64,000 nucleotides of DNA from Streptacidiphilus sp. PB12-B1b (GTDB taxonomy: Bacteria > Actinomycetota > Actinomycetes > Streptomycetales > Streptomycetaceae), in assembly GCF_014084125.1 (NCBI RefSeq), contig NZ_CP048405.1:1364001-1428000 (forward strand). The letters are read 5' to 3'. Below the pieces are notes generated by a model. That model was given only the letters and a program-made list of their open reading frames with translations, did not search any database and was not told the DNA's origin. Positions 1-64,000 of the stretch are shown here, one piece after another (the first letter of the stretch is position 1; each line of letters starts with the position of its first letter). A program made the position numbers and the translations under genes.

Positions 1-201
1 AACCCGAACCCCAGCTCGGCCCCGGAGGTGCCGACCTCCCCGGTCGTCCCGATCGTCCCGGTCCCGGCGACGCCGTCCGCCGCGTCGTCCGGGCCGACGT
101 CCTCCCAACCGTCCGCACCCGGCCCGTCCGGTTCGCAGGAGCCCGCGTCGGCCCGGCCGGGATCACCCCGTCCGGCCTGGCCGCTGCCGTTCAAGCCCTG
201 A
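1..201 (+). CDS. C-terminal tail of a Pro/Ser-rich protein (partial, left edge)
   Basis: An open frame enters from the left edge and stops with TGA at 199-201. The visible 66 residues are almost entirely Pro, Ala, Ser, Thr and Val with few charged residues, and end in Trp-Pro-Leu-Pro-Phe-Lys-Pro. Such tails are common as flexible linkers or cell-wall-exposed extensions of actinobacterial secreted or membrane proteins. No catalytic motif is visible, so the function of the whole protein cannot be stated. The start lies outside the window. Confidence 0.6.
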   Translation, partial: NPNPSSAPEVPTSPVVPIVPVPATPSAASSGPTSSQPSAPGPSGSQEPASARPGSPRPAWPLPFKP

Positions 202-221
202 GCGTGTAGCAGAATCTGCGG

Positions 222-599
222 ATGACCCCTGAAGCGTTGCGAGCCGCCTGCCTGGAGCTGAACGGAGCCGTCGAGACCTTCCCGTTCGGCCCGGAGACGT
301 CCGTGTTCAAGGTCGGCGGGAAGATCTTCGCGCTGACCGCGCTGCGGGGCGAACCGCTGCGGATCAGCCTGAAGTGCGATCCGGAGCTGGCCGTGCGGCT
401 GCGCGCGGCGCACCCGGAGATCACCGGCGGCTGGCACCTCAACAAGCGGCACTGGAACACCGTGCGGCTGGACGGCGGGGTGCCGCCGCTGCTGCTCGGG
501 GAGATGATCGAGGACTCCTACGACCTGGTCGTCTCCCGGCTGCCGCGGGCCCAGCGGCTGCTGCTCGACTGGCCCGGCAACCGCCGCAGCGGCCGGTAG
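222..599 (+). CDS. MmcQ/YjbR family protein
   Basis: This 125-residue protein has the full length and fold signature of the MmcQ/YjbR family: an N-terminal helix with Glu-Leu-Asn-Gly-Ala, a strand reading Val-Phe-Lys-Val-Gly-Gly-Lys-Ile-Phe-Ala, the Leu-Lys-Cys-Asp-Pro segment, and the conserved Lys-Arg-His-Trp-Asn-Thr-Val near residue 80. The family adopts a CyaY-like fold and is annotated as DNA-binding, but a biochemical role is not established. The ATG at 222 lies 20 bases after the preceding stop. The gene looks like ordinary chromosomal material bordering the cluster. Confidence 0.85.
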   Translation: MTPEALRAACLELNGAVETFPFGPETSVFKVGGKIFALTALRGEPLRISLKCDPELAVRLRAAHPEITGGWHLNKRHWNTVRLDGGVPPLLLGEMIEDSYDLVVSRLPRAQRLLLDWPGNRRSGR

Positions 600-734
600 C
601 CCGGGACGGCCGGGGCCGGGATAGGCTCAGCCGTCGCGGGACTGACCAGCAGTGAGAAACCAGTGGGCGGCTCCGCCGTCCTGCGCCATGGTGCTGCGAC
701 GACGAAGTGGCGTGGTCGAAGGGGTGTCGGCAGG

Positions 735-3704
735 GTGACGGACGAGCTTTCTTTCGCTGTGCTCGGCGAGCTGCGTGCGTACCGGGGAGATGCCGAGCTG
801 CGGGTCGGGCCGCCGCAGCTGCGGGCCGTGCTCGCGGCCCTGCTGCTGCGGTCGGGGCACGCGGTCTCGATGGCGCAGCTGGTCGACGCCCTGTGGAGTT
901 CCGAACCGCCCAGCACGGCCGTCACGATGATCCGGACCTACGCCTGGCAGCTGCGGCGGCTCCTGGAGCCGGACCCCTCGACGCTGAGCGTGCTGCTGTC
1001 GGCCGGGGACGGCTACCGGCTGGCCGTCCCGCTGTCCGCGCTGGACGTCTGGCGGGCCGAGTCGCTGATCCGGGAGTCGGCGCAGGCCCGCTCCTCGGGG
1101 CGGACGGAGGCGGCGAGCGCGCTGCTCGCCGACGCCCTCGACCTGTGGCAGGGGGAGTCGCTGGCAGGCGTGCCCGGGCCCTTCGCGCAGGGGCAGCGGG
1201 ACCGGCTGGAGGAGCTGCGGGTCGCGGTGCTGGAGGAGCGCTTCGACCTGGACCTGGCCCTCGGCCGCCACCGGCTGGTCGTCCCGGGGCTGGCGGAGCT
1301 GACGACCGAGCACCCGCTGCGCGAGCGCCCCTACGCCCTGCTGATGCGCGCGCTGTACGGAGCGGGCCGGCAGGCCGACGCGCTCGCGGTGTTCAGCGGC
1401 GTCCGGAAGCTGCTCGCGGAGGAGCAGGGCATCGATCCGGGGCCGGAGCTGAGCGCGGTGCACCGGCAGATCCTGGAATGCGATCCGGCCCTGTCCATGG
1501 CGGCGGCCGAGGACGTCGTGACCCGCGACGAGCCCAGGCCGGGACCGGAGGACGATCCGGCACTCGGCCCGGGCCCGCAACCGGCTCCCCAGCTGCCGGT
1601 ACCGGCGCAACTCCCCTCCGATCTGCCCGACTTCATCGGCCGGGCCGGCGCCGCCGCCAGCCTGTGCGCCCTGCTGGAGCGGCCCGGGCACCCGGCGCTG
1701 ACGGTGGTGGCGCTGGTCGGGATGGGCGGGATCGGCAAGACCTCGCTGGCCCTGCGCATCGCGCACGGGGTACGCCAGGCGTACCCCGACGGCCAGCTCT
1801 ACGCCGACCTGCGCGGGAACGACGACACTCCGGTGGAGCCCGGCGTCGTCCTGTCGGGCTTCCTCACCGCGCTGGGCGTCGAGGTCCGGTGGATACCCGA
1901 GGGGCTCGACGACCGCTGCAAGCTGTTCCGTTCCATGCTGGACAGCCGCCGGATACTGATCGTGCTGGACAACGCGCGGGACGCGGCGCAGGTGCTGGAC
2001 CTGGTTCCGGGATCGGTCGACTGCGGGGTGATCGTCACCAGCAGGTCGCGGCTGTTCGGGCTGCCGCTGTCGGCCCAGCTCAGCCTGGAGGCGTTCCAGC
2101 CCGACGAGGCGCTCGCCCTGCTCGGCGCGGTCATCGGGCACGAGCGGCTCGCCGCAGAACCGGCCGAGGCGCTCCAACTGGTCACGGCCTGCGGGTTCCT
2201 GCCGCTCGCCATCCGGATGGTGGCCGCCAGGCTGGCGGCCCGCCCCCGGTGGACCATAGCGACGATGACCGCCCGGCTCTCCAACGAGCAGCGCCGCCTC
2301 GAGGAGCTGAGCATCGGCGGGGCCTCCATCTATGCCACGTTCGAGCTCGGGTACCGGCAGTTGACGCCTCCGCAGGCCCGCGCCTTCCGGCTGATAGCCG
2401 TCGCGGGCGCACCGGCCGTCGGGCTTGCGGCGGCGGCGGCCGTGCTCGCCGCCGACGAGGAGACGACCGAGCACCTGCTGGAGTCCCTCGTGGACGCCGC
2501 GATGCTGGAGTCGCTCGAACCGGGCCGCTACCGCTACCACGACCTGGTGCGCGTCTTCGCCCTGCAACGGGCGGGCAGCCAGGACCGGTCCGAAGCCGCG
2601 CAGGCCCTGGACCGGCTGCTCGACTTCCTGCTGGCCAGCGCGTGCAGTGCGTTCTCGCACGCCGTCCCGGGGGATCCGGTGGCCGACTCCCTGGGCCCGG
2701 TGAGATCGCCGGGGCTGCGGTTCGACGACGTCCACGAGGCGCGGGCGTGGATCACCGGCGAGATCGAGGTGATCACGGCGGCGGTGCTGCAGGCCGTCGG
2801 CCTGCCGGCGGAGCTGGACACCGGGCAGCTGCGGGCCGCGGTCGACCTGCTGATCGCCCTCAGCTCCTTCAGCCGTGACATCAGGTTCGGTCAACTGGCG
2901 CCCACCGCCATGGAGTTGGTCCGGGCGGCCGAGCGCCGGGGGGATGTGCGGACGTCCGGGCGGGCCCGGCTGCTGTGCAGCACCATCGCCTTGCAGGCGG
3001 CCCGGCCCGCCGATGCCGAGGAGCACGCCCGCGCGGCCATCAAGGCGTCCCGGAGCACCGGGGACACCGTCATCCTCCGGCAGGCGCTCAACGACCTCGG
3101 GGTGGCCGCCCAGTTCCTGGGCCGCCACGACGAGGCCGTGGCCTGCTTCGACGAGGCGATCGTGCTCGCCCGTACGCTGGGTCACCAGTCCGGGGAGGCG
3201 GCGACCACGATCAACGCGGCGCTGGCCCGGGTGGGCAGCGGCCGGGCAGCGGAGGCGGTACCGGCCTGCGAGAACACCCTGCAACTGCTGCGCTCCATGA
3301 ACGACCTCCCGGGAATCGCCTACGCGCTGTACGTGCTCGGCCTGGCGCTGCACGAGGAGGGCCGGTACGAGCACGCCGCCGCCCGCTACACCGAGTGCCT
3401 CGGTGTGTGCCGCTCGGCCGGCTTCCGGGACCGCGAGGCCCAGGCGCAGTACCGGCTCGCCGAGACGCTACGGATCACCGGCCGCACCCAGGAGGCGGTG
3501 GAGCAGGCCGCCGAGGCGGTCGCCCGCTGCGAGGAGATCGGAGCGGTACGCAACCAGGCGTACGCCCTGGTGGTGCTCGGTCAGGCCCAGGCCGGCCTGG
3601 GCCTGACCGCCGACGCCCGCACGCAGTGGGAGCGGGCGCACGCCCTCTTCGTCCAGCTCGGACTCCCGGACGCGGCGGACGTCGGTCGGTTGCTGCAGGC
3701 GTGA
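735..3704 (+). CDS. Large SARP-family transcriptional activator (AfsR-like, BTAD + NB-ARC + TPR)
   Basis: The protein has three regions. An OmpR-type winged-helix DNA-binding domain occupies about residues 1-100. A bacterial transcriptional activation domain (BTAD) follows to about residue 255. An NB-ARC ATPase has its P-loop Gly-Met-Gly-Gly-Ile-Gly-Lys-Thr-Ser near residue 330, and tetratricopeptide repeats fill about residues 770-980. This is the layout of AfsR and other long SARPs that activate antibiotic clusters, often at direct heptamer repeats overlapping -35 regions. I chose the GTG at 735, because the conserved domain starts right after it and a purine-rich stretch (719-725) precedes it; an in-frame ATG at 663 would add 24 residues of low-quality sequence. 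Its position at the edge of the biosynthetic genes makes it the probable cluster activator. Confidence 0.9.
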
Positions 3705-3728
3705 CGCCGGCTGCGGCACGGCCTCCGG

Positions 3729-3920
3729 TCAGTTGACCGGGGGCTCCCCGGTGCTGTTCCACGCGCTCGCAGCCCACGCGTGGTGCTGCGTCGCGCCAGG
3801 GGAAGGCCGGTCCGCCGTCCCGCCGACGACAGCGAGGACGGCGGCCACGCCCAGCGCCGCCGCCAGCGCCGCGGCCCAACCGCGCCGACCTGCCGTCTTG
3901 AGGCTCCTTCTCACGATCAC
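3729..3920 (-). CDS. Small single-pass or secreted hypothetical protein
   Basis: This 63-codon gene converges on the SARP gene with a 24-base gap. The product has a basic N-terminus, one Ala/Val/Leu-rich hydrophobic segment (about residues 14-34), and a polar tail rich in His, Trp, Ser and Asn. A signal peptide or membrane anchor fits this layout. A GAGGG ribosome site lies 9 bases upstream of the GTG at 3920, and a second GTG two codons later is possible. It is 63 residues long like AfsS, which lies beside afsR in Streptomyces coelicolor. However, it lacks the AfsS repeats and has a hydrophobic core, so I do not equate the two. Function unknown. Confidence 0.55.
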   Translation of the reverse strand: MIVRRSLKTAGRRGWAAALAAALGVAAVLAVVGGTADRPSPGATQHHAWAASAWNSTGEPPVN

Positions 3921-4170
3921 CCTGTGCGCCCCTCGTAGTGCTTCGCTGTTCCCGATGTGTTCCGCCCATCGTCGCAGACCGCGATCAACGCCCCATCTAT
4001 ATCCGATACGTGCCCGGCTGCCCGGGGTGGCCGGGGTGCGGGCGCTGATGCGGACTATCGGGTGCAGACGTCCTGAAGATCCGGAATTTATCGCTCCCGT
4101 CTAGTGTGGTCGGAAAGAGCGGACGGGATTCCGGCAACGCGATTCGACGATTCGATTCCAGGGGGCTGAG

Positions 4171-4209
4171 ATGCGTATTCTTTTTGTCTCGATCAACGGC
4201 TGGTGGTAG
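4171..4209 (+). CDS. 12-residue mini-ORF ending in Trp-Trp (leader peptide or peptide precursor candidate)
   Basis: The ORF encodes Met-Arg-Ile-Leu-Phe-Val-Ser-Ile-Asn-Gly-Trp-Trp. A strong G5 ribosome site (about 4161-4165) sits about five bases before the ATG. Codons such as CGT, ATT, CTT and TTT are rare in this genome, as is typical of leader peptides. The stop codon touches a 7-bp inverted repeat (GCCGTAC/GTACGGC, about 4208-4241), and a 12-bp hairpin follows at 4271-4305. The tandem Trp codons plus hairpins resemble a trp-type attenuator, but no plus-strand gene follows before 13015. The peptide itself may therefore be the product, as with the 7-codon mccA of microcin C. Whether it is translated cannot be shown from sequence alone. 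Confidence 0.45.
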   Translation: MRILFVSINGWW

Positions 4210-4270
4210 CCGTACTCCTCCGGAAAGGGCATTCCCGTACGGCGGGGTGCTGAATTCCGGTGGCTTTCGC

Positions 4271-4305
4271 CAGGCGGGGGCGTCCGAAAAGGGCGCCCCC
4301 GCCTG
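4271..4305. terminator. Strong bidirectional hairpin terminator
   Basis: A perfect 12-bp stem (4271-4282 with 4294-4305) encloses an 11-base loop and is followed on the plus strand by CTTTCTCATT. It lies immediately beyond the stop of the ATP-grasp gene on the minus strand and about 60 bases after the mini-ORF on the plus strand, so it can end both transcripts. Confidence 0.8.
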
Positions 4306-4310
4306 CTTTC

Positions 4311-5600
4311 TCATTCCACCGGCCCGACCTCGACCCGGAACTCGCGGCCGACCCGCTCCACCAGCGCGTCGAACTCGTCGGCCGTGTCGGCGCCCAGGAC
4401 CACGAAGACGCACCACTCGGACGCGTGCGAGAGGTCCACCACGTCGCCGACGCCGCGCAGCGGCTGGGCCCGCAGCACGCCGTCCATGGCCAGCATCGTC
4501 TCGACGCTCGGGATCGCGGTGATCCGCCCGGGGGCCGCCGGGCGCAGGTGCAGCGCGCCGAGGTGCCGCCGGCTGGGCCGCGGCGCGGGGAGCTTGCCGG
4601 TGACCAGGGCCTGGCCCAGCGCGTGGTGGACCTCCAGTCCGGTGGCCTCGCCCAGCAGCGGCGGGATCCAGCCGCCGCCGAGCCGGGTGGCGATCTCGGA
4701 GAAGACCAGCTCGCCGTCGGGGCGCTGGAACACCTCCAGGTGGGTGACGGCGCGTTCGATGCCCAGCGCCCGGTTCACCTGCCGGTGCAGGTCCAGCACG
4801 CGCCGGTACAGCTCGGGGTCGTCCTCGGCGTTGATCACGGTGCTGCCGTCCAGCGGCAGACCGGCCTCGGGGATGTGGGCGATGCCCTCCAGCACCGTGA
4901 GCCGGGTCATGAAGTAGGCGCTGACCACCAGGAAGAGCGGTTCGTCGCCGTCCCACACGGCGTCGATGTGCAGCTCCCGGCCGGTGACGAACTCCTCCGC
5001 GATGAGCTGGCGGGACTTCACGATCGGGATCGGCCCGATCGCGGCCAGCTTCGACGCCAGCTCGTCGGGGGAGTGCACGGTGAACGTGCCGATGGCGCCG
5101 CCGCCGGAGACCGGCTTGACCACGAGCGGGAAGGCCAGCCGCTCGCAGACCGCCGCCACGTCCTGCTGGTCGTTCGGGTCGGGCAGGCTCGCCCAGGCGG
5201 CGGTGCGGACGCCGGCCGCCGCCACCCGCTGCTTCATCAGCCGCTTGTCCCGGTAGGCCACGTGCCGGAGCGGATCCCCCTGGCCGCCCAGCAGGATGGC
5301 CAGGTAGCCGGCGCCGAACTGGCTGAACTCGGTGAAACTGATGATCCGGTCGCCGCTGACCCCGCGGAGCGAGAGGTCGGCCGCCACCGCGGAGATCTCC
5401 TCCAGGGAGTCGAACTCGCTCACCCGGTAGACCCGGGCGGCTCGGCCCAGCAGCTCCCAGTCGGGGTGCATGTGGTCGACGTCGAAGTCGTCCAGCACCA
5501 CGTACACGTCCAGCCCGCTGTCGAGCAGCGAGCCGATCAGCTCCGGGTTCCACTTGCAGACGACGACCTGCTCAGGCCGCTGTGCGCTGATGTCGGTCAT
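4311..5600 (-). CDS. ATP-grasp carboxylate-amine ligase
   Basis: This 429-residue protein shows an N-terminal pre-ATP-grasp Rossmann-like region. The ATP-grasp core follows, with the lysine/glycine loop Lys-Pro-Val-Ser-Gly-Gly-Gly near residue 165 and the metal-binding Glu-Ile-Ala-Thr-Arg-Leu-Gly-Gly-Gly near residue 300. Members of this family activate a carboxylate as acyl phosphate and join it to an amine, often making dipeptides or capping peptides. A GAGGAT ribosome site precedes the ATG at 5600. It is the last gene of the minus-strand operon, 49 bases behind the exporter. In this cluster it is the clearest peptide-bond-forming enzyme; its substrates cannot be read from the sequence. Confidence 0.85.
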   Translation of the reverse strand: MTDISAQRPEQVVVCKWNPELIGSLLDSGLDVYVVLDDFDVDHMHPDWELLGRAARVYRVSEFDSLEEISAVAADLSLRGVSGDRIISFTEFSQFGAGYLAILLGGQGDPLRHVAYRDKRLMKQRVAAAGVRTAAWASLPDPNDQQDVAAVCERLAFPLVVKPVSGGGAIGTFTVHSPDELASKLAAIGPIPIVKSRQLIAEEFVTGRELHIDAVWDGDEPLFLVVSAYFMTRLTVLEGIAHIPEAGLPLDGSTVINAEDDPELYRRVLDLHRQVNRALGIERAVTHLEVFQRPDGELVFSEIATRLGGGWIPPLLGEATGLEVHHALGQALVTGKLPAPRPSRRHLGALHLRPAAPGRITAIPSVETMLAMDGVLRAQPLRGVGDVVDLSHASEWCVFVVLGADTADEFDALVERVGREFRVEVGPVE

Positions 5601-5649
5601 GGTGATCCTCAGCAGTTCGTAAGGGGTGTGACGTTGACGGGAGTGCGGA

Positions 5650-6930
5650 TCAGGACACGGTGGCCGCGTCCATCGGGGCGAGCGCGCCGGTGGACGGCGG
5701 CCGCCCGCGCAGGGCGAGGCGCAGCCAGTACGCGCCGATCAGCAGCACGGCGGCCGCGCCGACGACCACCACGGCACGGACGCCGATGAGTTCGGACAGC
5801 AGGCCGCCGGTGAGGGCGGCGACCACCGCGGCGCCGTAGCTGAAGGCGTAGAGGGTGGTGAGCATCCGCCCCTGGAGGTGGTTGGGGGTGACCCGCTGCT
5901 GGTAGGAGGCGGCCGCGATGTCCCAGACGAAGACGGCCGCGCCGCAGCTGAAGAAGGTCGCGGTGGCGAGCCAGGGCCCGGTGGTCAGGCCGAGGGCCAG
6001 TCGGCTCAGGCCGGTCGCCAGCAGGGCCAGCGCCATCGTCCACTCCACCCCGAGGCGGCGGACCAGCACCGGGGCCAGCAGGCCGCCGAGCACGCTGCCC
6101 AGCGCGGCGGCGCTGAACAGCAGGGTGTACTGGGTGTCGGTCAGGCCGAGGTCCCGCTTGGCGTACACCACCATCAGCGCGGTGGCGATCAGCATCCAGA
6201 AGTTGAGCACCATCTCGCTCACCAGGATGGTGCGCAGCAGCGGGTACCGGCCGATGATCCCGACCGCCTCCCGCAGCTGGGCGAGCACGGAGGGGCGCGG
6301 CCCGTCCGGTGCGGGCGGGGCCTGCGGCTCGGCTGCCGCGCCGGGCCGCCGCAGGACCGGGATCAGCAGCGAGACCAGGGCGGCCACGGCGAACAGGCCG
6401 CCCTCGGCGAAGAACGGGGCGCAGACGGCGACGCCGAACAGCACACCGGCCAGCGGCGAGCCGAGCACCTGCTGGGTCAGCATCCGGGCCGAGAAGAACC
6501 GGGAGTTCGCCTTCTCCAGCAGCTCCGGCGGCACCGGCAGGGAGATCAGGGCGAAGGTCGCGGACTCGGCGAACAGCTCGGCCACCGAGAGCGCCGCGGT
6601 CATCGCGTAGACCTGCCAGAGCGCGGTCCGGTCCGACACGATCACCGTGGCGAAGCAGAGCACCAGCCCGGCCCGGACCACGTGGGCGGCGGTCAGGATC
6701 CGGCGCCGGTCGAGCCGGTCGACCATCACCCCGATCAGCGGTCCGACCAGCAGTCCGGGCAGCGCGGCGACGACCATGACCAGCGAGATGTCCACCGCGC
6801 TGTGCGTCAGCGACAGCGCCAGCAGCGGCATCGCCACCAGCCGCAGGCCGTCACCGAGGCTGGAGACGCTCACGGACGCGAACAGCATCCAGTAGCCGTG
6901 GCCGAGCCGGTGCTTGCCTTGGGTTCCCAT
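5650..6930 (-). CDS. MFS efflux transporter
   Basis: This 426-residue, twelve-helix major facilitator has the signature of the MFS_3 (EntS-like) exporter group, including the Asp-Arg-Leu-Asp-Arg-Arg loop between helices 2 and 3. I use the ATG at 6930 (Met-Gly-Thr-Gln-Gly-Lys-His), four bases after the AlaRS-like stop. The longer frame starting at 6972 would run deep into the upstream gene. It probably exports the cluster product, a role parallel to MccC in microcin C clusters. It also contributes to self-protection if the product acts inside the cell. Confidence 0.87.
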   Translation of the reverse strand: MGTQGKHRLGHGYWMLFASVSVSSLGDGLRLVAMPLLALSLTHSAVDISLVMVVAALPGLLVGPLIGVMVDRLDRRRILTAAHVVRAGLVLCFATVIVSDRTALWQVYAMTAALSVAELFAESATFALISLPVPPELLEKANSRFFSARMLTQQVLGSPLAGVLFGVAVCAPFFAEGGLFAVAALVSLLIPVLRRPGAAAEPQAPPAPDGPRPSVLAQLREAVGIIGRYPLLRTILVSEMVLNFWMLIATALMVVYAKRDLGLTDTQYTLLFSAAALGSVLGGLLAPVLVRRLGVEWTMALALLATGLSRLALGLTTGPWLATATFFSCGAAVFVWDIAAASYQQRVTPNHLQGRMLTTLYAFSYGAAVVAALTGGLLSELIGVRAVVVVGAAAVLLIGAYWLRLALRGRPPSTGALAPMDAATVS

Positions 6931-6934
6931 CAAC

Positions 6935-8224
6935 TCACAGGCTTCCGCGCAGGGTGGCCGAGAAGCGCGCACAGAGCTGCTCGGAGATGTCGCGCAGGAC
7001 CTCGCGCAGGGCGGCGGGCTGGAGCGCCTCCGACGAGGTGAGGTCGAGCGTGACGGTCACCGACTGCTGCCCGGCCGGGAGCGACGCGCCTCGCCAGGTG
7101 TCCAGCACCCGGGCCTCCAGGCCCAGGAGTCCGGGCAGGCTGATCTCCTCCGCTGCCCCGCACAGGAGTTCGGGATCGAGCCCGGCGTCGCAGAGGAAGG
7201 AGAGGTCGACCGGGCGGGTCGTGGCGCTGTCGCGTCGGAGCTGGTGCAGGTCGGTCCGGAACAGCGCCGCCACGTCGGTGTCCGGGGCGTCGACCGCGCC
7301 GATCCCGGACAGCCGGGTGATCAGCTCCTGGTCGGTCACACCGAGTTGGGCGGCCAGCCGCTCGATGTACACCAGTGCCTTGCGCATGATGTAGCCCTGG
7401 GCGCGCTTGGCGGGGACGATACCGGCCCGGTACAGCTGCACCAGCAGCCCCAACAGGTCAGCCAGCTTGGCCTGTTGCGGGGTCTCCGGCAGGGAGAGGC
7501 AGCCCTCGGGAGTGGAGTCGATCACCCAGCGCGCGGCGGTCAGCCCGGCGGCCAGGGTCTCCACCCCGATGCCGAAGCCGTAGGCCACGGTCGAGCCCTG
7601 CCACTCGAAGGCGATCAGGTTGCCCAGATCGCGCCAGCTGCCGTCCGGTTGGACCAGGCAGAAGGTGGCGCCCCGGCCGGTCATCCCCTCGTCCCCGAAG
7701 CTCCAGGCGTAGAAGTCCTCCGCTTCGCCGTCGTGGGCGACCGGGCCGGCCCAGGCCCGCTGCCAGGCGTCGTCCAGGTCGCGGTGGCCGGAGGCCACCT
7801 TGAACGCCACCTCGTCGGCGGCTAGGCCGAGTTCACGGCCGAAGTACCCGGCCACCGCCGACGCGAAGTCGTCCAGCCGGTCGGCCGGCGCCATCGCGCC
7901 CAGCATCTCGAAGTGCAGCACGAACTCGGTGTGGAAGTCCGCCAGGAAGGTGGCGCGCAGGTTCTGGCTGCGCACACACGGCTGACGGACCGTCACCCAG
8001 TCGCCGTCCAGCGGCTGATCGCCCCGGATGAACGGCTTGAACGGCACCACGGCGGAGTTGGTGAACAGGATGGTGCGGTCCGTGGTGGGTACCGCGGGCT
8101 CCGGGGCCAGCCGGCGGGCCCCGGCGGCCTGGAACCAGTCGGTGAAGCCGACCGACCACTCCTCCAGCCGGGCACGCGCCGCCCGGGCCCCGGCGAGTCG
8201 GGACAGTACGACGTCCTGGGGCAC
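6935..8224 (-). CDS. Alanyl-tRNA-synthetase-like protein, catalytic part only
   Basis: The first 240 residues match the class II core of AlaRS: a Phe-Thr-Asn-Ser motif near 54, Pro-Phe-Lys-Pro at 61-64, the motif-2 Cys-Val-Arg-Ser near 84, and Phe-Glu-Met-Leu-Gly near 105. A helical middle domain with Gly-Tyr-Ile-Met-Arg-Lys follows. At 429 residues it is about half an AlaRS and lacks both the editing and the C-Ala domains. Motif 3 reads Gly-Ile-Gly-Val-Glu-Thr, so the usual Arg is Thr223. It may therefore activate or transfer an amino acid in biosynthesis rather than charge tRNA normally. The GTG start lies one base after the preceding stop, which implies translational coupling. Confidence 0.75.
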   Translation of the reverse strand: MPQDVVLSRLAGARAARARLEEWSVGFTDWFQAAGARRLAPEPAVPTTDRTILFTNSAVVPFKPFIRGDQPLDGDWVTVRQPCVRSQNLRATFLADFHTEFVLHFEMLGAMAPADRLDDFASAVAGYFGRELGLAADEVAFKVASGHRDLDDAWQRAWAGPVAHDGEAEDFYAWSFGDEGMTGRGATFCLVQPDGSWRDLGNLIAFEWQGSTVAYGFGIGVETLAAGLTAARWVIDSTPEGCLSLPETPQQAKLADLLGLLVQLYRAGIVPAKRAQGYIMRKALVYIERLAAQLGVTDQELITRLSGIGAVDAPDTDVAALFRTDLHQLRRDSATTRPVDLSFLCDAGLDPELLCGAAEEISLPGLLGLEARVLDTWRGASLPAGQQSVTVTLDLTSSEALQPAALREVLRDISEQLCARFSATLRGSL

Positions 8225-8225
8225 T

Positions 8226-9140
8226 TCAGACTCCGTTCGGCTTGGCGGGAAGGGTGCACATCTGGTCCGCGAAGCCCTTCAGCAGGGCGACGCCCAGCCG
8301 GTGCGCCCTCGACGCGCTCCGGTCGTCGCCGACCAGCGGGACCACGAACAGCGCCGGGTGCAGCCACCACATGTGCCAGAACGAGATCCCCAGATAGCGC
8401 CTGGTCAGCAGGTGGAAGCCGACGGCGCCGGCGCCGATGAGCCGCCGGTCCTGCCAGCGGGCCACCAGCAGCGGGAGGAAGGCCGCCTCACCGAGGACGG
8501 TGAGCACCGCGATCAGCCGCATGAGCTCGTCGTTGCGGCTCAACTCGGCCCCCGCCGGGGTGCCGAGCACGGCCAGCGAGCCCTTCACGGTGCGTCCGGT
8601 GGTCATCCACTCCCGGCCGCCGTGCACCAGCTTGGAGAGCCCGGCCTGGCTGTAGACGGTGGCCGCGCCGAGCTGCATGGAGGCCAGGGCGACCGACTGC
8701 AGTTGGGCGGTCCGCTCCGGCAGCGGGTCGTCCAGCGGGGGCCGCAGGTCCGCTGCGGCGGCCACGCCGACGAACAGGCTGAGGTGGCTGTTGTAGTTCC
8801 AGAACCTCGGGTGGAAGTGGGCGACGTAGGCGTTGGTGGAGATGAACGCGGTGGCCGCGACCGTCCGGACGGCGGGGTGCCTGACCCCGGCCGTCCAGAG
8901 CGCCATACCGACCAGGCCGGCCCCCCTGAGCAGGTCGTACTGCTGTCGGGTGAGGGTGAACCGCGGCTTGCCGCAGACCTGTTCGGACATCACGGTGTCG
9001 GCGTGCTCCTCGAAGAAGGAGCCGTCCGGCAGGTGCCAGAGGGTGCGGAGCGCGGCTGCGCCCAGCACCGTCCTGGTCAGCCGCATCCGGGCGGGCGCGT
9101 CGGCTTGTCGGAACAGGATGTCGGTGACCCTGCGCAGCAT
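8226..9140 (-). CDS. HTTM-like multi-pass membrane protein
   Basis: This 304-residue protein has several hydrophobic helices. Segments such as His-Phe-His-Pro-Arg-Phe-Trp-Asn-Tyr-Asn-Ser-His, Gly-Leu-Ser-Lys-Leu and Trp-His-Met-Trp-Trp-Leu-His-Pro resemble the HTTM family, which is related to vitamin-K-dependent gamma-carboxylase membrane domains. The ATG at 9140 overlaps the stop of the upstream gene by one base (TGATG). The longer frame up to 9542 is a shadow of that gene. HTTM proteins often sit with DCC-type thiol oxidoreductases, and one is found in this cluster at 17225. Its role in the pathway (membrane redox or maturation) is inference. Confidence 0.65.
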   Translation of the reverse strand: MLRRVTDILFRQADAPARMRLTRTVLGAAALRTLWHLPDGSFFEEHADTVMSEQVCGKPRFTLTRQQYDLLRGAGLVGMALWTAGVRHPAVRTVAATAFISTNAYVAHFHPRFWNYNSHLSLFVGVAAAADLRPPLDDPLPERTAQLQSVALASMQLGAATVYSQAGLSKLVHGGREWMTTGRTVKGSLAVLGTPAGAELSRNDELMRLIAVLTVLGEAAFLPLLVARWQDRRLIGAGAVGFHLLTRRYLGISFWHMWWLHPALFVVPLVGDDRSASRAHRLGVALLKGFADQMCTLPAKPNGV

Positions 9141-9655
9141 CAGTCGGTCTCCCAGCGGTGAAGGACCTGGCGGTCGTGGAGCGGTGAGTCGGTGCTGCGG
9201 GAGTAGTCGGCCAGGTCCACCGTCACCAACAGCATCTCCAGGCCGGTGAACCCCCGCGCGGAGGTCGGCCGCTCGGAGCCGGCGACCTCGTCGAAGCCCT
9301 TCCAGGGGCGGGCGTTGAGGCGCTGCACCACCCGGCGGCAGAACCGGTCCCGGACCTCCGTGTCCTCGTTCTCCAGCAGGACCGCGGCGCAGATGTCCAC
9401 CACCCGGAAGAACTCGAGCGGCAGCAGGCCGTACACCGAGCGCGGCTCGGTCCAGCGATCGCCGTCCCGGAGCCGGACCCGCAGCTGCGGGAGCCGGTCG
9501 GGCATCACCCGGTTGAACATGTTGTTGGAGCAGATCGGCCACCGGTTGCGGTCCCGGACGGTGTGCACGAACTGCGCCGCGGTCAGTCCGCCCAGGACGG
9601 CGGCGGCCAGCAGCGGCGCCCGGTGCACGGCGGTGCTCCGAGGTCCACCGCTCAC
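9140..9655 (-). CDS. Membrane-anchored hypothetical partner of the HTTM protein
   Basis: This 171-residue protein begins with one hydrophobic helix (about residues 13-28), followed by Trp-Pro-Ile-Cys-Ser-Asn-Asn-Met-Phe-Asn. That motif resembles the Trp-Pro-Phe-x-x-Tyr-Pro-Met-Phe found in small proteins encoded beside HTTM genes. The remainder is soluble and charged. The GTG at 9655 overlaps the stop of the MccF-like gene (GTGA), and its own stop overlaps the HTTM start, so the three are probably translated in sequence. I cannot name a function; a subunit of the HTTM membrane complex is the best guess. Confidence 0.6.
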   Translation of the reverse strand: MSGGPRSTAVHRAPLLAAAVLGGLTAAQFVHTVRDRNRWPICSNNMFNRVMPDRLPQLRVRLRDGDRWTEPRSVYGLLPLEFFRVVDICAAVLLENEDTEVRDRFCRRVVQRLNARPWKGFDEVAGSERPTSARGFTGLEMLLVTVDLADYSRSTDSPLHDRQVLHRWETD

Positions 9656-10686
9656 GCCGCCACCGCGCTGTCCAGCACGGTGAGCCCGCACTCCGCGGCG
9701 GCGGTCAGCTCCGCCCGCGCGCCGAACGGGACGCAGAGCATGGGGTCGGTGTGGCCGAACGGCAGCCCGCTGACCACCGGCCCCTGGAACCCGGCGGTCT
9801 CCTGGGCGACCAGCTCGGCCAGCGCCTCGGAGCGGTCGAACTCCGGATCGGTGAACCGGCCCAGGCCGAGGCCGGCGATCCGGTCCAGTACGCCGATCTG
9901 GCGCAGCTGGGTGAACTGGGCGGTCAGCTTGGCCGGATCGGCGCCGGTGCTCTCCAGGAGCAGGAGCGCGCCGTCCAGTTCGGGCCAGTAGCCGGTCCCG
10001 GCCAGCGAGAGCAGGGTCTCCAGGTTCCCGCCGATCAGGAAGCCGGTGGCGCGGCCCGCGCGCAGGGCGCGGGCCGGGGCGGCGCTGAGCACGGTGCGCG
10101 GCCGGTCGTCCGCCGCGTCCCAGGGCAGGAACTCGGTCACCTGCTCGGCCGGGAGCGGGACCGGGCCGATCGGCCGGTCGCAGCCCAGCACCTGCTGGAA
10201 CATCCGCCGGGTGTACTCCAGGCTGCCGCCGAACTCGCCCCACTGCGGCAGGAGTTGCGGCCCGAGCACGACACCGGTGCCGGTGCGCTGCCAGATGGCG
10301 ACCAGCAGCGCCGTGGTGTCGCTGTAGCCGACCAGCGGCTTCGGGTGGGCCCGGATCAGGTCGTAGTCCAGCAGGTCGAGCAGCTGGTTCGCGTTGTACC
10401 CGCCGATCGAGGTCATGATCGCCCGGACCTGGTCGTCCAGGTACAACTCGTGCAGGTCGGCGGCGCGATCGGCGGGCGTCCCGGCGGTGTGGCCGGTGTC
10501 GCGCAGCCAGTTCCGTCCGCCCCTGACCCGGTAGCCGAGCTCCTCCAGGTGGGCCAGCGCCCGCTCCCGGCGCCGGGGGTAGCGGGCCGCGTGCGCCATC
10601 GACGGCGCGCAGACTCCGATCGTGTCACCCGGGCGCAGCGGCGCGGGCCGCAGCACCCCGGGTGCCGTCGTGCTGGGTCCTGGCAC
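9652..10686 (-). CDS. S66 family LD-carboxypeptidase, MccF-like immunity hydrolase
   Basis: This 344-residue protein carries the S66 catalytic triad: Ser122 in Gly-Tyr-Ser-Asp-Thr, Glu223 in Gly-Gly-Asn-Leu-Glu and His312 in Pro-Phe-Gly-His-Thr. The family contains murein LD-carboxypeptidases (LdcA) and MccF. MccF cleaves the amide of processed microcin C and other non-hydrolysable aminoacyl nucleotides and so protects the producer. A Trp at position 189 may match the base-stacking loop of MccF, but this needs alignment. The placement among synthetase-like genes favours an MccF role over cell-wall recycling. A GTG start lies six bases behind the methyltransferase stop. Confidence 0.85.
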   Translation of the reverse strand: MPGPSTTAPGVLRPAPLRPGDTIGVCAPSMAHAARYPRRRERALAHLEELGYRVRGGRNWLRDTGHTAGTPADRAADLHELYLDDQVRAIMTSIGGYNANQLLDLLDYDLIRAHPKPLVGYSDTTALLVAIWQRTGTGVVLGPQLLPQWGEFGGSLEYTRRMFQQVLGCDRPIGPVPLPAEQVTEFLPWDAADDRPRTVLSAAPARALRAGRATGFLIGGNLETLLSLAGTGYWPELDGALLLLESTGADPAKLTAQFTQLRQIGVLDRIAGLGLGRFTDPEFDRSEALAELVAQETAGFQGPVVSGLPFGHTDPMLCVPFGARAELTAAAECGLTVLDSAVAA

Positions 10687-10692
10687 GGTGGC

Positions 10693-11565
10693 TCACGCCC
10701 CGCGCTTGGCGACGAAGAAGAGGTTGTTGCCGCGCTCGGCCAGCGCGCTCTCGCCGAGCAGGCTCAGCTCCAGCTCGCGGATCTGCCGGTAGTGCTCCGG
10801 GTCCGACAGGGTGCGCAGCACGCCCGCGCTGGAGCCGTCCAGCTGGGTCTCCTGGTAGCCGGGGTAGACCAGCACCGGGTAGCCGGTGCGGACGGTGGTG
10901 TGCAGGCCGACCCGGGCCAGGTCGCCCTGGAGCTCGGTGGGCGTGAACAGGTGCATGGCGGGCATGTCCGGGGTGAACCTGCCGGTGCGGTCGAGCACGG
11001 CCGAGCGGGCCTCGTCCAGGTTGCCGACCATGATGTTGAAGAAGGCCGTGTGGTAGCGGTTCGGCAGCACCAGGGCCATCTGGGCGCCCGGGTTCATCAG
11101 CGAGCTGAGCTGGCGCAGCACCTCGGTCGGCTCGGCGACGAAGCCCAGCACGTTGTGGAAGCTGATCACCAGGTCGAAGCTGTGGCCGGCCAGGTCCTCG
11201 GCGACGTTCATCAGGTCGCCGTTCACCACGGTCAGGCGGTCCTGGTAGCCGTGCTGCTCGGCCTTGGCGGTCGCGTGCCGGGACATGTCGGGGCTGAGGT
11301 CGTACAGCACCCCGGTGAGGTCCGGGCGGGCGGTCAGCAGCCGGTCGGTCCAGCGGCCGGTGCCGCCGCCCGCGTCCAGCAGCCGGCCGCCCTGGGGCAG
11401 GTTCGGCAGCACGTGGCGCTCGATGGACTCCCAGAGCAGTTCGTCGGAGAGGCGCCAGTAGACCTGCTCGTCGACCCGGTCGTAGCCGTCGGCCTTGTCC
11501 CGGAAGTAGCTGAGCACCTCGGCGTGCTCGGCGCTGTCGACGGATTCGGAGAGCTGGGACGTCAT
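10693..11565 (-). CDS. Class I SAM-dependent methyltransferase
   Basis: This 290-residue protein has the SAM-binding motif Leu-Asp-Ala-Gly-Gly-Gly-Thr-Gly near residues 63-70, an acidic residue after strand beta-2 (Tyr-Asp-Leu-Ser), and the Phe-Asp-Leu-Val-Ile-Ser-Phe-His motif of class I methyltransferases. The C-terminal part is variable and likely binds the substrate. AGGA precedes the ATG at 11565. It is the second gene of the minus operon and probably tailors the cluster product; N-, O- or C-methylation cannot be told from the sequence. Confidence 0.85.
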   Translation of the reverse strand: MTSQLSESVDSAEHAEVLSYFRDKADGYDRVDEQVYWRLSDELLWESIERHVLPNLPQGGRLLDAGGGTGRWTDRLLTARPDLTGVLYDLSPDMSRHATAKAEQHGYQDRLTVVNGDLMNVAEDLAGHSFDLVISFHNVLGFVAEPTEVLRQLSSLMNPGAQMALVLPNRYHTAFFNIMVGNLDEARSAVLDRTGRFTPDMPAMHLFTPTELQGDLARVGLHTTVRTGYPVLVYPGYQETQLDGSSAGVLRTLSDPEHYRQIRELELSLLGESALAERGNNLFFVAKRGA

Positions 11566-11616
11566 TGCGGTTTTCCTATCATGGAGGTGACGGAGCGTCA
11601 GGGGAGGGGCTGCGGA

Positions 11617-12639
11617 TCAGGGCAGGATGGCGCTGCCGTTGAAGCGGAGCAGCAGGGCGAGGTCGCGGATGTCGTCGTGCTTGGTCGCCCAGAGCAGGAA
11701 GCGCTCGACGCCCAGGCCGAAACCGGCGGTGCGGAGTGGATGGCGCTGCTTCATGACCGTGTACCACTCGTAGCTCTCGGCGGGGACCTCGTGCAGGCTC
11801 AGCGCCTTGGCGAGGGTCTCCCCGTCCGGGTGCCGCTCGCCGGAGCCGACCGTCTCACCGACGCCGAACAGCAGGTCGGCGCTGAGCGCCTTGGTCGGGT
11901 CGGCCTCGTCGAACGCCTGGTAGAACGGCACGCTCAGGTGGTCGGGGTGGGTCACCCAGACGTACCCGCCGAACTGCTCCATCAGCTCGCGCTCCCCGGC
12001 GCGGGTCAGGTTGCGGCAGCGGGGCTCCAACTCGGTGACGAAGCGCGGGTCGGCGTCCAGCCGCTCGACCGCCTCGTCGAAGGTGATCCGCGGCAGCGCC
12101 GAGGAGCCGGCCAGCTCCTCCAGGTGCTCCACCGTTCCGGCCATCTCGCGGACCGCGTCACCGGCGTACGCCAGCAGGCCCGCCGCCAGGTACCTGAGGT
12201 AGTCCTCCACGGTGCGGATGACGTCGTCCAGGCCGCCGACGATCTCGGCCTCGCTGTGGAAGAACTGGCACAGGTGGGTCTCGTCGGCCGGCTCGCCGCG
12301 GAAGGACGGCATCAGGTAGTACGAGCCCTCGGGCGCGAGCCGGCAGCCGAACTCGAGCATGAACTGCATGGAGTCCGCGAGGTAGGTGGGGACGCCCTCC
12401 AGGTTCACCATCACCGGGCTGCTGTCGCTGCCCCGGCCCATCGGGCTGGAGATCGAGCCGGTGGTGATCGGGAGGTGCAGGTTCCGCGCCCTGCGCTCGG
12501 TCCAGAAGGCGGTGGTCCGGTGGGCGATGACATCCTGGAGCACGGTCAGGTTCCGGTACCACGGGTTTTCCAGCACCGTCAGGTAGTGGTCGTCCGGGTT
12601 CTTCCAGGAACGCGGTGCGGGAGTCGTCTCGACAGACAT
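11617..12639 (-). CDS. Stripped asparaginyl-tRNA-synthetase-like enzyme (class IIb core)
   Basis: This 340-residue protein resembles only the catalytic domain of AsnRS/AspRS. Motif 2 is Phe-Arg-Gly-Glu (113-116) with a following His-Leu-Cys-Gln-Phe-Phe, and motif 3 is Gly-Leu-Gly-Val-Glu-Arg ending at Arg313. The N-terminal OB-fold anticodon-binding domain is absent. Relatives of this shape include AsnA-type asparagine synthetases and synthetase paralogues recruited into natural-product pathways. It probably activates Asp, Asn or a related acid as an adenylate. A clear AGGACCTCC site precedes the ATG at 12639. It is the first gene of the minus operon. Confidence 0.8.
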   Translation of the reverse strand: MSVETTPAPRSWKNPDDHYLTVLENPWYRNLTVLQDVIAHRTTAFWTERRARNLHLPITTGSISSPMGRGSDSSPVMVNLEGVPTYLADSMQFMLEFGCRLAPEGSYYLMPSFRGEPADETHLCQFFHSEAEIVGGLDDVIRTVEDYLRYLAAGLLAYAGDAVREMAGTVEHLEELAGSSALPRITFDEAVERLDADPRFVTELEPRCRNLTRAGERELMEQFGGYVWVTHPDHLSVPFYQAFDEADPTKALSADLLFGVGETVGSGERHPDGETLAKALSLHEVPAESYEWYTVMKQRHPLRTAGFGLGVERFLLWATKHDDIRDLALLLRFNGSAILP

Positions 12640-13014
12640 GGAGGTCCTTTGCTGTGTTGGGCCGGCTTACTCGGCCCGACGAATGGACGGCGCCGATCCG
12701 CAGGACTCACCGGAATTGCGGCACACATCATCGTGGACACCAATCGGCGTACCGGTCCAGGGATTTGGGCTGCGTCCAGTGGCCATGTCCGGTCGCCGCC
12801 AATTCCGGTCGCGGCAGTGCGGATTCCGCACGTTCCCGGCGGTGTCTCGCATGGCAAGACAGGCCCGGAGCGGTGCGAGAAGTCGCCACGGCGGGACCCC
12901 GCCGCGTTCTGTACTGGATTCCGTTCGGCCACGAATGCCAGGCTGGCCGCGCAGCCGAATTGAACCGGAAAGCACGCCGCTGCTCGTTCGTCCGCCCTCT
13001 GGAGTGGTGTCCCT
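12640..13014. promoter_or_regulatory. Divergent promoter region between the two halves of the synthetase cluster
   Basis: This 375-base gap separates the minus operon (start 12639) from the plus operon (start 13015), so it must hold both promoters. A short inverted repeat GGGCCG/CGGCCC lies at about 12658-12676, in the leader of the minus operon. I see no clear T-box, operator palindrome or SARP heptamer array and no supportable coding frame. Confidence 0.5.
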
Positions 13015-13914
13015 GTGCTGTCCCTAGTCCCCCCAGCGGCGGTGCCCTCCGCCGTGGTCGCCGGCGTCGGGCTGACCCTGTCCGGTACGGCGGCCGTGCT
13101 CAGGCGCAGCGCGGCCCTGGAACTGTCGGCCGTGCTCGACCTCGGGGGCGGCGTCGGCCGGGGCTGGCGGCAGCTGCTGGCCGCGCCGGAGGTCGATCTG
13201 GTGGTGCTCGACGAGACCGGCCCGGAACGCCTGCGGAAGGTGCGCCAACTGGCCGATTCGGGCAAGGCGGTGCTGCTGGCCGATCCTTTCCCGCTCACGG
13301 TCGAGGAGTTGGACGGCCTGCTGACGGCGGAGCGCGCGAGCGACCGGCCGATCGGCCTGCTGGCGCCGCACCGGGCCCTGCTCGGTGCGGCCGCCCAGGG
13401 CCACAGCTGGGGGCCGCTGACCTGCGGTGTACTGGCGGTCTCCGGATTCCGCCAGGTGGAGGCGCACCGCTGGGGCCGCTGGGGGGCGCTGGCCGACGGC
13501 GCCCCGGCCCAGGCCGCGCTCCGGGCGGTCGCCCCCTACCTGGATCTGGTCTGCCAACTGCTGGGCGAGCCGCAGGTGTTGTGCAGCCTGGGCCCGGGCT
13601 CCGGCGCGGACGTCGGGCTGGTCGACTTCGCCCAGGGGGCCCGGCTGGCCTGGGCGGTCACCTCCCGGGCCACGGCCCAGGTCGAGCGGCTCGACCTGCT
13701 GGACGGCGGGCACCGGCTGCGGCTGGAGGACGGCTGGCTGCACGTCGAGGGGCCCGCCGGTCGCAGCACCACGGAGCTGACCTCGCTGCCCGCCGCGCAC
13801 GAGCTGCTGCTCGGCGAGATGGCCGCGGCGATCAACGCTGTTGGTAAGCTTCGCTATTGCAGTCTGGCTGCCGGTCGTGGCCTGGCGATGCTCCTGGGGG
13901 CCTGGAAGACCTGA
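13015..13914 (+). CDS. Degenerate Gfo/Idh/MocA-like oxidoreductase
   Basis: This 299-residue protein starts at a GTG preceded by GGAG about ten bases upstream. It follows the outline of a Gfo/Idh/MocA protein, with an N-terminal Rossmann half ending near residue 115 and a C-terminal beta-sheet half. However, the usual Gly-x-Gly-x-x-Gly dinucleotide motif is poorly kept (Gly-Val-Gly-Leu-Thr near residue 18), and the Glu-Lys-Pro catalytic motif is replaced (Ala-Asp-Pro near 90). It may have lost redox activity. It leads the plus operon ahead of pheS, about 130 bases apart. Confidence 0.5.
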   Translation: MLSLVPPAAVPSAVVAGVGLTLSGTAAVLRRSAALELSAVLDLGGGVGRGWRQLLAAPEVDLVVLDETGPERLRKVRQLADSGKAVLLADPFPLTVEELDGLLTAERASDRPIGLLAPHRALLGAAAQGHSWGPLTCGVLAVSGFRQVEAHRWGRWGALADGAPAQAALRAVAPYLDLVCQLLGEPQVLCSLGPGSGADVGLVDFAQGARLAWAVTSRATAQVERLDLLDGGHRLRLEDGWLHVEGPAGRSTTELTSLPAAHELLLGEMAAAINAVGKLRYCSLAAGRGLAMLLGAWKT

Positions 13915-14047
13915 CGACGTTGAGCCGGCTGGTGCGCCCCGAAGGCCGTGCAGCCCGAAGCGGACTGAGCCCGTGGTGTCCCGTCCGGGGCGGTGGAACG
14001 GGCCCTCGGCGCCGACGGACTGCAGATCAAGTTATGGAGTGGGTGAG

Positions 14048-15082
14048 TTGACAGACATCGAGAGCTTGCGACGATCCTTCCTGGACGAGTTGTCCGGGGC
14101 GTCCCAACGAGTCGAGCTTGAGGCGGTGCGAACCTCATTCCTCGGCCGCCGCAGCGTCATCAAGGAGGGATTCCGTCGCCTGGCCGACCTGCCGGAGGAG
14201 GAGCGCCGGGAGCAGGCAGTCCGGCTGAACGAACTCTCGCAGCACATGCAGCGCGAGATCGACGCCCGGGTCGATGCGGCCCGCAAGGCGGAGACCGCCA
14301 AGCAGTTGGAGGCGGAGTGGCTCGATGTCACGCTGCCCGGCCAGGCGCCGCGAACCGGCTCCTGGCACCCGCTCACCGAGGTCGTGCAGCGCTGCCTGGC
14401 CGTCCTGCGGCAGCTCGGGTTCGAGCACGCCGAGGGCCCTGAGGTCGAGGACGCCTACCACAACTTCGACGCCCTCAACATCCCGAAGCACCACCCTGCC
14501 CGGGACATGCAGGACACCTTCTGGCTGGGCCCCGAGAAGCTGTTGCGCTCGCACACCACCACCGTCCAGGCGCGCGTCCTCGGCCAGGGCAGGGAGCTGC
14601 CGATCAAGATCGCGGCGGCCGGGCGGGTGTACCGCAACGAGGCGGTGGACGCCACCCACCTGGCGATGTTCCACCAGCTGGAGGGCTTCTGGCTGGAGCC
14701 GGGCCTGAGCGTCGGCCACCTGAAGAGTCTGCTCGCCTTCGTCGCCACCTCGCTCTACGGCGAGGACGTCAGGTTCCGCTTCAAGCCCAAGTACTACCCG
14801 TACACCGAGCCCTCGCTCGGGCTCGACATCGCCTGCACCAACTGCGGCGGCGCCGGCTGCGAGGCCTGCCACCACATCGGCTGGGTGACCATCATCGGGG
14901 CCGGCATGATCCACCCGGCGGTGCTGCGCGAGTTCGGCTACGACCGGGACGGGATCACCGGTATCGCGTTCGGCTGGGGCACCACCCGGATGACCGCGCA
15001 GTGGCTGGGCGTCTCCAAGGTCAGGCCGCTCTACGGATCCGACCAGCGCCTGCTGAACTACCTTCACCGAGGCCAGCAATGA
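14048..15082 (+). CDS. pheS: Divergent phenylalanyl-tRNA synthetase alpha subunit, cluster copy
   Basis: This 344-residue protein keeps the N-terminal coiled coil (about 1-85), motif 2 (Gly-Arg-Val-Tyr-Arg-Asn-Glu), the Cys-rich Cys-Gly-Gly-Ala-Gly-Cys loop and a motif-3 Gly-x-Gly-x-x-Arg. Two pocket positions differ from ordinary PheRS. The Phe-Pro-Phe pair that grips the substrate ring is Tyr250-Pro251-Tyr252. The Gly-Met-Gly before the motif-3 Arg is Gly-Trp-Gly (Trp310). Altered amino-acid specificity or inhibitor resistance is likely. I chose TTG at 14048 because GGAGTGGG lies at the right distance; GTG at 14039 lacks a ribosome site. It overlaps pheT by ATGA. Confidence 0.85.
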   Translation: MTDIESLRRSFLDELSGASQRVELEAVRTSFLGRRSVIKEGFRRLADLPEEERREQAVRLNELSQHMQREIDARVDAARKAETAKQLEAEWLDVTLPGQAPRTGSWHPLTEVVQRCLAVLRQLGFEHAEGPEVEDAYHNFDALNIPKHHPARDMQDTFWLGPEKLLRSHTTTVQARVLGQGRELPIKIAAAGRVYRNEAVDATHLAMFHQLEGFWLEPGLSVGHLKSLLAFVATSLYGEDVRFRFKPKYYPYTEPSLGLDIACTNCGGAGCEACHHIGWVTIIGAGMIHPAVLREFGYDRDGITGIAFGWGTTRMTAQWLGVSKVRPLYGSDQRLLNYLHRGQQ

Positions 15083-17151
15083 AAATGACGATCGCAGGTC
15101 TGCGGACCTTCCTCCCCGGACTCCCCGGCGACGCCACCGTGTTCCGCAACGCCCTGGACGAGTCCGGCCTGGAGGTCAAGAGCATCACCGCGGACGGTCC
15201 GCTGACCGCGGTGAGCCTGGAGTTCCTGGCCAACCGGGGGGACCACCGCAGCTACGCCGGGGTCGCCCTGGAGCTGTCGGCCCGGCTCGGCCTTCCGCTC
15301 GCCACCGTCGCCGTCGCCCCGATCGTGGTCGGCGCCGACGGCCCCGCGGTCTCGGTGTCCTCGGACCGCTGCCTGGCCTACACCCTGACCGCGCTGGAGG
15401 TGCTGGACGGGGCGGCCGAGCTGCCCGCCGACACCGTCGAGCGGCTGGTCACCGCCGACCTGCACACCGGTCTGAGCGTGCTGGACGCGGCGGAGGCGGC
15501 CGGTCTCGAACTCGGCCAGCCGGTCCAGGTGTTCGACGCCGACCGGGTGGTCGGGGCGGTCGAGGTCCGGGAGAGCCGGGCCGACGAGAGCTTCCGGGCG
15601 ATCGGCGCCGAGACCGCCCGGGCGCTGCCGGAGGGCACGCTGGTGGTGGCCGACCAGGAGAAGATCATCGCGGTGGCCGGGGTGGTCGGCGGCGAACTCG
15701 CCCGGGTGACCGCCGGTACCCGCCGGGTGCTGCTGGAGTCGGCTGCGTTCGAGCCGGTCCCGGTCCGGCTCGCGGCCACGGCGCTGGGGCTGTCCAACCC
15801 GGTGTCCCAGCGCTTCGAGCGCGGCGCCGACCCGACCGCGGTGCACGCCGGGGCCGGCCGGGCGCTGGCCCTGCTGGAGGGGGCCGGGGCCGCCGTGCGG
15901 ACCGGCACGACCAGCGAGCCGCGCCGCTGGGCGGGTTCGCTGCCGGTGCTGACCGTGGACGCGGAGCGGGCCTCGACCTTCCTCGGCGCCGCGCTGGACG
16001 CCGACGAGGTGGCCGAGCGGCTGGCCGCGTACGGCTTCCGGGCCGTCGGCGAGGGCCGGTTCGAGGTCCCCGGCACCCGCATCTGGGACGTCAAGGAGAC
16101 CGAGGACCTGTACGAGGAGCTGGCCAGGCACATCGGCTTCGACCAGCTCCCGGCCCAGCCGCTGCCGGCCGGCCTCGGCGCCGCCCCGACCCCGCACGAG
16201 GAGCTGGTCGGGACGATCGGCGACACCCTGGTCGGCCTCGGCTTCTACGAGACCTTCACCGACGGCTTCTACGCCAAGGACACCCTGAAGGTCCTCTCGC
16301 CGTCCGACGGTCACCCGCTGGCGGCACACGTCGGCATCGCCAACGCCGAGGACCGCCGGTACTCGATGCTCAAGAACAACTGCCTGGCCCAGGCGGTCGT
16401 CGCGGTCGGCGCCAACCTGCGCTTCAAGCAGGAGTGGATCCGGCTGTTCGAGGTGACCCGGGTGTTCGAGCCCTCGACGGAGGCCGCCAACGGCTTCTGT
16501 CACGAGCGCCCGGTGCTCTGGGCGATCGTCTCCGGGGAGCTCCAGGAGGGGCTGTGGTCCGGCAAGTCCGGCACCGCGGACTTCTTCTTCCTGCGCGGTG
16601 CGGCCGAGGAGATCGCACTCGCCTGCGGCGTCCGGCTGACCGTGCGGCGGCTCCCGGAGAGCCACCCCCTGGCCGACTTCCTGCACCCGCACCGCAGCGC
16701 CGAACTGCTGGTGGACGGGGCCCCCGCGGGCGTCTGCGGCGAGGTGCACCCCGACGTGCGGCACCGGGCCGGGCTCGGCGGCAAGCGCCCGGTCTACCTG
16801 GAACTCGACCTGGAGGCCTGGTCGGTGCGGACGGAGCGGGCGGTCGGCGAGCGGTTCAAGGAGGACCCGGCGGTCGAGCGGATGCTCGACTTCGTCACCC
16901 CCCGCACGGTCTCCAACGACCAGGTGGCCGAGACGCTGCGCGAGGCCGCCCCGGAGTGGCTGCGCTCGGTCGAGGTCGACGACGTCTTCCTGCCGGACCG
17001 GGCCGACCCCGGCCGGCGGTCCGTCACCTACCTGCTGCGTTTCGACAGCGAGCCGCCCCGTCCGGCGGAGGACACCAACCAGGTGCTGGACCAGCTGGTC
17101 CAGGCCGTGACCGAGCGCTTCGGCACCGAAGGCGTGCACCTGCGCGCCTGA
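15079..17151 (+). CDS. pheT: Phenylalanyl-tRNA synthetase beta subunit lacking the tRNA-binding B2 domain, cluster copy
   Basis: The ATG at 15079 overlaps the pheS stop (ATGA), which fixes the start. The 690-residue product is about 130 residues shorter than usual PheT. The B1 segment runs straight into Phe-Leu-Ala-Asn-Arg-Gly-Asp-His-Arg-Ser, the position usually reached after the EMAP/OB-fold B2 domain, so that domain is missing. The B3/B4 editing region, B5 and the C-terminal ferredoxin-like anticodon-binding domain remain. Paired with the divergent PheS, it forms a second PheRS that is either a resistant target copy or a biosynthetic amino-acid-activating enzyme. Confidence 0.87.
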   Translation: MKMTIAGLRTFLPGLPGDATVFRNALDESGLEVKSITADGPLTAVSLEFLANRGDHRSYAGVALELSARLGLPLATVAVAPIVVGADGPAVSVSSDRCLAYTLTALEVLDGAAELPADTVERLVTADLHTGLSVLDAAEAAGLELGQPVQVFDADRVVGAVEVRESRADESFRAIGAETARALPEGTLVVADQEKIIAVAGVVGGELARVTAGTRRVLLESAAFEPVPVRLAATALGLSNPVSQRFERGADPTAVHAGAGRALALLEGAGAAVRTGTTSEPRRWAGSLPVLTVDAERASTFLGAALDADEVAERLAAYGFRAVGEGRFEVPGTRIWDVKETEDLYEELARHIGFDQLPAQPLPAGLGAAPTPHEELVGTIGDTLVGLGFYETFTDGFYAKDTLKVLSPSDGHPLAAHVGIANAEDRRYSMLKNNCLAQAVVAVGANLRFKQEWIRLFEVTRVFEPSTEAANGFCHERPVLWAIVSGELQEGLWSGKSGTADFFFLRGAAEEIALACGVRLTVRRLPESHPLADFLHPHRSAELLVDGAPAGVCGEVHPDVRHRAGLGGKRPVYLELDLEAWSVRTERAVGERFKEDPAVERMLDFVTPRTVSNDQVAETLREAAPEWLRSVEVDDVFLPDRADPGRRSVTYLLRFDSEPPRPAEDTNQVLDQLVQAVTERFGTEGVHLRA

Positions 17152-17224
17152 CCGTCCGGCCCTCCCGGTGCGTCCGCCGTCCCGGCGGCGGGCGCACCGG
17201 GCCCCATCCGAGGAGATGCCCACC

Positions 17225-17623
17225 GTGCCCCAGAACCCTGTGCTGCTGTACGACGGGGACTGCGCCTTCTGCTCCAGCAGCGTCCGGTTCGCCGAGCGCC
17301 GCCTGGGCACCGAGGGCTGGCAGGCGACGCCGTTCCAGTTCGCCGACATGCCCGCCATCGCCGAGTTCACCGGCCACCGGGCCACGGTGGACCGGGCCGA
17401 GCACGAGGTGCTCTGGGTCACGCCCACCCGTCAGGTGTACGGCGGCGCGCAGGCGGTGGCCCGGCTGCTGCTCCGCACCGGCCCGGCGCCGGTGGCCTTC
17501 GCGGCGGCGGCGAGCCTGCTGCCGCCGATCGGCCTGCTGGCCGCCGGCGTCTACCGGCTGGTGGCGCTCAACCGGCACCGGCTGCCCGGCGGTACGGCGC
17601 AGTGCGCCCTGCCTCGGCGCTGA
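17225..17623 (+). CDS. DCC-family (DUF393) thiol-disulfide oxidoreductase
   Basis: The protein opens with the family hallmark Tyr-Asp-Gly-Asp-Cys-Ala-Phe-Cys (a Cys-x-x-Cys redox pair) and continues with Trp-Gln-Ala-Thr-Pro-Phe-Gln and a C-terminal hydrophobic helix, about 132 residues in all. AGGAG sits nine bases before the GTG at 17225; an in-frame ATG at 17216 is too close to it. DCC proteins accompany HTTM proteins in many genomes, and an HTTM-like gene is present at 8226. Its last 56 bases overlap the tail of the convergent LuxR gene. Confidence 0.8.
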   Translation: MPQNPVLLYDGDCAFCSSSVRFAERRLGTEGWQATPFQFADMPAIAEFTGHRATVDRAEHEVLWVTPTRQVYGGAQAVARLLLRTGPAPVAFAAAASLLPPIGLLAAGVYRLVALNRHRLPGGTAQCALPRR

Positions 17624-18659
17624 GCACCGGGGACAGCGGGGGCCCGGCCGGGTCGTCCAGCAGCCCGGCCCGGGTGAGGTGCACCGCGGCCTGGAAGCGG
17701 CTCTGCACGCCCAACCGGTTCTGCAGGGTGGCGATGGCCCGGCTCAGCGTCCTCGGGGAGACGCTGAGCTGACGGGCGATCGCGTCGTCCTTCGCGCCCA
17801 TGGCGAGCATCCTGACGATCGCCAGCTCCTGGGCGGTCAACGAGAGCAGCCCGGCGTGCTCGGCCTCGTGCAGCACCTCGTCCGCCATCGAGGCGCCGTG
17901 CCAGTGGAAGTCGAAGATGGCCTCCAGCGAGCGCACGACCTCGGCGCTGCGGATGGCGAAGGCGCCCTTCGAGGTGTCCTCGGGGGCGATCGGCAGCACC
18001 GCCAGGTTCTCGTCCAGCAGGATCATCCGGATCGGCAGGTAGGACGCCAGCCGGACGTCGGCGCCCTGGTGGGTGGCCTCGGCCAGGTAGTCGCGGACAT
18101 AGCCGATCGAGGCGATGTGCCTGGGGTACAGGGCCTTGATCTGCACGCCCCGGGAGATCACCTCGATGTCCCGCATGATCATCTCGTCGATCAGCTCCTG
18201 CGGCGGGGCCCCGCCCGGGTGCATCACCAGCTGTCGCTGCTGGATTCCGCCCACCCGCTCCTGGATGAAGGCGTTGACCTCGGCGCCGGAGGGCAGCAGC
18301 TCGATGTGCGCCCCGCCGGCCAGCTGCCCCTCCATCGGGAAGCTCCGCATCAGCGTCCTGACCCGGTCCCGGGTACTGGCCAGGCGGCGCCGGCCCTCCG
18401 CCAGGATCTGCTCCTCGGACGCGAGCAGCCGGGTCAGCGCCTCCTCGGGGCGGGTGCAGGTGTAGCCCGAGGGCACCGTCGGGGTGGGGGTGAGCAGCCC
18501 GAGATCGGCGAGCCGGGCAACCGCCTGCTCCACCTGCACCGGCTCGGCCCCCACCTCCGGGCCGAGCGTGGCCGCATCCCAGTCCGTTCGCCCGCCCGCC
18601 GTCCAGTACAGCAGCCGGGCCAAGTTGTCGATCCTGTCCTCGGGCTCTTCGTTCTTCAC
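17568..18659 (-). CDS. LuxR-type regulator with TrmB-like N-terminus
   Basis: This 363-residue protein has an N-terminal winged-helix-like segment (about 20-75), a central domain resembling the effector region of TrmB/LuxR regulators of Streptomyces, and a LuxR helix-turn-helix near the C-terminus (Leu-Thr-Ala-Gln-Glu-Leu at about 270, then Ala-Arg-Gln-Leu-Ser-Val-Ser-Pro-Arg-Thr-Leu). The GTG at 18659 has a perfect GGAGGAG site six bases upstream; the longer ATG frame from 18800 is not supported. It lies divergent to the megasynthase and is its likely local regulator. Its 3' end overlaps the DCC gene by 56 bases on opposite strands. Confidence 0.85.
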   Translation of the reverse strand: MKNEEPEDRIDNLARLLYWTAGGRTDWDAATLGPEVGAEPVQVEQAVARLADLGLLTPTPTVPSGYTCTRPEEALTRLLASEEQILAEGRRRLASTRDRVRTLMRSFPMEGQLAGGAHIELLPSGAEVNAFIQERVGGIQQRQLVMHPGGAPPQELIDEMIMRDIEVISRGVQIKALYPRHIASIGYVRDYLAEATHQGADVRLASYLPIRMILLDENLAVLPIAPEDTSKGAFAIRSAEVVRSLEAIFDFHWHGASMADEVLHEAEHAGLLSLTAQELAIVRMLAMGAKDDAIARQLSVSPRTLSRAIATLQNRLGVQSRFQAAVHLTRAGLLDDPAGPPLSPVLSAEAGRTAPYRRAAGAG

Positions 18660-19235
18660 TCGAATCTCCTCCCCCAGCGCTGATCCTGCCCGTTGGATTC
18701 CGTACCGGTGCGCGGGGCGGGCGGTCCTTCGTACGAATCGGACGCGCAAGCAATGGTCGGGACTTTTACATACTTGGGTGCGGTGGTCAAGCGCAACCAA
18801 TCCCCGCCGGACGGCGGCCGATTTCCCGGCACGCGGGCCTGCTGCCGCCCGCGCGGACGGCTTGCTCCACCGGCGTCAACTGCCCTGAGCTGCGGCGTAT
18901 TCCGGCCGCACCCGGGCGGTGGGGTGAGGCCGCGGTGCCTGCCCCGACCGCCCTCGCGTCTCACCATGTGGACGCAGCGGCACCGCTGACCGTTCCTCGC
19001 CATGACGCGACGCCGCCCCGGGAATTGCTGGACTTCCCCGGGCGGCGGCGAAATAGTTGAGCGACGGCCGTTCATTCGCAGGGCCCTGGTGCGCCCATTC
19101 ATGGCTGACGGAAATGGGCCGGGAGAATACCGCCGACCTCTCCTCGAATTTCTTGCGCACCGACCGGTCACCGTCGTGTCCGCCCACGCCCCGGACCGGG
19201 CTCGACCACACCGCCTGAGACACCGAGGAAGTCCC
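18660..19235. promoter_or_regulatory. Divergent promoter region between LuxR gene and megasynthase
   Basis: This 576-base gap holds no supportable gene. An AT-richer patch near 18755-18780 and another near 19045-19075 are plausible promoter positions for the two divergent genes. A plus-strand open frame from 19002 runs into the megasynthase but has poor codon character and no ribosome site, so I treat it as leader. No clear operator palindrome was seen. Confidence 0.45.
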
Positions 19236-22200
19236 GTGCTGCCAGCAGCCACCCCCCTGTCTATGCCGCTGCCCGTGCCGCCGCCCCTGGCCCTGAGCCA
19301 AGGCGCGGAGATCCACCTGACCGGCGACGATCCGGCCGACGCCGTCACCGCGCTGCTGACCACCGCCGTCCGCGCGCCGGACGCCGGGGTGGTGACCGTC
19401 TCCGCGGACGGCCAGCCGAGCACCCTCACCTACCCCGAGCTGCTGGAACGGGCCCGCCGCCTGCTGTCCGGGCTGCGGGCGCAGGGCGCCGCCCCGGGGG
19501 ATCACATCGTGCTCCAGGGGCTGCAACTGCCGGACTTCTTCCCGGCGTTCTGGGCCTGCCTGCTGGGCGGCCTGCGCCCCGCGGCCATCGCCGGCGCTTG
19601 CGAGGGCGGTGCCGGCGGCCCGGTGCTGGAACGCCTGGTCCACAGCTGGCGGCTGCTGGACCGGCCGTTGATCGTCACCGACGCCCCGGGCGCCGCCGCG
19701 GTGCGCCGCCAGGCCGGGCGGTTCGGCCCCGACGAGCCCAGGACCGTGGACGTCGCGGCCCTGGCCGGGCACGCGCCCGCCAGCGACCACCACCGGCCCG
19801 CCGAGGACGACATCGCCCTGCTCATGCTCTCCTCGGGCAGCACCGGAGCGCCCAAGGCGGCGCAGCTCACCCATCGGGCGCTCGCCGAGTTCGCCCACGG
19901 CGCGCGCCGCACGCTGGGCCTGGACCCCGGCGACTCCACGCTCAACTGGCTGCCGGTCGACCACAGCGGCGCCTTCCTGCTGCACCACCTGCTGGAGGTC
20001 TTCGTCGGCTGCACCAATGTGCACGCGCCGACCGAACTCGTCCTGGGCGAGCCGCTGCGCTGGCTGGACCTGCTCGCCGAGCACCGGACCACCCACACCT
20101 GGGCGCCGATGTTCGGCTACCGGCTCGTCTCCCAGGCCCTGGCCCGGAACCCCGGCAGGCACTGGGACCTCACGCCGATCCGGATCCTGCTCTCCGGCGG
20201 GGAGCAGATCCTGCCGTCGTCGGTGGCCGAGTTCCTCGCCGCCACCGCCGCCCACGGCGTCCCCGGCGACTCCTTCGTACCGGCCTGGGGCATGGCCGAG
20301 ACCACGACCGGCATCGCCTACGGGCGCCGCCCCGCCGATGGCGCCGGCGTCCACCGGGTCCTGCGGTCCAGCCTGGGCGGCGAGTTGGTGTTCGCGGACG
20401 ACAGCGCCGACGGCCCGGAGGTGCTGACCTTCGTGTCGGTCGGGCCCCCCGAGCCCGGCGCCGCCCTGCGGATCGTGGACGGCGCGGGCACGCTGCTCCC
20501 GGAGCGGCGGATCGGCCGACTGCAGGTGCGCTCCGCCCGGGTCACCGCCGGCTACGCCAACGACGCGCGGGCCACCGCCGCCGCCTTCGCCGACGGGGAC
20601 TGGCTGGAGACCGGGGACCTCGGATACCTGGCGGGCGGGGAGCTGGTGATCACCGGCCGGGCCAAGGACGTCATCATCCTCAACGGCCAGAACCACTACT
20701 GCCAGGAGATCGAGGCGGCCGCCGCGACGGTCGCCGGGGTGACCGCCGGCGCGGTGGGCGCCTGCGGCGTCCCCAACCCCGCGACCGGGAGCGAGGACCT
20801 CGTCCTCCTGTTCGCGGCCCGGCCGGGCGATCCGGCCGAGCCGGAGCGGATCGGACGGGAGGTCAGGGCGGCGCTGTTCACCCGGCTGCGGCTGGTGGCG
20901 GCCAGGGTCGTGGCCGTGCCGACCGAGCGGTTCCCGATCACGGCCAGCGGCAAGGTCCGGCGCGGCGAACTCCGCGAACGGCTGCTGGCCGGGGAGTTCG
21001 ACGCCCCGGCCGCGCAAGGCGGTGCCGCTCCGGCTGCGCAGGGCAGTGCCGCTCCGGCCTCGCAGGGCGGCACCGACCCGCTCGACCTGGGGCGGATGGT
21101 CCGGGAGGCCGCCGCCGAGATCCTGGGCCGGGAGGTGGACGGCGCGTCCCCGTTCTACGAACTGGGCCTGACCTCGATCACCCTGGTCCGGCTGCGCGCT
21201 CTGCTGGAGCAGCGGTCGGGCCTGCCGATCCCGACCACGGCTCTCTTCGAACACCCCACCGTCGACGCCCTGACCGCGTTCCTGGCCGCCCGTCAGGCCG
21301 ACCTGTCGACGAGCCGGTCGCAGGACACCGGTCCGGCGCCCCGGCAGGCCCGCCCGACCGGGCCCGGCGGATCCGGCGACGACCGCAGGATCGCCGTCAT
21401 CGGCATGGCCGGACGGTTCCCCGGCGCCGCCGACCTCGACCAGTACTGGGCGAATCTGCGGGCCGGTGCCGACAGCGTGTCCGTCTTCACCCCCGACCAG
21501 CTGGATCGCGCCGGCATACCGCGCGAGCTGGCCGACCACCCCGACCACCGGCCGGTGGCAGGCGCCCTCGACGACGTGGACGGCTTCGACGCCGGGTTCT
21601 TCGGCATGAGCCCCAGCGAGGCCGAACTCACCGACCCAGCCCACCGGTTGTTCCTCCAGTGCTGCTACCACGCGCTGGAGCACGCCGGCTATGCGGGCCG
21701 GGGACAGCAGGGCCGGACGGGGGTCTTCGCCGGATCGGGCATGCAGCTCTACGGCCACCAGGACCGGGCCGGGGACCACGCCTCCGGGCCGGGCGCCGAT
21801 CCGCAGTCCGCGCTCGAGGCCGCGATCGGCGTCCAGCAGGACTTCCTCGCCTCCCGGGTCGCCTACCGGCTCGGACTGACCGGCCCGGCGATAGGGGTGC
21901 AGACCGCCTGCTCGACCTCGCTGGTGGCCGTGCACCTGGCGGTCCAGGCCCTGCTCGACGGCGACGCCGACATGGCCCTGGCCGGAGCGGCCGCCGTCCG
22001 CACGCCGCAGGAGCAGGGCTATCGGCACTCGCCCGGTTCGATCCTGTCGGCCACCGGCCGCTGCCGCCCCTTCGACGCCGCCGCGGACGGCACCGTCGGC
22101 GGCAACGGGGTCGCCGCCGTCCTGCTCAAGCGGTACGACCGGGCGCTCGCCGACGGCGACACCGTGCACGCGGTCATCCTCGGGACCGCCGTCAACAACG

Positions 22201-25200
22201 ACGGGCGGAGCAAGGTCGGCTTCACCGCGCCCAGCGTGGCCGGGCAGGTCGACGTGGTGCGGCAGGCACTGCACCGGGCCGGCGCGGCACCGGCGACCAT
22301 CTCCTACGTCGAGGCGCACGGCACCGGCACCCCGCTCGGCGACCCGGTCGAACTGCAGGCGCTGGCGCAGGCGCTCGGCGCCGACCGGGGCCCCGAGGAG
22401 CGCTGCGCGGTCGGCTCGGTCAAGGCCAACATCGGCCACCTGGACACCTGCGCGGGCATGGCCGGGCTGATCAAGGCCGTCCTGATGCTCCAACACGCCG
22501 AGCTGGTGCCCACGATCAACCTCGACCGGCACAACCCGGAACTCGACCTGGCCGGGGGCCGGTTCTTCATCCCGACCGCGCTGCGCCCGTGGCCGTCCGG
22601 CAGCGGCCCGCGCCGCGCCGGGGTGAGCGCGCTGGGCGTCGGCGGCACCAACGCCCATGTGGTGCTGGAGGAGCCGCCCGCCGTACCGGGCAGGCCGGAC
22701 CGCCGGGCCGCTGTGGTGCTCCCGGTCTCGGCGGCGGACCCGACCGCCCTGGACCGGCTCGCCGAGCGGCTCGCCGACCACCTCGACAGCGCGGCCACGG
22801 CGGACACCACCGATCTGGTCGCCGCCCTGGGCCTGGGCCGACCGCATCTGCCCTACCGGCGTGCGGTCGTCGGACGCGACCCGCGCGAACTGGCAGCCGC
22901 CCTGCGCGACCGCCCCACGGTCGGGCCCGCCCGTGCACAGCCGTCCCTGGCCTTCGCGTTCGCGGGCCAGGGGAGCATCCTGTCGGGGGCGGCCGCCCGG
23001 CTGTACGCGCAGTCCCCGGTCGCGCGCCGGGTCCTGGACGACTGCGAACAGCAGTACCGGCAGGACGTCGGCGGCTCCCTGCTCGACCTGCTGCTCCACG
23101 GCGACCCCGGCGACTCCGGCGCTCCCGGCGACCCTGATGCGGCCCCGGTCCGGTCGGACGGCACCGCGCAGCCCGCACTCTTCGCGCTCCAGGCCGCACA
23201 GGTCGAGGCCTGGCGCTCGCTCGGCGTCTCGCCGGGCGTCGTGCTCGGGCACAGCTTGGGCGAGTACGCGGCTCTCTACGTAGCCGGGGCCCTCACCCTG
23301 CACGACGGGCTGTGGATCACCGCCAGGAGAGGCGAGTTGATGTGGACCCGCACCGAACCCGGCGGCATGCTCGCCGTGGTGGCGGACCGGGGCACCGCCG
23401 AGGGGCTCGCCGCGGACACCGGTCTCGACCTGGCAGCGGCGAACGGTCCTGAACGCCATGTGCTGTCGGGCGGTGAGGCGGCCGTCGCCGCAGCCGTGCA
23501 GCTGCTCGAACGCCGGGACGTCCCCTGGCGGCGGCTCCCGGTGGAGCGCGCGTTCCACTCGGAGTCGATGGTTCCGGCCCTCCAGGAGTTCCAGCGGTAC
23601 CTGGACCGGCTCCGGCTCCGCCCGCTGCGCGTTCCGCTGGTGACCGCCGTCGAGGGAGCCCTGCTGCCGGTGGGGGCGGAACTGCCGCCCGGCTACCTGC
23701 GTCGGCAGGCCCGGAGCACCGTGGACTTCGATGCGGCACTGCGCGCGGTGGACCGTACCGGCTGTGCCCGGTACGTCGAGCTGGGGCCTGACGGATCGCT
23801 CAGCAGCCTGGGCCGACGGGCCCTGCCGGACAGCAGCTGGCACCCGACCCTGCGCAGAGGGCACGCGTACGCGCTGCTGCCGGCCCTCGCGGAACTGTAC
23901 GAGCAGGGCGTCGAGATCGACTGGCACGGACTCGCGGCGGAAGGCCGGCGGGTGCCGCTGCCGGGCTACCCGTTCAGCAGCACCCCGCTGCCCCGCAGGC
24001 ATCGGCCCCTCGGCCGGACCGACCCACTGGAGGAAGCCATGCCGCTGGAGGAAGCCGTGCCCAGCGAGGACGTACTGTCCCGGGTCGTCGAGTCGGTCGC
24101 CCGCCGGCTCGGAACCGGGGCCCAGGGCCTCGATCCCGACCGCACCTTCCTCGACCAGGGCGCCGACTCGTTGGCGCTGATGGCGATCGCCCGCGAACTG
24201 GGCAAGGAGTTCGACGCGCAGATCCCCCTGCGGGACCTCTTCGGCGACACCGACACCCCCCGCAGACTCGCCCAGCGCCTCGGGACCGCTGCCGTTCCCG
24301 TCCCAACTGCCGTCCCGGCCGCGGGCCCTGCCGCCCTCTCCGCCACCGTCCCTGTCACCGTCCCGGCCGTCGGCTCTGCCGCCGGGACGGCAGCTGCTCG
24401 GTCGGATGCACCTGCGGCCGACCTGTCTCCGGCGCCCGCCGTGGCCGACGCAGGGGGATCCGCGCCGGTGCTGCCCCTGCCCGCAGGGCCTCCGCCCGGG
24501 ACGGTCGCGGGGACCGCCGCATCGTCCCTGCTGGAGCGCCAACTCGTCCTGACCGAGCGCATGGTGGAGCAGGTCACCGGCCTGCTCCAGCGCCAGCTCG
24601 ACATCCTCGCCACCCCCGCCGCCGGGCCTGCCGCCCCCGCCGTCCAGCCTGCCGCCCTCGCTGCTGACCTCGCCGTCCCCGTCACCCAGCTCACCGCCCC
24701 CGCTGCCCAGCCCGTCGCCCCGGCTGCCCCCGCCGCCCAGCCGCTGCCCCCAGCCGGGACCGCGACCGGCGGCACGCCCGCACCCGCTTCCCTCGCCTCA
24801 GCTCCAGCCGCACCCGCGCTCACGCCCCGCGCCGCAGCGCCAGCCGCACCCGCGCCCGCACCCGCGCCCCGCGCCGCCGCTCCAGCCGCGCCCGCGCCCG
24901 CGCCCTCCGGCAGCGGGTGCGACTTCAGCCTGTACTTCTTCGGCGACTACCCCGATCAGGCCGCCGGTGACAAGTACGGCCTGATCATGGAGGCCGCCCA
25001 CTTCGCCGACCAGCAGGGCTTCCACGCCCTCTGGCTGCCGGAGCGGCACTTCCACTCCTTCGGCGCGCTGTTCCCCAACCCGTCCGTGCTGGCCGCCGCC
25101 CTCGCCACCCGGACGAGCAGGATCCGGCTGAACGCCGGTTCGGTGGTGCTGCCGCTGCACAACCCGATCCGGGTCGCCGAGGAATGGTCGGTGGTGGACA

Positions 25201-26093
25201 ACCTGTCGCACGGCCGGGCCGGGCTGTGCTTTGCCAGCGGCTGGCACGCCAACGACTTCGTCCTTGCCCCGGAGAACTTCGGCAGCCAACGCGAGCTGAT
25301 GTACCGCCGGCTGGAGACCGTCCGGCAGCTCTGGTCCGGCTCGGAGATCCGGGCCACCTCGGGCAGCGGGGAGCAGGTGGGCGTACGCCTGCACCCGGCC
25401 CCGGTGCAGGCGGCCCCGCCGATGTTCGCGGCCGTCGTCGGCAACCCGGAGAGCTACCGCCTCGCCGCCGAGCACGACCTGGGTGTCGTCACCAACCTGA
25501 TGGCGCAGAGCGTCGACCAGCTGCTCGCCAATATCGCCCTCTACCGCCGGACCCGGGCTGAGCACGGCCTGGACCCGGACGCGGGCCGGGTGGTGGTCCT
25601 GCTGCACACCTACCTGGGCGAGGACCTCGACCGGGCCCGGCAGGAGGCCTTCGCCCCGTTCTGCGACTACCTGCGCTCCTCGCTCTCGCTGTTCGACCAG
25701 GTGACCAACAGCCTCGGGCTGGAGATCGACCTCGACAACACCCCCGCCGACGACGTCGAGTTCCTCCTTGAGCAGGCCTACCGGCGCTACTGCGAGTCCC
25801 GCGCCCTGATCGGCACCCCGGACAGCTGCGCGCCGGTGGTCGAGCGGCTGCTGGCGGGGGAGTCGCCGAGATCGCCTGCTTCGTGGACTTCGGCGTCCCC
25901 GCGGACCGGGTCCTGGCCGGTCTGCCGCTCGTGGACGCCCTGCGTTCCCGCTTCGCACCCGGCGGGGAACACCGGCCCCAGCCGGTCGCCGTCACGGGCC
26001 GACCGCTCTCCCCGGCCCAGCGCCGGATCTGGTTCCTGGAGCAGCTGCACCCCGACCGCACCAGTTACAACGAGCCCAAGGCGATCCGACTGA
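19236..26093 (+). CDS. Hybrid megasynthase, first reading frame: AMP-ligase-ACP-KS-AT-ACP-luciferase-like monooxygenase
   Basis: GTG at 19236 follows GAGGAAG. Approximate domain positions in residues are as follows. The fatty-acyl-AMP ligase spans 1-590, with A3 motif Ser-Ser-Gly-Ser-Thr-Gly near 198 and A10 Lys near 570. ACP1 has its Ser near 646. The ketosynthase spans 718-1145, with Cys about 891 in Thr-Ala-Cys-Ser-Thr-Ser and both His motifs present. The acyltransferase spans 1236-1541, with Gly-His-Ser-Leu-Gly and Ala-Phe-His-Ser, which suggests malonyl-CoA. ACP2 has its Ser near 1643. A 200-residue Ala/Pro linker follows, then a luciferase-like flavin monooxygenase from 1895. True coding ends near 25860; beyond it the frame is shifted, and the last 77 codons to 26093 are out of register. 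It loads a fatty acid, extends it once and oxidises it before the NRPS half. Confidence 0.85.
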   Translation: MLPAATPLSMPLPVPPPLALSQGAEIHLTGDDPADAVTALLTTAVRAPDAGVVTVSADGQPSTLTYPELLERARRLLSGLRAQGAAPGDHIVLQGLQLPDFFPAFWACLLGGLRPAAIAGACEGGAGGPVLERLVHSWRLLDRPLIVTDAPGAAAVRRQAGRFGPDEPRTVDVAALAGHAPASDHHRPAEDDIALLMLSSGSTGAPKAAQLTHRALAEFAHGARRTLGLDPGDSTLNWLPVDHSGAFLLHHLLEVFVGCTNVHAPTELVLGEPLRWLDLLAEHRTTHTWAPMFGYRLVSQALARNPGRHWDLTPIRILLSGGEQILPSSVAEFLAATAAHGVPGDSFVPAWGMAETTTGIAYGRRPADGAGVHRVLRSSLGGELVFADDSADGPEVLTFVSVGPPEPGAALRIVDGAGTLLPERRIGRLQVRSARVTAGYANDARATAAAFADGDWLETGDLGYLAGGELVITGRAKDVIILNGQNHYCQEIEAAAATVAGVTAGAVGACGVPNPATGSEDLVLLFAARPGDPAEPERIGREVRAALFTRLRLVAARVVAVPTERFPITASGKVRRGELRERLLAGEFDAPAAQGGAAPAAQGSAAPASQGGTDPLDLGRMVREAAAEILGREVDGASPFYELGLTSITLVRLRALLEQRSGLPIPTTALFEHPTVDALTAFLAARQADLSTSRSQDTGPAPRQARPTGPGGSGDDRRIAVIGMAGRFPGAADLDQYWANLRAGADSVSVFTPDQLDRAGIPRELADHPDHRPVAGALDDVDGFDAGFFGMSPSEAELTDPAHRLFLQCCYHALEHAGYAGRGQQGRTGVFAGSGMQLYGHQDRAGDHASGPGADPQSALEAAIGVQQDFLASRVAYRLGLTGPAIGVQTACSTSLVAVHLAVQALLDGDADMALAGAAAVRTPQEQGYRHSPGSILSATGRCRPFDAAADGTVGGNGVAAVLLKRYDRALADGDTVHAVILGTAVNNDGRSKVGFTAPSVAGQVDVVRQALHRAGAAPATISYVEAHGTGTPLGDPVELQALAQALGADRGPEERCAVGSVKANIGHLDTCAGMAGLIKAVLMLQHAELVPTINLDRHNPELDLAGGRFFIPTALRPWPSGSGPRRAGVSALGVGGTNAHVVLEEPPAVPGRPDRRAAVVLPVSAADPTALDRLAERLADHLDSAATADTTDLVAALGLGRPHLPYRRAVVGRDPRELAAALRDRPTVGPARAQPSLAFAFAGQGSILSGAAARLYAQSPVARRVLDDCEQQYRQDVGGSLLDLLLHGDPGDSGAPGDPDAAPVRSDGTAQPALFALQAAQVEAWRSLGVSPGVVLGHSLGEYAALYVAGALTLHDGLWITARRGELMWTRTEPGGMLAVVADRGTAEGLAADTGLDLAAANGPERHVLSGGEAAVAAAVQLLERRDVPWRRLPVERAFHSESMVPALQEFQRYLDRLRLRPLRVPLVTAVEGALLPVGAELPPGYLRRQARSTVDFDAALRAVDRTGCARYVELGPDGSLSSLGRRALPDSSWHPTLRRGHAYALLPALAELYEQGVEIDWHGLAAEGRRVPLPGYPFSSTPLPRRHRPLGRTDPLEEAMPLEEAVPSEDVLSRVVESVARRLGTGAQGLDPDRTFLDQGADSLALMAIARELGKEFDAQIPLRDLFGDTDTPRRLAQRLGTAAVPVPTAVPAAGPAALSATVPVTVPAVGSAAGTAAARSDAPAADLSPAPAVADAGGSAPVLPLPAGPPPGTVAGTAASSLLERQLVLTERMVEQVTGLLQRQLDILATPAAGPAAPAVQPAALAADLAVPVTQLTAPAAQPVAPAAPAAQPLPPAGTATGGTPAPASLASAPAAPALTPRAAAPAAPAPAPAPRAAAPAAPAPAPSGSGCDFSLYFFGDYPDQAAGDKYGLIMEAAHFADQQGFHALWLPERHFHSFGALFPNPSVLAAALATRTSRIRLNAGSVVLPLHNPIRVAEEWSVVDNLSHGRAGLCFASGWHANDFVLAPENFGSQRELMYRRLETVRQLWSGSEIRATSGSGEQVGVRLHPAPVQAAPPMFAAVVGNPESYRLAAEHDLGVVTNLMAQSVDQLLANIALYRRTRAEHGLDPDAGRVVVLLHTYLGEDLDRARQEAFAPFCDYLRSSLSLFDQVTNSLGLEIDLDNTPADDVEFLLEQAYRRYCESRALIGTPDSCAPVVERLLAGESPRSPASWTSASPRTGSWPVCRSWTPCVPASHPAGNTGPSRSPSRADRSPRPSAGSGSWSSCTPTAPVTTSPRRSD
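25856..25860 (+). other. Frameshift site in the megasynthase (G5 run, one base short)
   Basis: Upstream of this G5 run the monooxygenase domain is read in one frame. Immediately downstream its expected end (Ala-Glu-Ile-Ala-Cys-Phe-Val-Asp-Phe-Gly-Val) is read in the next. Adding a single G restores an unbroken 3,728-residue protein from 19236 to 30421. Confidence 0.85.
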
Positions 26094-29000
26094 CCGGTCC
26101 GCTGGACGTGGAGGCGCTGCGCGCCTCGCTGCAACGGGTGGTGGACCGCCATCCGGCGCTGCGGAGCGTGGTCGGCGGGGCCGACGGCGAGCCCCGCATG
26201 CTGGTACGCGACCGGGTCCGGCTCGACTGCCCGCTCCTGGACCGGAGCGCGGACACCGAGGAGGCGGCGCTGCGGGAGCTGGTGGACACCGTCGGCAGCA
26301 GGCCGTTCGACCTGGCCGAGGGCCCGCTGCTGCGGGCCCGCCTGGTGCGCCTGGCCGATGAGCACCATGTGCTGTTCCTGACCGCGCACCACATCGTCTT
26401 CGACTCGCTCTCCACCCTGATCCTCACCCAGGACCTGGCAGCCTTCTACCGTGCCTGGCCGGAACTGCCGACCGGTCTTCCGGTACTTCCGGAGCCCGAC
26501 CGGTCGGCCTTCGAAGCGGTCGATCCGCAGCAGCACGCCGCGGACCTGCGCTACTGGCGCGAGCGTCTGGCGGGGGCAGCCGAACTGGAGCTTCCGACCG
26601 ACCGGCCCCGCCCGGCGTCGGGGGCCGTCCAGGGGGCCTGCCTCACCCACGACATGCCGGCCGCGACCGCCGCCCGGCTGGTCCGCTTCGCCCGGGACCA
26701 GCGGGCCACTGCCTTCAGCACGCTGCTCGGCGCCATCGGCGTCGCGCTCCGGCGGCTGAGCGGCCAGGACGACCTGGTGGTCGGCACCGGCCTCACCCAC
26801 CGTCCGGAGGGCTCCGAGCAGGCTGTCGGCATGTTCGTGGACACCGTGCCCCTACGGATGGACCTGTCCGGAGACCCCGGCTTCGGCGCGCTGGTACGCC
26901 GTCTGACCGCGTCCAGCATGGACGCCTACGAGCACCGGCTGGTGCCGTTCGACGAGCTGGTCCGCGAGCTCAACCCCGATCGGGAGGCCGGACGCAATCC
27001 GCTGTTCCAGATCGCGGTGGAGTACGAGAGCGCGACCGGGCTCACCTTCGCGCCCGGACTCGGGGTGGCTCTGGTCGATCTGCCGAGCCGCCGGGCGCCG
27101 GTGGACGTCACCCTGTACCTCACCCACCACGCGGACGGTGTGCGCTGGGTCGTGGAGTACGACGCGGGGCTGTTCGACGAGGCCACGATCGTTCGGCTGC
27201 TGGACTATGCGGAGCAGGTACTGGACCGGGCGCTGGCCGATCCCGATGTCCGGCTCTCCGAACTGACCGCGCTGACGGCGTCCGATCGTGAGCTGCTGAG
27301 CCGCTGGCAGGGAGGGTCCGCCGAGCCCGAACCGGAGGCGGACGCCCCGGAGTGCCTGCATGAACTGATCTCCCGGGCAGCCGAGTCGGCGCCGGACGCG
27401 GTGGCCCTCGTGCATCGCACAACGGAGTTGACGTACAGTCAGCTGAACGCGGCGGCCGATCGGACAGCTCGGCTGCTGCTGGCCCGGGGTGTCGGCCGGG
27501 GCGATCTGGTCGCGGTCTGCCTGCCCCGGGGGACCGAGCTGATCACCGCGCTGCTCGGCGTGCTGAAGGCCGGTGCCGGATACCTGCCGCTGGACCCGTC
27601 CGCGCCCTCGGCCAGGCTGGAGTTCATCCTGGCCGACAGCGGGGTGCCGCTGCTGCTGACCGCTCGCGCCGTGGTGGACACCGTCCCGCTGCCCGCCGGA
27701 CTCGCCGTCCTGCACATGGACGACCTGCACGCGGACGACCCGCACGCGGGCGCCCCGCAGCCGGACGAGGCGCCGTCCGCCGGGCCGGTCGGCCCCGATG
27801 ACCTGGCCTACTGCATCTACACCTCCGGATCGACCGGCTTTCCCAAGCCGGTGGCGGTACCGCACCGGGGGCCGGTCAACCTGGTGCGCTGGGACCTGCG
27901 GCAGCACCCGCCCCAGAACACGCTGCAGTGGTTCTCGCAGGCGTTCGACGGCAGCGTCATGGAGATCTTCACGACCCTGGCCTCGGGCGCCCGGCTGGTC
28001 CTGATCGACGACAAGCTGCGCTACGACCCCGGGGCCGTGGCCGAGGTGGTCCGGCAGCACCGGGTGGAGCGGCTGTTCATGCCGTTCACCCCGCTGAAGT
28101 ACCTGATGGAGAGCGGGCCTTCGCTTCCCTCGCTGCGCACCCTGGTCTCGGCCGGTGAGACCACCGGCAGTTCCGTGGCGCTGCGCGAGTTCCTGGCCGC
28201 GCATCCGGACTGCGCGTTCTTCAACATGTACGGTCCGACCGAGGGTTCGGTTGCCTCCACCGCGTACCGGGTCGGCTCCGACGACCTGGCGCCGCCGATC
28301 GGCAGGCCCATCGACGGCGTGGAGATCCGTCTGCTCGGGGCCGACGGCCGCCCGGTCCCGGTCGGGGCGGTCGGCGAGATCCATCTCGCCGGGGTGTCCG
28401 TCGCCGACGGCTACCGGGGACGGCCGGCCGAGACCGAGAAGGCGTTCCCGGCCGACCCGCACGCCCCCGCGTCGCGCCTCTACCGCACCGGCGACCTGGC
28501 GCGCTGGCGGGCGGACGGCAACCTGGAGTTCCGCGGCCGCAACGACGACCAGGTGAAGATCCGCGGGCACCGGGTCGAACTGGGCGAGGTGCAGCGGACG
28601 CTGGCGCTGATGGACGGCGTCCGGGACGCGGCCGTGGTGGTCCGCCCGGACGGTGACGGCGAGGCCCAGCTGGTCGGCTACCTGGTCCTGGACGACCCGG
28701 CGGACAGCGGGGCACTCGACCGGGTGATCCGGCAGGCCGCCGCGCGCATGCCCGGCTACCTGGTGCCGCAGCAGTGGGTCCAGTTGAAGGCGCTGCCGTT
28801 GAACCCCAGCGGCAAGCTGGACCGGGGCAGGCTTCCGGCCCCGGCAGCGCAGCCCCGTGCGGCCACGGCGCCCGCGGCGCCGCTGGAGGCGTCCCTGCAC
28901 GCGATCTGGTGCGCGTCGCTCGGGCGGTCGGAGGTGGATGTCACGCAGTCCTTCTTCGCCCTCGGCGGGCACTCGCTGAAGGTGGTCCGGCTGCTCGGCC

Positions 29001-30421
29001 AGGTCCGGCGCGAGCTCGGCGTCGAGATGTCACTGGCCGACTTCTTCCTGCGGCCCACCATCCGCGGCATGGCCGAGACCGTGCCCCCGGGCGAGGAGCC
29101 GACGGCCGAGCCGACGGCGGACGGGCAGCCAGTCGACGTCGCCCCGTGCACCTCGGCGCAGCGGCGGATGTGGCGCAGGCACCAGGCGCACGGCATGCCG
29201 GCCGTGCACAACATGTGCGTCCGGGTCGACCTCGTCGGCGCGCTGGACGTCGAGGCGCTGCGGGCGGCCTTCACGGCTGTCGCCGCCCGGCACTCGGCGT
29301 TGCGCACCCGGATCGTCCAGCGGGACGGCAGCCTGGTCCAGGAGGTCCTGGCCCCCTTCGAGGCAGCCCTGCCGGTGTCCCCGCTGGGCCCCGACCCGTC
29401 GCAGATCCAGGACTGGTGCGAGGCCCAGGCGGGTGAGCCCTTCGCGCTCGACCGGGCGCCGCTGTTCCGGCTGCGGCTGGGCCGGATCGACGAGGAGCAC
29501 TGGACCCTGTGCCTGGTGATGCACCACATCGTCGGTGACGGCTGGTCACTCGAACTGCTGTGGCAGGAGATCTCCCGGAGCTACGCGTCCGCGCTGTCCG
29601 GGCAGGAGGCGCCCCCGCAGGCGCCGGTGGCTCAGGCCACGGACTACGCCCGCTGGGAGCAGCGGGAATTGACCGGCGACCGGAGGGCGGAGCTGGAGCG
29701 CTTCTGGCGGACGGAGCTGGCGGACGCTCCGCTGGCCCCGGCCCTTCCCTACGACCGGCCCAGGCCTCCCCGGCTGTCGGGGCGCGGGGGCCTGCACCGG
29801 TTCACCCTCCCCGCCGCACTGACCGGTCGGCTGCGGTCGCTGGCGGCGGCCACGGGCAGCACCCTGCCCGTGGTGCTGGCCGCTGCCGCCGGGCTGTGGC
29901 TGTCCGGGCTGGCCGGGCAGGAGGAGGTGGTCCTGGCCCTGTCGAGCGCCAAGCGGTCGCTGCCCGCGCACGAGGGCATCATCGGCTACCTGGGCGAGGC
30001 GGTGCCGGTCCGGATCTCCACGGGCGCCGCGACGGACTTCCCTGACCTGGTCCGCCGCACCGGCACCCGGCTGTTCACCGCGCTGGACCGGGAGTCGCTG
30101 CCGCTCACGGAGGCGTTCGCGCTCGTCGATCCGGCCTACGGCGAGATGTGCTCGCCCGCGGTCATGTTCACTGTGATCACCAATGAGGGCAGCGGTCCGG
30201 TACTGCCCGGCCTGACCGCCCGGGTGAGCCCGCTGCCGGTCCCGGGCGCGGCCCGAACCGAGCTGTACCTCGTCTTCGCCCCCGACGATGAGGTGGTGGA
30301 CGCGGCGTTCGAGTACTCCAGCGACCTCCTGGACGCGGAGACCGTGACGCGCTGGTCGGAGCAGTTCACCGCGCTGCTGGCCGGGCTGACCGAGGCGCCG
30401 GGAACCCCGCTGCGCGGCTGA
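25883..30421 (+). CDS. Hybrid megasynthase, second reading frame: C-A-PCP-C
   Basis: This frame has no ribosome site and opens inside the monooxygenase domain, so it is the continuation of the upstream frame. The first condensation domain (about 25990-27270) has His-His-Ile-Val-Phe-Asp-Ser, where Ser replaces the usual Gly. The adenylation domain (about 27340-28850) has Tyr-Thr-Ser-Gly-Ser-Thr-Gly and the Lys of Pro-Ser-Gly-Lys. By hand alignment to GrsA its pocket code is about D-G-M-F-V-A-M-V-A-K, which I cannot assign. The carrier protein has Gly-Gly-His-Ser-Leu. A second condensation domain with intact His-His-Ile-Val-Gly-Asp-Gly ends the protein. There is no thioesterase, reductase or further module, so release may use a free amine as acceptor. 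Confidence 0.85.
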   Translation: MDFGVPADRVLAGLPLVDALRSRFAPGGEHRPQPVAVTGRPLSPAQRRIWFLEQLHPDRTSYNEPKAIRLTGPLDVEALRASLQRVVDRHPALRSVVGGADGEPRMLVRDRVRLDCPLLDRSADTEEAALRELVDTVGSRPFDLAEGPLLRARLVRLADEHHVLFLTAHHIVFDSLSTLILTQDLAAFYRAWPELPTGLPVLPEPDRSAFEAVDPQQHAADLRYWRERLAGAAELELPTDRPRPASGAVQGACLTHDMPAATAARLVRFARDQRATAFSTLLGAIGVALRRLSGQDDLVVGTGLTHRPEGSEQAVGMFVDTVPLRMDLSGDPGFGALVRRLTASSMDAYEHRLVPFDELVRELNPDREAGRNPLFQIAVEYESATGLTFAPGLGVALVDLPSRRAPVDVTLYLTHHADGVRWVVEYDAGLFDEATIVRLLDYAEQVLDRALADPDVRLSELTALTASDRELLSRWQGGSAEPEPEADAPECLHELISRAAESAPDAVALVHRTTELTYSQLNAAADRTARLLLARGVGRGDLVAVCLPRGTELITALLGVLKAGAGYLPLDPSAPSARLEFILADSGVPLLLTARAVVDTVPLPAGLAVLHMDDLHADDPHAGAPQPDEAPSAGPVGPDDLAYCIYTSGSTGFPKPVAVPHRGPVNLVRWDLRQHPPQNTLQWFSQAFDGSVMEIFTTLASGARLVLIDDKLRYDPGAVAEVVRQHRVERLFMPFTPLKYLMESGPSLPSLRTLVSAGETTGSSVALREFLAAHPDCAFFNMYGPTEGSVASTAYRVGSDDLAPPIGRPIDGVEIRLLGADGRPVPVGAVGEIHLAGVSVADGYRGRPAETEKAFPADPHAPASRLYRTGDLARWRADGNLEFRGRNDDQVKIRGHRVELGEVQRTLALMDGVRDAAVVVRPDGDGEAQLVGYLVLDDPADSGALDRVIRQAAARMPGYLVPQQWVQLKALPLNPSGKLDRGRLPAPAAQPRAATAPAAPLEASLHAIWCASLGRSEVDVTQSFFALGGHSLKVVRLLGQVRRELGVEMSLADFFLRPTIRGMAETVPPGEEPTAEPTADGQPVDVAPCTSAQRRMWRRHQAHGMPAVHNMCVRVDLVGALDVEALRAAFTAVAARHSALRTRIVQRDGSLVQEVLAPFEAALPVSPLGPDPSQIQDWCEAQAGEPFALDRAPLFRLRLGRIDEEHWTLCLVMHHIVGDGWSLELLWQEISRSYASALSGQEAPPQAPVAQATDYARWEQRELTGDRRAELERFWRTELADAPLAPALPYDRPRPPRLSGRGGLHRFTLPAALTGRLRSLAAATGSTLPVVLAAAAGLWLSGLAGQEEVVLALSSAKRSLPAHEGIIGYLGEAVPVRISTGAATDFPDLVRRTGTRLFTALDRESLPLTEAFALVDPAYGEMCSPAVMFTVITNEGSGPVLPGLTARVSPLPVPGAARTELYLVFAPDDEVVDAAFEYSSDLLDAETVTRWSEQFTALLAGLTEAPGTPLRG

Positions 30422-30426
30422 GCCCC

Positions 30427-30460
30427 GGCCCGGAAAACGATCTGGCCCGGAAAACGATCT
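30427..30460. repeat. Tandem 17-bp duplication
   Basis: Two exact head-to-tail copies of GGCCCGGAAAACGATCT lie at 30427-30443 and 30444-30460, between the megasynthase stop and the tRNA-Lys terminator hairpin. The second copy includes the T-run and the first stem bases of the terminator read from the minus strand. Confidence 0.9.
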
Positions 30461-30493
30461 GGGCCCTCTCCCCGAAAGGAGAAGGCCCAGATC
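30456..30493 (-). terminator. Intrinsic terminator of the tRNA-Lys gene
   Basis: A 10-bp stem (GATCTGGGCC with GGCCCAGATC), extended by partial pairing of CTCTCC with GGAGA, is followed on the minus strand by CGTTTT. It lies about 20 bases downstream of the tRNA-Lys 3' end. It may also stop readthrough from the megasynthase. Confidence 0.75.
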
Positions 30494-30510
30494 GTACAAA
30501 CCATCTGCTG

Positions 30511-30584
30511 TGCGCCGCCAGGGACTCGAACCCCGGACCCGCTGATTAAGAGTCAGCTGCTCTAACCAACTGAGCTAGCGGCGC
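30511..30584 (-). tRNA. tRNA-Lys (anticodon CTT)
   Basis: The minus strand folds into a canonical cloverleaf. Acceptor arms GCGCCGC and GCGGCGC pair perfectly, the D-loop has AGTTGGTTAGA, the anticodon loop is CTCTTAA with CTT, and the T-arm contains GGTTCGAGTCC. The discriminator is A and CCA is not encoded. A TAATGT at 30600-30605 is a possible -10 element. Its 3' end faces the biosynthetic cluster. Confidence 0.96.
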
Positions 30585-30684
30585 TTGCTGACGTCGAAAA
30601 CATTACATGACGAGGGGCCTCCTTGCCGAATCGGTGCCCCCGGACGCCGGACCGGTGCCCTCGCCCCCCCGGACGGCGGGCAGG

Positions 30685-31311
30685 TCAGGCCCAGGGCGAG
30701 GCCGAGTCCAGCAGCTGCAGCCGACCCGGGGACGAGGCCAGCGGGGTGGTGGTCTGGGTGGGCCGCGGCGCGGGATCGGCGCCGACGCCGACGCCGTCGG
30801 CGGGCCCCTCGGCCACCGGGCAGCGCGCCGCCCGGACGCAGGCCCAGAGCAGGACCGACGCCCCCGGCAGCCAGGGCTCGTGCGAGTCCGGCGCGACGAT
30901 CCACCGGTTGGGGCCCTCCGGGGCGTCCACCATCCGCCGCACCGGCGGCACGGTGATGGCGTCCCCCTGGCCGTGGCAGAGCAGCGGCGGCACATCGCGC
31001 GCCCACTCCTCCCACACCAGCAGGGAGCGCAGCCGGGCGGCGGTGCCGACCTCGGTGAAGATCAGGATCCGGCCCCGGTGGGTGGCGACCGGGCCGCAGC
31101 CGGGACCGGACTCCCACAGCTCGTCCACCACCCGTCTGCCGAACAGGCCGGGCAGGTTCACCGCATCGAAGGTGCGCCCGCAGGGCAGCACCGTGGGGGC
31201 CCAGGGCTGGGACTCCCACAGGGCGCGCATGCTGCGCGGATACTCGCTGGCGGAGGCCAGCCACGCCTCGCCGGCGACGGTGACGTACTCGATCGACTGA
31301 TGCGTCCACAT
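30685..31311 (-). CDS. Prim-pol-like (bifunctional DNA primase/polymerase N-terminal) protein
   Basis: This 208-residue protein contains the pattern Gly-Arg-Thr-Phe-Asp-Ala-Val-Asn-Leu-Pro, Gly-Cys-Gly-Pro-Val-Ala, and Cys-His-Gly-Gln-Gly-Asp-Ala-Ile-Thr-Val-Pro-Pro. Short actinobacterial proteins annotated as bifunctional DNA primase/polymerase N-terminal domain share it. The acidic catalytic residues of a working archaeo-eukaryotic primase are not obvious, so activity is doubtful. I chose ATG at 31311, because GAGGGG lies seven bases upstream; the GTG at 31317 is too close to it. It sits immediately upstream of tRNA-Lys on the same strand. Confidence 0.65.
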   Translation of the reverse strand: MWTHQSIEYVTVAGEAWLASASEYPRSMRALWESQPWAPTVLPCGRTFDAVNLPGLFGRRVVDELWESGPGCGPVATHRGRILIFTEVGTAARLRSLLVWEEWARDVPPLLCHGQGDAITVPPVRRMVDAPEGPNRWIVAPDSHEPWLPGASVLLWACVRAARCPVAEGPADGVGVGADPAPRPTQTTTPLASSPGRLQLLDSASPWA

Positions 31312-31485
31312 GTCCACCCCTCTACAGCTACTCGCGGTCGAGGAGGGACGGGGCGGGAAACGCGGAACGCCGGACAGGCCCGGTGGGTGCGGCGTATCCT
31401 CCCCGGCATATGCCAGGTGCCCAGCCCGAGTGCCTGGCTCGGGTGCCGTGGTCCGAGTGCCCTGGCTCGGGCGTTCGGCCCGGGC

Positions 31486-31836
31486 TCAGCCCAGCCGCTG
31501 CTGCCGCTGGAGGCCCCGGCCGTGCTCCACCATCTTGGCGGCGTAGTCCGGCGTCCAGTCCGCCCGGGCGGCGATCTCCTCGAAGCTGAGGCTGTCGAAG
31601 TGCCGGGGGTCGGCCAGCTGGGCGGCGGCGATGGCCTGGAAGTCGCTCGCCCGCTCGGCGGCGGCCCGGAACGCCAGGGTCAGCTCGGTCGAGCGGCGCA
31701 GCAGTTCGCGGGGGTCCTCGATCGACTCCAGGTCGAAGAAGTGCTCCTGCTCCGGTTCCGCCAGGCCGGGCTCGAAGAGCAGCGGGGCGGGGCGGAGCCT
31801 CCGCTGCGGCAAGCGGTCGGCGGGGGAGTCGGACAT
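31486..31836 (-). CDS. Conserved-looking hypothetical protein
   Basis: ATG at 31836 has GGAGGTG seven bases upstream, which fixes the start; the frame to 31923 is leader. The 116-residue product is acidic and helical. Its C-terminal half (Leu-Ser-Phe-Glu-Glu-Ile-Ala-Ala-Arg-Ala-Asp-Trp-Thr) looks like a small helix-turn-helix or helical bundle. No family can be named with confidence. Confidence 0.65.
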   Translation of the reverse strand: MSDSPADRLPQRRLRPAPLLFEPGLAEPEQEHFFDLESIEDPRELLRRSTELTLAFRAAAERASDFQAIAAAQLADPRHFDSLSFEEIAARADWTPDYAAKMVEHGRGLQRQQRLG

Positions 31837-32045
31837 CGGGGCACCTCCGTGCGGGTCGCGTGTCATCAGGGAGAGAGCGGCGGGCCTGGCTGTCCGGCGG
31901 TGCGCCCGCCGGGTCGGCCGCATTCCATTGTCAGGCCAGGCCGCCAGGTACGGAACAGGGCGGCACGCTGCGCCTATTCCCGTGCCACCGCAATCAGGGT
32001 GCGTCCGCCCGGCGTGCGCCCCCGCCCGCTACCAGCCGCCTGTGA

Positions 32046-33407
32046 TCAGCCGGTTACCCGGTGTTCGGCCAGGTGTGCGAGGACGGCGTGGTTGGCCTCC
32101 CAGCCGTCCGGGAACGCCACGGTCACGCCCAGCCGCACCGGCTCGGTCGAGGGGTGCTCGTCCAGCAGCCCGGCGATCCCGGCCCGGGCCACCACGATGC
32201 AGGCGTGCCGGTGCCGGGAGGCCAGCACGCACAACCGCCCCGTCTCCAGGTGGAAGGCGGTCGCGTCCGGACGCCCGGAGAGCGGGTGCAGCACCACCGT
32301 CACGTCGTACTCCCGGCCCTGCAGCCGGTTGGCGGTGTCCACCGTGACGCCCTCGCCGCCGCCCCCGGCCACCGGCACGCCGAGCCCGGCCAGCGCGGCG
32401 CGGACGGCGGCGGCCTGGTCCCGGTGGGCGGTGCCGACCGCGATCCGGTCGGCGCCCAGCGGGCTCTCGCCGCGCTCGGAAGCGCAGACCCCGCGCCGGT
32501 CGAGCAGCCGCCGGACCAACCCGGCGACCGCCCGCACCGCCTCCGGATCGGTCCGGACGGTGTGCCTGGCCGGGAGCTCCAGCAGGCCCCAACCGGTCTC
32601 GGCGGCGATGTCGATCACCCGGTCGGCCGCCGAGCCGTCCCCCGCCGCCGACAGCCGCAGCAGCCGCTCACCCGCCCCGGTCCCGGCCCGGAACGGCGCG
32701 TACGGGTAGAACGCGGCCGAGACCAGCGGCGCGGCCGACGCCGGCAGCCGCCAGGACACCGGCAGCCGGTGCGGGACGATCCGCGGGTTGTGCGCCAGCA
32801 GCGTCACCACGGCGCTGCTGGACGGGTCGTAGCTGAGCCCGGCCCACTGCTCCGTGCCGACGATGGTGAACGGGTCGAGCTGCCCCGGATCGCCGACGAA
32901 CAGCGCCCGTTCGAACAGCCGGGCCACGGCCAGCAGCGCGTCCGACCGCATCTGGTAGGCCTCGTCCACGATGGCGTGCCGCCACGGATCGACGCCCTTG
33001 ACCCACTGCCACTTGGCCGCGGTGGACACCACCACGTCCTGTTCCGCCAGGTCGGACACCTTGGCCGAGGGCAGCACGTTGGGGTGGCGCAGCACGCCCG
33101 GATCGGGGGCGGCGTCGCTGCCGTGCAGCCGCCCCACGGTGAGCCCGGGATCGGCCGTGGCCAGCCGGTCCACCAGGTCGTCCACCTGGCTGTTGGTCTG
33201 CGCGACCACCATCAGCCGCTCGCCGGAGCCGACCAGCTCCCGGGCGGCCCGCACCACCAGCGTGGACTTGCCCGCGCCGGGCGGGGAGTCCACCACCGTG
33301 CCGCGCTCACTGCCGTGCAGGGTCGCCTCCAGGATGGCGGCGACCGCCCGGTCGGCCTCGGCGGCGGGGCCGCCGGGCGCGGACGGGGCGGGGGAGAGCG
33401 GGCTCAA
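32046..33407 (-). CDS. Superfamily 1 helicase-type AAA ATPase
   Basis: This 453-residue protein has a Walker A Ser-Pro-Pro-Gly-Ala-Gly-Lys-Ser-Thr near residue 42, a Walker B Val-Asp-Glu-Ala near 130, a motif-III Gly-Asp-Pro-Gly-Gln-Leu, a motif-IV Ser-Trp-Arg-Leu, and the C-terminal Gln-Gly-Arg-Glu-Tyr-Asp-Val-Thr-Val-Val followed by an Ala-Ser-Arg-His-Arg-His motif. This matches Upf1/Sen1-like SF1 helicases (AAA_11/AAA_12). The TTG start at 33407 overlaps the preceding stop (TTGA) and has GGAGGG upstream. It forms an operon with the next two genes on the strand, and probably unwinds or remodels nucleic acid together with the nuclease. Confidence 0.8.
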   Translation of the reverse strand: MSPLSPAPSAPGGPAAEADRAVAAILEATLHGSERGTVVDSPPGAGKSTLVVRAARELVGSGERLMVVAQTNSQVDDLVDRLATADPGLTVGRLHGSDAAPDPGVLRHPNVLPSAKVSDLAEQDVVVSTAAKWQWVKGVDPWRHAIVDEAYQMRSDALLAVARLFERALFVGDPGQLDPFTIVGTEQWAGLSYDPSSSAVVTLLAHNPRIVPHRLPVSWRLPASAAPLVSAAFYPYAPFRAGTGAGERLLRLSAAGDGSAADRVIDIAAETGWGLLELPARHTVRTDPEAVRAVAGLVRRLLDRRGVCASERGESPLGADRIAVGTAHRDQAAAVRAALAGLGVPVAGGGGEGVTVDTANRLQGREYDVTVVLHPLSGRPDATAFHLETGRLCVLASRHRHACIVVARAGIAGLLDEHPSTEPVRLGVTVAFPDGWEANHAVLAHLAEHRVTG

Positions 33408-35068
33408 CGGACGGACCCTCCATCATGGTCGGCTGCTACGGCGGCGGGCCCGGCCGGTTCGGCGGCCCCGGTGATCCCTACGGTCCCGGCCGGGAGCGTT
33501 CCCGGCGGGCCGCCGTGGGTCCACGGCGTGTCCTCCGGCTCGGGCAGCGGCGCGGACTGGCGGGCCGTCAGCTCGAAGACGGTGAAGCACACCGTCTCCC
33601 CCACCTCGGGAACGCTCCCGGGCGCGGGCTCCTTCTTCAGGCCCATGCCGCTGACCAGCCGGAGCGTGACGCTGCCCGGGCCGTCGGCGCCCCCGCCCCC
33701 GCTGTCGTCCCCGCCTTCGCCGTCGCTTCCGGCGGCGACCAGCACCGCCCGCTGGCCGCCCGGGCCGCCGGCCCGGTGCAGCTCCTGGCCCGGCTCGGCG
33801 TGCGGCCGGTCAGCGGTGCGCACCGTCAGCAGCGGCCTCGGCCTGGGCGTCCTGCGGCTGGTGTCGTACTCCGGTTCCACCGCCGTGACCGTGCCCACCA
33901 GCGCCTCCCCGGCCAGCCGGCGCTCGGCCATGGCCAGCGGATCGTCCAGGGCCTCCTGGACGCCGACCGTCGTCTGTTCGCGTTCGCGCTGCGCCAGCTT
34001 GCGGGCGGCGGTCACCGCGTCGTCCCGGATCGGCTGCGGCGGCTCGCCCGCCGCGATCCGGTCCCGGTGCGCGGTGTAGGACCAGCGGTCGCCGGTCCAG
34101 CGCTCCGCCAGATGACCGGCCGCAGGAAGGGTGCGCAGCAGCTCCAGGCCGTGCCAGAGCTGCTCCCAGACCGGCCGGAGCACGCCCGCCAGCAGCTCGT
34201 TCACCTCCTGCTCCCGGGCCTCGACCAGGGCCCGGTCGGCCGCGTGCCCGGCCGCGGCCTGCCGGGCCGCGTCGTAGCGGTTGATCGCCGGGGCCAGCAG
34301 CTGGCTGTCGAAGTGCGGATCCGTGCTGGGGCCGGCCGGCGGGCACAGCAGCTGTCCCCGGTCGTCGCGCCCGGTCTCGGCGTGCAGCGCCGCCTGCGCG
34401 CCGGTCAGCCCCGGCGGCGGGTCGATCCACCCCAGCAGCGCGCCCAGGTGCTGGTCCTCCAGGGCGCTCTGCCCGGTCGCCCAGTGCCGGGACAGCAGGT
34501 CGGTCATCGCCACCAGCATCGACGAGCCCGGCACCTGGGAGCGTTCCCGCAGGTGGGTGAGGTGGCGGCCGAGCAGCGGCACTCGGGCCGGCGCCGGGTA
34601 GGGGCCCGGGTCGGGGTCCTCCGCGGTGCGGCGGAACCGGGTGGACCGGCCGAGCAGCCCCAGCAGCTCCACCCCGCCCCGGTTGGGCACCACCAGCTGC
34701 GGCGCGTCCAGGCACAGCTCGCGGGAGACCTCGGTCCGCTCGCCGGTCTGCGCGTCCTTGGTCTCCTTGGTCAGGATCTCGACGTCCTGCCCGAAGGACT
34801 CCAGGTAGGGCAGCAGCTCGTCGGCGAGGTCGGCCAGGAACGCGAACCGCCGGTCCCGGTCCAGCGGCTGCGGGACCGTCAGCAGCCGGGGCCGCTCCCG
34901 GTCCCGGCCCAGCATCACCGCCAGCGGCGCGCCCGCCTCGCCCGCGGCGGCCAGCGGCACCAGCACCATCGGCCGCTCCGCCAAGTGCCGGTGCAGCACG
35001 GTGGCCAGCGGCTCCGCCCGACCGCTGCGCACGGCCTGCAACCGCGCCAGCGTCGCCAGTAGGCTCAT
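33404..35068 (-). CDS. Hypothetical protein of the helicase-nuclease operon
   Basis: This 554-residue protein starts at an ATG overlapping the nuclease stop (ATGA) and ends overlapping the helicase start, so all three genes are probably translationally coupled. It is soluble, with a helical middle section (about residues 270-380) and a C-terminal beta-rich part of about 150 residues containing a Gly-rich insertion. I recognise no catalytic motif. Its consistent sandwiching between a nuclease and a helicase suggests a structural or DNA-binding subunit of the same complex. Confidence 0.75.
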
Positions 35069-36327
35069 CCCCGGCCCCCGGCGGCAGCGCCCGCGGCGGC
35101 CAGGGCCTCGGCGCGCAGCCCGGCGGCGCGGGCCAGCCGGGCCGCCGCCTCGGCGTCGCCGGGATCGCCCGGTCGGCCCGGGCCGCCGGGCCCCGCGCCG
35201 ACCCCCGCGCCGCCCGCCGGGTCCGCCGCCGCCAGCGCCTGCTCCACCGTGCGCAGGCTGCCCAGCTCGCCGCGCACCCCGCGGCCCAGCACCTCCACCG
35301 CGCCCGCGCAGCGCGCCTCGCTGCGGCAGTGGAAGGCCAGCTCGCAGGCGGCCAGGCAGTCCGGCGCATAGGCGGCGTCGAGCGCGCCGACGGCGTCGTC
35401 CAGCCCAGTGCCGGCCCGGTCCGGGTCCAGGTCGAAGCTGGTGCCCGCCGGGAGCAGGTCCAGCAGCTGCTCGATCCTGGTCAGCCGGTCCAGCTGCCGG
35501 CGGGTGACCGCCATCGGCTTGCGGACGTCGACGGCGGCGGCCGTCGCCCGGTTGGAGAAGTCCTTCGGGCAGACCAGCAGCACCGTCCCGGCCGGGGCCC
35601 CGGCCAGGCCCTCGGGCTCCGTGTAGGGATCGTAGGGGTCGTCCGAGGGCGGCACCTCGGCCAGCTCCGCGGCGGTCGCCCGCAGCGCCAGCACGTAGAC
35701 GGCGGCCTGCCGCGCCGCCGCCCCGACCTTGGCCGGGTCCGCGCTGCCGTCCAGGATCGGGAAGGACTTGATCTCCACGACCGTCCACCGGCCGTCCGGC
35801 CGCACCGCGATCACGTCCGGCTCCAGCAGCACCCGCGAGCCGGCGACGTCCAGCCGCAGCAGCGGATGGTCGAGGATGGTCCAGACGCCGGGCCGCTCCG
35901 CCGCGCGGGCGAGCGCCACCCGGGTGGCGGCGATCCGCTGCTCGGGCAGGGTGCGGTCGGTGACCAGGTCGGGGACCACCGCCGGACGGTCGTCGCCCCG
36001 GTCGAACGGCGCGGACAGCGGCAGGTGCTGCCGCAGCAGCTCCAGCAGCCCGGCGAAGCCGTCCGAGGTGATCCGCTTCTCGAACGCCAGGCCGCGGGTG
36101 ATGGCGAACGGCGACTGGCCGAACGGCGCCGGGCTGCCGAGCCGGGTGGCCAGCGCGGACTTGTCCACCCCGGCGGCGTCCAGCACGGCGCGGCGCCGGC
36201 AGCCGGGGTTGGCAGCGAGCGCCGCCAGCGCCCGGGCGTCCAGACTGCGCTGCGGGGCGCCGGCGCGCAGGGCCGCGAGGCGCTGCTCCAGTGGGGTGCG
36301 GTGCGCCCCGGTGTCAACGTGGTCCAT
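35065..36327 (-). CDS. PD-(D/E)XK superfamily nuclease with Cys cluster
   Basis: The core reads Glu-Pro-Asp-Val-Ile-Ala-Val, then Trp-Thr-Val-Val-Glu-Ile-Lys-Ser, the classic Asp...Glu-x-Lys active site of RecB/Cas4-type nucleases (around residues 170-190). Near the C-terminus four cysteines fall in Cys-x3-Cys-x4-Cys-x5-Cys spacing, reminiscent of the iron-sulfur cluster of Cas4 and AddB nucleases. I placed the start at ATG 36327; longer starts up to 36400 are possible and no ribosome site decides. It heads the three-gene operon with an unknown protein and an SF1 helicase. Confidence 0.75.
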
Positions 36328-36462
36328 GGTGCAGGCCAGTCTCGCATCCGGCACCGACAACCGGGTGAAAGCGGCGGTCAGGGGTGGATCAGGGATCATG
36401 GTGGTGCACACCGGGCCGCCCACCGACCGCACGCCCGCTGCCCCGCACCGAAGGAGTTCCCC

Positions 36463-37101
36463 ATGCCCTCGCGGATTCTGCTGGTCCGGCACGGCGAGAC
36501 CGAATGGTCCGCGTCCGGCCGGCACACCGGCCGCACCGACATCCCGCTCACCGAGGAGGGCCGCGAGATGGGCCGCCGCCTCGGCGACCGGCTGAAGCGC
36601 GAGCCCTGGGGCGGCCTCCCGGACGCGCAGATCCGCACCAGCCCGCTGCTGCGCGCCCGCGAGACCTGCGAGCTCGCCGGCTTCGGCGCCCGCGCCGTGG
36701 ACTGCCCGGACCTGCTCGAATGGGACTACGGGCAGTACGAGGGACGCACCGGCCCGGACATCCGCGCGAGCGACCGGCCCGGCTGGCTGATCTGGCGCGA
36801 CGGCGTGCCGGGCGGCGAGACCCTGGCCGAGGTGTCCGCCCGGGTCGACCGTTTCATCGACTGGACCGCCGAGCACGGCGGGGTGCCTGACCCGGACACC
36901 ACCACCATGCACAGCGCCGACAACGACGTCGTCGTCTTCGCCCACGGCCACCTGCTGCGCATCCTCACCGCCCGCTGGCTCGGCCTGCCGCCCGAGTACG
37001 CGCAGCGGCTGAAGCTCGGCCCGGCCACCCTGTCCGTGCTCACCTGGGAGTACGGGGCGCGCGCCGTCGAGCTGTGGAACGACGGCTCGCACCTGGCCTG
37101 A
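36463..37101 (+). CDS. Histidine phosphatase family protein (phosphoglycerate-mutase-like)
   Basis: AAGGAG precedes the ATG at 36463. The 212-residue protein has the phosphatase signature Leu-Val-Arg-His-Gly-Glu-Thr near residues 6-12, the Arg of Thr-Ser-Pro-Leu-Leu-Arg-Ala, the catalytic Glu in Glu-Trp-Asp-Tyr-Gly-Gln-Tyr-Glu-Gly and the second His in Ala-His-Gly-His. The active site is complete. Physiological substrates in this family range from phosphosugars to phosphoproteins and are not predictable here. Confidence 0.9.
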
Positions 37102-37116
37102 CCGGTCGGCCGGGCG

Positions 37117-38217
37117 TCAGCCCTGCTCCGGGCCGAGCGGCACCAGCTGCCGCTCCGCCGCCGAGCGCCGGGCGGCGGCCAGCACCGCCAGCGTGGCCAC
37201 CGCGTCCCTGCCCTCGACCGGGAGCGGCGCGCGGCCGTGCAGGGCCTCGGCGACCTGGGCGTAGTAGTGCTGGTAGCGGCCGGGCAGGGTCGGGTGGGGC
37301 GCCGCCTCCTCGCCCGCGCCGAGCAGCCCGTAGGCGGACTCGGGCACCGCACCCCAGCCGTCGTCGGCCGGGGTGCGGCCCTCGCGCAGCGCCGCCTCCT
37401 GGCCGTCCAGGCCGTAGCAGACATAGGCGCTCTCGCTGCCCAGCACCCGGAAGCGCGGGCCGAGGGAGCCGGTGACGGCGCTCATCCACAGGTGCGAGCG
37501 GACGCCGTTGGCGTGCCGCAGCGCCACGAAGGCGTCGTCGTCGGCCTGCGCGCCGTCGCGGCGGCAGTCCACCTCGGCGTAGACCTCGGCGACCGGCCCG
37601 AACAGGGTCAGGGCCTGGTCGACCAGGTGGCTGCCCAGGTCGTACAGCAGGCCCCCGGCCTCGGCCGGGTCGCCCAGCTCGCGCCAGCCGCCCTTGAGCT
37701 GCGGCCGCCAGCGCTCGAAGCGGGACTCGAACCGGTGCACCGTGCCGAGCCGGCCGGACCGCACCAGCTCGGCGACGGTGAGGAAGTCGCCGTCCCAGCG
37801 CCGGTTCTGGAACACGCTCAGCGGCAGCCCGAGCCGCTCCGCGTGGGCGTTCAGGGCGTCGGCCTCCTCGGCCGAGGCGGCCAGCGGCTTGTCCACGACC
37901 ACCGCCACCCCGGCCTCCAGCGCCGCCGTGGCATGGGCGACGTGCAGCCGGTTGGGCGAGGCGACCACGACCAGGTCCAGGTCGAGCGGCCACAGCCCGT
38001 CGATGCCGTCGACCACCGCCACCCCCGGGTGCTCGGCCCGGGCCTGGGCCTGCCGCTCCGGGTTGGCGGTGACGACGGCGGCGAGCGAGAGTCCGGGCGT
38101 GGTGCTGATCAGCGGCGCGTGGAAGACCGAGCCCGCCAGGCCGTAGCCGATGAGCCCGACCCGCAGGCGCCGGTCCGGGGTGTGCCCCGGGGTGTGCTCG
38201 GGGGTGTGCGTAGTCAT
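37117..38217 (-). CDS. Gfo/Idh/MocA family oxidoreductase
   Basis: This 366-residue protein has an intact NAD(P)-binding motif Gly-Leu-Ile-Gly-Tyr-Gly-Leu-Ala-Gly near residue 22, and the catalytic-lysine motif Val-Asp-Lys-Pro-Leu-Ala near residue 110. The C-terminal domain is the usual open sheet of the family. It converges on the phosphatase gene with 15 bases between. The N-terminus carries a His/Thr/Pro repeat (Thr-Pro-Glu-His-Thr-Pro-Gly-His) that is not part of the fold. Substrate unknown; sugar or inositol dehydrogenase activity is typical. Confidence 0.88.
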   Translation of the reverse strand: MTTHTPEHTPGHTPDRRLRVGLIGYGLAGSVFHAPLISTTPGLSLAAVVTANPERQAQARAEHPGVAVVDGIDGLWPLDLDLVVVASPNRLHVAHATAALEAGVAVVVDKPLAASAEEADALNAHAERLGLPLSVFQNRRWDGDFLTVAELVRSGRLGTVHRFESRFERWRPQLKGGWRELGDPAEAGGLLYDLGSHLVDQALTLFGPVAEVYAEVDCRRDGAQADDDAFVALRHANGVRSHLWMSAVTGSLGPRFRVLGSESAYVCYGLDGQEAALREGRTPADDGWGAVPESAYGLLGAGEEAAPHPTLPGRYQHYYAQVAEALHGRAPLPVEGRDAVATLAVLAAARRSAAERQLVPLGPEQG

Positions 38218-38239
38218 GCCGCCAGGCTATCCAAGCATG

Positions 38240-39598
38240 TCAGCAGGCAGGCGCCGTGTCGTAGCGCTCCAGGAAGTCCGCCACCTCCGGTACGGCGCGG
38301 TGCGCGCGCAGCCGCGCGGCGGTGCCCGCGACCATGCTCCGGATCCGGGTCGAGCGGACCTCGCCGAACAGCGCCACCACCTGGCTGCCGCTCTCGGCCG
38401 CCGCCGCCGGCTCGCCCCGGCCGAGCTGGTCGTGCGCCAGCTCCGCGGTGTACAGGGCGCGGTTGCGGACGAAGTGCGGCTGCTGCAGCTCTATGGCCTG
38501 CCGGGCGCGCTCCGCGGCCGGCTCCCAGCGGCCCAGGGCCGACCAGCACTGGGATTCCAGGCCCAGCAGCTCCGCCTCGCCGTAGAAGGACATCCAGGCG
38601 GGGTCGGCGTCACCGGGCCCCTGCCCGAAGAGCCTCCTGGCCAGGCCGAGCGAGCGCTCGCAGGCCCCCTGGTCCTGCAACTGCGCCCAGCCGCCCGCCT
38701 CCCGCATCGCCAGCAGCGAGAGCAGCCGGGCCGAGCCCAGTCCCCTGGCGGCCTGCTGCGCCGCCTGGGCGGCCCGGACGGCCTCGCGCGGGCGCCCGGC
38801 GTCGCGGGCCAGGAAGGCGCTGTTGCAGAAGGAGTGCGCCTCCAAAGCGGCGTCGTCGGCCATCCGCGCGGTGGCCAGGGCCTCGGCGTAGAAGGACCGG
38901 GCCTCGCCCAGCCGGCCGGAGTCGTGGGCCAGCCAGCCGACGGAGATGGCCAGCTCGCCCGCGGCGGCCTGCAACCGCTGCTCGACCCGGGCGGTGTAGC
39001 TGCCGCTGTTGAGCAGCTGGTAGGCGGTGCGCAGGGCCCGGCCGGCCCGGTCGAACAGGCCGTCCGCGCCGTGGGCGTCGTCCAGGAGCCGGATGTCGTG
39101 GACGGCCGCCTCGACCCGCCGGGCGTCCTCGACGCCGACCCGGGCGCCCGGCGCCACCTCGGCGCAGGCCGGCTGGTCCAGGCCCAGGGCGGTGGCCACG
39201 GCGGCGGGGCCACCGGTCAGGAACGTGCGTCGGTGCACGTCGTCGTTCTCCTCGTGGATCTCGAAGCGGACCTCGGGCGGGACGCCCGGACTCGGAGGCT
39301 CCCCGCCGCCCGGCGGGTGCCGCCGCGCCTGCGGGCGCCGTACCTCCCGGCGCGGGGCGAAGCCCAGCTCCTGCAGCGAGGAGCCGGGGAACATGTGCCG
39401 GAAGACCCTCTCGTAGGCGTAGTTGGGGCAGCGGATCTCCCCGGACTCGATCCGGCCCACGTAGCGCGCGTCGCAGGAGACGTGCTCGCCGATCTCGCGG
39501 GCGGCGCGGCGGACGGCGGCGGCGAACTCGCCGGGGGAGAGGTCGCCCCGCAGCTCGCGCATCAACTGGTTGGGGGAGCGGTCAAGGGTGTTGCTCAT
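38240..39598 (-). CDS. XRE-family regulator with TPR-like C-terminal region
   Basis: This 452-residue protein begins with a helix-turn-helix of the Cro/C1 type (about residues 18-60: Ser-Pro-Gly-Glu-Phe-Ala, Val-Gly-Arg-Ile-Glu-Ser-Gly-Glu). The rest is a long Ala-rich helical array of TPR-like hairpins (about 150-440). Streptomyces genomes hold many such regulators, usually beside small partner genes, and the divergent 118-residue gene at 39842 fits this pattern. A Gly-Gly-Pro-Ala-Ala-Val-Ala-Thr-Ala-Leu-Gly segment near residue 128 resembles a short hydrophobic spacer. Confidence 0.82.
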   Translation of the reverse strand: MSNTLDRSPNQLMRELRGDLSPGEFAAAVRRAAREIGEHVSCDARYVGRIESGEIRCPNYAYERVFRHMFPGSSLQELGFAPRREVRRPQARRHPPGGGEPPSPGVPPEVRFEIHEENDDVHRRTFLTGGPAAVATALGLDQPACAEVAPGARVGVEDARRVEAAVHDIRLLDDAHGADGLFDRAGRALRTAYQLLNSGSYTARVEQRLQAAAGELAISVGWLAHDSGRLGEARSFYAEALATARMADDAALEAHSFCNSAFLARDAGRPREAVRAAQAAQQAARGLGSARLLSLLAMREAGGWAQLQDQGACERSLGLARRLFGQGPGDADPAWMSFYGEAELLGLESQCWSALGRWEPAAERARQAIELQQPHFVRNRALYTAELAHDQLGRGEPAAAAESGSQVVALFGEVRSTRIRSMVAGTAARLRAHRAVPEVADFLERYDTAPAC

Positions 39599-39841
39599 GG
39601 GGCTGCCCCTTGTCTGGCTGGTCCTGCTGACGGGCTGGTCCTACTGGTGCGCCATGACAGTACTCTCCGTAGGTCGTCGAACACGGAGGGTTTTCTGGCA
39701 AAGCGGACACCCCGACGGCGATCTGCTATGAAATGCCATGACCCGCCAAGTCCCGCGCCCGTGGCTTTCCGGCGCTCCGCGACGTTGTCATGGGTAGAGC
39801 GCCGACACGGAACTGCGGCGCGCACGGTGATGGAGGCGACC

Positions 39842-40198
39842 ATGCACAACGCTGTCCGCAGCAGCCGGGAGATCCGGACCGCGCCCTCGTGCGACGTGGT
39901 GACGGTCCCCGAGCGGCAGGGGCTGGAGACCGTGGACATCCTGCGGCTGCGCGGTGCCTGCGGCCCGGTGCTGCACGAGGACGCCGACGCCACGCTCTCG
40001 TTCCTGGTCCCGGTCGGCGCGGCCGACGCCTGGCACCTGCCCGGCCGCTCCTGGAACCAGGCCCCGCCGCCCGAGAACGACCGCAACTGGCTGCTCCCGC
40101 CCTCGCCCGAGCGCACCCTGACCGATCCGGCGCTGCTCTGCGCCGCCCTCGGCGAGGCCGCCCGGACGCTCGCCGCCAGCGGCTCCGACCGGTCCTGA
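39842..40198 (+). CDS. Small hypothetical protein divergent to the XRE regulator
   Basis: This 118-residue product starts at ATG 39842 with GGAGG five bases upstream. It is acidic, with a central Thr-Leu-Ser-Phe-Leu-Val-Pro-Val-Gly segment and Trp-His-Leu-Pro-Gly-Arg-Ser-Trp. It has no known catalytic motif. Its position opposite an XRE regulator mirrors the regulator/small-protein pairs common in streptomycetes, so a modulatory role is conceivable. Confidence 0.65.
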   Translation: MHNAVRSSREIRTAPSCDVVTVPERQGLETVDILRLRGACGPVLHEDADATLSFLVPVGAADAWHLPGRSWNQAPPPENDRNWLLPPSPERTLTDPALLCAALGEAARTLAASGSDRS

Positions 40199-40236
40199 CC
40201 TGCGCTCTCCCGGGCCGCACCGGCATACTCGTACGG

Positions 40237-41094
40237 GTGGCGCGCAAGCAGCAGGACTCCAGGGACAGCAGGATCGCCGAGCAGGTCGACTCCGGCCTGG
40301 CCGAGATCGTCCGTGACCGGGACCGCTCCGACGCCTGGACGCTGCTGCTGGACGGCGCGCCGCAGTCCCATGTCGACCTGGCCGACCCGACCTACCTGTC
40401 CTTCGAGTACCAGCGCCGGCTCGGCCACGTCGCCGACCTGGCCGCCGCCCCCGGCAGGCCGGTCACCGCGCTGCACCTGGGCGGCGGGGCGCTGACCCTG
40501 GCCCGCTACGTCGCCGCGAGCCGCCCCCGCTCCCGGCAGCAGGTGGCGGAGATCGACACCCGGCTCACCGAGCTCGTCCGCCGGGAGCTGCCGCTCGACC
40601 GCGGCTGGCAGCTGCGGGTGCGCGGCGGCGACGCCCGGGACGTCCTGGCCCGCAGCCCCGAGGCCGCGGCCGACCTGGTCGTCGCCGACGTCTACAGCGG
40701 CGCGCGCATCCCCGCGCACTGCACCTCGGTGGAGTTCGCCGCGCTCGCCGCCAAGGCCCTGCGCCCGGACGGCCGTTACGCCGTCAACATCACCGACGGC
40801 GGACGGCTCGACTTCGCCCGCGGGCAGGTGGCGACGCTGCGCGCGGTCTTCGCCGAGGTGGCGCTGATCGCCGATCCGACCGTGCTGCGCGGCCGCCGGT
40901 TCGGGAACCTGGTGCTGGTGGCCGCCCAGCAGCCGCTCCCGGTCGAGGAGTTGACCCGGCGGATCGCCACCGACCCGTTCCCCGGGCGCGTGGAGAACGG
41001 CCCCCGCCTGGTGGACTTCCAGGCAGGAGCCGTTCCTGTCACCGACGGGGGCGCGAGACCCTCACCCGCACCCCCGCCGGGAGCCTTCGGGTGA
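40237..41094 (+). CDS. Spermidine-synthase-like SAM-dependent protein
   Basis: This 285-residue protein carries the SAM-fold motif Leu-His-Leu-Gly-Gly-Gly-Ala-Leu-Thr-Leu near residue 85, the acidic Glu-Ile-Asp near 107 and Val-Val-Ala-Asp-Val-Tyr near 150, as in spermidine synthase relatives found throughout Streptomyces. The N-terminal polyamine-binding beta domain of true SpeE is reduced, so aminopropyl transfer is uncertain. The GTG at 40237 has no clear ribosome site. CATACT eight bases upstream looks like a -10 element, so the mRNA may be leaderless. Confidence 0.75.
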   Translation: MARKQQDSRDSRIAEQVDSGLAEIVRDRDRSDAWTLLLDGAPQSHVDLADPTYLSFEYQRRLGHVADLAAAPGRPVTALHLGGGALTLARYVAASRPRSRQQVAEIDTRLTELVRRELPLDRGWQLRVRGGDARDVLARSPEAAADLVVADVYSGARIPAHCTSVEFAALAAKALRPDGRYAVNITDGGRLDFARGQVATLRAVFAEVALIADPTVLRGRRFGNLVLVAAQQPLPVEELTRRIATDPFPGRVENGPRLVDFQAGAVPVTDGGARPSPAPPPGAFG

Positions 41095-41105
41095 ACCTCC
41101 GCTGA

Positions 41106-42830
41106 TCAGCTGACCGGCGTCAGGTGCAGGATGATGTACTCGTAGCCCTGGCTGTTGGGGGCGGGGCTGATGTACGGGTTGGTCGAGGTCGGCCAGCCCG
41201 TGTAGTTCAGCGAGCTGTACTGGTACCAGGCCGCTCCGTACAGCACCGGCACCGCCGGGACGTCCGTGGACATGAGCTGCTGCAGCGAGTTCAGCGCCGT
41301 GGTCTCCGCCGCCGGGGTGGTGGCGTTCTCGTAGGCGGTGACGGCGGCCGTGGCGGCCGGGCTGCTGTAGCGCTCCAGGTCACCGCTGGCGGGCTGGCCG
41401 ACGGCGGCCGTGGAGCTCGGGTCCAGGATGAACTGCAGCCGCTGGAAGGTGGTCGAGCCCTGGCCCCAGTGCAGGGTGGCGTCGAAGTTGCCGTTGGTGA
41501 CGGCGGTGCCCCAGGTGTCGCCGGTGAAGCCGCCGTTGGCGCTGACGTCGAAGCCCTGCGCGTCCAGCCCGCTGGCGATGGCCTTGGCGTCGCACCAGTA
41601 GTCGGCGAAGCTGTTGGGGTCGATGATGGTGAACTTGATGGTCTTGCCGCCCTTGGTCCACTTGCCGCCCGACTTGGTGTAGCCGTCGGCCTGGAGCAGC
41701 GAGGTGACCTTGGACGTGTCCGCGCTCGACTGCAGGTCGTTGCTGAGCGACGCGTCCAGGGCGCCCGCGTCGGTCGGCAGCGTCACCCCGCCGGACGAGG
41801 TCGCCGGGGCCTCGTAGTCGGTCTCGCACTGCGAGGCCAGGCTGGCCCGGTCCACGCCCGCGCTGATCGCCTGCCGCACCTTCACGTCGGCCAGGGCCGG
41901 GGCGTTCGGGCTCTTGTTGTTGAGCAGCAGCGAGACCGTGTTGCCCGCCGGGTAGTACGGCGCGGTGGTCTGGAAGAGGTGGTTGTGCGCCGGGTCCTTG
42001 GCGACGAACACGCTCTGCACGTTGGCGATGTCGTTGCCGGTCAGGTCGACGTCACCGGAGGCCAGCGCCAGCGTCGCGGCGTCGTTGGTGGCGTACGCGG
42101 GCAGCGAGATCTTCGGGACCTTCGGCTTGGTGCCCCAGTAGCTCGGGTTGACCTTGTAGGTGATGTCCTGGGTGCCGAAGCTGTCGACCAGGTACGGGCC
42201 GGTGCCGATGGCCTGCGAGGCCGGGATGACGGCCGTCGCCGGGTTGGCGACGGAGGCCCACAGGTGCTGCGGCAGGATCATCTGGTTGGCGATGCCGACG
42301 AAGTTGGCGGACTCCGGGTCGGCGAAGTTCATCACCACGGTGTTGGCGTCCGGGGTGGTGATGCTGGTGGTCGCGGGCACGCCGCCGGTGTTGGCCGCGG
42401 GGAACTTCTGCAGCAGGTTGAAGGTGAACGCCACGTCGGCGGAGCTGAAGGGCTTGCCGTCGCTCCACTTGACGCCCTGCTGCAGGCTCAGGGTCAGCGT
42501 CTTGTTGCCGTTGGACCAGGCGTAGCTCTTGGCCAGCCAGGGGATCGGGGCCTCGGTCGCGTTGATGCTGTTGATCATGAACAGCGGTTCGTAGACCAGC
42601 GAGTCGGTGTTCTCGGTGGAGCTGGCGGAGGTGCTCACCAGCGGGTTGAAGTCGTTGGCGAACGAGGGCTCCGGGTTGTCCTCGATCACCAGGGTCTTGC
42701 CGGCGGCGCTCCCACCCGCGGCGTTGCTGCTGCTCCCGGAGGTGCTGGAGCTGGAGCTGGTGCAGGCGGTCAGGCCCAGGCCGATGACGGCCACCAGGGC
42801 AAGCCCCTTCATGGTGGTGTTGCGACTCAT
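41106..42830 (-). CDS. Opp/Dpp-type ABC transporter substrate-binding lipoprotein
   Basis: This 574-residue protein has a signal peptide and lipobox Leu-Thr-Ala-Cys with the lipidated Cys at residue 23, followed by a Ser-rich linker and the family 5 extracellular solute-binding fold (Trp-Ser-Asp-Gly-Lys-Pro, Gly-Thr-Gly-Pro-Tyr, Lys-Val-Arg-Gln-Ala-Ile). AAGGAG precedes the ATG at 42830. It is the last gene of the importer operon, an unusual position, separated from the ATPase by 247 bases with a stem-loop. The family usually binds peptides, but several members bind cello- or xylo-oligosaccharides; the LacI regulator and GH1 enzyme nearby favour a sugar ligand. Confidence 0.88.
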   Translation of the reverse strand: MSRNTTMKGLALVAVIGLGLTACTSSSSSTSGSSSNAAGGSAAGKTLVIEDNPEPSFANDFNPLVSTSASSTENTDSLVYEPLFMINSINATEAPIPWLAKSYAWSNGNKTLTLSLQQGVKWSDGKPFSSADVAFTFNLLQKFPAANTGGVPATTSITTPDANTVVMNFADPESANFVGIANQMILPQHLWASVANPATAVIPASQAIGTGPYLVDSFGTQDITYKVNPSYWGTKPKVPKISLPAYATNDAATLALASGDVDLTGNDIANVQSVFVAKDPAHNHLFQTTAPYYPAGNTVSLLLNNKSPNAPALADVKVRQAISAGVDRASLASQCETDYEAPATSSGGVTLPTDAGALDASLSNDLQSSADTSKVTSLLQADGYTKSGGKWTKGGKTIKFTIIDPNSFADYWCDAKAIASGLDAQGFDVSANGGFTGDTWGTAVTNGNFDATLHWGQGSTTFQRLQFILDPSSTAAVGQPASGDLERYSSPAATAAVTAYENATTPAAETTALNSLQQLMSTDVPAVPVLYGAAWYQYSSLNYTGWPTSTNPYISPAPNSQGYEYIILHLTPVS

Positions 42831-42962
42831 TGTCGTAGGCTCCTTGTGTCCGGTCGGCGCGCTGCCGGCCAGCGGTGGGCGGCCACGGAGTACGTGACCA
42901 TGGCGTGCAGGGTCTTGGCGGATCTGTGACTGCTGGTACAGCGGTGGATTGCGGTACGGGCC

Positions 42963-42998
42963 GCGGCCCCGGTGGAGTTGCAGCTCGCCCGGGGCCGC
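42963..42998. other. Intercistronic stem-loop upstream of the binding-protein gene
   Basis: GCGGCCCCGG (42963-42972) pairs with CCGGGGCCGC (42989-42998) as a perfect 10-bp stem with a 16-base loop. It lies in the gap between the last ATPase gene and the binding-protein gene. Such hairpins often stabilise or partly terminate importer transcripts to set subunit ratios. There is no T-run, so it is not a classical terminator. Confidence 0.55.
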
Positions 42999-43077
42999 TC
43001 CTGGCGGCGGAGCGGAAGGCGGGCCCCGGCGCCTGCCGGGTCTTGCGGGGTCTCCCATGACGGCTCCCTGGCGTTCG

Positions 43078-44238
43078 CTACTCGGTGGTGCCCGTGCTGC
43101 CGCCCGTGCCGGAGGGCGGCCCGTCCGGCTCCGGGGCCTGAGCCGCCTCAGCGGCCGGTGCCGCCTCCGGGCCCTTAGGCGTGTCCGGGGCGTGCAGCCA
43201 GCAGGCGGCGACCTGGTCCGGGGCGACGGTGAAGGCCGGCGGGGCGGTCTCCTCGCACACCGCCATGGCGAACGGGCAGCGCGGGTGGAACCGGCAGCCG
43301 CTCGGCGGGTTCACCAGGCTCGGCGGGGAGCCCCGGCCGCGCAGCACCGGCGGCTCGCTCCGCCCGGGGTCGGGCGCGGCGCTGAGCAGCAGCTGCGTGT
43401 ACGGGTGCGCCGGGGCGTCGGTGATCCCGGTGGCCGGCCCCGACTCCACCACCTGGCCCGCGTACATCACCAGCACCGTGTCGGCGAGGTAGCGGGCCGA
43501 GGCGATGTCGTGCGTGACGTACAGGATGGCCAGCTGCTCCTGCCGGCGCAGCTCGTCCAGCAGGTTGAGGACGCCCAGCCGGATGGAGACGTCCAGCATG
43601 GAGACCGGCTCGTCGGCGAGCAGCACCTTGGGCTCGACGGCCAGGCCGCGCGCGATGGCCACCCGCTGGCGCTGGCCGCCGGACAGCTCGTGCGGGTACT
43701 TGTCGACGAACCCGGAGGCGGGGCTGAGTGCGACCCGCTCCAGCAGCTCCAGCGTCTTGGCGTCCAGCTCGGCGCGGGCGGTCCGGCGGTGCAGCTTCAG
43801 CGGCCGCTCCAGGTGGTAGCGGACGCTGTGCACGGCGTTCAGCGAGGAGAACGGGTCCTGCAGCACCAGGTGCACCTGCCGGGTGTACTCCCGCCGGGCC
43901 TTGGCGCTGGTGCCCACGGGGACGCCGTTCAGCAGCAGTTCGCCGGAGGTGGGGGTGATCAGCTGGGTCAGCAGCCGGGCCAGGGTGGACTTGCCCGAGC
44001 CGCTCTCGCCGACCACCGCGGTGACCGTGCCCTGCGGCAGTGCCAGCGAGATGTCCTCGACGGCGTGCACCACCTGCCGCCGCGAGCCGGGGCCGAACTG
44101 GTGCACCGGGAAGTGCTTGGTGAGCCGCCGGGCTTCGAGGACCGGGACGCCGGGCCGCCGGGGTCCGTGGACGACGGTGGCGCCGGTGTCGGCGGTGTCT
44201 GCGGTGGCGGTGGGCGTCCCGCCCGGGGTCGGGGTCAC
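43078..44238 (-). CDS. Oligopeptide-type ABC transporter ATP-binding protein (OppF-like)
   Basis: This 386-residue ATPase has a Walker A Gly-Glu-Ser-Gly-Ser-Gly-Lys-Ser-Thr near residue 77, the ABC signature Leu-Ser-Gly-Gly-Gln-Arg-Gln-Arg and Walker B Leu-Ala-Asp-Glu-Pro. The C-terminal OppD/F domain (Cys-Arg-Phe-His-Pro-Arg-Cys-Pro) can carry an iron-sulfur cluster in relatives. The GTG start overlaps the OppD-like stop (GTGA). An Ala/Pro/Glu-rich tail extends beyond the usual end. Confidence 0.92.
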   Translation of the reverse strand: MTPTPGGTPTATADTADTGATVVHGPRRPGVPVLEARRLTKHFPVHQFGPGSRRQVVHAVEDISLALPQGTVTAVVGESGSGKSTLARLLTQLITPTSGELLLNGVPVGTSAKARREYTRQVHLVLQDPFSSLNAVHSVRYHLERPLKLHRRTARAELDAKTLELLERVALSPASGFVDKYPHELSGGQRQRVAIARGLAVEPKVLLADEPVSMLDVSIRLGVLNLLDELRRQEQLAILYVTHDIASARYLADTVLVMYAGQVVESGPATGITDAPAHPYTQLLLSAAPDPGRSEPPVLRGRGSPPSLVNPPSGCRFHPRCPFAMAVCEETAPPAFTVAPDQVAACWLHAPDTPKGPEAAPAAEAAQAPEPDGPPSGTGGSTGTTE

Positions 44239-45419
44239 TGGTCGCTCCCTGCGGTCTCGCTGCTGGACGTGGTGCGGGCGCGGTCGCCCGCCGGTGGCGC
44301 GGAGTCGGCGGCACCGGCCGCGGAGTCGGGGGTGTCGGCGGGATCAGGGGTGCCGCCGTCGGGCAGGGCCAGCGGTGCGGGCGCGGGTTGGCGTCCGTCC
44401 TGCAGCCAGCAGGCCGCCAGCCGCTCGACGTCCGGAGCCGAGGCCGCGGGCCGGGCCAGCGGGGGCGTGTCGGTGCGGCAGCGGTCCATGGCGAAGGTGC
44501 AACGGGGGTGGAAGGCGCAGCCGCCGGGGAGCGCGGTCAGCGAGGGCGGCGAGCCGGGGATGCCCTCCATCCGGACGCGCTCCCCGTGCAGCGCCGGGAA
44601 GGAGTTGAGCAGGCCCAGGCTGTACGGGTGTCGGGGGGCGTGGAACAGCTCGCCCGCGCCGGCCCGTTCGACCAGCCGTCCGGCGTACATGATGGCGATG
44701 GAGTCGGCCAGTTCGAGCAGCAGCGACAGGTCGTGGGTGATGAAGACGATGGCGAAGCCGAGCCGCTCCCGGAGCTGCATCAGCTCCTCCAGGATCTCCC
44801 GCTGGGTGACCACGTCCAGGGCCGTGGTCGGCTCGTCCATGATCACGACCTGCGGTTCCAGCGCCAGCGCCATGGCGATCATGACGCGTTGGCGCATGCC
44901 GCCGGAGAGCTCGTGCGGGTAGCTGCGCAGCCGGTCCTCGCTGATGCCGACCATCCGCAGCAGCTCCACCGCGCGTTCGCGCCGCTCGGCCGCGGTCATC
45001 TGCCGCCGGTGCGCCCGCAGCACGTCGGTGAGCTGGGCGTCCACCCGGGCCACCGGGTTGAGCGCGTGCATGGCGCTCTGGAACACCACGGCCAGCTGGG
45101 ACCAGCGGATTCGGCGCAGCTCGGCGGCGTCGGCGGCGAGCAGGTCGACGGTCTCGGTCTGCCCGGACCCCTGCGGGCGGTTGTGGAACAGCACCTCGCC
45201 GCCGGTGATCACGCCGGGCGCGCGCAGCAGCCGGGTCAGCGCGTACGCCAGGGTGGACTTGCCGGAGCCGCTCTCCCCGGCCAGGCCCAGGACCTCGCCC
45301 CGGTGCAGGGTCAGCGTGGCGTCGGTGACGCCGTGCACCGCCCGGGGCCCCAGGCCGTAGTCGACGCAGAGGTTGCGTACCTCCAGCACCGGTTCGGCGG
45401 CCGGCAGGGTCGCGCTCAC
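44235..45419 (-). CDS. Oligopeptide-type ABC transporter ATP-binding protein (OppD-like)
   Basis: This 394-residue ATPase has Walker A Gly-Glu-Ser-Gly-Ser-Gly-Lys-Ser-Thr near residue 46, the signature Leu-Ser-Gly-Gly-Met-Arg-Gln-Arg, Walker B Ile-Met-Asp-Glu-Pro and the Cys-containing OppD C-terminal motif Phe-His-Pro-Arg-Cys-Thr. The GTG at 45419 overlaps the permease stop (GTGA); the long frame reaching 46832 is a shadow of the permease genes. It pairs with the OppF-like ATPase to power the importer. Confidence 0.92.
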   Translation of the reverse strand: MSATLPAAEPVLEVRNLCVDYGLGPRAVHGVTDATLTLHRGEVLGLAGESGSGKSTLAYALTRLLRAPGVITGGEVLFHNRPQGSGQTETVDLLAADAAELRRIRWSQLAVVFQSAMHALNPVARVDAQLTDVLRAHRRQMTAAERRERAVELLRMVGISEDRLRSYPHELSGGMRQRVMIAMALALEPQVVIMDEPTTALDVVTQREILEELMQLRERLGFAIVFITHDLSLLLELADSIAIMYAGRLVERAGAGELFHAPRHPYSLGLLNSFPALHGERVRMEGIPGSPPSLTALPGGCAFHPRCTFAMDRCRTDTPPLARPAASAPDVERLAACWLQDGRQPAPAPLALPDGGTPDPADTPDSAAGAADSAPPAGDRARTTSSSETAGSDQ

Positions 45420-46552
45420 AGGGAGTCTCCGTTCGCTGCGGTGGTGGTGGAGGTGAGGCTCTCCGGGTCGGCCGGCGGCTGCGGCTTCAGCGCCACCGCG
45501 GTGGGCTGCTCCGCCGTCGCGGCCCGCTCGGCCCGGGCCTCCTGGTCGGCGCGCCCCGCCTGCCGGGCCTGCTCTGCCTGGTCGGCCCGCTCGGTGAGCA
45601 GCACCGGGGTCAGGCCGAGGGTGAACCGCACGCCCCGGTGGCGGGTGCGGGCCGACCGCAGCCGGGGGTTGATGATCTCGTCGATGCCGAAGTTGAGCAG
45701 CGCCAGTGCGATGCCGACCAGGGCCACGCACAGCGCCGGCGGCACGTACCACCACCAGTAGTTGCTGAGCATCGCGCTGGACTGCTGGGCGCTGTTGAGC
45801 ATGGTGCCCCAGGTGTTGCTGGCCGGGTTGATGACGCCCAGCCAGGACAGCGACACATAGGTGCCGATGGCGTAGATGACCGTGAAGATGAAGGACGAGG
45901 CCAGGATCGGCAGCAGGTTGGGCAGCACCTCGAACACGATGATCCGGGGCTTGCGTTCGCCGATCACCCGGGCCGACTCGACGTAGTCCTGGTTGCGCAG
46001 CGCCAGCGTCTGCGCCCGCAGCACCCGCGCGCCCCAGGCCCAGGCGGTGAGGCCGATCACCAGCCCGATGATCAGCGGGTTGTTGGTGTCGGACGGCGGC
46101 AGCGGGCGCATCACCACGATCAGGATCAGCAGCCCGGGCAGGGCGAGGAAGATGTTGGCGAGGATGGAGAGCAGTTCGTCGGTGAGGCCGCCGATGTAGC
46201 CCGCGGTCACGCCCACCAGGATGGACAGCGCGGTGGCGATGACGCCGGCGAAGAAGGCGATCAGCAGCGTGTCCCGACCGCCGGCCAGCACCTGCGAGAA
46301 GATGTCGTGCTGGAACTGGTCGGTGCCGAGCAGGAACCGGCCGGACGGCGGCTGCGGCACGCTGACCTTGGTGGACGCCTGCCAGTCGGGCGAGTGCGGG
46401 GCGATGATCGGGCCGAAGACCGCCAGCAGCGCGAACAGCAGCAGCAGCGTCCCGCCGACGATCACCTTGGGGGAGCGGGGTATTCGGGAGGCGCGCCGGG
46501 TCGCGGGCGCGGCGGCCGGGGCGGGCGCGGGGGTCGTGGTCGGAACAGCCAT
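45416..46552 (-). CDS. ABC transporter permease (DppC/OppC-like)
   Basis: This 378-residue permease has an N-terminal Ala/Pro-rich tail, about six transmembrane helices, the DppC N-terminal signature (His-Ser-Pro-Asp-Trp, Leu-Leu-Gly-Thr-Asp) and the EAA-type loop Tyr-Val-Glu-Ser-Ala-Arg-Val-Ile-Gly. The C-terminal 60 residues are a charged, Ala/Glu/Gln-rich cytosolic extension, longer than in typical DppC. It sits three bases behind the DppB-like gene. Confidence 0.9.
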   Translation of the reverse strand: MAVPTTTPAPAPAAAPATRRASRIPRSPKVIVGGTLLLLFALLAVFGPIIAPHSPDWQASTKVSVPQPPSGRFLLGTDQFQHDIFSQVLAGGRDTLLIAFFAGVIATALSILVGVTAGYIGGLTDELLSILANIFLALPGLLILIVVMRPLPPSDTNNPLIIGLVIGLTAWAWGARVLRAQTLALRNQDYVESARVIGERKPRIIVFEVLPNLLPILASSFIFTVIYAIGTYVSLSWLGVINPASNTWGTMLNSAQQSSAMLSNYWWWYVPPALCVALVGIALALLNFGIDEIINPRLRSARTRHRGVRFTLGLTPVLLTERADQAEQARQAGRADQEARAERAATAEQPTAVALKPQPPADPESLTSTTTAANGDSL

Positions 46553-46555
46553 GGG

Positions 46556-47542
46556 TCAGCCCTCCCTGCGGGCGCGGGGGTCGAGGATCACGTAGGCGAT
46601 GTCCGCCAGCAGGTTGGCGCCGAGCACGGTGAAGGTGACGACCAGCAGGATGCCCTGCATCACCGGGTAGTCGGCGTTGAGGATGGCCTGGTAGATGGCG
46701 TAGCCGACGCCGGGGTAGGAGAAGACGATCTCGGTGACGATGGAGCCGGTCACCACCAGGCTGATGGAGAGCGCGAAGTTGGAGATGCTGGGCAGGATCG
46801 CGTTGCGCGCCGCCACCGCCACCACCCGCCACTGCGGCAGGCCCTTGGCCGCCGCGACCAGGACGTAGTCCTCGTCCATGGTGGTCACCATCATGTTGCG
46901 CATGCCGATGATCCAGCCGGCGATGGAGGCCAGCGCGACCGTGGCCGCGGGCAGCACCCCGTGTGAGACCACGCTGTTGATGAAGGGCCAGTTCCAGCCC
47001 TCGGTCAGCGGATCACGGCCGGTGGTGTAGCCGCCGTTGTAGGGGAAGAGCTTCCAGTAGAAGCCGCCGGTGAGCAGGAGCAGCAGCGCCAGGATGAAGT
47101 AGGGCACGGCCTGGAAGAAGGTCATCACCGGCAGCAGCGCGTCCAGCAGTCCGCTGCGCCGCCAGCCGACGACGATGCCGAGCAGCGTCCCGAGGACGAA
47201 GGCGACGATGGTGGCGGAGCCGATCAGCCCGATCGTCCAGGGCAGGTCGTTGCCGAGGATGGAGGTGACCGGAACCGACTGCAGGGTGGAGGTGCCCAGG
47301 TTGCCGTGGGCCAGCTTGCCGAGGTAGCCGAGGTACTGCGCGAGCAGGCTCTGGTTGCTGTCCAGGCCGTACTGGGCCGACATGGCCGCGAGTTGGGCGT
47401 GGGTGAGGGTGGTGGTGCGCAGGCTCTGCAGGATGGACTGCAGGGCGTTGCCGGGGAGCATGCGCGGCAGGAAGAAGTTCAGCGTGACGGCGGCGTAGGC
47501 GGCGATCAGGTAGAAGCCGAGGCGGCGCAGGATCGTGTTCAT
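46556..47542 (-). CDS. ABC transporter permease (DppB/OppB-like)
   Basis: This 328-residue permease has six predicted helices. The DppB hallmarks are an N-terminal Phe-Phe-Leu-Pro-Arg-Met-Leu-Pro-Gly segment and a cytoplasmic loop Glu-Asp-Tyr-Val-Leu-Val-Ala-Ala-Ala-Lys-Gly-Leu. It follows the LacI regulator by 12 bases, so the regulator and the importer form one transcription unit. Confidence 0.9.
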   Translation of the reverse strand: MNTILRRLGFYLIAAYAAVTLNFFLPRMLPGNALQSILQSLRTTTLTHAQLAAMSAQYGLDSNQSLLAQYLGYLGKLAHGNLGTSTLQSVPVTSILGNDLPWTIGLIGSATIVAFVLGTLLGIVVGWRRSGLLDALLPVMTFFQAVPYFILALLLLLTGGFYWKLFPYNGGYTTGRDPLTEGWNWPFINSVVSHGVLPAATVALASIAGWIIGMRNMMVTTMDEDYVLVAAAKGLPQWRVVAVAARNAILPSISNFALSISLVVTGSIVTEIVFSYPGVGYAIYQAILNADYPVMQGILLVVTFTVLGANLLADIAYVILDPRARREG

Positions 47543-47554
47543 CGTCGGCTCCTT

Positions 47555-48679
47555 TCAGGGGATCTGGCGCCACACGGGCGGCTGGGAGTCGGGCGGGCAG
47601 CCGCAGCTCTCGCGGCGGACGAGTCGCGTGGGCAGCACGATGTCGGGCAGCTCGGCCCCGTCCTCTGTGGGAGCGCTCCCGCCGCTGTCGGCAGTGATCA
47701 TGTTGTGGAGGACCTCGAAGGCTCGGGCGCCGATCTCCTGGATGGGCTGGCGCACGGTGGTCAACTGGGGTCGCAGGTGCCGGGCGAAGGGCAGGTCGTC
47801 GAAGCCGGTCACGGCCACGTCGCCCGGCACGTCGAAGCCGTGCTCGGCGAGGGCGTAGATGACGCCCAGCGCGGTCTGGTCGTTGGCGCAGGCGATGGCC
47901 CGGGGCAGCGTCGCCCCGACGGCGATCAGCCCGCGGATGATCTGCACCCCGCTCCCGGCCGAGTAGTCGCCCTGCCAGGCCGGGCCGGTCAGGCACTCCC
48001 CTCCGAGCGCCTGCGCCTCGGCCACGAACGAGCGGCCGCGGACGATGTTGTCGGGGCTGTCCGCGTGCCCGGCGATGTAGGCCAGCCGCCGGTAGCCGTG
48101 GTCCCGCACCAGGTGCCGGGCCAACTCCCGCATGCTGGTGGCGCTGTCGCCGCGGACGTTGGCGGTGGGGCCGCCGCTGGCGCCCGCCAGGGTCACCACC
48201 GGGACGGTCCTGGCGATGTTGGCGATCCCGGCGGGGGAGAGCACCTGGTCGTGCAGGATCAGGCCGTCGCACTTCCCGGCGATGGTCATGATCCGGTTGG
48301 GCAGGGTGTGTTCGTCGATGTTGACGGAGCTGACCAGCAGGTCGTAGCCGCGGCGTCCGGCGACGATCTCGATGCCCCGGTTGATCTGGTCGCCGAAGAG
48401 CAGGCTCTCGGTCTCGTCCTCGAACATGCCGTCGTCGGTGCCGTAGACCCGGCGGAACACCACGCCCACCACCTGCTTGAGCCGGTTGCTCAGCGCGCGG
48501 GCCGCCCCGTCGGGGACGAAGCCCAGCTCGCCGATGGCCTTCATGACCCGGTCCCGGGTCTCCGGACGCGGATTGTCCCGGCCGTTGAGGACCCGTGAGA
48601 CGGAGGCGATGGAGACGCCGGCGCGGCGGGCGACATCGTAGATCGTCGGCGTCGCACCGTTGCCGGCTCGTGCGTCCAT
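47555..48679 (-). CDS. LacI-family regulator heading the importer operon
   Basis: This 374-residue protein has a LacI helix-turn-helix at about residues 12-32 (Ile-Tyr-Asp-Val-Ala-Arg-Arg-Ala-Gly-Val-Ser, Val-Ser-Arg-Val-Leu-Asn-Gly), then a periplasmic-binding-protein-like sensor domain. The ATG at 48679 has GAGAGG upstream. A perfect palindrome GTAAGCGCTTAC sits 31 bases before the start and is a probable autoregulatory operator. A C-terminal Cys-x-Cys (Ser-Cys-Gly-Cys-Pro) is present, as in some sugar-responsive LacI proteins. It most likely represses the importer until an oligosaccharide binds. Confidence 0.9.
   Translation of the reverse strand: MDARAGNGATPTIYDVARRAGVSIASVSRVLNGRDNPRPETRDRVMKAIGELGFVPDGAARALSNRLKQVVGVVFRRVYGTDDGMFEDETESLLFGDQINRGIEIVAGRRGYDLLVSSVNIDEHTLPNRIMTIAGKCDGLILHDQVLSPAGIANIARTVPVVTLAGASGGPTANVRGDSATSMRELARHLVRDHGYRRLAYIAGHADSPDNIVRGRSFVAEAQALGGECLTGPAWQGDYSAGSGVQIIRGLIAVGATLPRAIACANDQTALGVIYALAEHGFDVPGDVAVTGFDDLPFARHLRPQLTTVRQPIQEIGARAFEVLHNMITADSGGSAPTEDGAELPDIVLPTRLVRRESCGCPPDSQPPVWRQIP
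47668..47681. promoter_or_regulatory. Intragenic CebR-type box
   Basis: TGGGAGCGCTCCCG, with a perfect 12-bp GGGAGCGCTCCC core, lies inside the 3' part of the LacI gene. It matches the boxes at 51115, 51220 and 51305 and could be a roadblock site for the neighbouring CebR-type repressor, controlling readthrough into the importer genes. Confidence 0.5.
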
Positions 48680-48709
48680 GGGGGACCTCTCCAGGTCGGG
48701 GGTTGTTCC

Positions 48710-48721
48710 GTAAGCGCTTAC
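48710..48721. promoter_or_regulatory. LacI-type operator GTAAGCGCTTAC
   Basis: A perfect 12-bp palindrome with the central CG pair typical of LacI-family operators lies 31 bases upstream of the LacI gene start at 48679. It is the likely site of autoregulation. Confidence 0.75.
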
Positions 48722-49078
48722 CGGGCGCTGTCTGCGATGAAGGTAGGACCGTGCCGAACGCATCGCAAGAGTGAATGTCGGCCCCGTTACGGTGATGTGA
48801 CTTTTCGTCGCTTCAACCGGCGGAAATCGCCGATTCACGTTCATGAAATGAACGCACTGGCGAGGCGTCAGCTGTCGTTCCCGGAGCGGCCCCGGGCCCG
48901 ATCGCGCCCTTTTGGTGCAGGTGGCGGCCGTTTTCCGGAGGTGGTTCGGACGGCGGCGGCTGTTCGGGAGCGTTCACAGTCCGAATCCCCGTGGTCGGCC
49001 GGGATCGGACGAAGGGCCGCGCGCGGCTGCGCCGCAGGGCATGCGGCGACCCTGCGCAGACGAACTGCTGATGCGTCT

Positions 49079-49090
49079 GGAAGCGCTTAC
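49079..49090. promoter_or_regulatory. Second LacI-type operator-like site GGAAGCGCTTAC
   Basis: Eleven of twelve bases match the operator at 48710, and the two sites lie 369 bp apart. Such a pair could support repression by DNA looping. The surrounding interval 48680-49126 (447 bases) contains no supportable gene. Confidence 0.5.
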
Positions 49091-49126
49091 GCGGACAGCG
49101 CTGTGAGCGGTCGTCCGATCCGGCGG

Positions 49127-49432
49127 CTAGTGCCCGCCGGGCAGCCCGCGGTGCTTGTAGGAGGCGATGCCGGTCAGCACCAGGCCCAGCGCGATGGGCA
49201 CCAAGGCGGACGTGGGGTCGTCCGCGTCGCCGGGACGCCCGGCGGGGGCCCGCATCCCGTCCAGCGGGACCGAGGCGCGGGCTGGGGTGTGCACGGCGGC
49301 GCGCACCGGGACGTCCGGGGCCGACTCGTGCCCCCATGCGGAATGCTGCGCCGCGCACCAGGCGGCCGACAGCAGCGAGGCGAGGACGGCGGCACGCCTG
49401 AGGCGCGCGCCTGCCGTGGGAGCGTGGCGCAT
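49127..49432 (-). CDS. Small membrane-associated hypothetical protein
   Basis: From the ATG at 49432 the product is 101 residues. It has a hydrophobic N-terminal segment (about residues 11-27, signal-like), a polar middle, and a second hydrophobic segment near the end (Val-Pro-Ile-Ala-Leu-Gly-Leu-Val-Leu-Thr-Gly). It ends Lys-His-Arg-Gly-Leu-Pro-Gly-Gly-His. It lies between the beta-glucosidase and the LacI gene on the same strand, about 110 bases after the former. No family is recognised and the gene call rests on coding character alone. Confidence 0.5.
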   Translation of the reverse strand: MRHAPTAGARLRRAAVLASLLSAAWCAAQHSAWGHESAPDVPVRAAVHTPARASVPLDGMRAPAGRPGDADDPTSALVPIALGLVLTGIASYKHRGLPGGH

Positions 49433-49544
49433 GGGGTCGCAACTCTCTCGGGATGGACGCCGCGCCCGCCGTCGGCGTCTCACGGGCACAACGACCGGCG
49501 TCGCGCCCCCGTAACGGGAGCGCGACGCGGCATGCGGGGGGCGC

Positions 49545-51113
49545 TCAGGAGTCGCTCACGCCCCCCTGGCGGATCGCCTCCGCGTACCAGTGGGCGCTGG
49601 ACTTGAGGATGCGCCGCTGGGTCGCGTAGTCCACGTACACCGCGCCGAAGCGCTTGCCGTAGCCGTACGCCCACTCGAAGTTGTCCATCAGCGACCACAG
49701 GAAGTAGCCGCGGACGTCCACCCCGTCCGCGATCGCGGCGTGCACCGCGGCGAGGTGCTCCCGCAGGTAGGCGATGCGCTCGGGGTCGCGCACCTCCCCC
49801 TCGGGATTGACGTAGTCGTCGAAGGCGGCACCGTTCTCGGTCACCAGCAGCGGCAGCCCCGGGTGCTCGCGGTGGACCCGGGTCAGCAGGTCGTACAGGC
49901 CGCTCGGGTCGATGCTCCAGTTCATCGCCGTGCGCTCGCCCGGCGGCAGGTGGAAGATCACGTCCTCCGAGCCCGGCCAGGGCGAGTGCTCGCTGCGGCC
50001 GTGGCCGTCGTTCCTGGTCGCCGCGCCGGTGCCGGCGCCCAGGCCGTCGGTGCCCAGCCGGGAGGAGACCAGCGTGGGCGTGTAGTAGTTGATGCCCAGC
50101 AGGTCGATCGGCGCCGAGATCGCGGCCAGGTCCCCGTACTGGACCAGCTCGTCCCAGTCCAGCAGGTGCGCGGTGTCGGCGCGCAGGTCCTCGGGGTAGG
50201 CGCCGTGCAGGATCGGGCCGGTGAAGACCCGGTTGCCGACCGCGTCGATCCGGCGGGCGGCCTCGCGGTCGGCCATGCTCTCGCTCAGCGGGCGCACCTC
50301 GTGCAGGTTCAGCGTGACCGACAGCTGCGCGGCGGAGGGCAGCGCCGCCCGCAGCGCCGCGACGGCGCGGCCGTGGCCGAGGTTGAGGTGGTGTGCGGCG
50401 CGCAGCGAGGAGGCGGGTTCGGTGCGCCCGGGGGCGTGCACGCCGGAGCCGTAGCCGAGGAAGGCGGAGCACCAGGGCTCGTTGAGCGTGGTCCACAGCC
50501 GGACCCGGTCGCCCAGCGCGTCCGCCATCAGCGCCGCGTACTCGCCGAAGCGCTCGGCGGTGTCGCGCACCGGCCAGCCGCCGGCGTCCTCCAGCTCCTG
50601 CGGCAGGTCCCAGTGGTAGAGCGTCGCCACCGGGGTGATCCCGGCCTCCAGCAGGCCGTCCACCAGCGCCCGGTAGAAGTCCAGGCCGCGCTCGACGGCG
50701 GGGCCGCGCCCGGTGGGCTGGACCCGGGACCAGGACACCGAGAAGCGGTACGCCTGCAGGCTCAGCTGCGACATGAGCGCGATGTCGTCCCGGAACCGGT
50801 GGTAGTGGTCGGCGGCGGTGTCCCCGGTGTCGCCGTTGCGGACGCGGCCCGGGGTGTGGCTGTAGGTGTCCCAGATCGACGGGGTCCGGCCGTCCTCGGC
50901 GGCGGCCCCCTCGATCTGGTAGGCGGCGGTGGCCGCGCCCCACAGGAAGGTGCTGGGGAAGCGCAGCAGGCCGGAGCCGGCGGTCCGGGTCGACACGGTG
51001 TCGGCCGGTCCCGGCGTCGCGGGCGCCGGCGCGGTCGGCCGCGAGGCTGCGGGGGACGCGGGGGCGGTCGCCGGGGCGGCGGCCGGAACGGTGACTGAGC
51101 GGACTGCGGTCAT
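49545..51113 (-). CDS. bglC: GH1 beta-glucosidase
   Basis: This 522-residue protein begins with an Ala/Pro/Thr-rich tail of about 50 residues. The GH1 barrel follows: [14 protein letters not shown], the acid/base in Thr-Leu-Asn-Glu-Pro-Trp and the nucleophile in Val-Thr-Glu-Asn-Gly-Ala-Ala. It hydrolyses cellobiose and related beta-glucosides to glucose, probably in the cytoplasm because no signal peptide is seen. The ATG at 51113 lies two bases from a CebR-type box whose GGGAG half can also serve as the ribosome site. In S. coelicolor a homologous gene ends the cebR-cebEFG-bglC cluster next to ornA; here it is divergent from the cebR-like gene. Confidence 0.92.
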
Positions 51114-51114
51114 A

Positions 51115-51128
51115 TGGGAGCGCTCCCA
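51115..51128. promoter_or_regulatory. CebR-type operator overlapping the beta-glucosidase ribosome site
   Basis: TGGGAGCGCTCCCA, a perfect 14-bp palindrome identical to the published CebR box, ends two bases before the start codon at 51113. A bound repressor would cover the ribosome-site DNA and block transcription elongation. Confidence 0.85.
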
Positions 51129-51219
51129 AGGCATGGAGGGCGAATACGGCAGGCGGCGCCGGGCGGGAACGCCGGCACCGGTGGGCCTAGTGGAAGCGGT
51201 GAGGGAGTGCCCGCATGTA

Positions 51220-51233
51220 TGGGAGCGCTCCCA
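51220..51233. promoter_or_regulatory. CebR-type operator in the divergent promoter region
   Basis: A second exact copy of TGGGAGCGCTCCCA lies between the beta-glucosidase and the cebR-like gene, 105 bp (ten helical turns) from the first copy. Confidence 0.85.
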
Positions 51234-51304
51234 CCGAGCCTGTCGAAATCGTCGTCCCAACCGGAGCCACTGTCAAGCACGCGGCCCTGCACCCCGGAAC
51301 CGGA

Positions 51305-51318
51305 CGGGAGCGCTCCCG
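51305..51318. promoter_or_regulatory. CebR-type operator upstream of the cebR-like gene
   Basis: CGGGAGCGCTCCCG keeps the perfect 12-bp core with C/G outer bases. It lies 46 bases before the ATG at 51365, consistent with autoregulation. Confidence 0.8.
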
Positions 51319-51364
51319 CACGGTGTGGTCTAAGGTGCCACTCGAACCAGAAGGAGGGTGCGCG

Positions 51365-52408
51365 ATGACTCACGCCGCCGATCGGTCGCCGGAGCGGCGC
51401 CCTGCCCGTCCCACCCTGGAGGCCGTCGCCCGACACGCCGGGGTCGGCCGGGGCACGGTGTCGCGGGTGGTGAACGGCGCCCCCGGAGTCAGCGACCAGG
51501 CCCGGGCCGTGGTCGAACAGGCCATCGCCGAACTCGGCTACGTCCCCAACCGCGCCGCCCGCACCCTGGTCACCAGCCGCACCGACGCCATCGCGCTGGT
51601 CATCCCGGAGACCGAGACCAGGCTGGCCTCCGAGCCCTTCTTCGCGCAGATCATCCGGGGCGTGGCCAGCGAACTCTCCGAGACCGACATGCAGTTGCTG
51701 CTCATCCTGGTCCGCACCGACCAGGAGCGCACCCGGCTGGCCTCCTACCTCAGCGGGCACCGGGTCGACGGCGTGCTGATGGTCTCCGTGCGCACCGACG
51801 ACCCGGTACTGGACCTGCTCGAACGCATCGGCGTACCGGCCGTCCTCGGCGGCCGCCGCTCCGTGCTGGAACCGCTCAGCTACGTCGACTGCGACAACCG
51901 GGGCGGCGCCCAGACGGCCGTCCGCCACCTCGCGCTGCGGGGCTGCAGCCGGATCGCCACCATCACCGGCCCGCTCGGCATGGAGGCGGGCCGCAGCCGC
52001 CTGCTCGGCTACCGGCAGGCGCTGGAGGAGGTGGGGCTGCCGTTCAGCGAGGAGCTGGTGGTGCACGGCGACTTCACCGAGGAGACCGGGCAGCGGGCCA
52101 TGGCCGAACTGCTGCGGCAGCGGCCCGACCTGGACGGCGTCTTCGCCGCCTCCGACCTGACCGCGGTCGGCGCGCTGCGGGCGCTGCGCGCCGCGGGCCG
52201 GAGCGTGCCCGACGACGTCGCGGTGGTCGGCTTCGACGACTCCTCGGTGGCCCGGCACACCGACCCGCCGCTGACCACGGTCCGCCAGCCGACCGAGGAG
52301 ATGGGGCGGATGATGGCCCGGCTGCTGCTGGACGAGATCGCCGCGCCCACCCGCACCCACCACCGGGTCGAACTCGCCACCGAGCTGGTGCGCCGGGCCT
52401 CCGCCTGA
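51365..52408 (+). CDS. cebR: LacI-family repressor, CebR-like
   Basis: This 347-residue protein starts at ATG 51365 after a strong AAGGAGGG site. The LacI helix-turn-helix spans about residues 18-40 (Leu-Glu-Ala-Val-Ala-Arg-His-Ala-Gly-Val-Gly, Val-Ser-Arg-Val-Val-Asn-Gly), followed by a sugar-binding domain ending in Thr-Thr-Val-Arg-Gln-Pro. Three TGGGAGCGCTCCCA-type boxes upstream and the divergent GH1 gene identify it as the CebR-type cello-oligosaccharide repressor. In Streptomyces, CebR releases DNA on binding cellobiose or cellotriose and in some species also controls virulence or secondary metabolism. Confidence 0.88.
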   Translation: MTHAADRSPERRPARPTLEAVARHAGVGRGTVSRVVNGAPGVSDQARAVVEQAIAELGYVPNRAARTLVTSRTDAIALVIPETETRLASEPFFAQIIRGVASELSETDMQLLLILVRTDQERTRLASYLSGHRVDGVLMVSVRTDDPVLDLLERIGVPAVLGGRRSVLEPLSYVDCDNRGGAQTAVRHLALRGCSRIATITGPLGMEAGRSRLLGYRQALEEVGLPFSEELVVHGDFTEETGQRAMAELLRQRPDLDGVFAASDLTAVGALRALRAAGRSVPDDVAVVGFDDSSVARHTDPPLTTVRQPTEEMGRMMARLLLDEIAAPTRTHHRVELATELVRRASA

Positions 52409-52480
52409 GCACGGACCGCCGCCGACCCCCGCCGAGGGGCCGGGCGGCGTCTGTCGGTGCCGTGTGAGAGCGTCGTCTGC

Positions 52481-53254
52481 GTGACCACTCAGAATCCGGG
52501 GCCGCACCCGGGCAGCCCCGCCAGTCCGGCCGACGCCGCCGACGCCCTCGCCCTGCTCGCCGACCGGCGGGACCTCTCCGGCGTCGACTTCTCCGGTCTC
52601 GACCTGCGCCGGGCGCTGGGCTACCCCGGCGCGCCCTACACCTTCCGCGACTGCGCCTTCGACGGTGCCGACCTGCGCGGCGCCCAGCTGGCCGAGGCCG
52701 CGTTCGTCGACTGCCGACTGGACCGCGCCGACCTCGGCGGGGCCATGGCCGAGCAGGCCAGGTTCGAGCGCGGCAGCGCGGCCTTCCTCAAGGCCGGGCG
52801 GGGCGACTTCACCGACGCCCGCTTCACCGGCGTGGACCTGGCCAACTCGCAGTGGGGCTCGGCGCTGCTGGCCGGGGCCCGGTTCGAGGAGTGCCGCCTG
52901 GTCGGGGCCCGGCTCTCCGGCCTGCGCGGCCTCGACTACGGCTTCACCCGCTGCCATCTCGGCCTGGCCGACCTGGCCGGTCTGGACTTCCGCGGCCGCA
53001 CCCTGGACGGGCTGAACCTCACCGAGGCGGACCTCACCGGCTGCGACTTCCGGGACGCGGTGCTGGACGGCTGCCGCCTCGGCGGCGCCGAGCTGCGCTC
53101 GGTCCGCTTCGCCGGGGCCGACCTCCGCGGCTCGGACCTGGGCGAGGTCGCCGTCCAGGATCTGCCGGTGCTGCGCGGCGCCGTTGTCTCCGAGCGCCAG
53201 GCCGCGGCGCTGCTGTCGGCCTTCGGCGTGCAGGTGGTCCCGGTGAGTGGTTGA
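52481..53254 (+). CDS. Pentapeptide-repeat protein
   Basis: The 257-residue product contains tandem A(D/N)LXX-type pentapeptides from about residue 35 to 225 (Val-Asp-Phe-Ser-Gly, Ala-Asp-Leu-Arg-Gly, Ala-Asp-Leu-Gly-Gly and so on), which fold into a right-handed quadrilateral beta helix. Some members mimic DNA and shield DNA gyrase, but many have unknown targets. Starts at GTG 52481 or 52457 are both possible; the extra eight residues carry no repeat. No resistance role can be claimed from the sequence. Confidence 0.85.
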   Translation: MTTQNPGPHPGSPASPADAADALALLADRRDLSGVDFSGLDLRRALGYPGAPYTFRDCAFDGADLRGAQLAEAAFVDCRLDRADLGGAMAEQARFERGSAAFLKAGRGDFTDARFTGVDLANSQWGSALLAGARFEECRLVGARLSGLRGLDYGFTRCHLGLADLAGLDFRGRTLDGLNLTEADLTGCDFRDAVLDGCRLGGAELRSVRFAGADLRGSDLGEVAVQDLPVLRGAVVSERQAAALLSAFGVQVVPVSG

Positions 53255-53347
53255 TCCCGCAAGTGTTCCGGTGACCGGGGCTGCCGAGTAGCGTGGAAGC
53301 TGACCGCTTCCGGAAATTCGCGCGGACCAAGAGTCGGGGTGCCTGAC

Positions 53348-54358
53348 ATGCTCGTGGTCGATGTAGTGCTCGGGGTACTGGGGGCGGGTGCGTTGTGGCT
53401 GGCGACCGGCGTTCGCGTCGTCCAGCAGTTCGAACGCGGGGTGGTGTTCCGCTTCGGCCGGGTGCACAAGACGATCAGACAGCCCGGCCTCACCCTGCTG
53501 ATCCCGATCGCGGACCGGCTGCGCAAGGTCAACGTCCAGATCATCACCATGCCGGTGCCCGCCCAGGAGGGCATCACCCGCGACAACGTCACGGTGCGGG
53601 TCGACGCGGTGGTGTACTTCCGGGTCCACGATCCGGTCCTGGCCTCGGTGAACGTGCAGAACTACACCTTCGCCATGTCCCAGGTCGCCCAGACCTCGCT
53701 GCGCTCCATCATCGGCAAGAGTGAACTGGACGACCTGCTCACCAACCGGGAGCCGCTGAACCAGGGCCTGGAACTGATGCTGGAGAGCCCCTCCACCGGG
53801 TGGGGCGTCATGATCGACCGGGTGGAGATCAAGGACGTCGCCCTGCCGGAGTCGATGAAGCGGTCGATGTCCCGCCAGGCCGAGGCCGAGCGGGAGCGGC
53901 GCGCCCGCATCATCACCGCCGACGGCGAGTTCCAGGCGTCCCAGAAGCTGTCCGAGGCAGCCATGATCATGAGCGAGACCCCGGCCGCGCTCCAGCTGCG
54001 ACTGCTGCAGACCGTGGTCGAGGTCGCCGCCGAGAAGAACTCCACGCTGGTCCTGCCGTTCCCGGTGGAGCTGCTGCGCTTCCTCGACGGCGCCACCCCG
54101 GAGAAGTCCAAGTCGCCCACCTCGGTGCCGCGCAGGCCGATGCCCGAGCCGGTCTCGCTGGACGACGCCCTGGCGGCCCTGCCCGACATCGCGCCGGTGC
54201 CCGAGCCGGAGGAGCTCCCGAAGGTCGACGGCGTCCCGCAGATCGAGGGTCTGGACCGGCCGTCCGACAGCACCGCGACCGGCCCGGCGGCAGACACCGA
54301 CGCCTACGCCGACACGGACGCCGACGAGACCGGGCAGCGGCGCCGGGCCGCCGAGTGA
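53348..54358 (+). CDS. Slipin/SPFH (band 7) membrane protein
   Basis: The 336-residue protein has a single N-terminal membrane helix (about residues 3-20) and then the stomatin-like core: Val-Val-Gln-Gln-Phe-Glu-Arg-Gly-Val-Val-Phe, Pro-Gly-Leu-Thr-Leu-Leu-Ile-Pro and Leu-Arg-Ser-Ile-Ile-Gly. A helical Arg/Glu-rich stretch (Gln-Ala-Glu-Ala-Glu-Arg-Glu-Arg-Arg-Ala-Arg) mediates oligomerisation. The C-terminal 80 residues are acidic and disordered. Slipins organise membrane microdomains. ATG at 53348 has GGGGTG upstream; GTG at 53339 is an alternative. No NfeD partner gene is adjacent. Confidence 0.9.
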   Translation: MLVVDVVLGVLGAGALWLATGVRVVQQFERGVVFRFGRVHKTIRQPGLTLLIPIADRLRKVNVQIITMPVPAQEGITRDNVTVRVDAVVYFRVHDPVLASVNVQNYTFAMSQVAQTSLRSIIGKSELDDLLTNREPLNQGLELMLESPSTGWGVMIDRVEIKDVALPESMKRSMSRQAEAERERRARIITADGEFQASQKLSEAAMIMSETPAALQLRLLQTVVEVAAEKNSTLVLPFPVELLRFLDGATPEKSKSPTSVPRRPMPEPVSLDDALAALPDIAPVPEPEELPKVDGVPQIEGLDRPSDSTATGPAADTDAYADTDADETGQRRRAAE

Positions 54359-54432
54359 CCAACAGCCGCGCGCCCCACCGCAGCTGACCCTGCGTCGGCC
54401 GGGAAACGGGCGGAGGGCGCGCGGAAAACAGC

Positions 54433-54466
54433 CAAGGGCCGACTCTCCGAGGAGAACCGGCCCTTG
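54433..54466 (-). terminator. Intrinsic terminator of tRNA-His
   Basis: CAAGGGCCG (54433-54441) pairs with CGGCCCTTG (54458-54466), with further internal pairing. On the minus strand the stem is followed by GCTGTTTTC. It lies just downstream of the tRNA-His 3' end and also faces the slipin gene. Confidence 0.7.
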
Positions 54467-54474
54467 TCCGATGG

Positions 54475-54548
54475 GGTGAGTGACGGGGCTCGAACCCGCG
54501 ACACCTGGGATCACAACCCAGTGCTCTGCCAGCTGAGCTACACCCACC
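54475..54548 (-). tRNA. tRNA-His (anticodon GTG)
   Basis: The minus strand gives a complete cloverleaf: acceptor GTGGGTG with CACTCAC, a D-loop AGCTGGCAGA, an anticodon loop TTGTGAT with GTG and a T-arm GGTTCGAGCCC. The histidine-specific extra 5' G pairs with C73, and CCA is encoded at 54472-54474. Confidence 0.96.
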
Positions 54549-54660
54549 ATCTGTCGACGCTCTGTCGCGCTGACGGGGATAACTCTACAGGATCCCGACC
54601 TGTGCTCACGACCGGCTTTTCCAGCCGGCCGCCCGCGTCGCCGGCTCGCGTACCGGCAGG

Positions 54661-55263
54661 TCAGGCCCCGGGCAGCTGATGGCGTGCGGCGATGTCGCGG
54701 GCGGTGTCGGTGTCCGGGCCGGGCTGCGGCACGAACACGGCCTCCCGGTAGAAGGCCAGTTCCGCGATGCTCTCCCGGATGTCCGCGAGGGCCCGGTGGT
54801 TCCCCTGCTTCTTGGGGCTGTTGTAGTAGGCGCGCGGGTACCAGCGGCGGGCCAGCTCCTTGACGGAGGAGACGTCGACGATCCGGTAGTGCAGGTGTGC
54901 GTCCAGCGCGGGCATGTCACGGGCCAGGAAGCCCCGGTCGGTGCCGACCGAGTTGCCGCACAGGGGGGCCTTCCCGGCCTCCGGGATGTGCTCGCGGATG
55001 TACGCCAGCACCTGCGCCTCGGCCTCGGCCAGGGTGACCCCCTGCTCCAGCTCCTCCAGCAGCCCCGAGGCGGTGTGCATCTCGCGGACCACCTCCGGCA
55101 TCGTCTCGAGCGACGAGGCGGGCGGGCGCACCACGACGTCCACGCCCTCGCCCAGGATGTTCAGCTCGGAGTCGGTGACCAGCGCGGCGACCTCCACCAG
55201 CGCGTCCTGCCCGAGGTCGAGACCTGTCATCTCGCAGTCGATCCAGACCATGCGATCGTTCAC
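54661..55263 (-). CDS. orn: Oligoribonuclease
   Basis: This 200-residue DEDDh exonuclease has Trp-Ile-Asp-Cys-Glu-Met-Thr-Gly-Leu (Asp/Glu of Exo I), Asn-Ser-Val-Gly-Thr-Asp-Arg (Exo II) and His-Arg-Ala-Leu-Ala-Asp (Exo III). It degrades nano-RNAs, including the linear dinucleotide from c-di-GMP breakdown. GTG at 55263 has GGTGAAG upstream; ATG at 55251 would drop four residues. The order tRNA-His, orn, adpA matches the conserved Streptomyces arrangement, in which loss of orn impairs growth and development. Confidence 0.95.
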
Positions 55264-55477
55264 GCGCTTCACCGTCCTGAAGGGTTCTACCGGAACGTTT
55301 CCGCCGGTACCTGGCTGTGCCCGGGCCGGACGACGCCGTGGCGCACGACCGCTCCCGCATAGTCGATCATCTGCCGTCCGGCGCACAAGTCAAACCGGGC
55401 ACGGAACAGGCCGCTGCCCGGGTGCCCGGCGCCGGTCGGCCGCGCCCGGAGGGCTCGACCGACCGTGCCGCCGCAGG

Positions 55478-56950
55478 TCAGTTCTGGGCGCCGCGCTGGA
55501 AGACGACGGCGGCGCCGTCCGGGTGCGCCCGGGCCGTACCCGGCCCGGGGTCGGTGAAGGCGCGCTCGCCTCGGCCGTCCTCGGCCGCCGCGTGGTCGGC
55601 GCCTCCCTGGTCACCGGGGACCGGGTGGCCGCCGCGCCGCGTGCGTACGTTCGGCCGGGGGATCCGGGTCTGCTCCGGACTGCCCAGTGCGGGCCCGCCC
55701 TGGGCCGGGACGCCGGTCACCGAATGCCCCTGCACCGGGATGCTGACCGCGGGCACGGCCGCGAGCGTGCCGCCGCCCGCCGACCCGGTGCCCTGCCCGG
55801 CCCCCGGGCCCGCCGCGCCGCCCGCCGTGGACGCCGACAGCGGCTCCAGCGGGGCGCCGATCGACTGCCGCGAGCGGAAGGACGTCCGGTAGACGGCGGG
55901 GGAGACCCCGAGCTGGCGCCGGAAGTGGCCGCGCAGCGCCACCGGGGAGCGGAAGCCGCACCTGCGGGCGACCTCGTCCACGGAGACGTCGGTGCTCTCC
56001 AGCAGCCGCTGGGCCTGCAGCACCCGCTGCGAGATGAGCCACTGCAGCGGGGCGCTGCCGGTGAGCGAGCGGAAGCGCCGGTCGAAGGTCCGGCGGCTCA
56101 TGTAGGCACGGGCGGCCAGGGTCTCGACGTCGAACTGCTTGGAGAGGTTGTCCAGGGCCCAGGTCACGACCTCGGCGAGTGGATCGTTGCCGATTTCCTC
56201 CGGTAAAGACCGGTCGATGTACTGGGCCTGGCCGCCGCTGCGGCGCGCGGGGACGACCAGGCGGCGGGCCAGCGCCGCGGCGGCCTCGGAGCCGTGGTCG
56301 CTGCGCACCACGTGCAGACAGAGGTCGATCCCGGCGGCGGTGCCGGCGCTGGTGAGGACGTCGCCGTCGTCGATGAACAGCTCCCGCGGATCGACCTGGA
56401 TCTGCGGGTAGCGCTTGGCCAGGGTCGGCGCGTACATCCAGTGGGTGGTCGCCGCGCGGCCGTCCAGCAGCCCGGCCGCGGCCAGCACGAAGGCGCCGGT
56501 GCACAGGCCGATGATCCTGGCCCCCTCGCGGTGGGCCTTGCGCAGCGCCTCCAGCGCCTCCGGCGGCGGGAGCTGGGCGGCCGAGCGCCAGGCGGGGACG
56601 ACGACCGTCCCGGCCCGGCCGATGGACTCCAGCCCGTACGGCGCGGTCATGGTCAGGCCGCCGGTGGTGGCCAGCGGGCCCTCCTCGCCGGCGCAGACCA
56701 GCAGCCGGTAGCGGGGGACGCCGGCGTCCTGCCGGTCGACGCCGAAGACGGACAGCGGGATGGAGCTCTCGAAGATCGGCGCGCCGCTGAACAGCAGCAC
56801 GGCCACCACCTCGGGGCGGCGGCGCCCGGAGAGCTTCCGGGCCGCCGCGCCGGTCGCGGCGGCTTCGTCGCAGGGCGGGGGCGGGGTGCCGGCGCCGCGT
56901 TCACCGGGGCCGGGGGCAGGGATCGCTCCATGTCGGCTGTGCGGGGACAT
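55478..56950 (-). CDS. adpA: AdpA, AraC-family master regulator of development and secondary metabolism
   Basis: The protein has a DJ-1/PfpI-like dimerisation domain (about residues 45-225, with Gly-Leu-Cys-Thr-Gly-Ala-Phe) and an AraC-type helix-turn-helix pair (about 265-350, Ala-Tyr-Met-Ser-Arg-Arg-Thr-Phe-Asp-Arg-Arg-Phe). The segment Ala-Ala-Ala-Arg-Lys-Leu-Ser-Gly-Arg-Arg-Arg and its place next to orn identify AdpA. At 490 residues it is longer than the usual ~400. A 35-residue Pro/Ala-rich N-terminus and a long Gly/Pro/Gln tail account for this. ATG at 56950 is chosen from the family start. Residue 249 is encoded by TTA, so synthesis should depend on the bldA tRNA. Confidence 0.93.
   Translation of the reverse strand: MSPHSRHGAIPAPGPGERGAGTPPPPCDEAAATGAAARKLSGRRRPEVVAVLLFSGAPIFESSIPLSVFGVDRQDAGVPRYRLLVCAGEEGPLATTGGLTMTAPYGLESIGRAGTVVVPAWRSAAQLPPPEALEALRKAHREGARIIGLCTGAFVLAAAGLLDGRAATTHWMYAPTLAKRYPQIQVDPRELFIDDGDVLTSAGTAAGIDLCLHVVRSDHGSEAAAALARRLVVPARRSGGQAQYIDRSLPEEIGNDPLAEVVTWALDNLSKQFDVETLAARAYMSRRTFDRRFRSLTGSAPLQWLISQRVLQAQRLLESTDVSVDEVARRCGFRSPVALRGHFRRQLGVSPAVYRTSFRSRQSIGAPLEPLSASTAGGAAGPGAGQGTGSAGGGTLAAVPAVSIPVQGHSVTGVPAQGGPALGSPEQTRIPRPNVRTRRGGHPVPGDQGGADHAAAEDGRGERAFTDPGPGTARAHPDGAAVVFQRGAQN
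56204..56206 (-). promoter_or_regulatory. TTA leucine codon in adpA (bldA dependence)
   Basis: In the adpA frame the codon for Leu249, in Asp-Arg-Ser-Leu-Pro-Glu-Glu, is TTA. It lies between the dimerisation and DNA-binding domains, the same place as in Streptomyces adpA genes, where it makes translation depend on the bldA-encoded tRNA-Leu(UAA). Confidence 0.9.
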
Positions 56951-57340
56951 CGCGCCGTCCGTCGTTGCGGCGCTCCTGCTCACCCTGCTCAAGGCGCTCC
57001 GGCCCCCTCGGTCGTGTCGTCCGCCGACGCAGGTGGTGCGACGGTCGGGGCCCCCGGACGGAATTCCGGGACTGCCGAGCGCGCGGCCCACGCCTGAGGC
57101 GTCATGGTTGTACGGTCCAGTGCTGCACTTCGCGGCCCCCGCCCTCGCCAAGATCGAATCTACTGCGTCCAGGGTTGCTGGTGCGACAAGTTCACCATCT
57201 AACGCTATGTCGACATGGCAATTTGGCGTGAAGCATTCGATCACCGAGGGTCGCACCCGACGGGCCGTCGGGGAAGGGGGCGTGTCCGGCGCTGGCCAGT
57301 TGTCGCAGGGCCCGATGGCCGGTTCGTGAGAACGCGCTGG
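56951..57340 (-). promoter_or_regulatory. Long adpA leader and promoter region
   Basis: A 390-base interval precedes adpA, in line with the long regulated leaders reported for adpA genes. It contains an AT-rich patch near 57180-57245. An open frame continues upstream of the adpA start to 57256 but has unlike composition and is not counted as coding. Confidence 0.5.
57316..57325 (+). promoter_or_regulatory. AdpA-binding consensus match upstream of adpA
   Basis: TGGCCGGTTC fits the AdpA consensus TGGCSNGWWY at every position. It lies about 370 bases upstream of the adpA start. A near match (TGGCCAGTTG) is close by at about 57293. Autorepression by AdpA is known in S. griseus. Confidence 0.45.
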
Positions 57341-58171
57341 TCAGTGCCTGTGTCCGGAAGTGGCATTCGTACAACCTCGTTGGACGCCTGCGAAGTTGAC
57401 CGAAAAGCAGTGTTCGGAGGCATTGGGGGCGCGTAGGGGCGCATAAGGGGGCGCAGGGTGCTGTCCGGTTCCCGGTGTTCTGGGCGGTACGAGCGCTCCG
57501 GTTGCGGCGAGTATCAGCCGGACGGCGTCCGGAAGTGTTCCGGCGGTCAGGGTGGGGTAGTAGTCGGTTTCGGGCCAGGGGCGCCCGTGGTCGAGCCATA
57601 CGCTGCGCAGCCCGCAGACCCGGGCGCCGACGATGTCGGCGGGGGCGTGGTCGCCCACCATCCAGGCGTCGGCGCTCCAGTCGGGCGTCCCGGCCGCGCC
57701 GCAGCGCCGGGCGGCGAGCCGGAAGATGCGGGGGTCGGGTTTGGCGTAGCCGGCCTCCTCGGAGATGACCCAGCCGTCCACCAGGTCGGCCAGGCCGGTG
57801 CGTTCGATCTTGGCGAGCTGGTGCGCGGTCGCGCCGTTGCTGACGATGCCGATGGTCCACCCCGCCGCCCGCGCGTCGGCCAGGGCCGCCCGGTGCGAGG
57901 CCGGGAGCTCGATCAGCCCGGTGAGGGTCTGCCGGTACTCCTTCAGCAGCACCTCGACGCAGTCGCCGAGGCCGTAGCGCTCGCAGGCCGCGTGCATCAG
58001 GATCTGCCGGTCGAGGTAGCCGCCGCAGTCGAGGGTGACCAGCCAGTCGAGGTCGGCCGGGGGGAGGGAGCGCTGGCTGAGGAATGCCAGGGCCCATGAG
58101 CGGAACGCGCGGTTTCGGTCCACCAGGGTGTTGTCGAGGTCGAACAGCATGAGGGGTGGCATGCAGCGCAT
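57341..58171 (-). CDS. HAD-superfamily hydrolase
   Basis: This 276-residue protein has the HAD motif I Leu-Phe-Asp-Leu-Asp-Asn-Thr-Leu-Val near residue 9, motif II Val-Ser-Asn-Gly near 113, and motifs III/IV Lys-Pro-Asp-Pro-Arg-Ile-Phe and Val-Gly-Asp-His near 150-180. The last 45 residues are a Pro/Ala-rich extension beyond the domain. ATG at 58171 or 58162 are both possible; the longer frame to 58693 lacks coding character. It is a probable phosphatase acting on a small phosphorylated metabolite. Confidence 0.85.
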   Translation of the reverse strand: MRCMPPLMLFDLDNTLVDRNRAFRSWALAFLSQRSLPPADLDWLVTLDCGGYLDRQILMHAACERYGLGDCVEVLLKEYRQTLTGLIELPASHRAALADARAAGWTIGIVSNGATAHQLAKIERTGLADLVDGWVISEEAGYAKPDPRIFRLAARRCGAAGTPDWSADAWMVGDHAPADIVGARVCGLRSVWLDHGRPWPETDYYPTLTAGTLPDAVRLILAATGALVPPRTPGTGQHPAPPYAPLRAPNASEHCFSVNFAGVQRGCTNATSGHRH

Positions 58172-58636
58172 CGTTTCAGTCCGTTGGCATATGCACGAGG
58201 CATGGCGACAAAACTGACCGAAAAGGGTGCGATCCGGTAGCGGGCGGCCGGTCTGAGCAGGGGGTCGCCGCCCGGCGCGCAAGCCGCCGCGGGGCGCCGC
58301 CGCGGCTGTGGCGATCAGCGCCGGGCCGGGCCGCCGCAAGCCGGTGAAACGGGGCCCCCGGGCACCGTTGCGCATGCGCGTCCGCTGCGGCATGCTCCAT
58401 GCACGCCCAGCGCGCCCCGGCGTACGCGACCGCCATTCGTGGTAACCGTGTCCTCCTAGCGCTCTGCGTCTGGGCGAGAACAGATTGTCGCCGTACCCTG
58501 GAGGGAAGAGGTCGCGCAAGCCATCACTCGGTCCGTTTCGTTGCCGGAACGGGGCGTCGGACAGCTGCCGCCGGTTCGCACGGTTCCGGGTCGTGACCAT
58601 GCATATCAGTCCCCATCCCACCTCGCCGAAACTCCC
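58172..58636. promoter_or_regulatory. Divergent intergenic region between HAD and universal stress genes
   Basis: This 465-base interval lies between two divergent genes and must contain their promoters. An AT-richer stretch around 58470-58500 (ACAGATTGTCGCCGTACCCT) could hold a promoter for the stress gene. I see no further gene or clear operator. Confidence 0.4.
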
Positions 58637-59311
58637 ATGACCATGGCCGGTTACGAGCTTCCTGAGCCGAGCGACGGCAGATCCGCGGCTCATCCCACGG
58701 AGCAGCCGAAGCCGCGCCCGCCCAGGCCCCGATCAAAGCTGTGGAAGCCGCAGCTCAGCGGGCGGCCGGGCCGGGGCGGGGAGGTCCCGCCGCAGACACC
58801 GCACACGTCCCCGCCCGAGCTCCCGACGGGAACCCCTCCTCCTATGGCCGGTTTTGAACTTCAGTCGCAGGGCGTACGGCCCTGCGACCCGGCGTTCCTC
58901 CACGGTGTCGTCGTCGGCTTCGACGGATCGGTCTCCAGTGAGCGGGCGCTGGCGTACGCCGTGGGCATGGCCCGCCGGTCCCGCGCCGGGCTGGTGATCG
59001 TCCATGTGGCCAACAGGCTCCCGGCCACGGTCTGGGCCGGGTGCGAACCCCCTGTCTTCGTGGACGTCCCGGACCACCGCACCGAGGTGCTCGGTCTGGA
59101 ACTGGCCTGCGCCGAGTACCTGTGCGACGTCCCCTGGGTGCTGGTGGAGCGGGGCGGCGACATCTGCCACGAGCTGGAGGAGGTCGCCCGTGAGTACGCG
59201 GCCGACGCCATCGTCGTCGGCGGCACGCACGGCGTCCTCGGCCGCATCTTCGGCTCGGTGGCCGGCCGGCTGGCGCGTCGTGCCAACCGGCCGGTCGTGG
59301 TGATCCCCTGA
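58637..59311 (+). CDS. Universal stress protein (single UspA domain)
   Basis: The C-terminal 150 residues form a UspA domain: Gly-Val-Val-Val-Gly-Phe-Asp-Gly-Ser at the start, and the ATP-binding Gly-Gly-Thr-His-Gly-Val-Leu-Gly-Arg-Ile-Phe-Gly-Ser-Val near the end. The N-terminal 75 residues are Pro/Arg-rich and disordered. The N-terminal signature Met-Ala-Gly-Tyr-Glu-Leu occurs again as Met-Ala-Gly-Phe-Glu-Leu about 70 residues later, which may mark an insertion or an alternative start. I used ATG 58637; the ribosome site is weak. It probably binds ATP and acts in stress or hypoxia signalling. Confidence 0.85.
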   Translation: MTMAGYELPEPSDGRSAAHPTEQPKPRPPRPRSKLWKPQLSGRPGRGGEVPPQTPHTSPPELPTGTPPPMAGFELQSQGVRPCDPAFLHGVVVGFDGSVSSERALAYAVGMARRSRAGLVIVHVANRLPATVWAGCEPPVFVDVPDHRTEVLGLELACAEYLCDVPWVLVERGGDICHELEEVAREYAADAIVVGGTHGVLGRIFGSVAGRLARRANRPVVVIP

Positions 59312-59338
59312 GCCCAGGGGCCGGGCTGCGGACCCGGT

Positions 59339-60520
59339 TCAGTCGGAGGTCATGCCCAGCTCGCGGGCGATCAGCATCCGCTGGACCTCCGAGGTCCCCT
59401 CGCCGATCTCCAGGATCTTGCTGTCCCGCCAGAAGCGGGCCACCGGGTACTCGTTCATGAACCCGTAGCCGCCGTGGATCTGGGTGGCCTCGCGGGCATT
59501 GGTCACGGCCGCTTCGGAGGAGTGGAGCTTGGCGATGGCCGCCTCCTTCTTGAACCGCTCGCCCGACAGCAGCCGGGAGGCGGCGTGGTACCAGGCCAAC
59601 CGGGAGGTGTGTGCGCGCATCTCCATGTCGGCGATCTTGAACTGGATGGCTTGGTTGGCGCCGATGTGCCTGCCGAAGGCCCTCCGCTGCGCGGCATAGG
59701 TCAACGACTCGTCCACGCACCCCTGGGCCAGGCCGGTGGCCAGGGCGGCGATGGCGATACGGCCCTCGTCGAGGATCCGGAGGAACTGGGCGTAGCCGCG
59801 GCCTTCCTCGCCGAGGAGGTTGGCGGCCGGGACGCGGCAGTCGGTGAAGGAGAGCTCCCGGGTGTCCGAGGCGTTCCAGCCGACCTTGGAGTACTTCTTC
59901 GAAGCCGTGAACCCGGGGGTTCCGGTGGGCACGATGATGGTGGAGATCGAGCGCGTTGGCGAGGCCTGGCCCGCTTCTTCCCCCGAAAGAGTGAGCGCGG
60001 CGACCGTGACCAGCCCGGTGATCTCCGTCCCGGCGTTGGTGATGAAGCACTTCGAGCCGTTGATGACCCACTCGTCGGTGGCCTGGTCGTAGCGCGCGGT
60101 GGTCCTGGTCGCCCCGGCGTCCGAGCCGCCCTCGGGCTCGGTCAGGCCGAACGCCCCCAGCATCTCGCCGGAGCACAGCTTGGGCAGCCAGGTGCGCTTC
60201 TGCTCCTCGGTGCCGAAGCGGTGGATCGGCATCGCGCCCAGGGAGACGGCGGCCTCCAGGGTGATCGCCACCGAGGAGTCCACCCGGGCCAGCTCCTCCA
60301 GGACCAGGCAGAGCGCGAGATAGTCGCCGCCCATGCCGCCGTACTCCTCCGGGAAGGGCAGGCCGAACAGCCCCATCCGCCCCATCTCGCTGATGATCTC
60401 GTACGGGAACTCGTCGTGCTCGTAGTACTCGCCGATTTTGGGGGCGATCACGTCGTGGGCGAACTCGGCCACGGTACGTCGCAGTTGTTCGTACTCGGAG
60501 TCGAGCCGATGGTCCAGCAT
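59339..60520 (-). CDS. Acyl-CoA dehydrogenase (branched-chain, isovaleryl-CoA type)
   Basis: This 393-residue FAD flavoprotein has the family motifs Ala-Phe-Gly-Leu-Thr-Glu-Pro-Glu-Gly-Gly-Ser-Asp, Phe-Gly-Arg-His-Ile and Gln-Ile-His-Gly-Gly-Tyr-Gly-Phe, and ends with Ile-Gly-Glu-Gly-Thr-Ser-Glu-Val. AGGAGA precedes ATG 60520. It is the last gene of an operon with HMG-CoA lyase and a biotin carboxylase, the order seen in S. coelicolor SCO2776-2779, so it probably oxidises isovaleryl-CoA or other branched acyl-CoAs from Leu, Val and Ile. Confidence 0.93.
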   Translation of the reverse strand: MLDHRLDSEYEQLRRTVAEFAHDVIAPKIGEYYEHDEFPYEIISEMGRMGLFGLPFPEEYGGMGGDYLALCLVLEELARVDSSVAITLEAAVSLGAMPIHRFGTEEQKRTWLPKLCSGEMLGAFGLTEPEGGSDAGATRTTARYDQATDEWVINGSKCFITNAGTEITGLVTVAALTLSGEEAGQASPTRSISTIIVPTGTPGFTASKKYSKVGWNASDTRELSFTDCRVPAANLLGEEGRGYAQFLRILDEGRIAIAALATGLAQGCVDESLTYAAQRRAFGRHIGANQAIQFKIADMEMRAHTSRLAWYHAASRLLSGERFKKEAAIAKLHSSEAAVTNAREATQIHGGYGFMNEYPVARFWRDSKILEIGEGTSEVQRMLIARELGMTSD

Positions 60521-60612
60521 GGTGTCTCCTGAGGGTAGGGAGGGGCGCGTGCGGGGGGTGTCCGCTGCTGCTGCCGGTGCGGCGGTGCCGACGCGGGTGG
60601 CGCCGGTGCCGC

Positions 60613-61599
60613 CTACTGGTGGGGCGCGCCGTCGCCGGTCAGGGCCCGGACGGCGCGGGAGGGGCTGGGGCGGCCGAGCCGGTCGGCCAGCCACCGGCTG
60701 GTGGCGGCCAGCGCGGGCAGGTCGACGCCGGTCTCGATGCCGAGGCCGTGCAGCATCCAGACCAGGTCCTCGGTGGCCAGGTTGCCGGTGGCGCTCTTGG
60801 CGTAGGGGCAGCCGCCGAGGCCGCCCGCCGAGGAGTCCACGGTGGCGACGCCGCAGCGCAGCGCCGCCAGAGTGTTGACCAGCGCCTGCCCGTAGGTGTC
60901 GTGGAAGTGCACCGCCAGCTGCCCGGGGCCGACGCCGCGGTCGGCGAACTCCCCGAGCAGCGCGGTGACCTGCCCCGGTGTGCCGGTGCCGATGGTGTCG
61001 CCGAGGCTGAGCTGGTCGCAGCCGAGGTCCAGCAGCCGGCGGCCGACCTCGACCACCTGGGCGGCCGGGACCGGCCCTTCCCAGGGGTCGCCGAAGCACA
61101 TCGACAGGTAGCCCCGGACCCGGATCCCGGCCGCCCGCGCGCGCTGCACGACCGGCGCGAACATCTCCAGCGACGCCTCCACGCCCCGGCCGAGGTTCTT
61201 GACGGCGAAGCTCTCGGTGGCGCTGGCGAACACCGCGATGTCGGCGACCCCGTGCGCCAGCGCCCGCTCCAGCCCGCGCTCGTTCGGCACCAGGACCGGC
61301 AGCCGCAGCCCCGGGTACTCCTCGGGCAGCCCCGCCACCAGCGGGAACAGCTGCTCTGCGTCGGCGAGTTGGGGCACCCACTTGGGGTGGACGAAGCTGG
61401 TGGCCTCGACCGTGCGCAGGCCGGCGGCGGCCAGCCGGGCGATGAACTCGGCCTTCACCTCGACCGGCAGCGCGGTGGGCTCGTTCTGCAGGCCGTCGCG
61501 CGGGCCGACCTCGTGGATGCGCACCGCGGCGGGCAGCCCGTCCAGCGGAGCCCGCACCGGAAGCCCCAGCTCCAGGACGGTGGGTTCACTCGCGGACAT
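60613..61599 (-). CDS. Hydroxymethylglutaryl-CoA lyase
   Basis: This 328-residue TIM-barrel protein has the HMGL-like motifs Val-Gly-Pro-Arg-Asp-Gly-Leu-Gln-Asn-Glu, Ser-Phe-Val-His-Pro-Lys, His-Phe-His-Asp-Thr and the catalytic-loop Gly-Gly-Leu-Gly-Gly-Cys-Pro-Tyr-Ala. It splits HMG-CoA into acetoacetate and acetyl-CoA, the last step of leucine catabolism. Its ATG overlaps the stop of the carboxylase alpha gene (TGATG). Confidence 0.94.
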   Translation of the reverse strand: MSASEPTVLELGLPVRAPLDGLPAAVRIHEVGPRDGLQNEPTALPVEVKAEFIARLAAAGLRTVEATSFVHPKWVPQLADAEQLFPLVAGLPEEYPGLRLPVLVPNERGLERALAHGVADIAVFASATESFAVKNLGRGVEASLEMFAPVVQRARAAGIRVRGYLSMCFGDPWEGPVPAAQVVEVGRRLLDLGCDQLSLGDTIGTGTPGQVTALLGEFADRGVGPGQLAVHFHDTYGQALVNTLAALRCGVATVDSSAGGLGGCPYAKSATGNLATEDLVWMLHGLGIETGVDLPALAATSRWLADRLGRPSPSRAVRALTGDGAPHQ

Positions 61600-63341
61600 C
61601 AGCTGACCTCCTCGTCGGCGGTGACCACGGCGAGCACGTCGTCCATGGCGACGGTGGCTCCGGCGACCGCGCGCAACTGCTCCACGACGCCGTCGTGCGG
61701 CGCGGTGATGACGTGCTCCATCTTCATCGCCTCCAGGATCAGCAGCGGCTGGCCCTTGGCCACCCGCTCGCCTACGGCGGCCTTGACCACGGTGACCGTG
61801 CCCGGCATGGGCGCGTTCAGGGTCGCGCCCCGGGCCCCGGCGGGGCCGTGGGCCAGGTCGTCGACCGGGTCGTAGGGGTGGACGGCCCAGCTGTCGCCGT
61901 CCAGCCCGAGCCAGTGCACGACGCCGTCGGAGGCGTTGTCAGTGGCGTGCGAGAAGGTACGGGTGACGCCGTCGCGGGTGACGGCGATCCGGTCCGCGCC
62001 CGCCGTGACGCGGACGGCGAAGGGTGCGCCGGCGCCCACGGCGGCCTCGAACCGGGCGCCGTCGGCGGCGGGGCTGTCCGTGGGGTCGAGTACGGTCCGA
62101 GGAGAGGCGGGGCGGGTCCTGACCTCGACCGGTTCGCCGCCGGGGAGGCGCAGCCGGTGCAGGGTCCAGGCGGGCTCCCCGCCGGTCCGCCAGGCGGAAG
62201 GGAGGGCGAAGGGATCGATCCAGCCGTCGTCTCCCGGCGCGGGTGCGGGGGCGAGGGCCAGCTGCCGGGCCAGTGCGGCGGCGGTGAACGCGAGCGTCGG
62301 GTCCTCGGTGGCGGTGAGTTCCGGGTGGCGCTCGACCAGGCCGGTGTCGAGGCGGCCGGCGACCACGTCCTGGTGGCTGATCAGTCGGCGCAGGTATCCG
62401 GCGTTGGTGGTGACCCCGAGCGAGCAGGTCCCGGCGAGGGCGGTGCGCAGCTTTCGCAGGGCCGTGGCGCGGTCGTGGCCGTACGCGATGACCTTGGACA
62501 GCATGGGGTCGTAGCTGCTGCCGACGGCGACGCCGGGCGCGAGCCCGGAGTCGACCCGGACGCCCTCGCCGGAGGGCTCGGCCAGCAGCAGCACCCGGCC
62601 GCCGGTCGGCAGGAAGCCGCGCCCCGGGTCCTCGGCGCAGATCCGGGCCTCGACGGCGTGGCCGGTGCTGCCGATGTCCGGCTGCCGGAAGCCGAGGGGC
62701 TCGCCCGCGGCGATCCGCAGCTGCTGCTCCACCAGGTCCAGCCGCTCGCCGCGGACGGTGGCGGTCAGCTCGGTGACGGGGTGCTCCACCTGGAGCCGGG
62801 TGTTCATCTCCATGAAGAAGTAGGAGGAGGGGTTGTCGCCGGGGACGATGAATTCGACGGTGCCCGCACCGGTGTAGCCGCAGGACTCCGCGGCGCGCAC
62901 CGCGGCCTGGCCCATGGCCGCCCGGATCTCCGGGGTGAGCAGCGGGGAGGGGGCCTCCTCGATGAGCTTCTGGTGCCGCCGCTGCAGGCTGCACTCGCGC
63001 TCGCCGAGGTGGACGACGGTGCCGTGGGTGTCGGCCAGGAGCTGGATCTCGATGTGGCGCGGGCGGTCGACCCACCGCTCCAGCAGCAGGGTGTCGTCGC
63101 CGAAGGAGGCGCGGGCCTCCCGGCGGGCGGCGGCGATCTCGTCCCGCAGCAGGGCCGCGTCGCGGACCAGCCGCATGCCCTTGCCGCCGCCGCCGGCGGA
63201 CGGCTTCAGCAGCACGGGCAGGCCGATCTCCCGCGCCGCCGCGAGCAGTTGCTCGTCGGTCAGCGCGTCGCCCTCGCTGCCGGGGACGACCGGCACGCCC
63301 GCGGCCTGGACGGCCGCCTTGGCGTGGATCTTGTCGCCCAT
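61599..63341 (-). CDS. Acyl-CoA carboxylase alpha subunit, C-terminal reading frame (biotin carboxylase + biotin carrier)
   Basis: This frame carries the ATP-grasp loop [11 protein letters not shown], the biotin carboxylase C-terminal domain ([10 protein letters not shown]) and the biotinyl site Glu-Ala-Met-Lys-Met-Glu-His. With the next gene it makes a methylcrotonyl-, acetyl- or propionyl-CoA carboxylase; the operon with HMG-CoA lyase favours methylcrotonyl-CoA. The ATG at 63341 is an internal Met of the family, so the true protein starts at 63685 and is interrupted at 63357-63361. Confidence 0.9.
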
Positions 63342-63685
63342 GAGTTCGATGCTGGAGGGGGTGGGCCGATGAAGACCAGTCCGGCGTCCGCGCAGGCGCG
63401 GGCGAAGGCGGCGTTCTCGGCGAGGAAGCCGTAGCCGGGGTGGACCGCCTGCGCCCCGGTCCGGGCGGCTGCCTCCAGGATGCGTTCGATGTGCAGGTAG
63501 CTGTCGGCGGCGGACTCGCCGTCGGCCGGCCCGAGCAGCACGGCGGTGTCGGCGGCGCGCACATGCGGTGCGTCGGCGTCCACTCCGCTGTGCACGGCGA
63601 CGGAGCGCACGCCCAGCCGTCGCAGGGTGCGCGTGACGCGGACCGCGATCTCGCCGCGGTTGGCGACCAGGACGCTGTCGAACAT
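63260..63685 (-). CDS. Acyl-CoA carboxylase alpha subunit, N-terminal reading frame
   Basis: ATG 63685 opens [14 protein letters not shown], the universal biotin carboxylase start. Homology runs to Phe-Ile-Gly-Pro-Pro (about residue 110) and then the frame goes off, ending at 63260. The natural continuation (Ser-Ser-Ile-Glu-Leu-Met-Gly-Asp-Lys) is in the neighbouring frame at 63355-63330. Restoring one base gives a 695-residue protein of normal length. Confidence 0.88.
63357..63361 (-). other. Frameshift site in the carboxylase alpha gene (G5 on plus strand, one base short)
   Basis: The two frames of the gene meet at this homopolymer. One extra C on the coding strand restores Gly-Pro-Pro-Pro-Ser-Ser-Ile-Glu-Leu-Met and a continuous frame from 63685 to 61599. 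Confidence 0.85.
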
Positions 63686-63701
63686 TGGGGGTGAGCCTCC
63701 G

Positions 63702-64000
63702 TCACATTCGGAAGACGCCGTACGGGCGAGGGTCGGGGAGGGGGGCGTTGGCGCAGGCGCTGAGCGCGAGGCCGAGCACGGTGCGGGTGTCGGCCGGGTC
63801 GATGACCCCGTCGTCCCAGAGCCGGGCGGTGGCGTAGTAGGCGTTGCCCTGGCGCTCGTACTGCTCGCGCACGGGACGGCGGAACTCCTCCTCGTCCTCG
63901 GCCGACCAGCTCTCGCCGCGCAGGTCGTACTGGTCGCGGCGGACGGTCGCCAGCACCGAGGCGGCCTGCTCGCCGCCCATGACCGAGATCTTGGCTCCCG
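63702..64000 (-). CDS. Acyl-CoA carboxylase beta subunit (carboxyltransferase), C-terminal part, cut by right edge
   Basis: The visible 98 residues include [11 protein letters not shown], and [15 protein letters not shown] near the C-terminus. These are diagnostic for the carboxyltransferase subunit of methylcrotonyl/propionyl-CoA carboxylases. It lies 16 bases upstream of the alpha subunit and heads this stretch of the operon. The start is beyond 64000. Confidence 0.92.

Follow-up and report, generated by a model that had tools for sequence, protein, structure and literature searches.

The window, i.e., the whole stretch of 64,000 nucleotides analysed here, contains on its plus strand a gene of only 12 codons that starts with the ATG at 4171, would encode MRILFVSINGWW, and stops with the TAG at 4207–4209. 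It is the sole Trp-Trp-ending open reading frame of 4 to 29 codons on either strand of the window when ATG, GTG and TTG are admitted as starts. The features of the mini-gene and its immediate surroundings are the following.

4160–4165, plus strand: ribosome-binding site, with the sequence AGGGGG, 5 nt ahead of the ATG
4171–4209, plus strand: the mini-gene, MRILFVSINGWW followed by a stop, with a single start codon in its 34-codon open frame
4192–4209, plus strand: the conserved core INGWW plus stop, common to the window and three other clusters
4196–4213, plus strand: inverted repeat spanning the stop codon, about seven pairs including one G-U, in the window copy only
4271–4305, plus strand: strong terminator hairpin of 15 pairs, between the convergent mini-gene and ATP-grasp gene

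The original prediction had described a 12-codon mini-gene with a G-run ribosome site and a Trp-Trp end, tandem Trp codons by an inverted repeat, a strong hairpin after them, and no downstream gene on that strand; all of these are present. The 7-pair stem, G-U pair included, lies at the stop codon and the 15-pair terminator follows; the downstream neighbour is the ATP-grasp gene, which is convergent, and therefore no gene lies directly downstream of the mini-gene on the plus strand. The rare AT-rich codons that had also been pointed out (ATT, CTT and TTT) do occur, but they are not conserved in the other copies described below. The RNA of positions 4155–4310 folds more stably than all of 200 shuffled sequences (z -4.9), and two terminator-like sites were found in 3705–4330 versus 0.4 expected in shuffles. 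A promoter scan found none, and a search of plasmid DNA with the mini-gene region gave no match.

The mini-gene lies beside a gene cluster of the antibiotic type, in what looks like a streptomycete; the components of this neighbourhood are the following.

663–3704, plus strand: AfsR/SARP-type regulator, upstream of the mini-gene
4311–5600, minus strand: ATP-grasp ligase of the L-amino acid ligase type
5650–6972, minus strand: MFS transporter
6935–8224, minus strand: short alanyl-tRNA-synthetase-like (AlaRS-like) protein with an FDX-ACB-like end
9140–9700 (start tentative), minus strand: protein without Pfam match, present in the window, G309, OfavH-34-F, G424 and G474
9652–10686, minus strand: S66 peptidase of the MccF (microcin C immunity) type
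10693–11565, minus strand: methyltransferase
11617–12639, minus strand: protein like asparaginyl-tRNA synthetase and asparagine synthetase A (AsnRS-like)
13841–15082, plus strand: second PheS, 36% identical to the other PheS of the genome
15001–17151, plus strand: PheT of the second PheRS
17571–18659, minus strand: TrmB-like/LuxR (GerE) regulator; the GTG start at 18659 is our reading, and the open frame reaches 18800
19002–26093, plus strand: PKS with AMP-binding, carrier, KS, AT and luciferase-like monooxygenase domains
25883–30421, plus strand: NRPS with two condensation stretches, one adenylation domain and one carrier domain

The minus-strand run also includes, between the AlaRS-like protein and the 9140–9700 protein, an HTTM-like membrane protein (recognized by eye, with no Pfam match) that is 76 and 68% identical to its counterparts in the relatives. 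PheS and PheT are flanked on the plus strand by a protein without Pfam match, ahead of PheS, and a DCC1-like protein, after PheT. The second PheS scores above the NCBIfam pheS cut-off, and PheT below its own; the other PheS of the genome is taken to be the housekeeping copy. Two PheS genes each were found in the genome of the window (G000), in G309 and in G460, the second copy being 36–38% identical to the query. The best PDB match of the S66 peptidase is MccF (3gjz, E 3.6e-46), and it has 36% identity with AgnC5, which the agrocin 84 plasmid encodes in a cluster with a resistant LeuRS. With a second PheRS, an MccF-type S66 peptidase, AlaRS-like and AsnRS-like proteins, an ATP-grasp ligase and a PKS/NRPS, the cluster looks like a synthetase-inhibitor pathway, and from its gene content its product would be an inhibitor of PheRS. 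The pair of pheS and pheT at 13841–17151 beside an MccF-type peptidase makes a likely PheRS-inhibitor cluster, with related pairs in the G309, OfavH-34-F and G474 clusters. The arrangement of an NRPS after a PKS that includes a luciferase-like monooxygenase domain is shared by the window, G474 and G309. A structure model of the AlaRS-like protein was set aside (pLDDT 58), and a search of plasmids with this protein returned 13 records, all below 60% identity. Elsewhere, a Cytobacillus plasmid (L117, 5992–10123) has, between a trp operon and metG, an S66 protein 44% identical to that of the window; this is possibly another immunity locus against a synthetase inhibitor.

When genome contigs were scanned with the AlaRS-like protein, one of 26 candidate stretches, from Streptomyces sp. 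OfavH-34-F, proved to encode a relative. Searches of whole genomes found relatives in two of 391 genomes of the order (G000 and G309), three of 392 of the genus of G309 (G309, G474 and G558), one of 14 of the genus of the window and one of 394 of the class; these genome samples overlap, and scoring was limited to the best candidates of a first pass. G558 and G460 correspond to the same contig (C600, 26,219 bases), i.e., that of OfavH-34-F. The clusters of the window, G309 and OfavH-34-F have 12 of the 14 compared window genes in common, at 53–90% identity, and neither G309 nor OfavH-34-F has in its cluster a match to the AfsR/SARP or the DCC1-like gene. The 26-kb contig of OfavH-34-F (L016, L026) shows no match to the PKS/NRPS of the window, and carries an extra ATP-grasp-like gene (L016, 12466–13779) between the MFS and ATP-grasp genes.

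Two other clusters are informative for the comparison. That of G474 encodes AlaRS-like (49% identical to the window), AsnRS-like (64%), ATP-grasp (43%) and S66 (38%) proteins, the 9140–9700 protein (46%), PheS (79%) and PheT (65%), and the same PKS/NRPS at 47–72%; neither the mini-gene nor a regulator of the clade linked to it was found there, the regulator having been sought in 236000–309900 of its contig. The NRPS, MFS transporter, methyltransferase and 9140–9700 protein of the G424 cluster are nearer to those of G474 (45, 48, 66 and 53%, respectively), yet the mini-gene and the regulator are present; no match to the ATP-grasp or the AsnRS-like protein was found in the 40 kb searched. The G424 cluster has a full-length AlaRS of 860 residues, above the NCBIfam cut-off. 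This gene (G424:C3, L060, 13982–16561) adjoins genes for AlaRS-like and B12-type radical SAM proteins, in what is possibly a pathway for an AlaRS inhibitor. Four further stretches of 20 kb with an ATP-grasp protein of about 45% identity (L009–L012) have neither the mini-gene nor a regulator of that clade; three of them (L009, L010 and L011) represent another type of cluster, with the ATP-grasp gene, a second and weaker ATP-grasp match, an aminotransferase-like gene (by eye) and an S66 gene.

Mini-genes that end in INGWW and a stop codon are present in three other clusters, i.e., those of G309, Streptomyces sp. OfavH-34-F and G424. The G309 copy, MINGWW, lies about 190 bp past the ATP-grasp gene on the same strand and adjoins the convergent regulator gene; its frame is open further upstream, so that three longer in-frame starts are possible, with a product of up to 37 residues, and the ribosome site is 11 nt from the short start. 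The OfavH-34-F copy, MESLINGWW, has a single possible start and lies at the opposite end of the cluster, where it is followed by a P450 gene and then by the regulator gene, all on one strand. The G424 copy, (V/M)RMRSRINGWW, has two possible starts, the first preceded by an in-frame stop at a distance of one codon, and a run of MFS and NRPS genes has its first possible start about 35 bp further on. G-run ribosome sites also stand ahead of these three copies, and hence all four have a start and a G-rich site. The invariant part of the four copies is INGWW; the residues before it differ (MRILFVS, M, MESL and (V/M)RMRSR), as do the stop codon (TAG, TAG, TGA and TAG in the window, G309, OfavH-34-F and G424), one Gly codon (GGC or GGT), and the place and orientation of the mini-gene with respect to the rest of the cluster. 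None of the other three copies, which were compared by eye while the window copy was folded, has the inverted repeat at the stop codon. Conservation of the 12-residue sequence in related clusters had been proposed as a check of the gene, and what is conserved is the last five residues, together with frame, start and stop, and not all twelve.

The looser pattern ATHAAYGGNTGGTGG had one match in each of three of seven genomes (that of the window, G309 and OfavH-34-F), all of them within the cluster, and none in G029, G066, G063 and G071; its reversed control matched four of the seven genomes, and it is the place and the ribosome site that separate signal from noise. With the stop included, ATHAAYGGNTGGTGGTRR matched five of 392 genomes (G309, G558, G424, G625 and G507), versus about 1.2 expected from base composition. 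Among 289 genomes sampled from the order, the stop-included pattern matched G000, G309 and G157; these scans took in part of one genus and part of one order, and no control match was noticed among the rows of either. The matches in G625 and G507 fall in the same antisense stretch of one conserved gene and hence were regarded as chance; that of G157 was rejected, as neither an in-frame start nor a ribosome site is close to it. An even looser pattern, AAYGGNTGGTGG, matched G474 12 times and its control 10 times; none of the 12 matches is on the contig of the cluster, and the one WW-ending reading frame observed there is antisense within the AlaRS-like gene.

A further comparison did not ask for INGWW: 29 regions (582 kb) yielded 563 mini-ORFs of 5–25 residues with a ribosome-like site, and 13 of their C-terminal pentapeptides occur more than once. 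INGWW was found in four regions and each of the other 12 in two; these 12 pairs read as orthologous (L107 with L108, L009 with L011, or inside PheS in the window and L015), so that INGWW is the only pentapeptide of this set shared outside apparently orthologous stretches. Because three other clusters have similarly small genes that finish with INGWW, the mini-gene of the window is very probably, on the strength of sequence comparison, a genuine gene for a peptide, which was one of the two options of the original prediction; its size is comparable to that of the microcin C and biarylitide precursors. Only INGWW stays constant while the leader, the stop, the Gly codon, the place and the hairpin vary; therefore selection appears to act on the peptide and not on the RNA.

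Regarding the genes that accompany the mini-gene, a regulator of the same TrmB-like/LuxR clade was found in all four clusters with the mini-gene and in none of the five without it (G474 and L009–L012). The one-sided p for this co-occurrence is 0.008 with the five negatives, 0.03 with three and 0.2 with G474 alone, for clusters that are not independent by descent, and three of the four positive clusters are close relatives. In a tree of 29 rows, made of the four regulators and 25 paralog rows from 14 genomes (two rows being identical, and L088, shorter than 200 residues, being left out of the 26 paralog loci), the four regulators form one group with support of 100/99. They score 596–629 bits against a LuxR profile built from those same four rows, and the next paralog, among the best 30 of many matches taken as loci, scores 194. 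The regulator and mini-gene are convergent neighbours in G309, share one strand with the P450 gene between them in OfavH-34-F, and are 11–13 kb apart in the window and G424. A model of the regulator (pLDDT 63) matches the archaeal TrmB/TrmBL2, phospholipase-D-type and GerE folds, and Pfam detects GerE and no TPR in the four proteins. Shared words were sought in 11 upstream regions with a crude method, and nothing resembling a convincing operator emerged. The neighbourhoods of 20 other TrmB-like/LuxR paralogs contain 871 mini-ORFs, one of which ends in WW (L115, 3661); its site is weak, and it lies over part of a predicted gene. No WW-ending mini-ORF was found near the closest relatives of the regulator (L096 and L118).

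Other genes were considered as partners of the mini-gene. The S66 peptidases likewise group according to its presence (support 85/91), and because of this a role in biosynthesis or immunity is kept in view. Genes for the S66 peptidase, the MFS transporter, the AlaRS-like protein and the 9140–9700 protein occur in all four mini-gene clusters and also in G474. The AlaRS-like, AsnRS-like and ATP-grasp proteins were rejected as partners, given that G474 has all three without the mini-gene. The P450, which is next to the mini-gene in OfavH-34-F, with a 43% identical protein in the G424 cluster and a related one (37%) in G474, was rejected as a common partner, as G000 and G309 have no close relative of it (the best matches, 37% and 31%, lie in other parts of the genome). 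The idea that an NRPS substitutes for the peptide was also rejected, since G424, the window and G309 (the latter two with a PKS/NRPS) have both.

From these results we favour, with somewhat less than even confidence, the explanation that the peptide is a ligand or signal of the TrmB-like/LuxR regulator of the cluster, rather than a carrier or substrate of its enzymes or a scaffold for a modified Trp. A self-contained gene would give a product of 6–12 residues, conserved in its C-terminal pentapeptide INGWW; this product would be trimmed or used whole, would build up inside the cell or be exported and then re-imported, and would bind the sensor domain of the regulator, upon which the pathway of the cluster would be switched on and a presumed phenylalanyl-tRNA-synthetase inhibitor produced. 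Such a role would agree with the persistence of INGWW in four clusters that differ in the place, strand, leader, Gly codon and stop codon of the gene, and with the distribution of the regulator clade. It would also agree with G474, which shares the synthetase-like genes, the S66 peptidase, PheS/PheT and the PKS/NRPS and is without both mini-gene and regulator, and with G424, which resembles G474 in several proteins and has both. On the other hand, three of the four positive clusters are close kin, and S66 tracks the mini-gene too, as expected if this peptidase acts on the peptide; the regulator gene is 11–13 kb away in the window and G424, and the G309 copy has longer possible starts and a ribosome site 11 nt from the short one. 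With 6–12 residues there is no room for a signal peptide, no exporter or importer was identified, and the 11 upstream regions gave no convincing operator. To our knowledge, no TrmB-type regulator with a peptide ligand has been described. In a bolder form of this explanation, which is somewhat less probable, gene and regulator would make up a new kind of actinobacterial peptide signalling: a gene of 21–39 bp would encode the INGWW signal, a TrmB-like/LuxR protein would read it, and the two would travel together as a module among clusters that differ in their chemistry and presumed targets (PheRS and AlaRS).

A use of the peptide in biosynthesis is the main alternative. INGWW could be a ribosomal carrier or core that an ATP-grasp ligase or the NRPS joins to a synthetase-inhibiting warhead, with the MccF-type S66 peptidase as immunity; by analogy with microcin C or pheganomycin this is a serious candidate, albeit an unlikely one. 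The S66 peptidase is clearly of the MccF type and those of the mini-gene clusters group together, a second PheRS or, in G424, a full AlaRS is part of the cluster, and a Pgm1 ligase with a mini-peptide is a pairing described in PMC13417212. Nevertheless, the mini-gene is missing from G474, where a related ligase, an S66 peptidase, synthetase-like genes, PheS/PheT and a PKS/NRPS are present, a search of 40 kb of G424 gave no ATP-grasp match, no adenylating enzyme of the ThiF/MccB type was detected among the window proteins scanned, and the peptide core is identical although the presumed targets (PheRS and AlaRS) differ. The earlier suggestion of a substrate for the ATP-grasp and synthetase-like enzymes is weakened by the same two clusters, G424 having the mini-gene with neither an ATP-grasp nor an AsnRS-like match in those 40 kb. 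Less probable still is a disposable scaffold: the P450 or another enzyme would modify a Trp of the peptide, and the altered Trp would then be set free as an NRPS building block, for which rufomycin is a precedent (PMC13417212). The mini-gene directly precedes the P450 gene in OfavH-34-F, the G424 cluster has the 43% identical P450, and the P450 profile matches include the 4-nitrotryptophan synthase TxtE, far under the cut-off (103 of 500 bits); against this, G000 and G309 have no close P450 and G474 has a related one without the mini-gene.

A cis-acting leader of the attenuator or induction type, responding to charged tRNA-Trp or to the drug and controlling a downstream gene, would account for tandem Trp codons ahead of a hairpin and a terminator, and an operon or the P450 gene does follow in G424 and OfavH-34-F. 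However, no gene is found on that strand before the convergent neighbour in the window or in G309, the hairpin at the stop codon is not conserved, Ile-Asn-Gly is retained as strictly as Trp-Trp, and the synthetase genes found in the clusters are for PheRS or AlaRS and not TrpRS; a leader is thus mostly refuted and very improbable, and with it the relic attenuator that the original prediction had offered as its other option. Finally, the sequence could be an untranslated coincidence or a relic. INGWW-stop 18-mers do arise by chance, as in G507 and G625 (antisense) and G157 (without a start), and about 1.2 are expected in 392 genomes; even so, a simple base model predicts only about 6e-5 of them in four 40-kb clusters, a start and a G-rich ribosome site accompany each of the four cluster copies, and the other 12 shared pentapeptides all belong to apparently orthologous pairs, which leaves chance hardly credible.

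RRNPP peptide pheromones, such as PapR, NprX and Phr, come from short precursors with 5–7 conserved C-terminal residues, are secreted and taken back up as oligopeptides, and act on a cytoplasmic receptor with a TPR domain. The mini-gene resembles them in having a conserved C-terminal pentapeptide behind a variable N-terminus and a DNA-binding regulator in the same cluster; in contrast, the regulator here is TrmB-like plus LuxR/GerE without a TPR match, and the precursor is too short for a signal peptide. As in clusters that make aminoacyl-tRNA-synthetase inhibitors and carry a resistant target, a second, divergent copy of the presumed target synthetase (PheS) is present. Agrocin 84 shares with the window the MccF-type S66 peptidase (AgnC5) and a second synthetase copy, the resistant LeuRS AgnB2 there and PheRS here. 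The precursor of microcin C, mccA, encodes a heptapeptide that ends in Asn (MRTGNAN), according to PMC7136475; a tiny peptide gene and an MccF-type S66 peptidase are common to both systems, but all four peptides here end in INGWW, not in Asn, and no MccB (ThiF/E1-like) enzyme was found among the window proteins scanned. From both microcin C and agrocin 84 the present clusters differ in their presumed targets, PheRS or AlaRS, and in that G474 has the same kinds of enzymes without the peptide gene.

Biarylitide precursors are pentapeptides of the form MxYxH/Y or Trp variants of it, and in rufomycin biosynthesis 3-nitrotyrosine is made on the peptide MRYLH (both from PMC13417212). These systems share with ours a very short gene (18 bp there, and 21–39 bp with the stop here), aromatic residues and, in one of the four clusters (OfavH-34-F), a P450 gene adjoining the mini-gene, as the cross-linking P450 gene of biarylitides lies close to that of the precursor; the MxYxH/Y motif is absent here, two of the four genomes have no close P450, and the P450 tested is under the cut-off of every RiPP model. 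Pheganomycin (PGM1) also combines an ATP-grasp ligase with a short ribosomal peptide gene beside it, whereas the ligase of the window matches L-amino acid ligases, its relative in G474 has no peptide with it, and none was found in the G424 cluster. In comparison with a trp-type attenuator, the downstream gene on the same strand is absent in the window and G309 and present in G424 and OfavH-34-F, and there is no conserved hairpin at the Trp codons, the stop-codon repeat being seen in the window copy only (the others by eye).

Mini-gene peptides in biosynthetic clusters are known, and the INGWW peptide, as deduced from its gene, would be a variant of them for which the open-access papers searched showed no report. 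Nor did these papers show a report of a TrmB-LuxR peptide signal or of a PheRS self-resistance cluster in Streptomyces. Genes this short are usually missed by annotation, and a conserved one beside a second tRNA synthetase offers a handle that standard mining overlooks. If INGWW is a signal, the synthetic pentapeptide could activate silent clusters that resemble synthetase-inhibitor pathways, and streptomycetes would have peptide signalling of a new design; if it is a substrate instead, the mini-gene would belong to a new mini-peptide biosynthetic route tied to inhibitors of PheRS or AlaRS.
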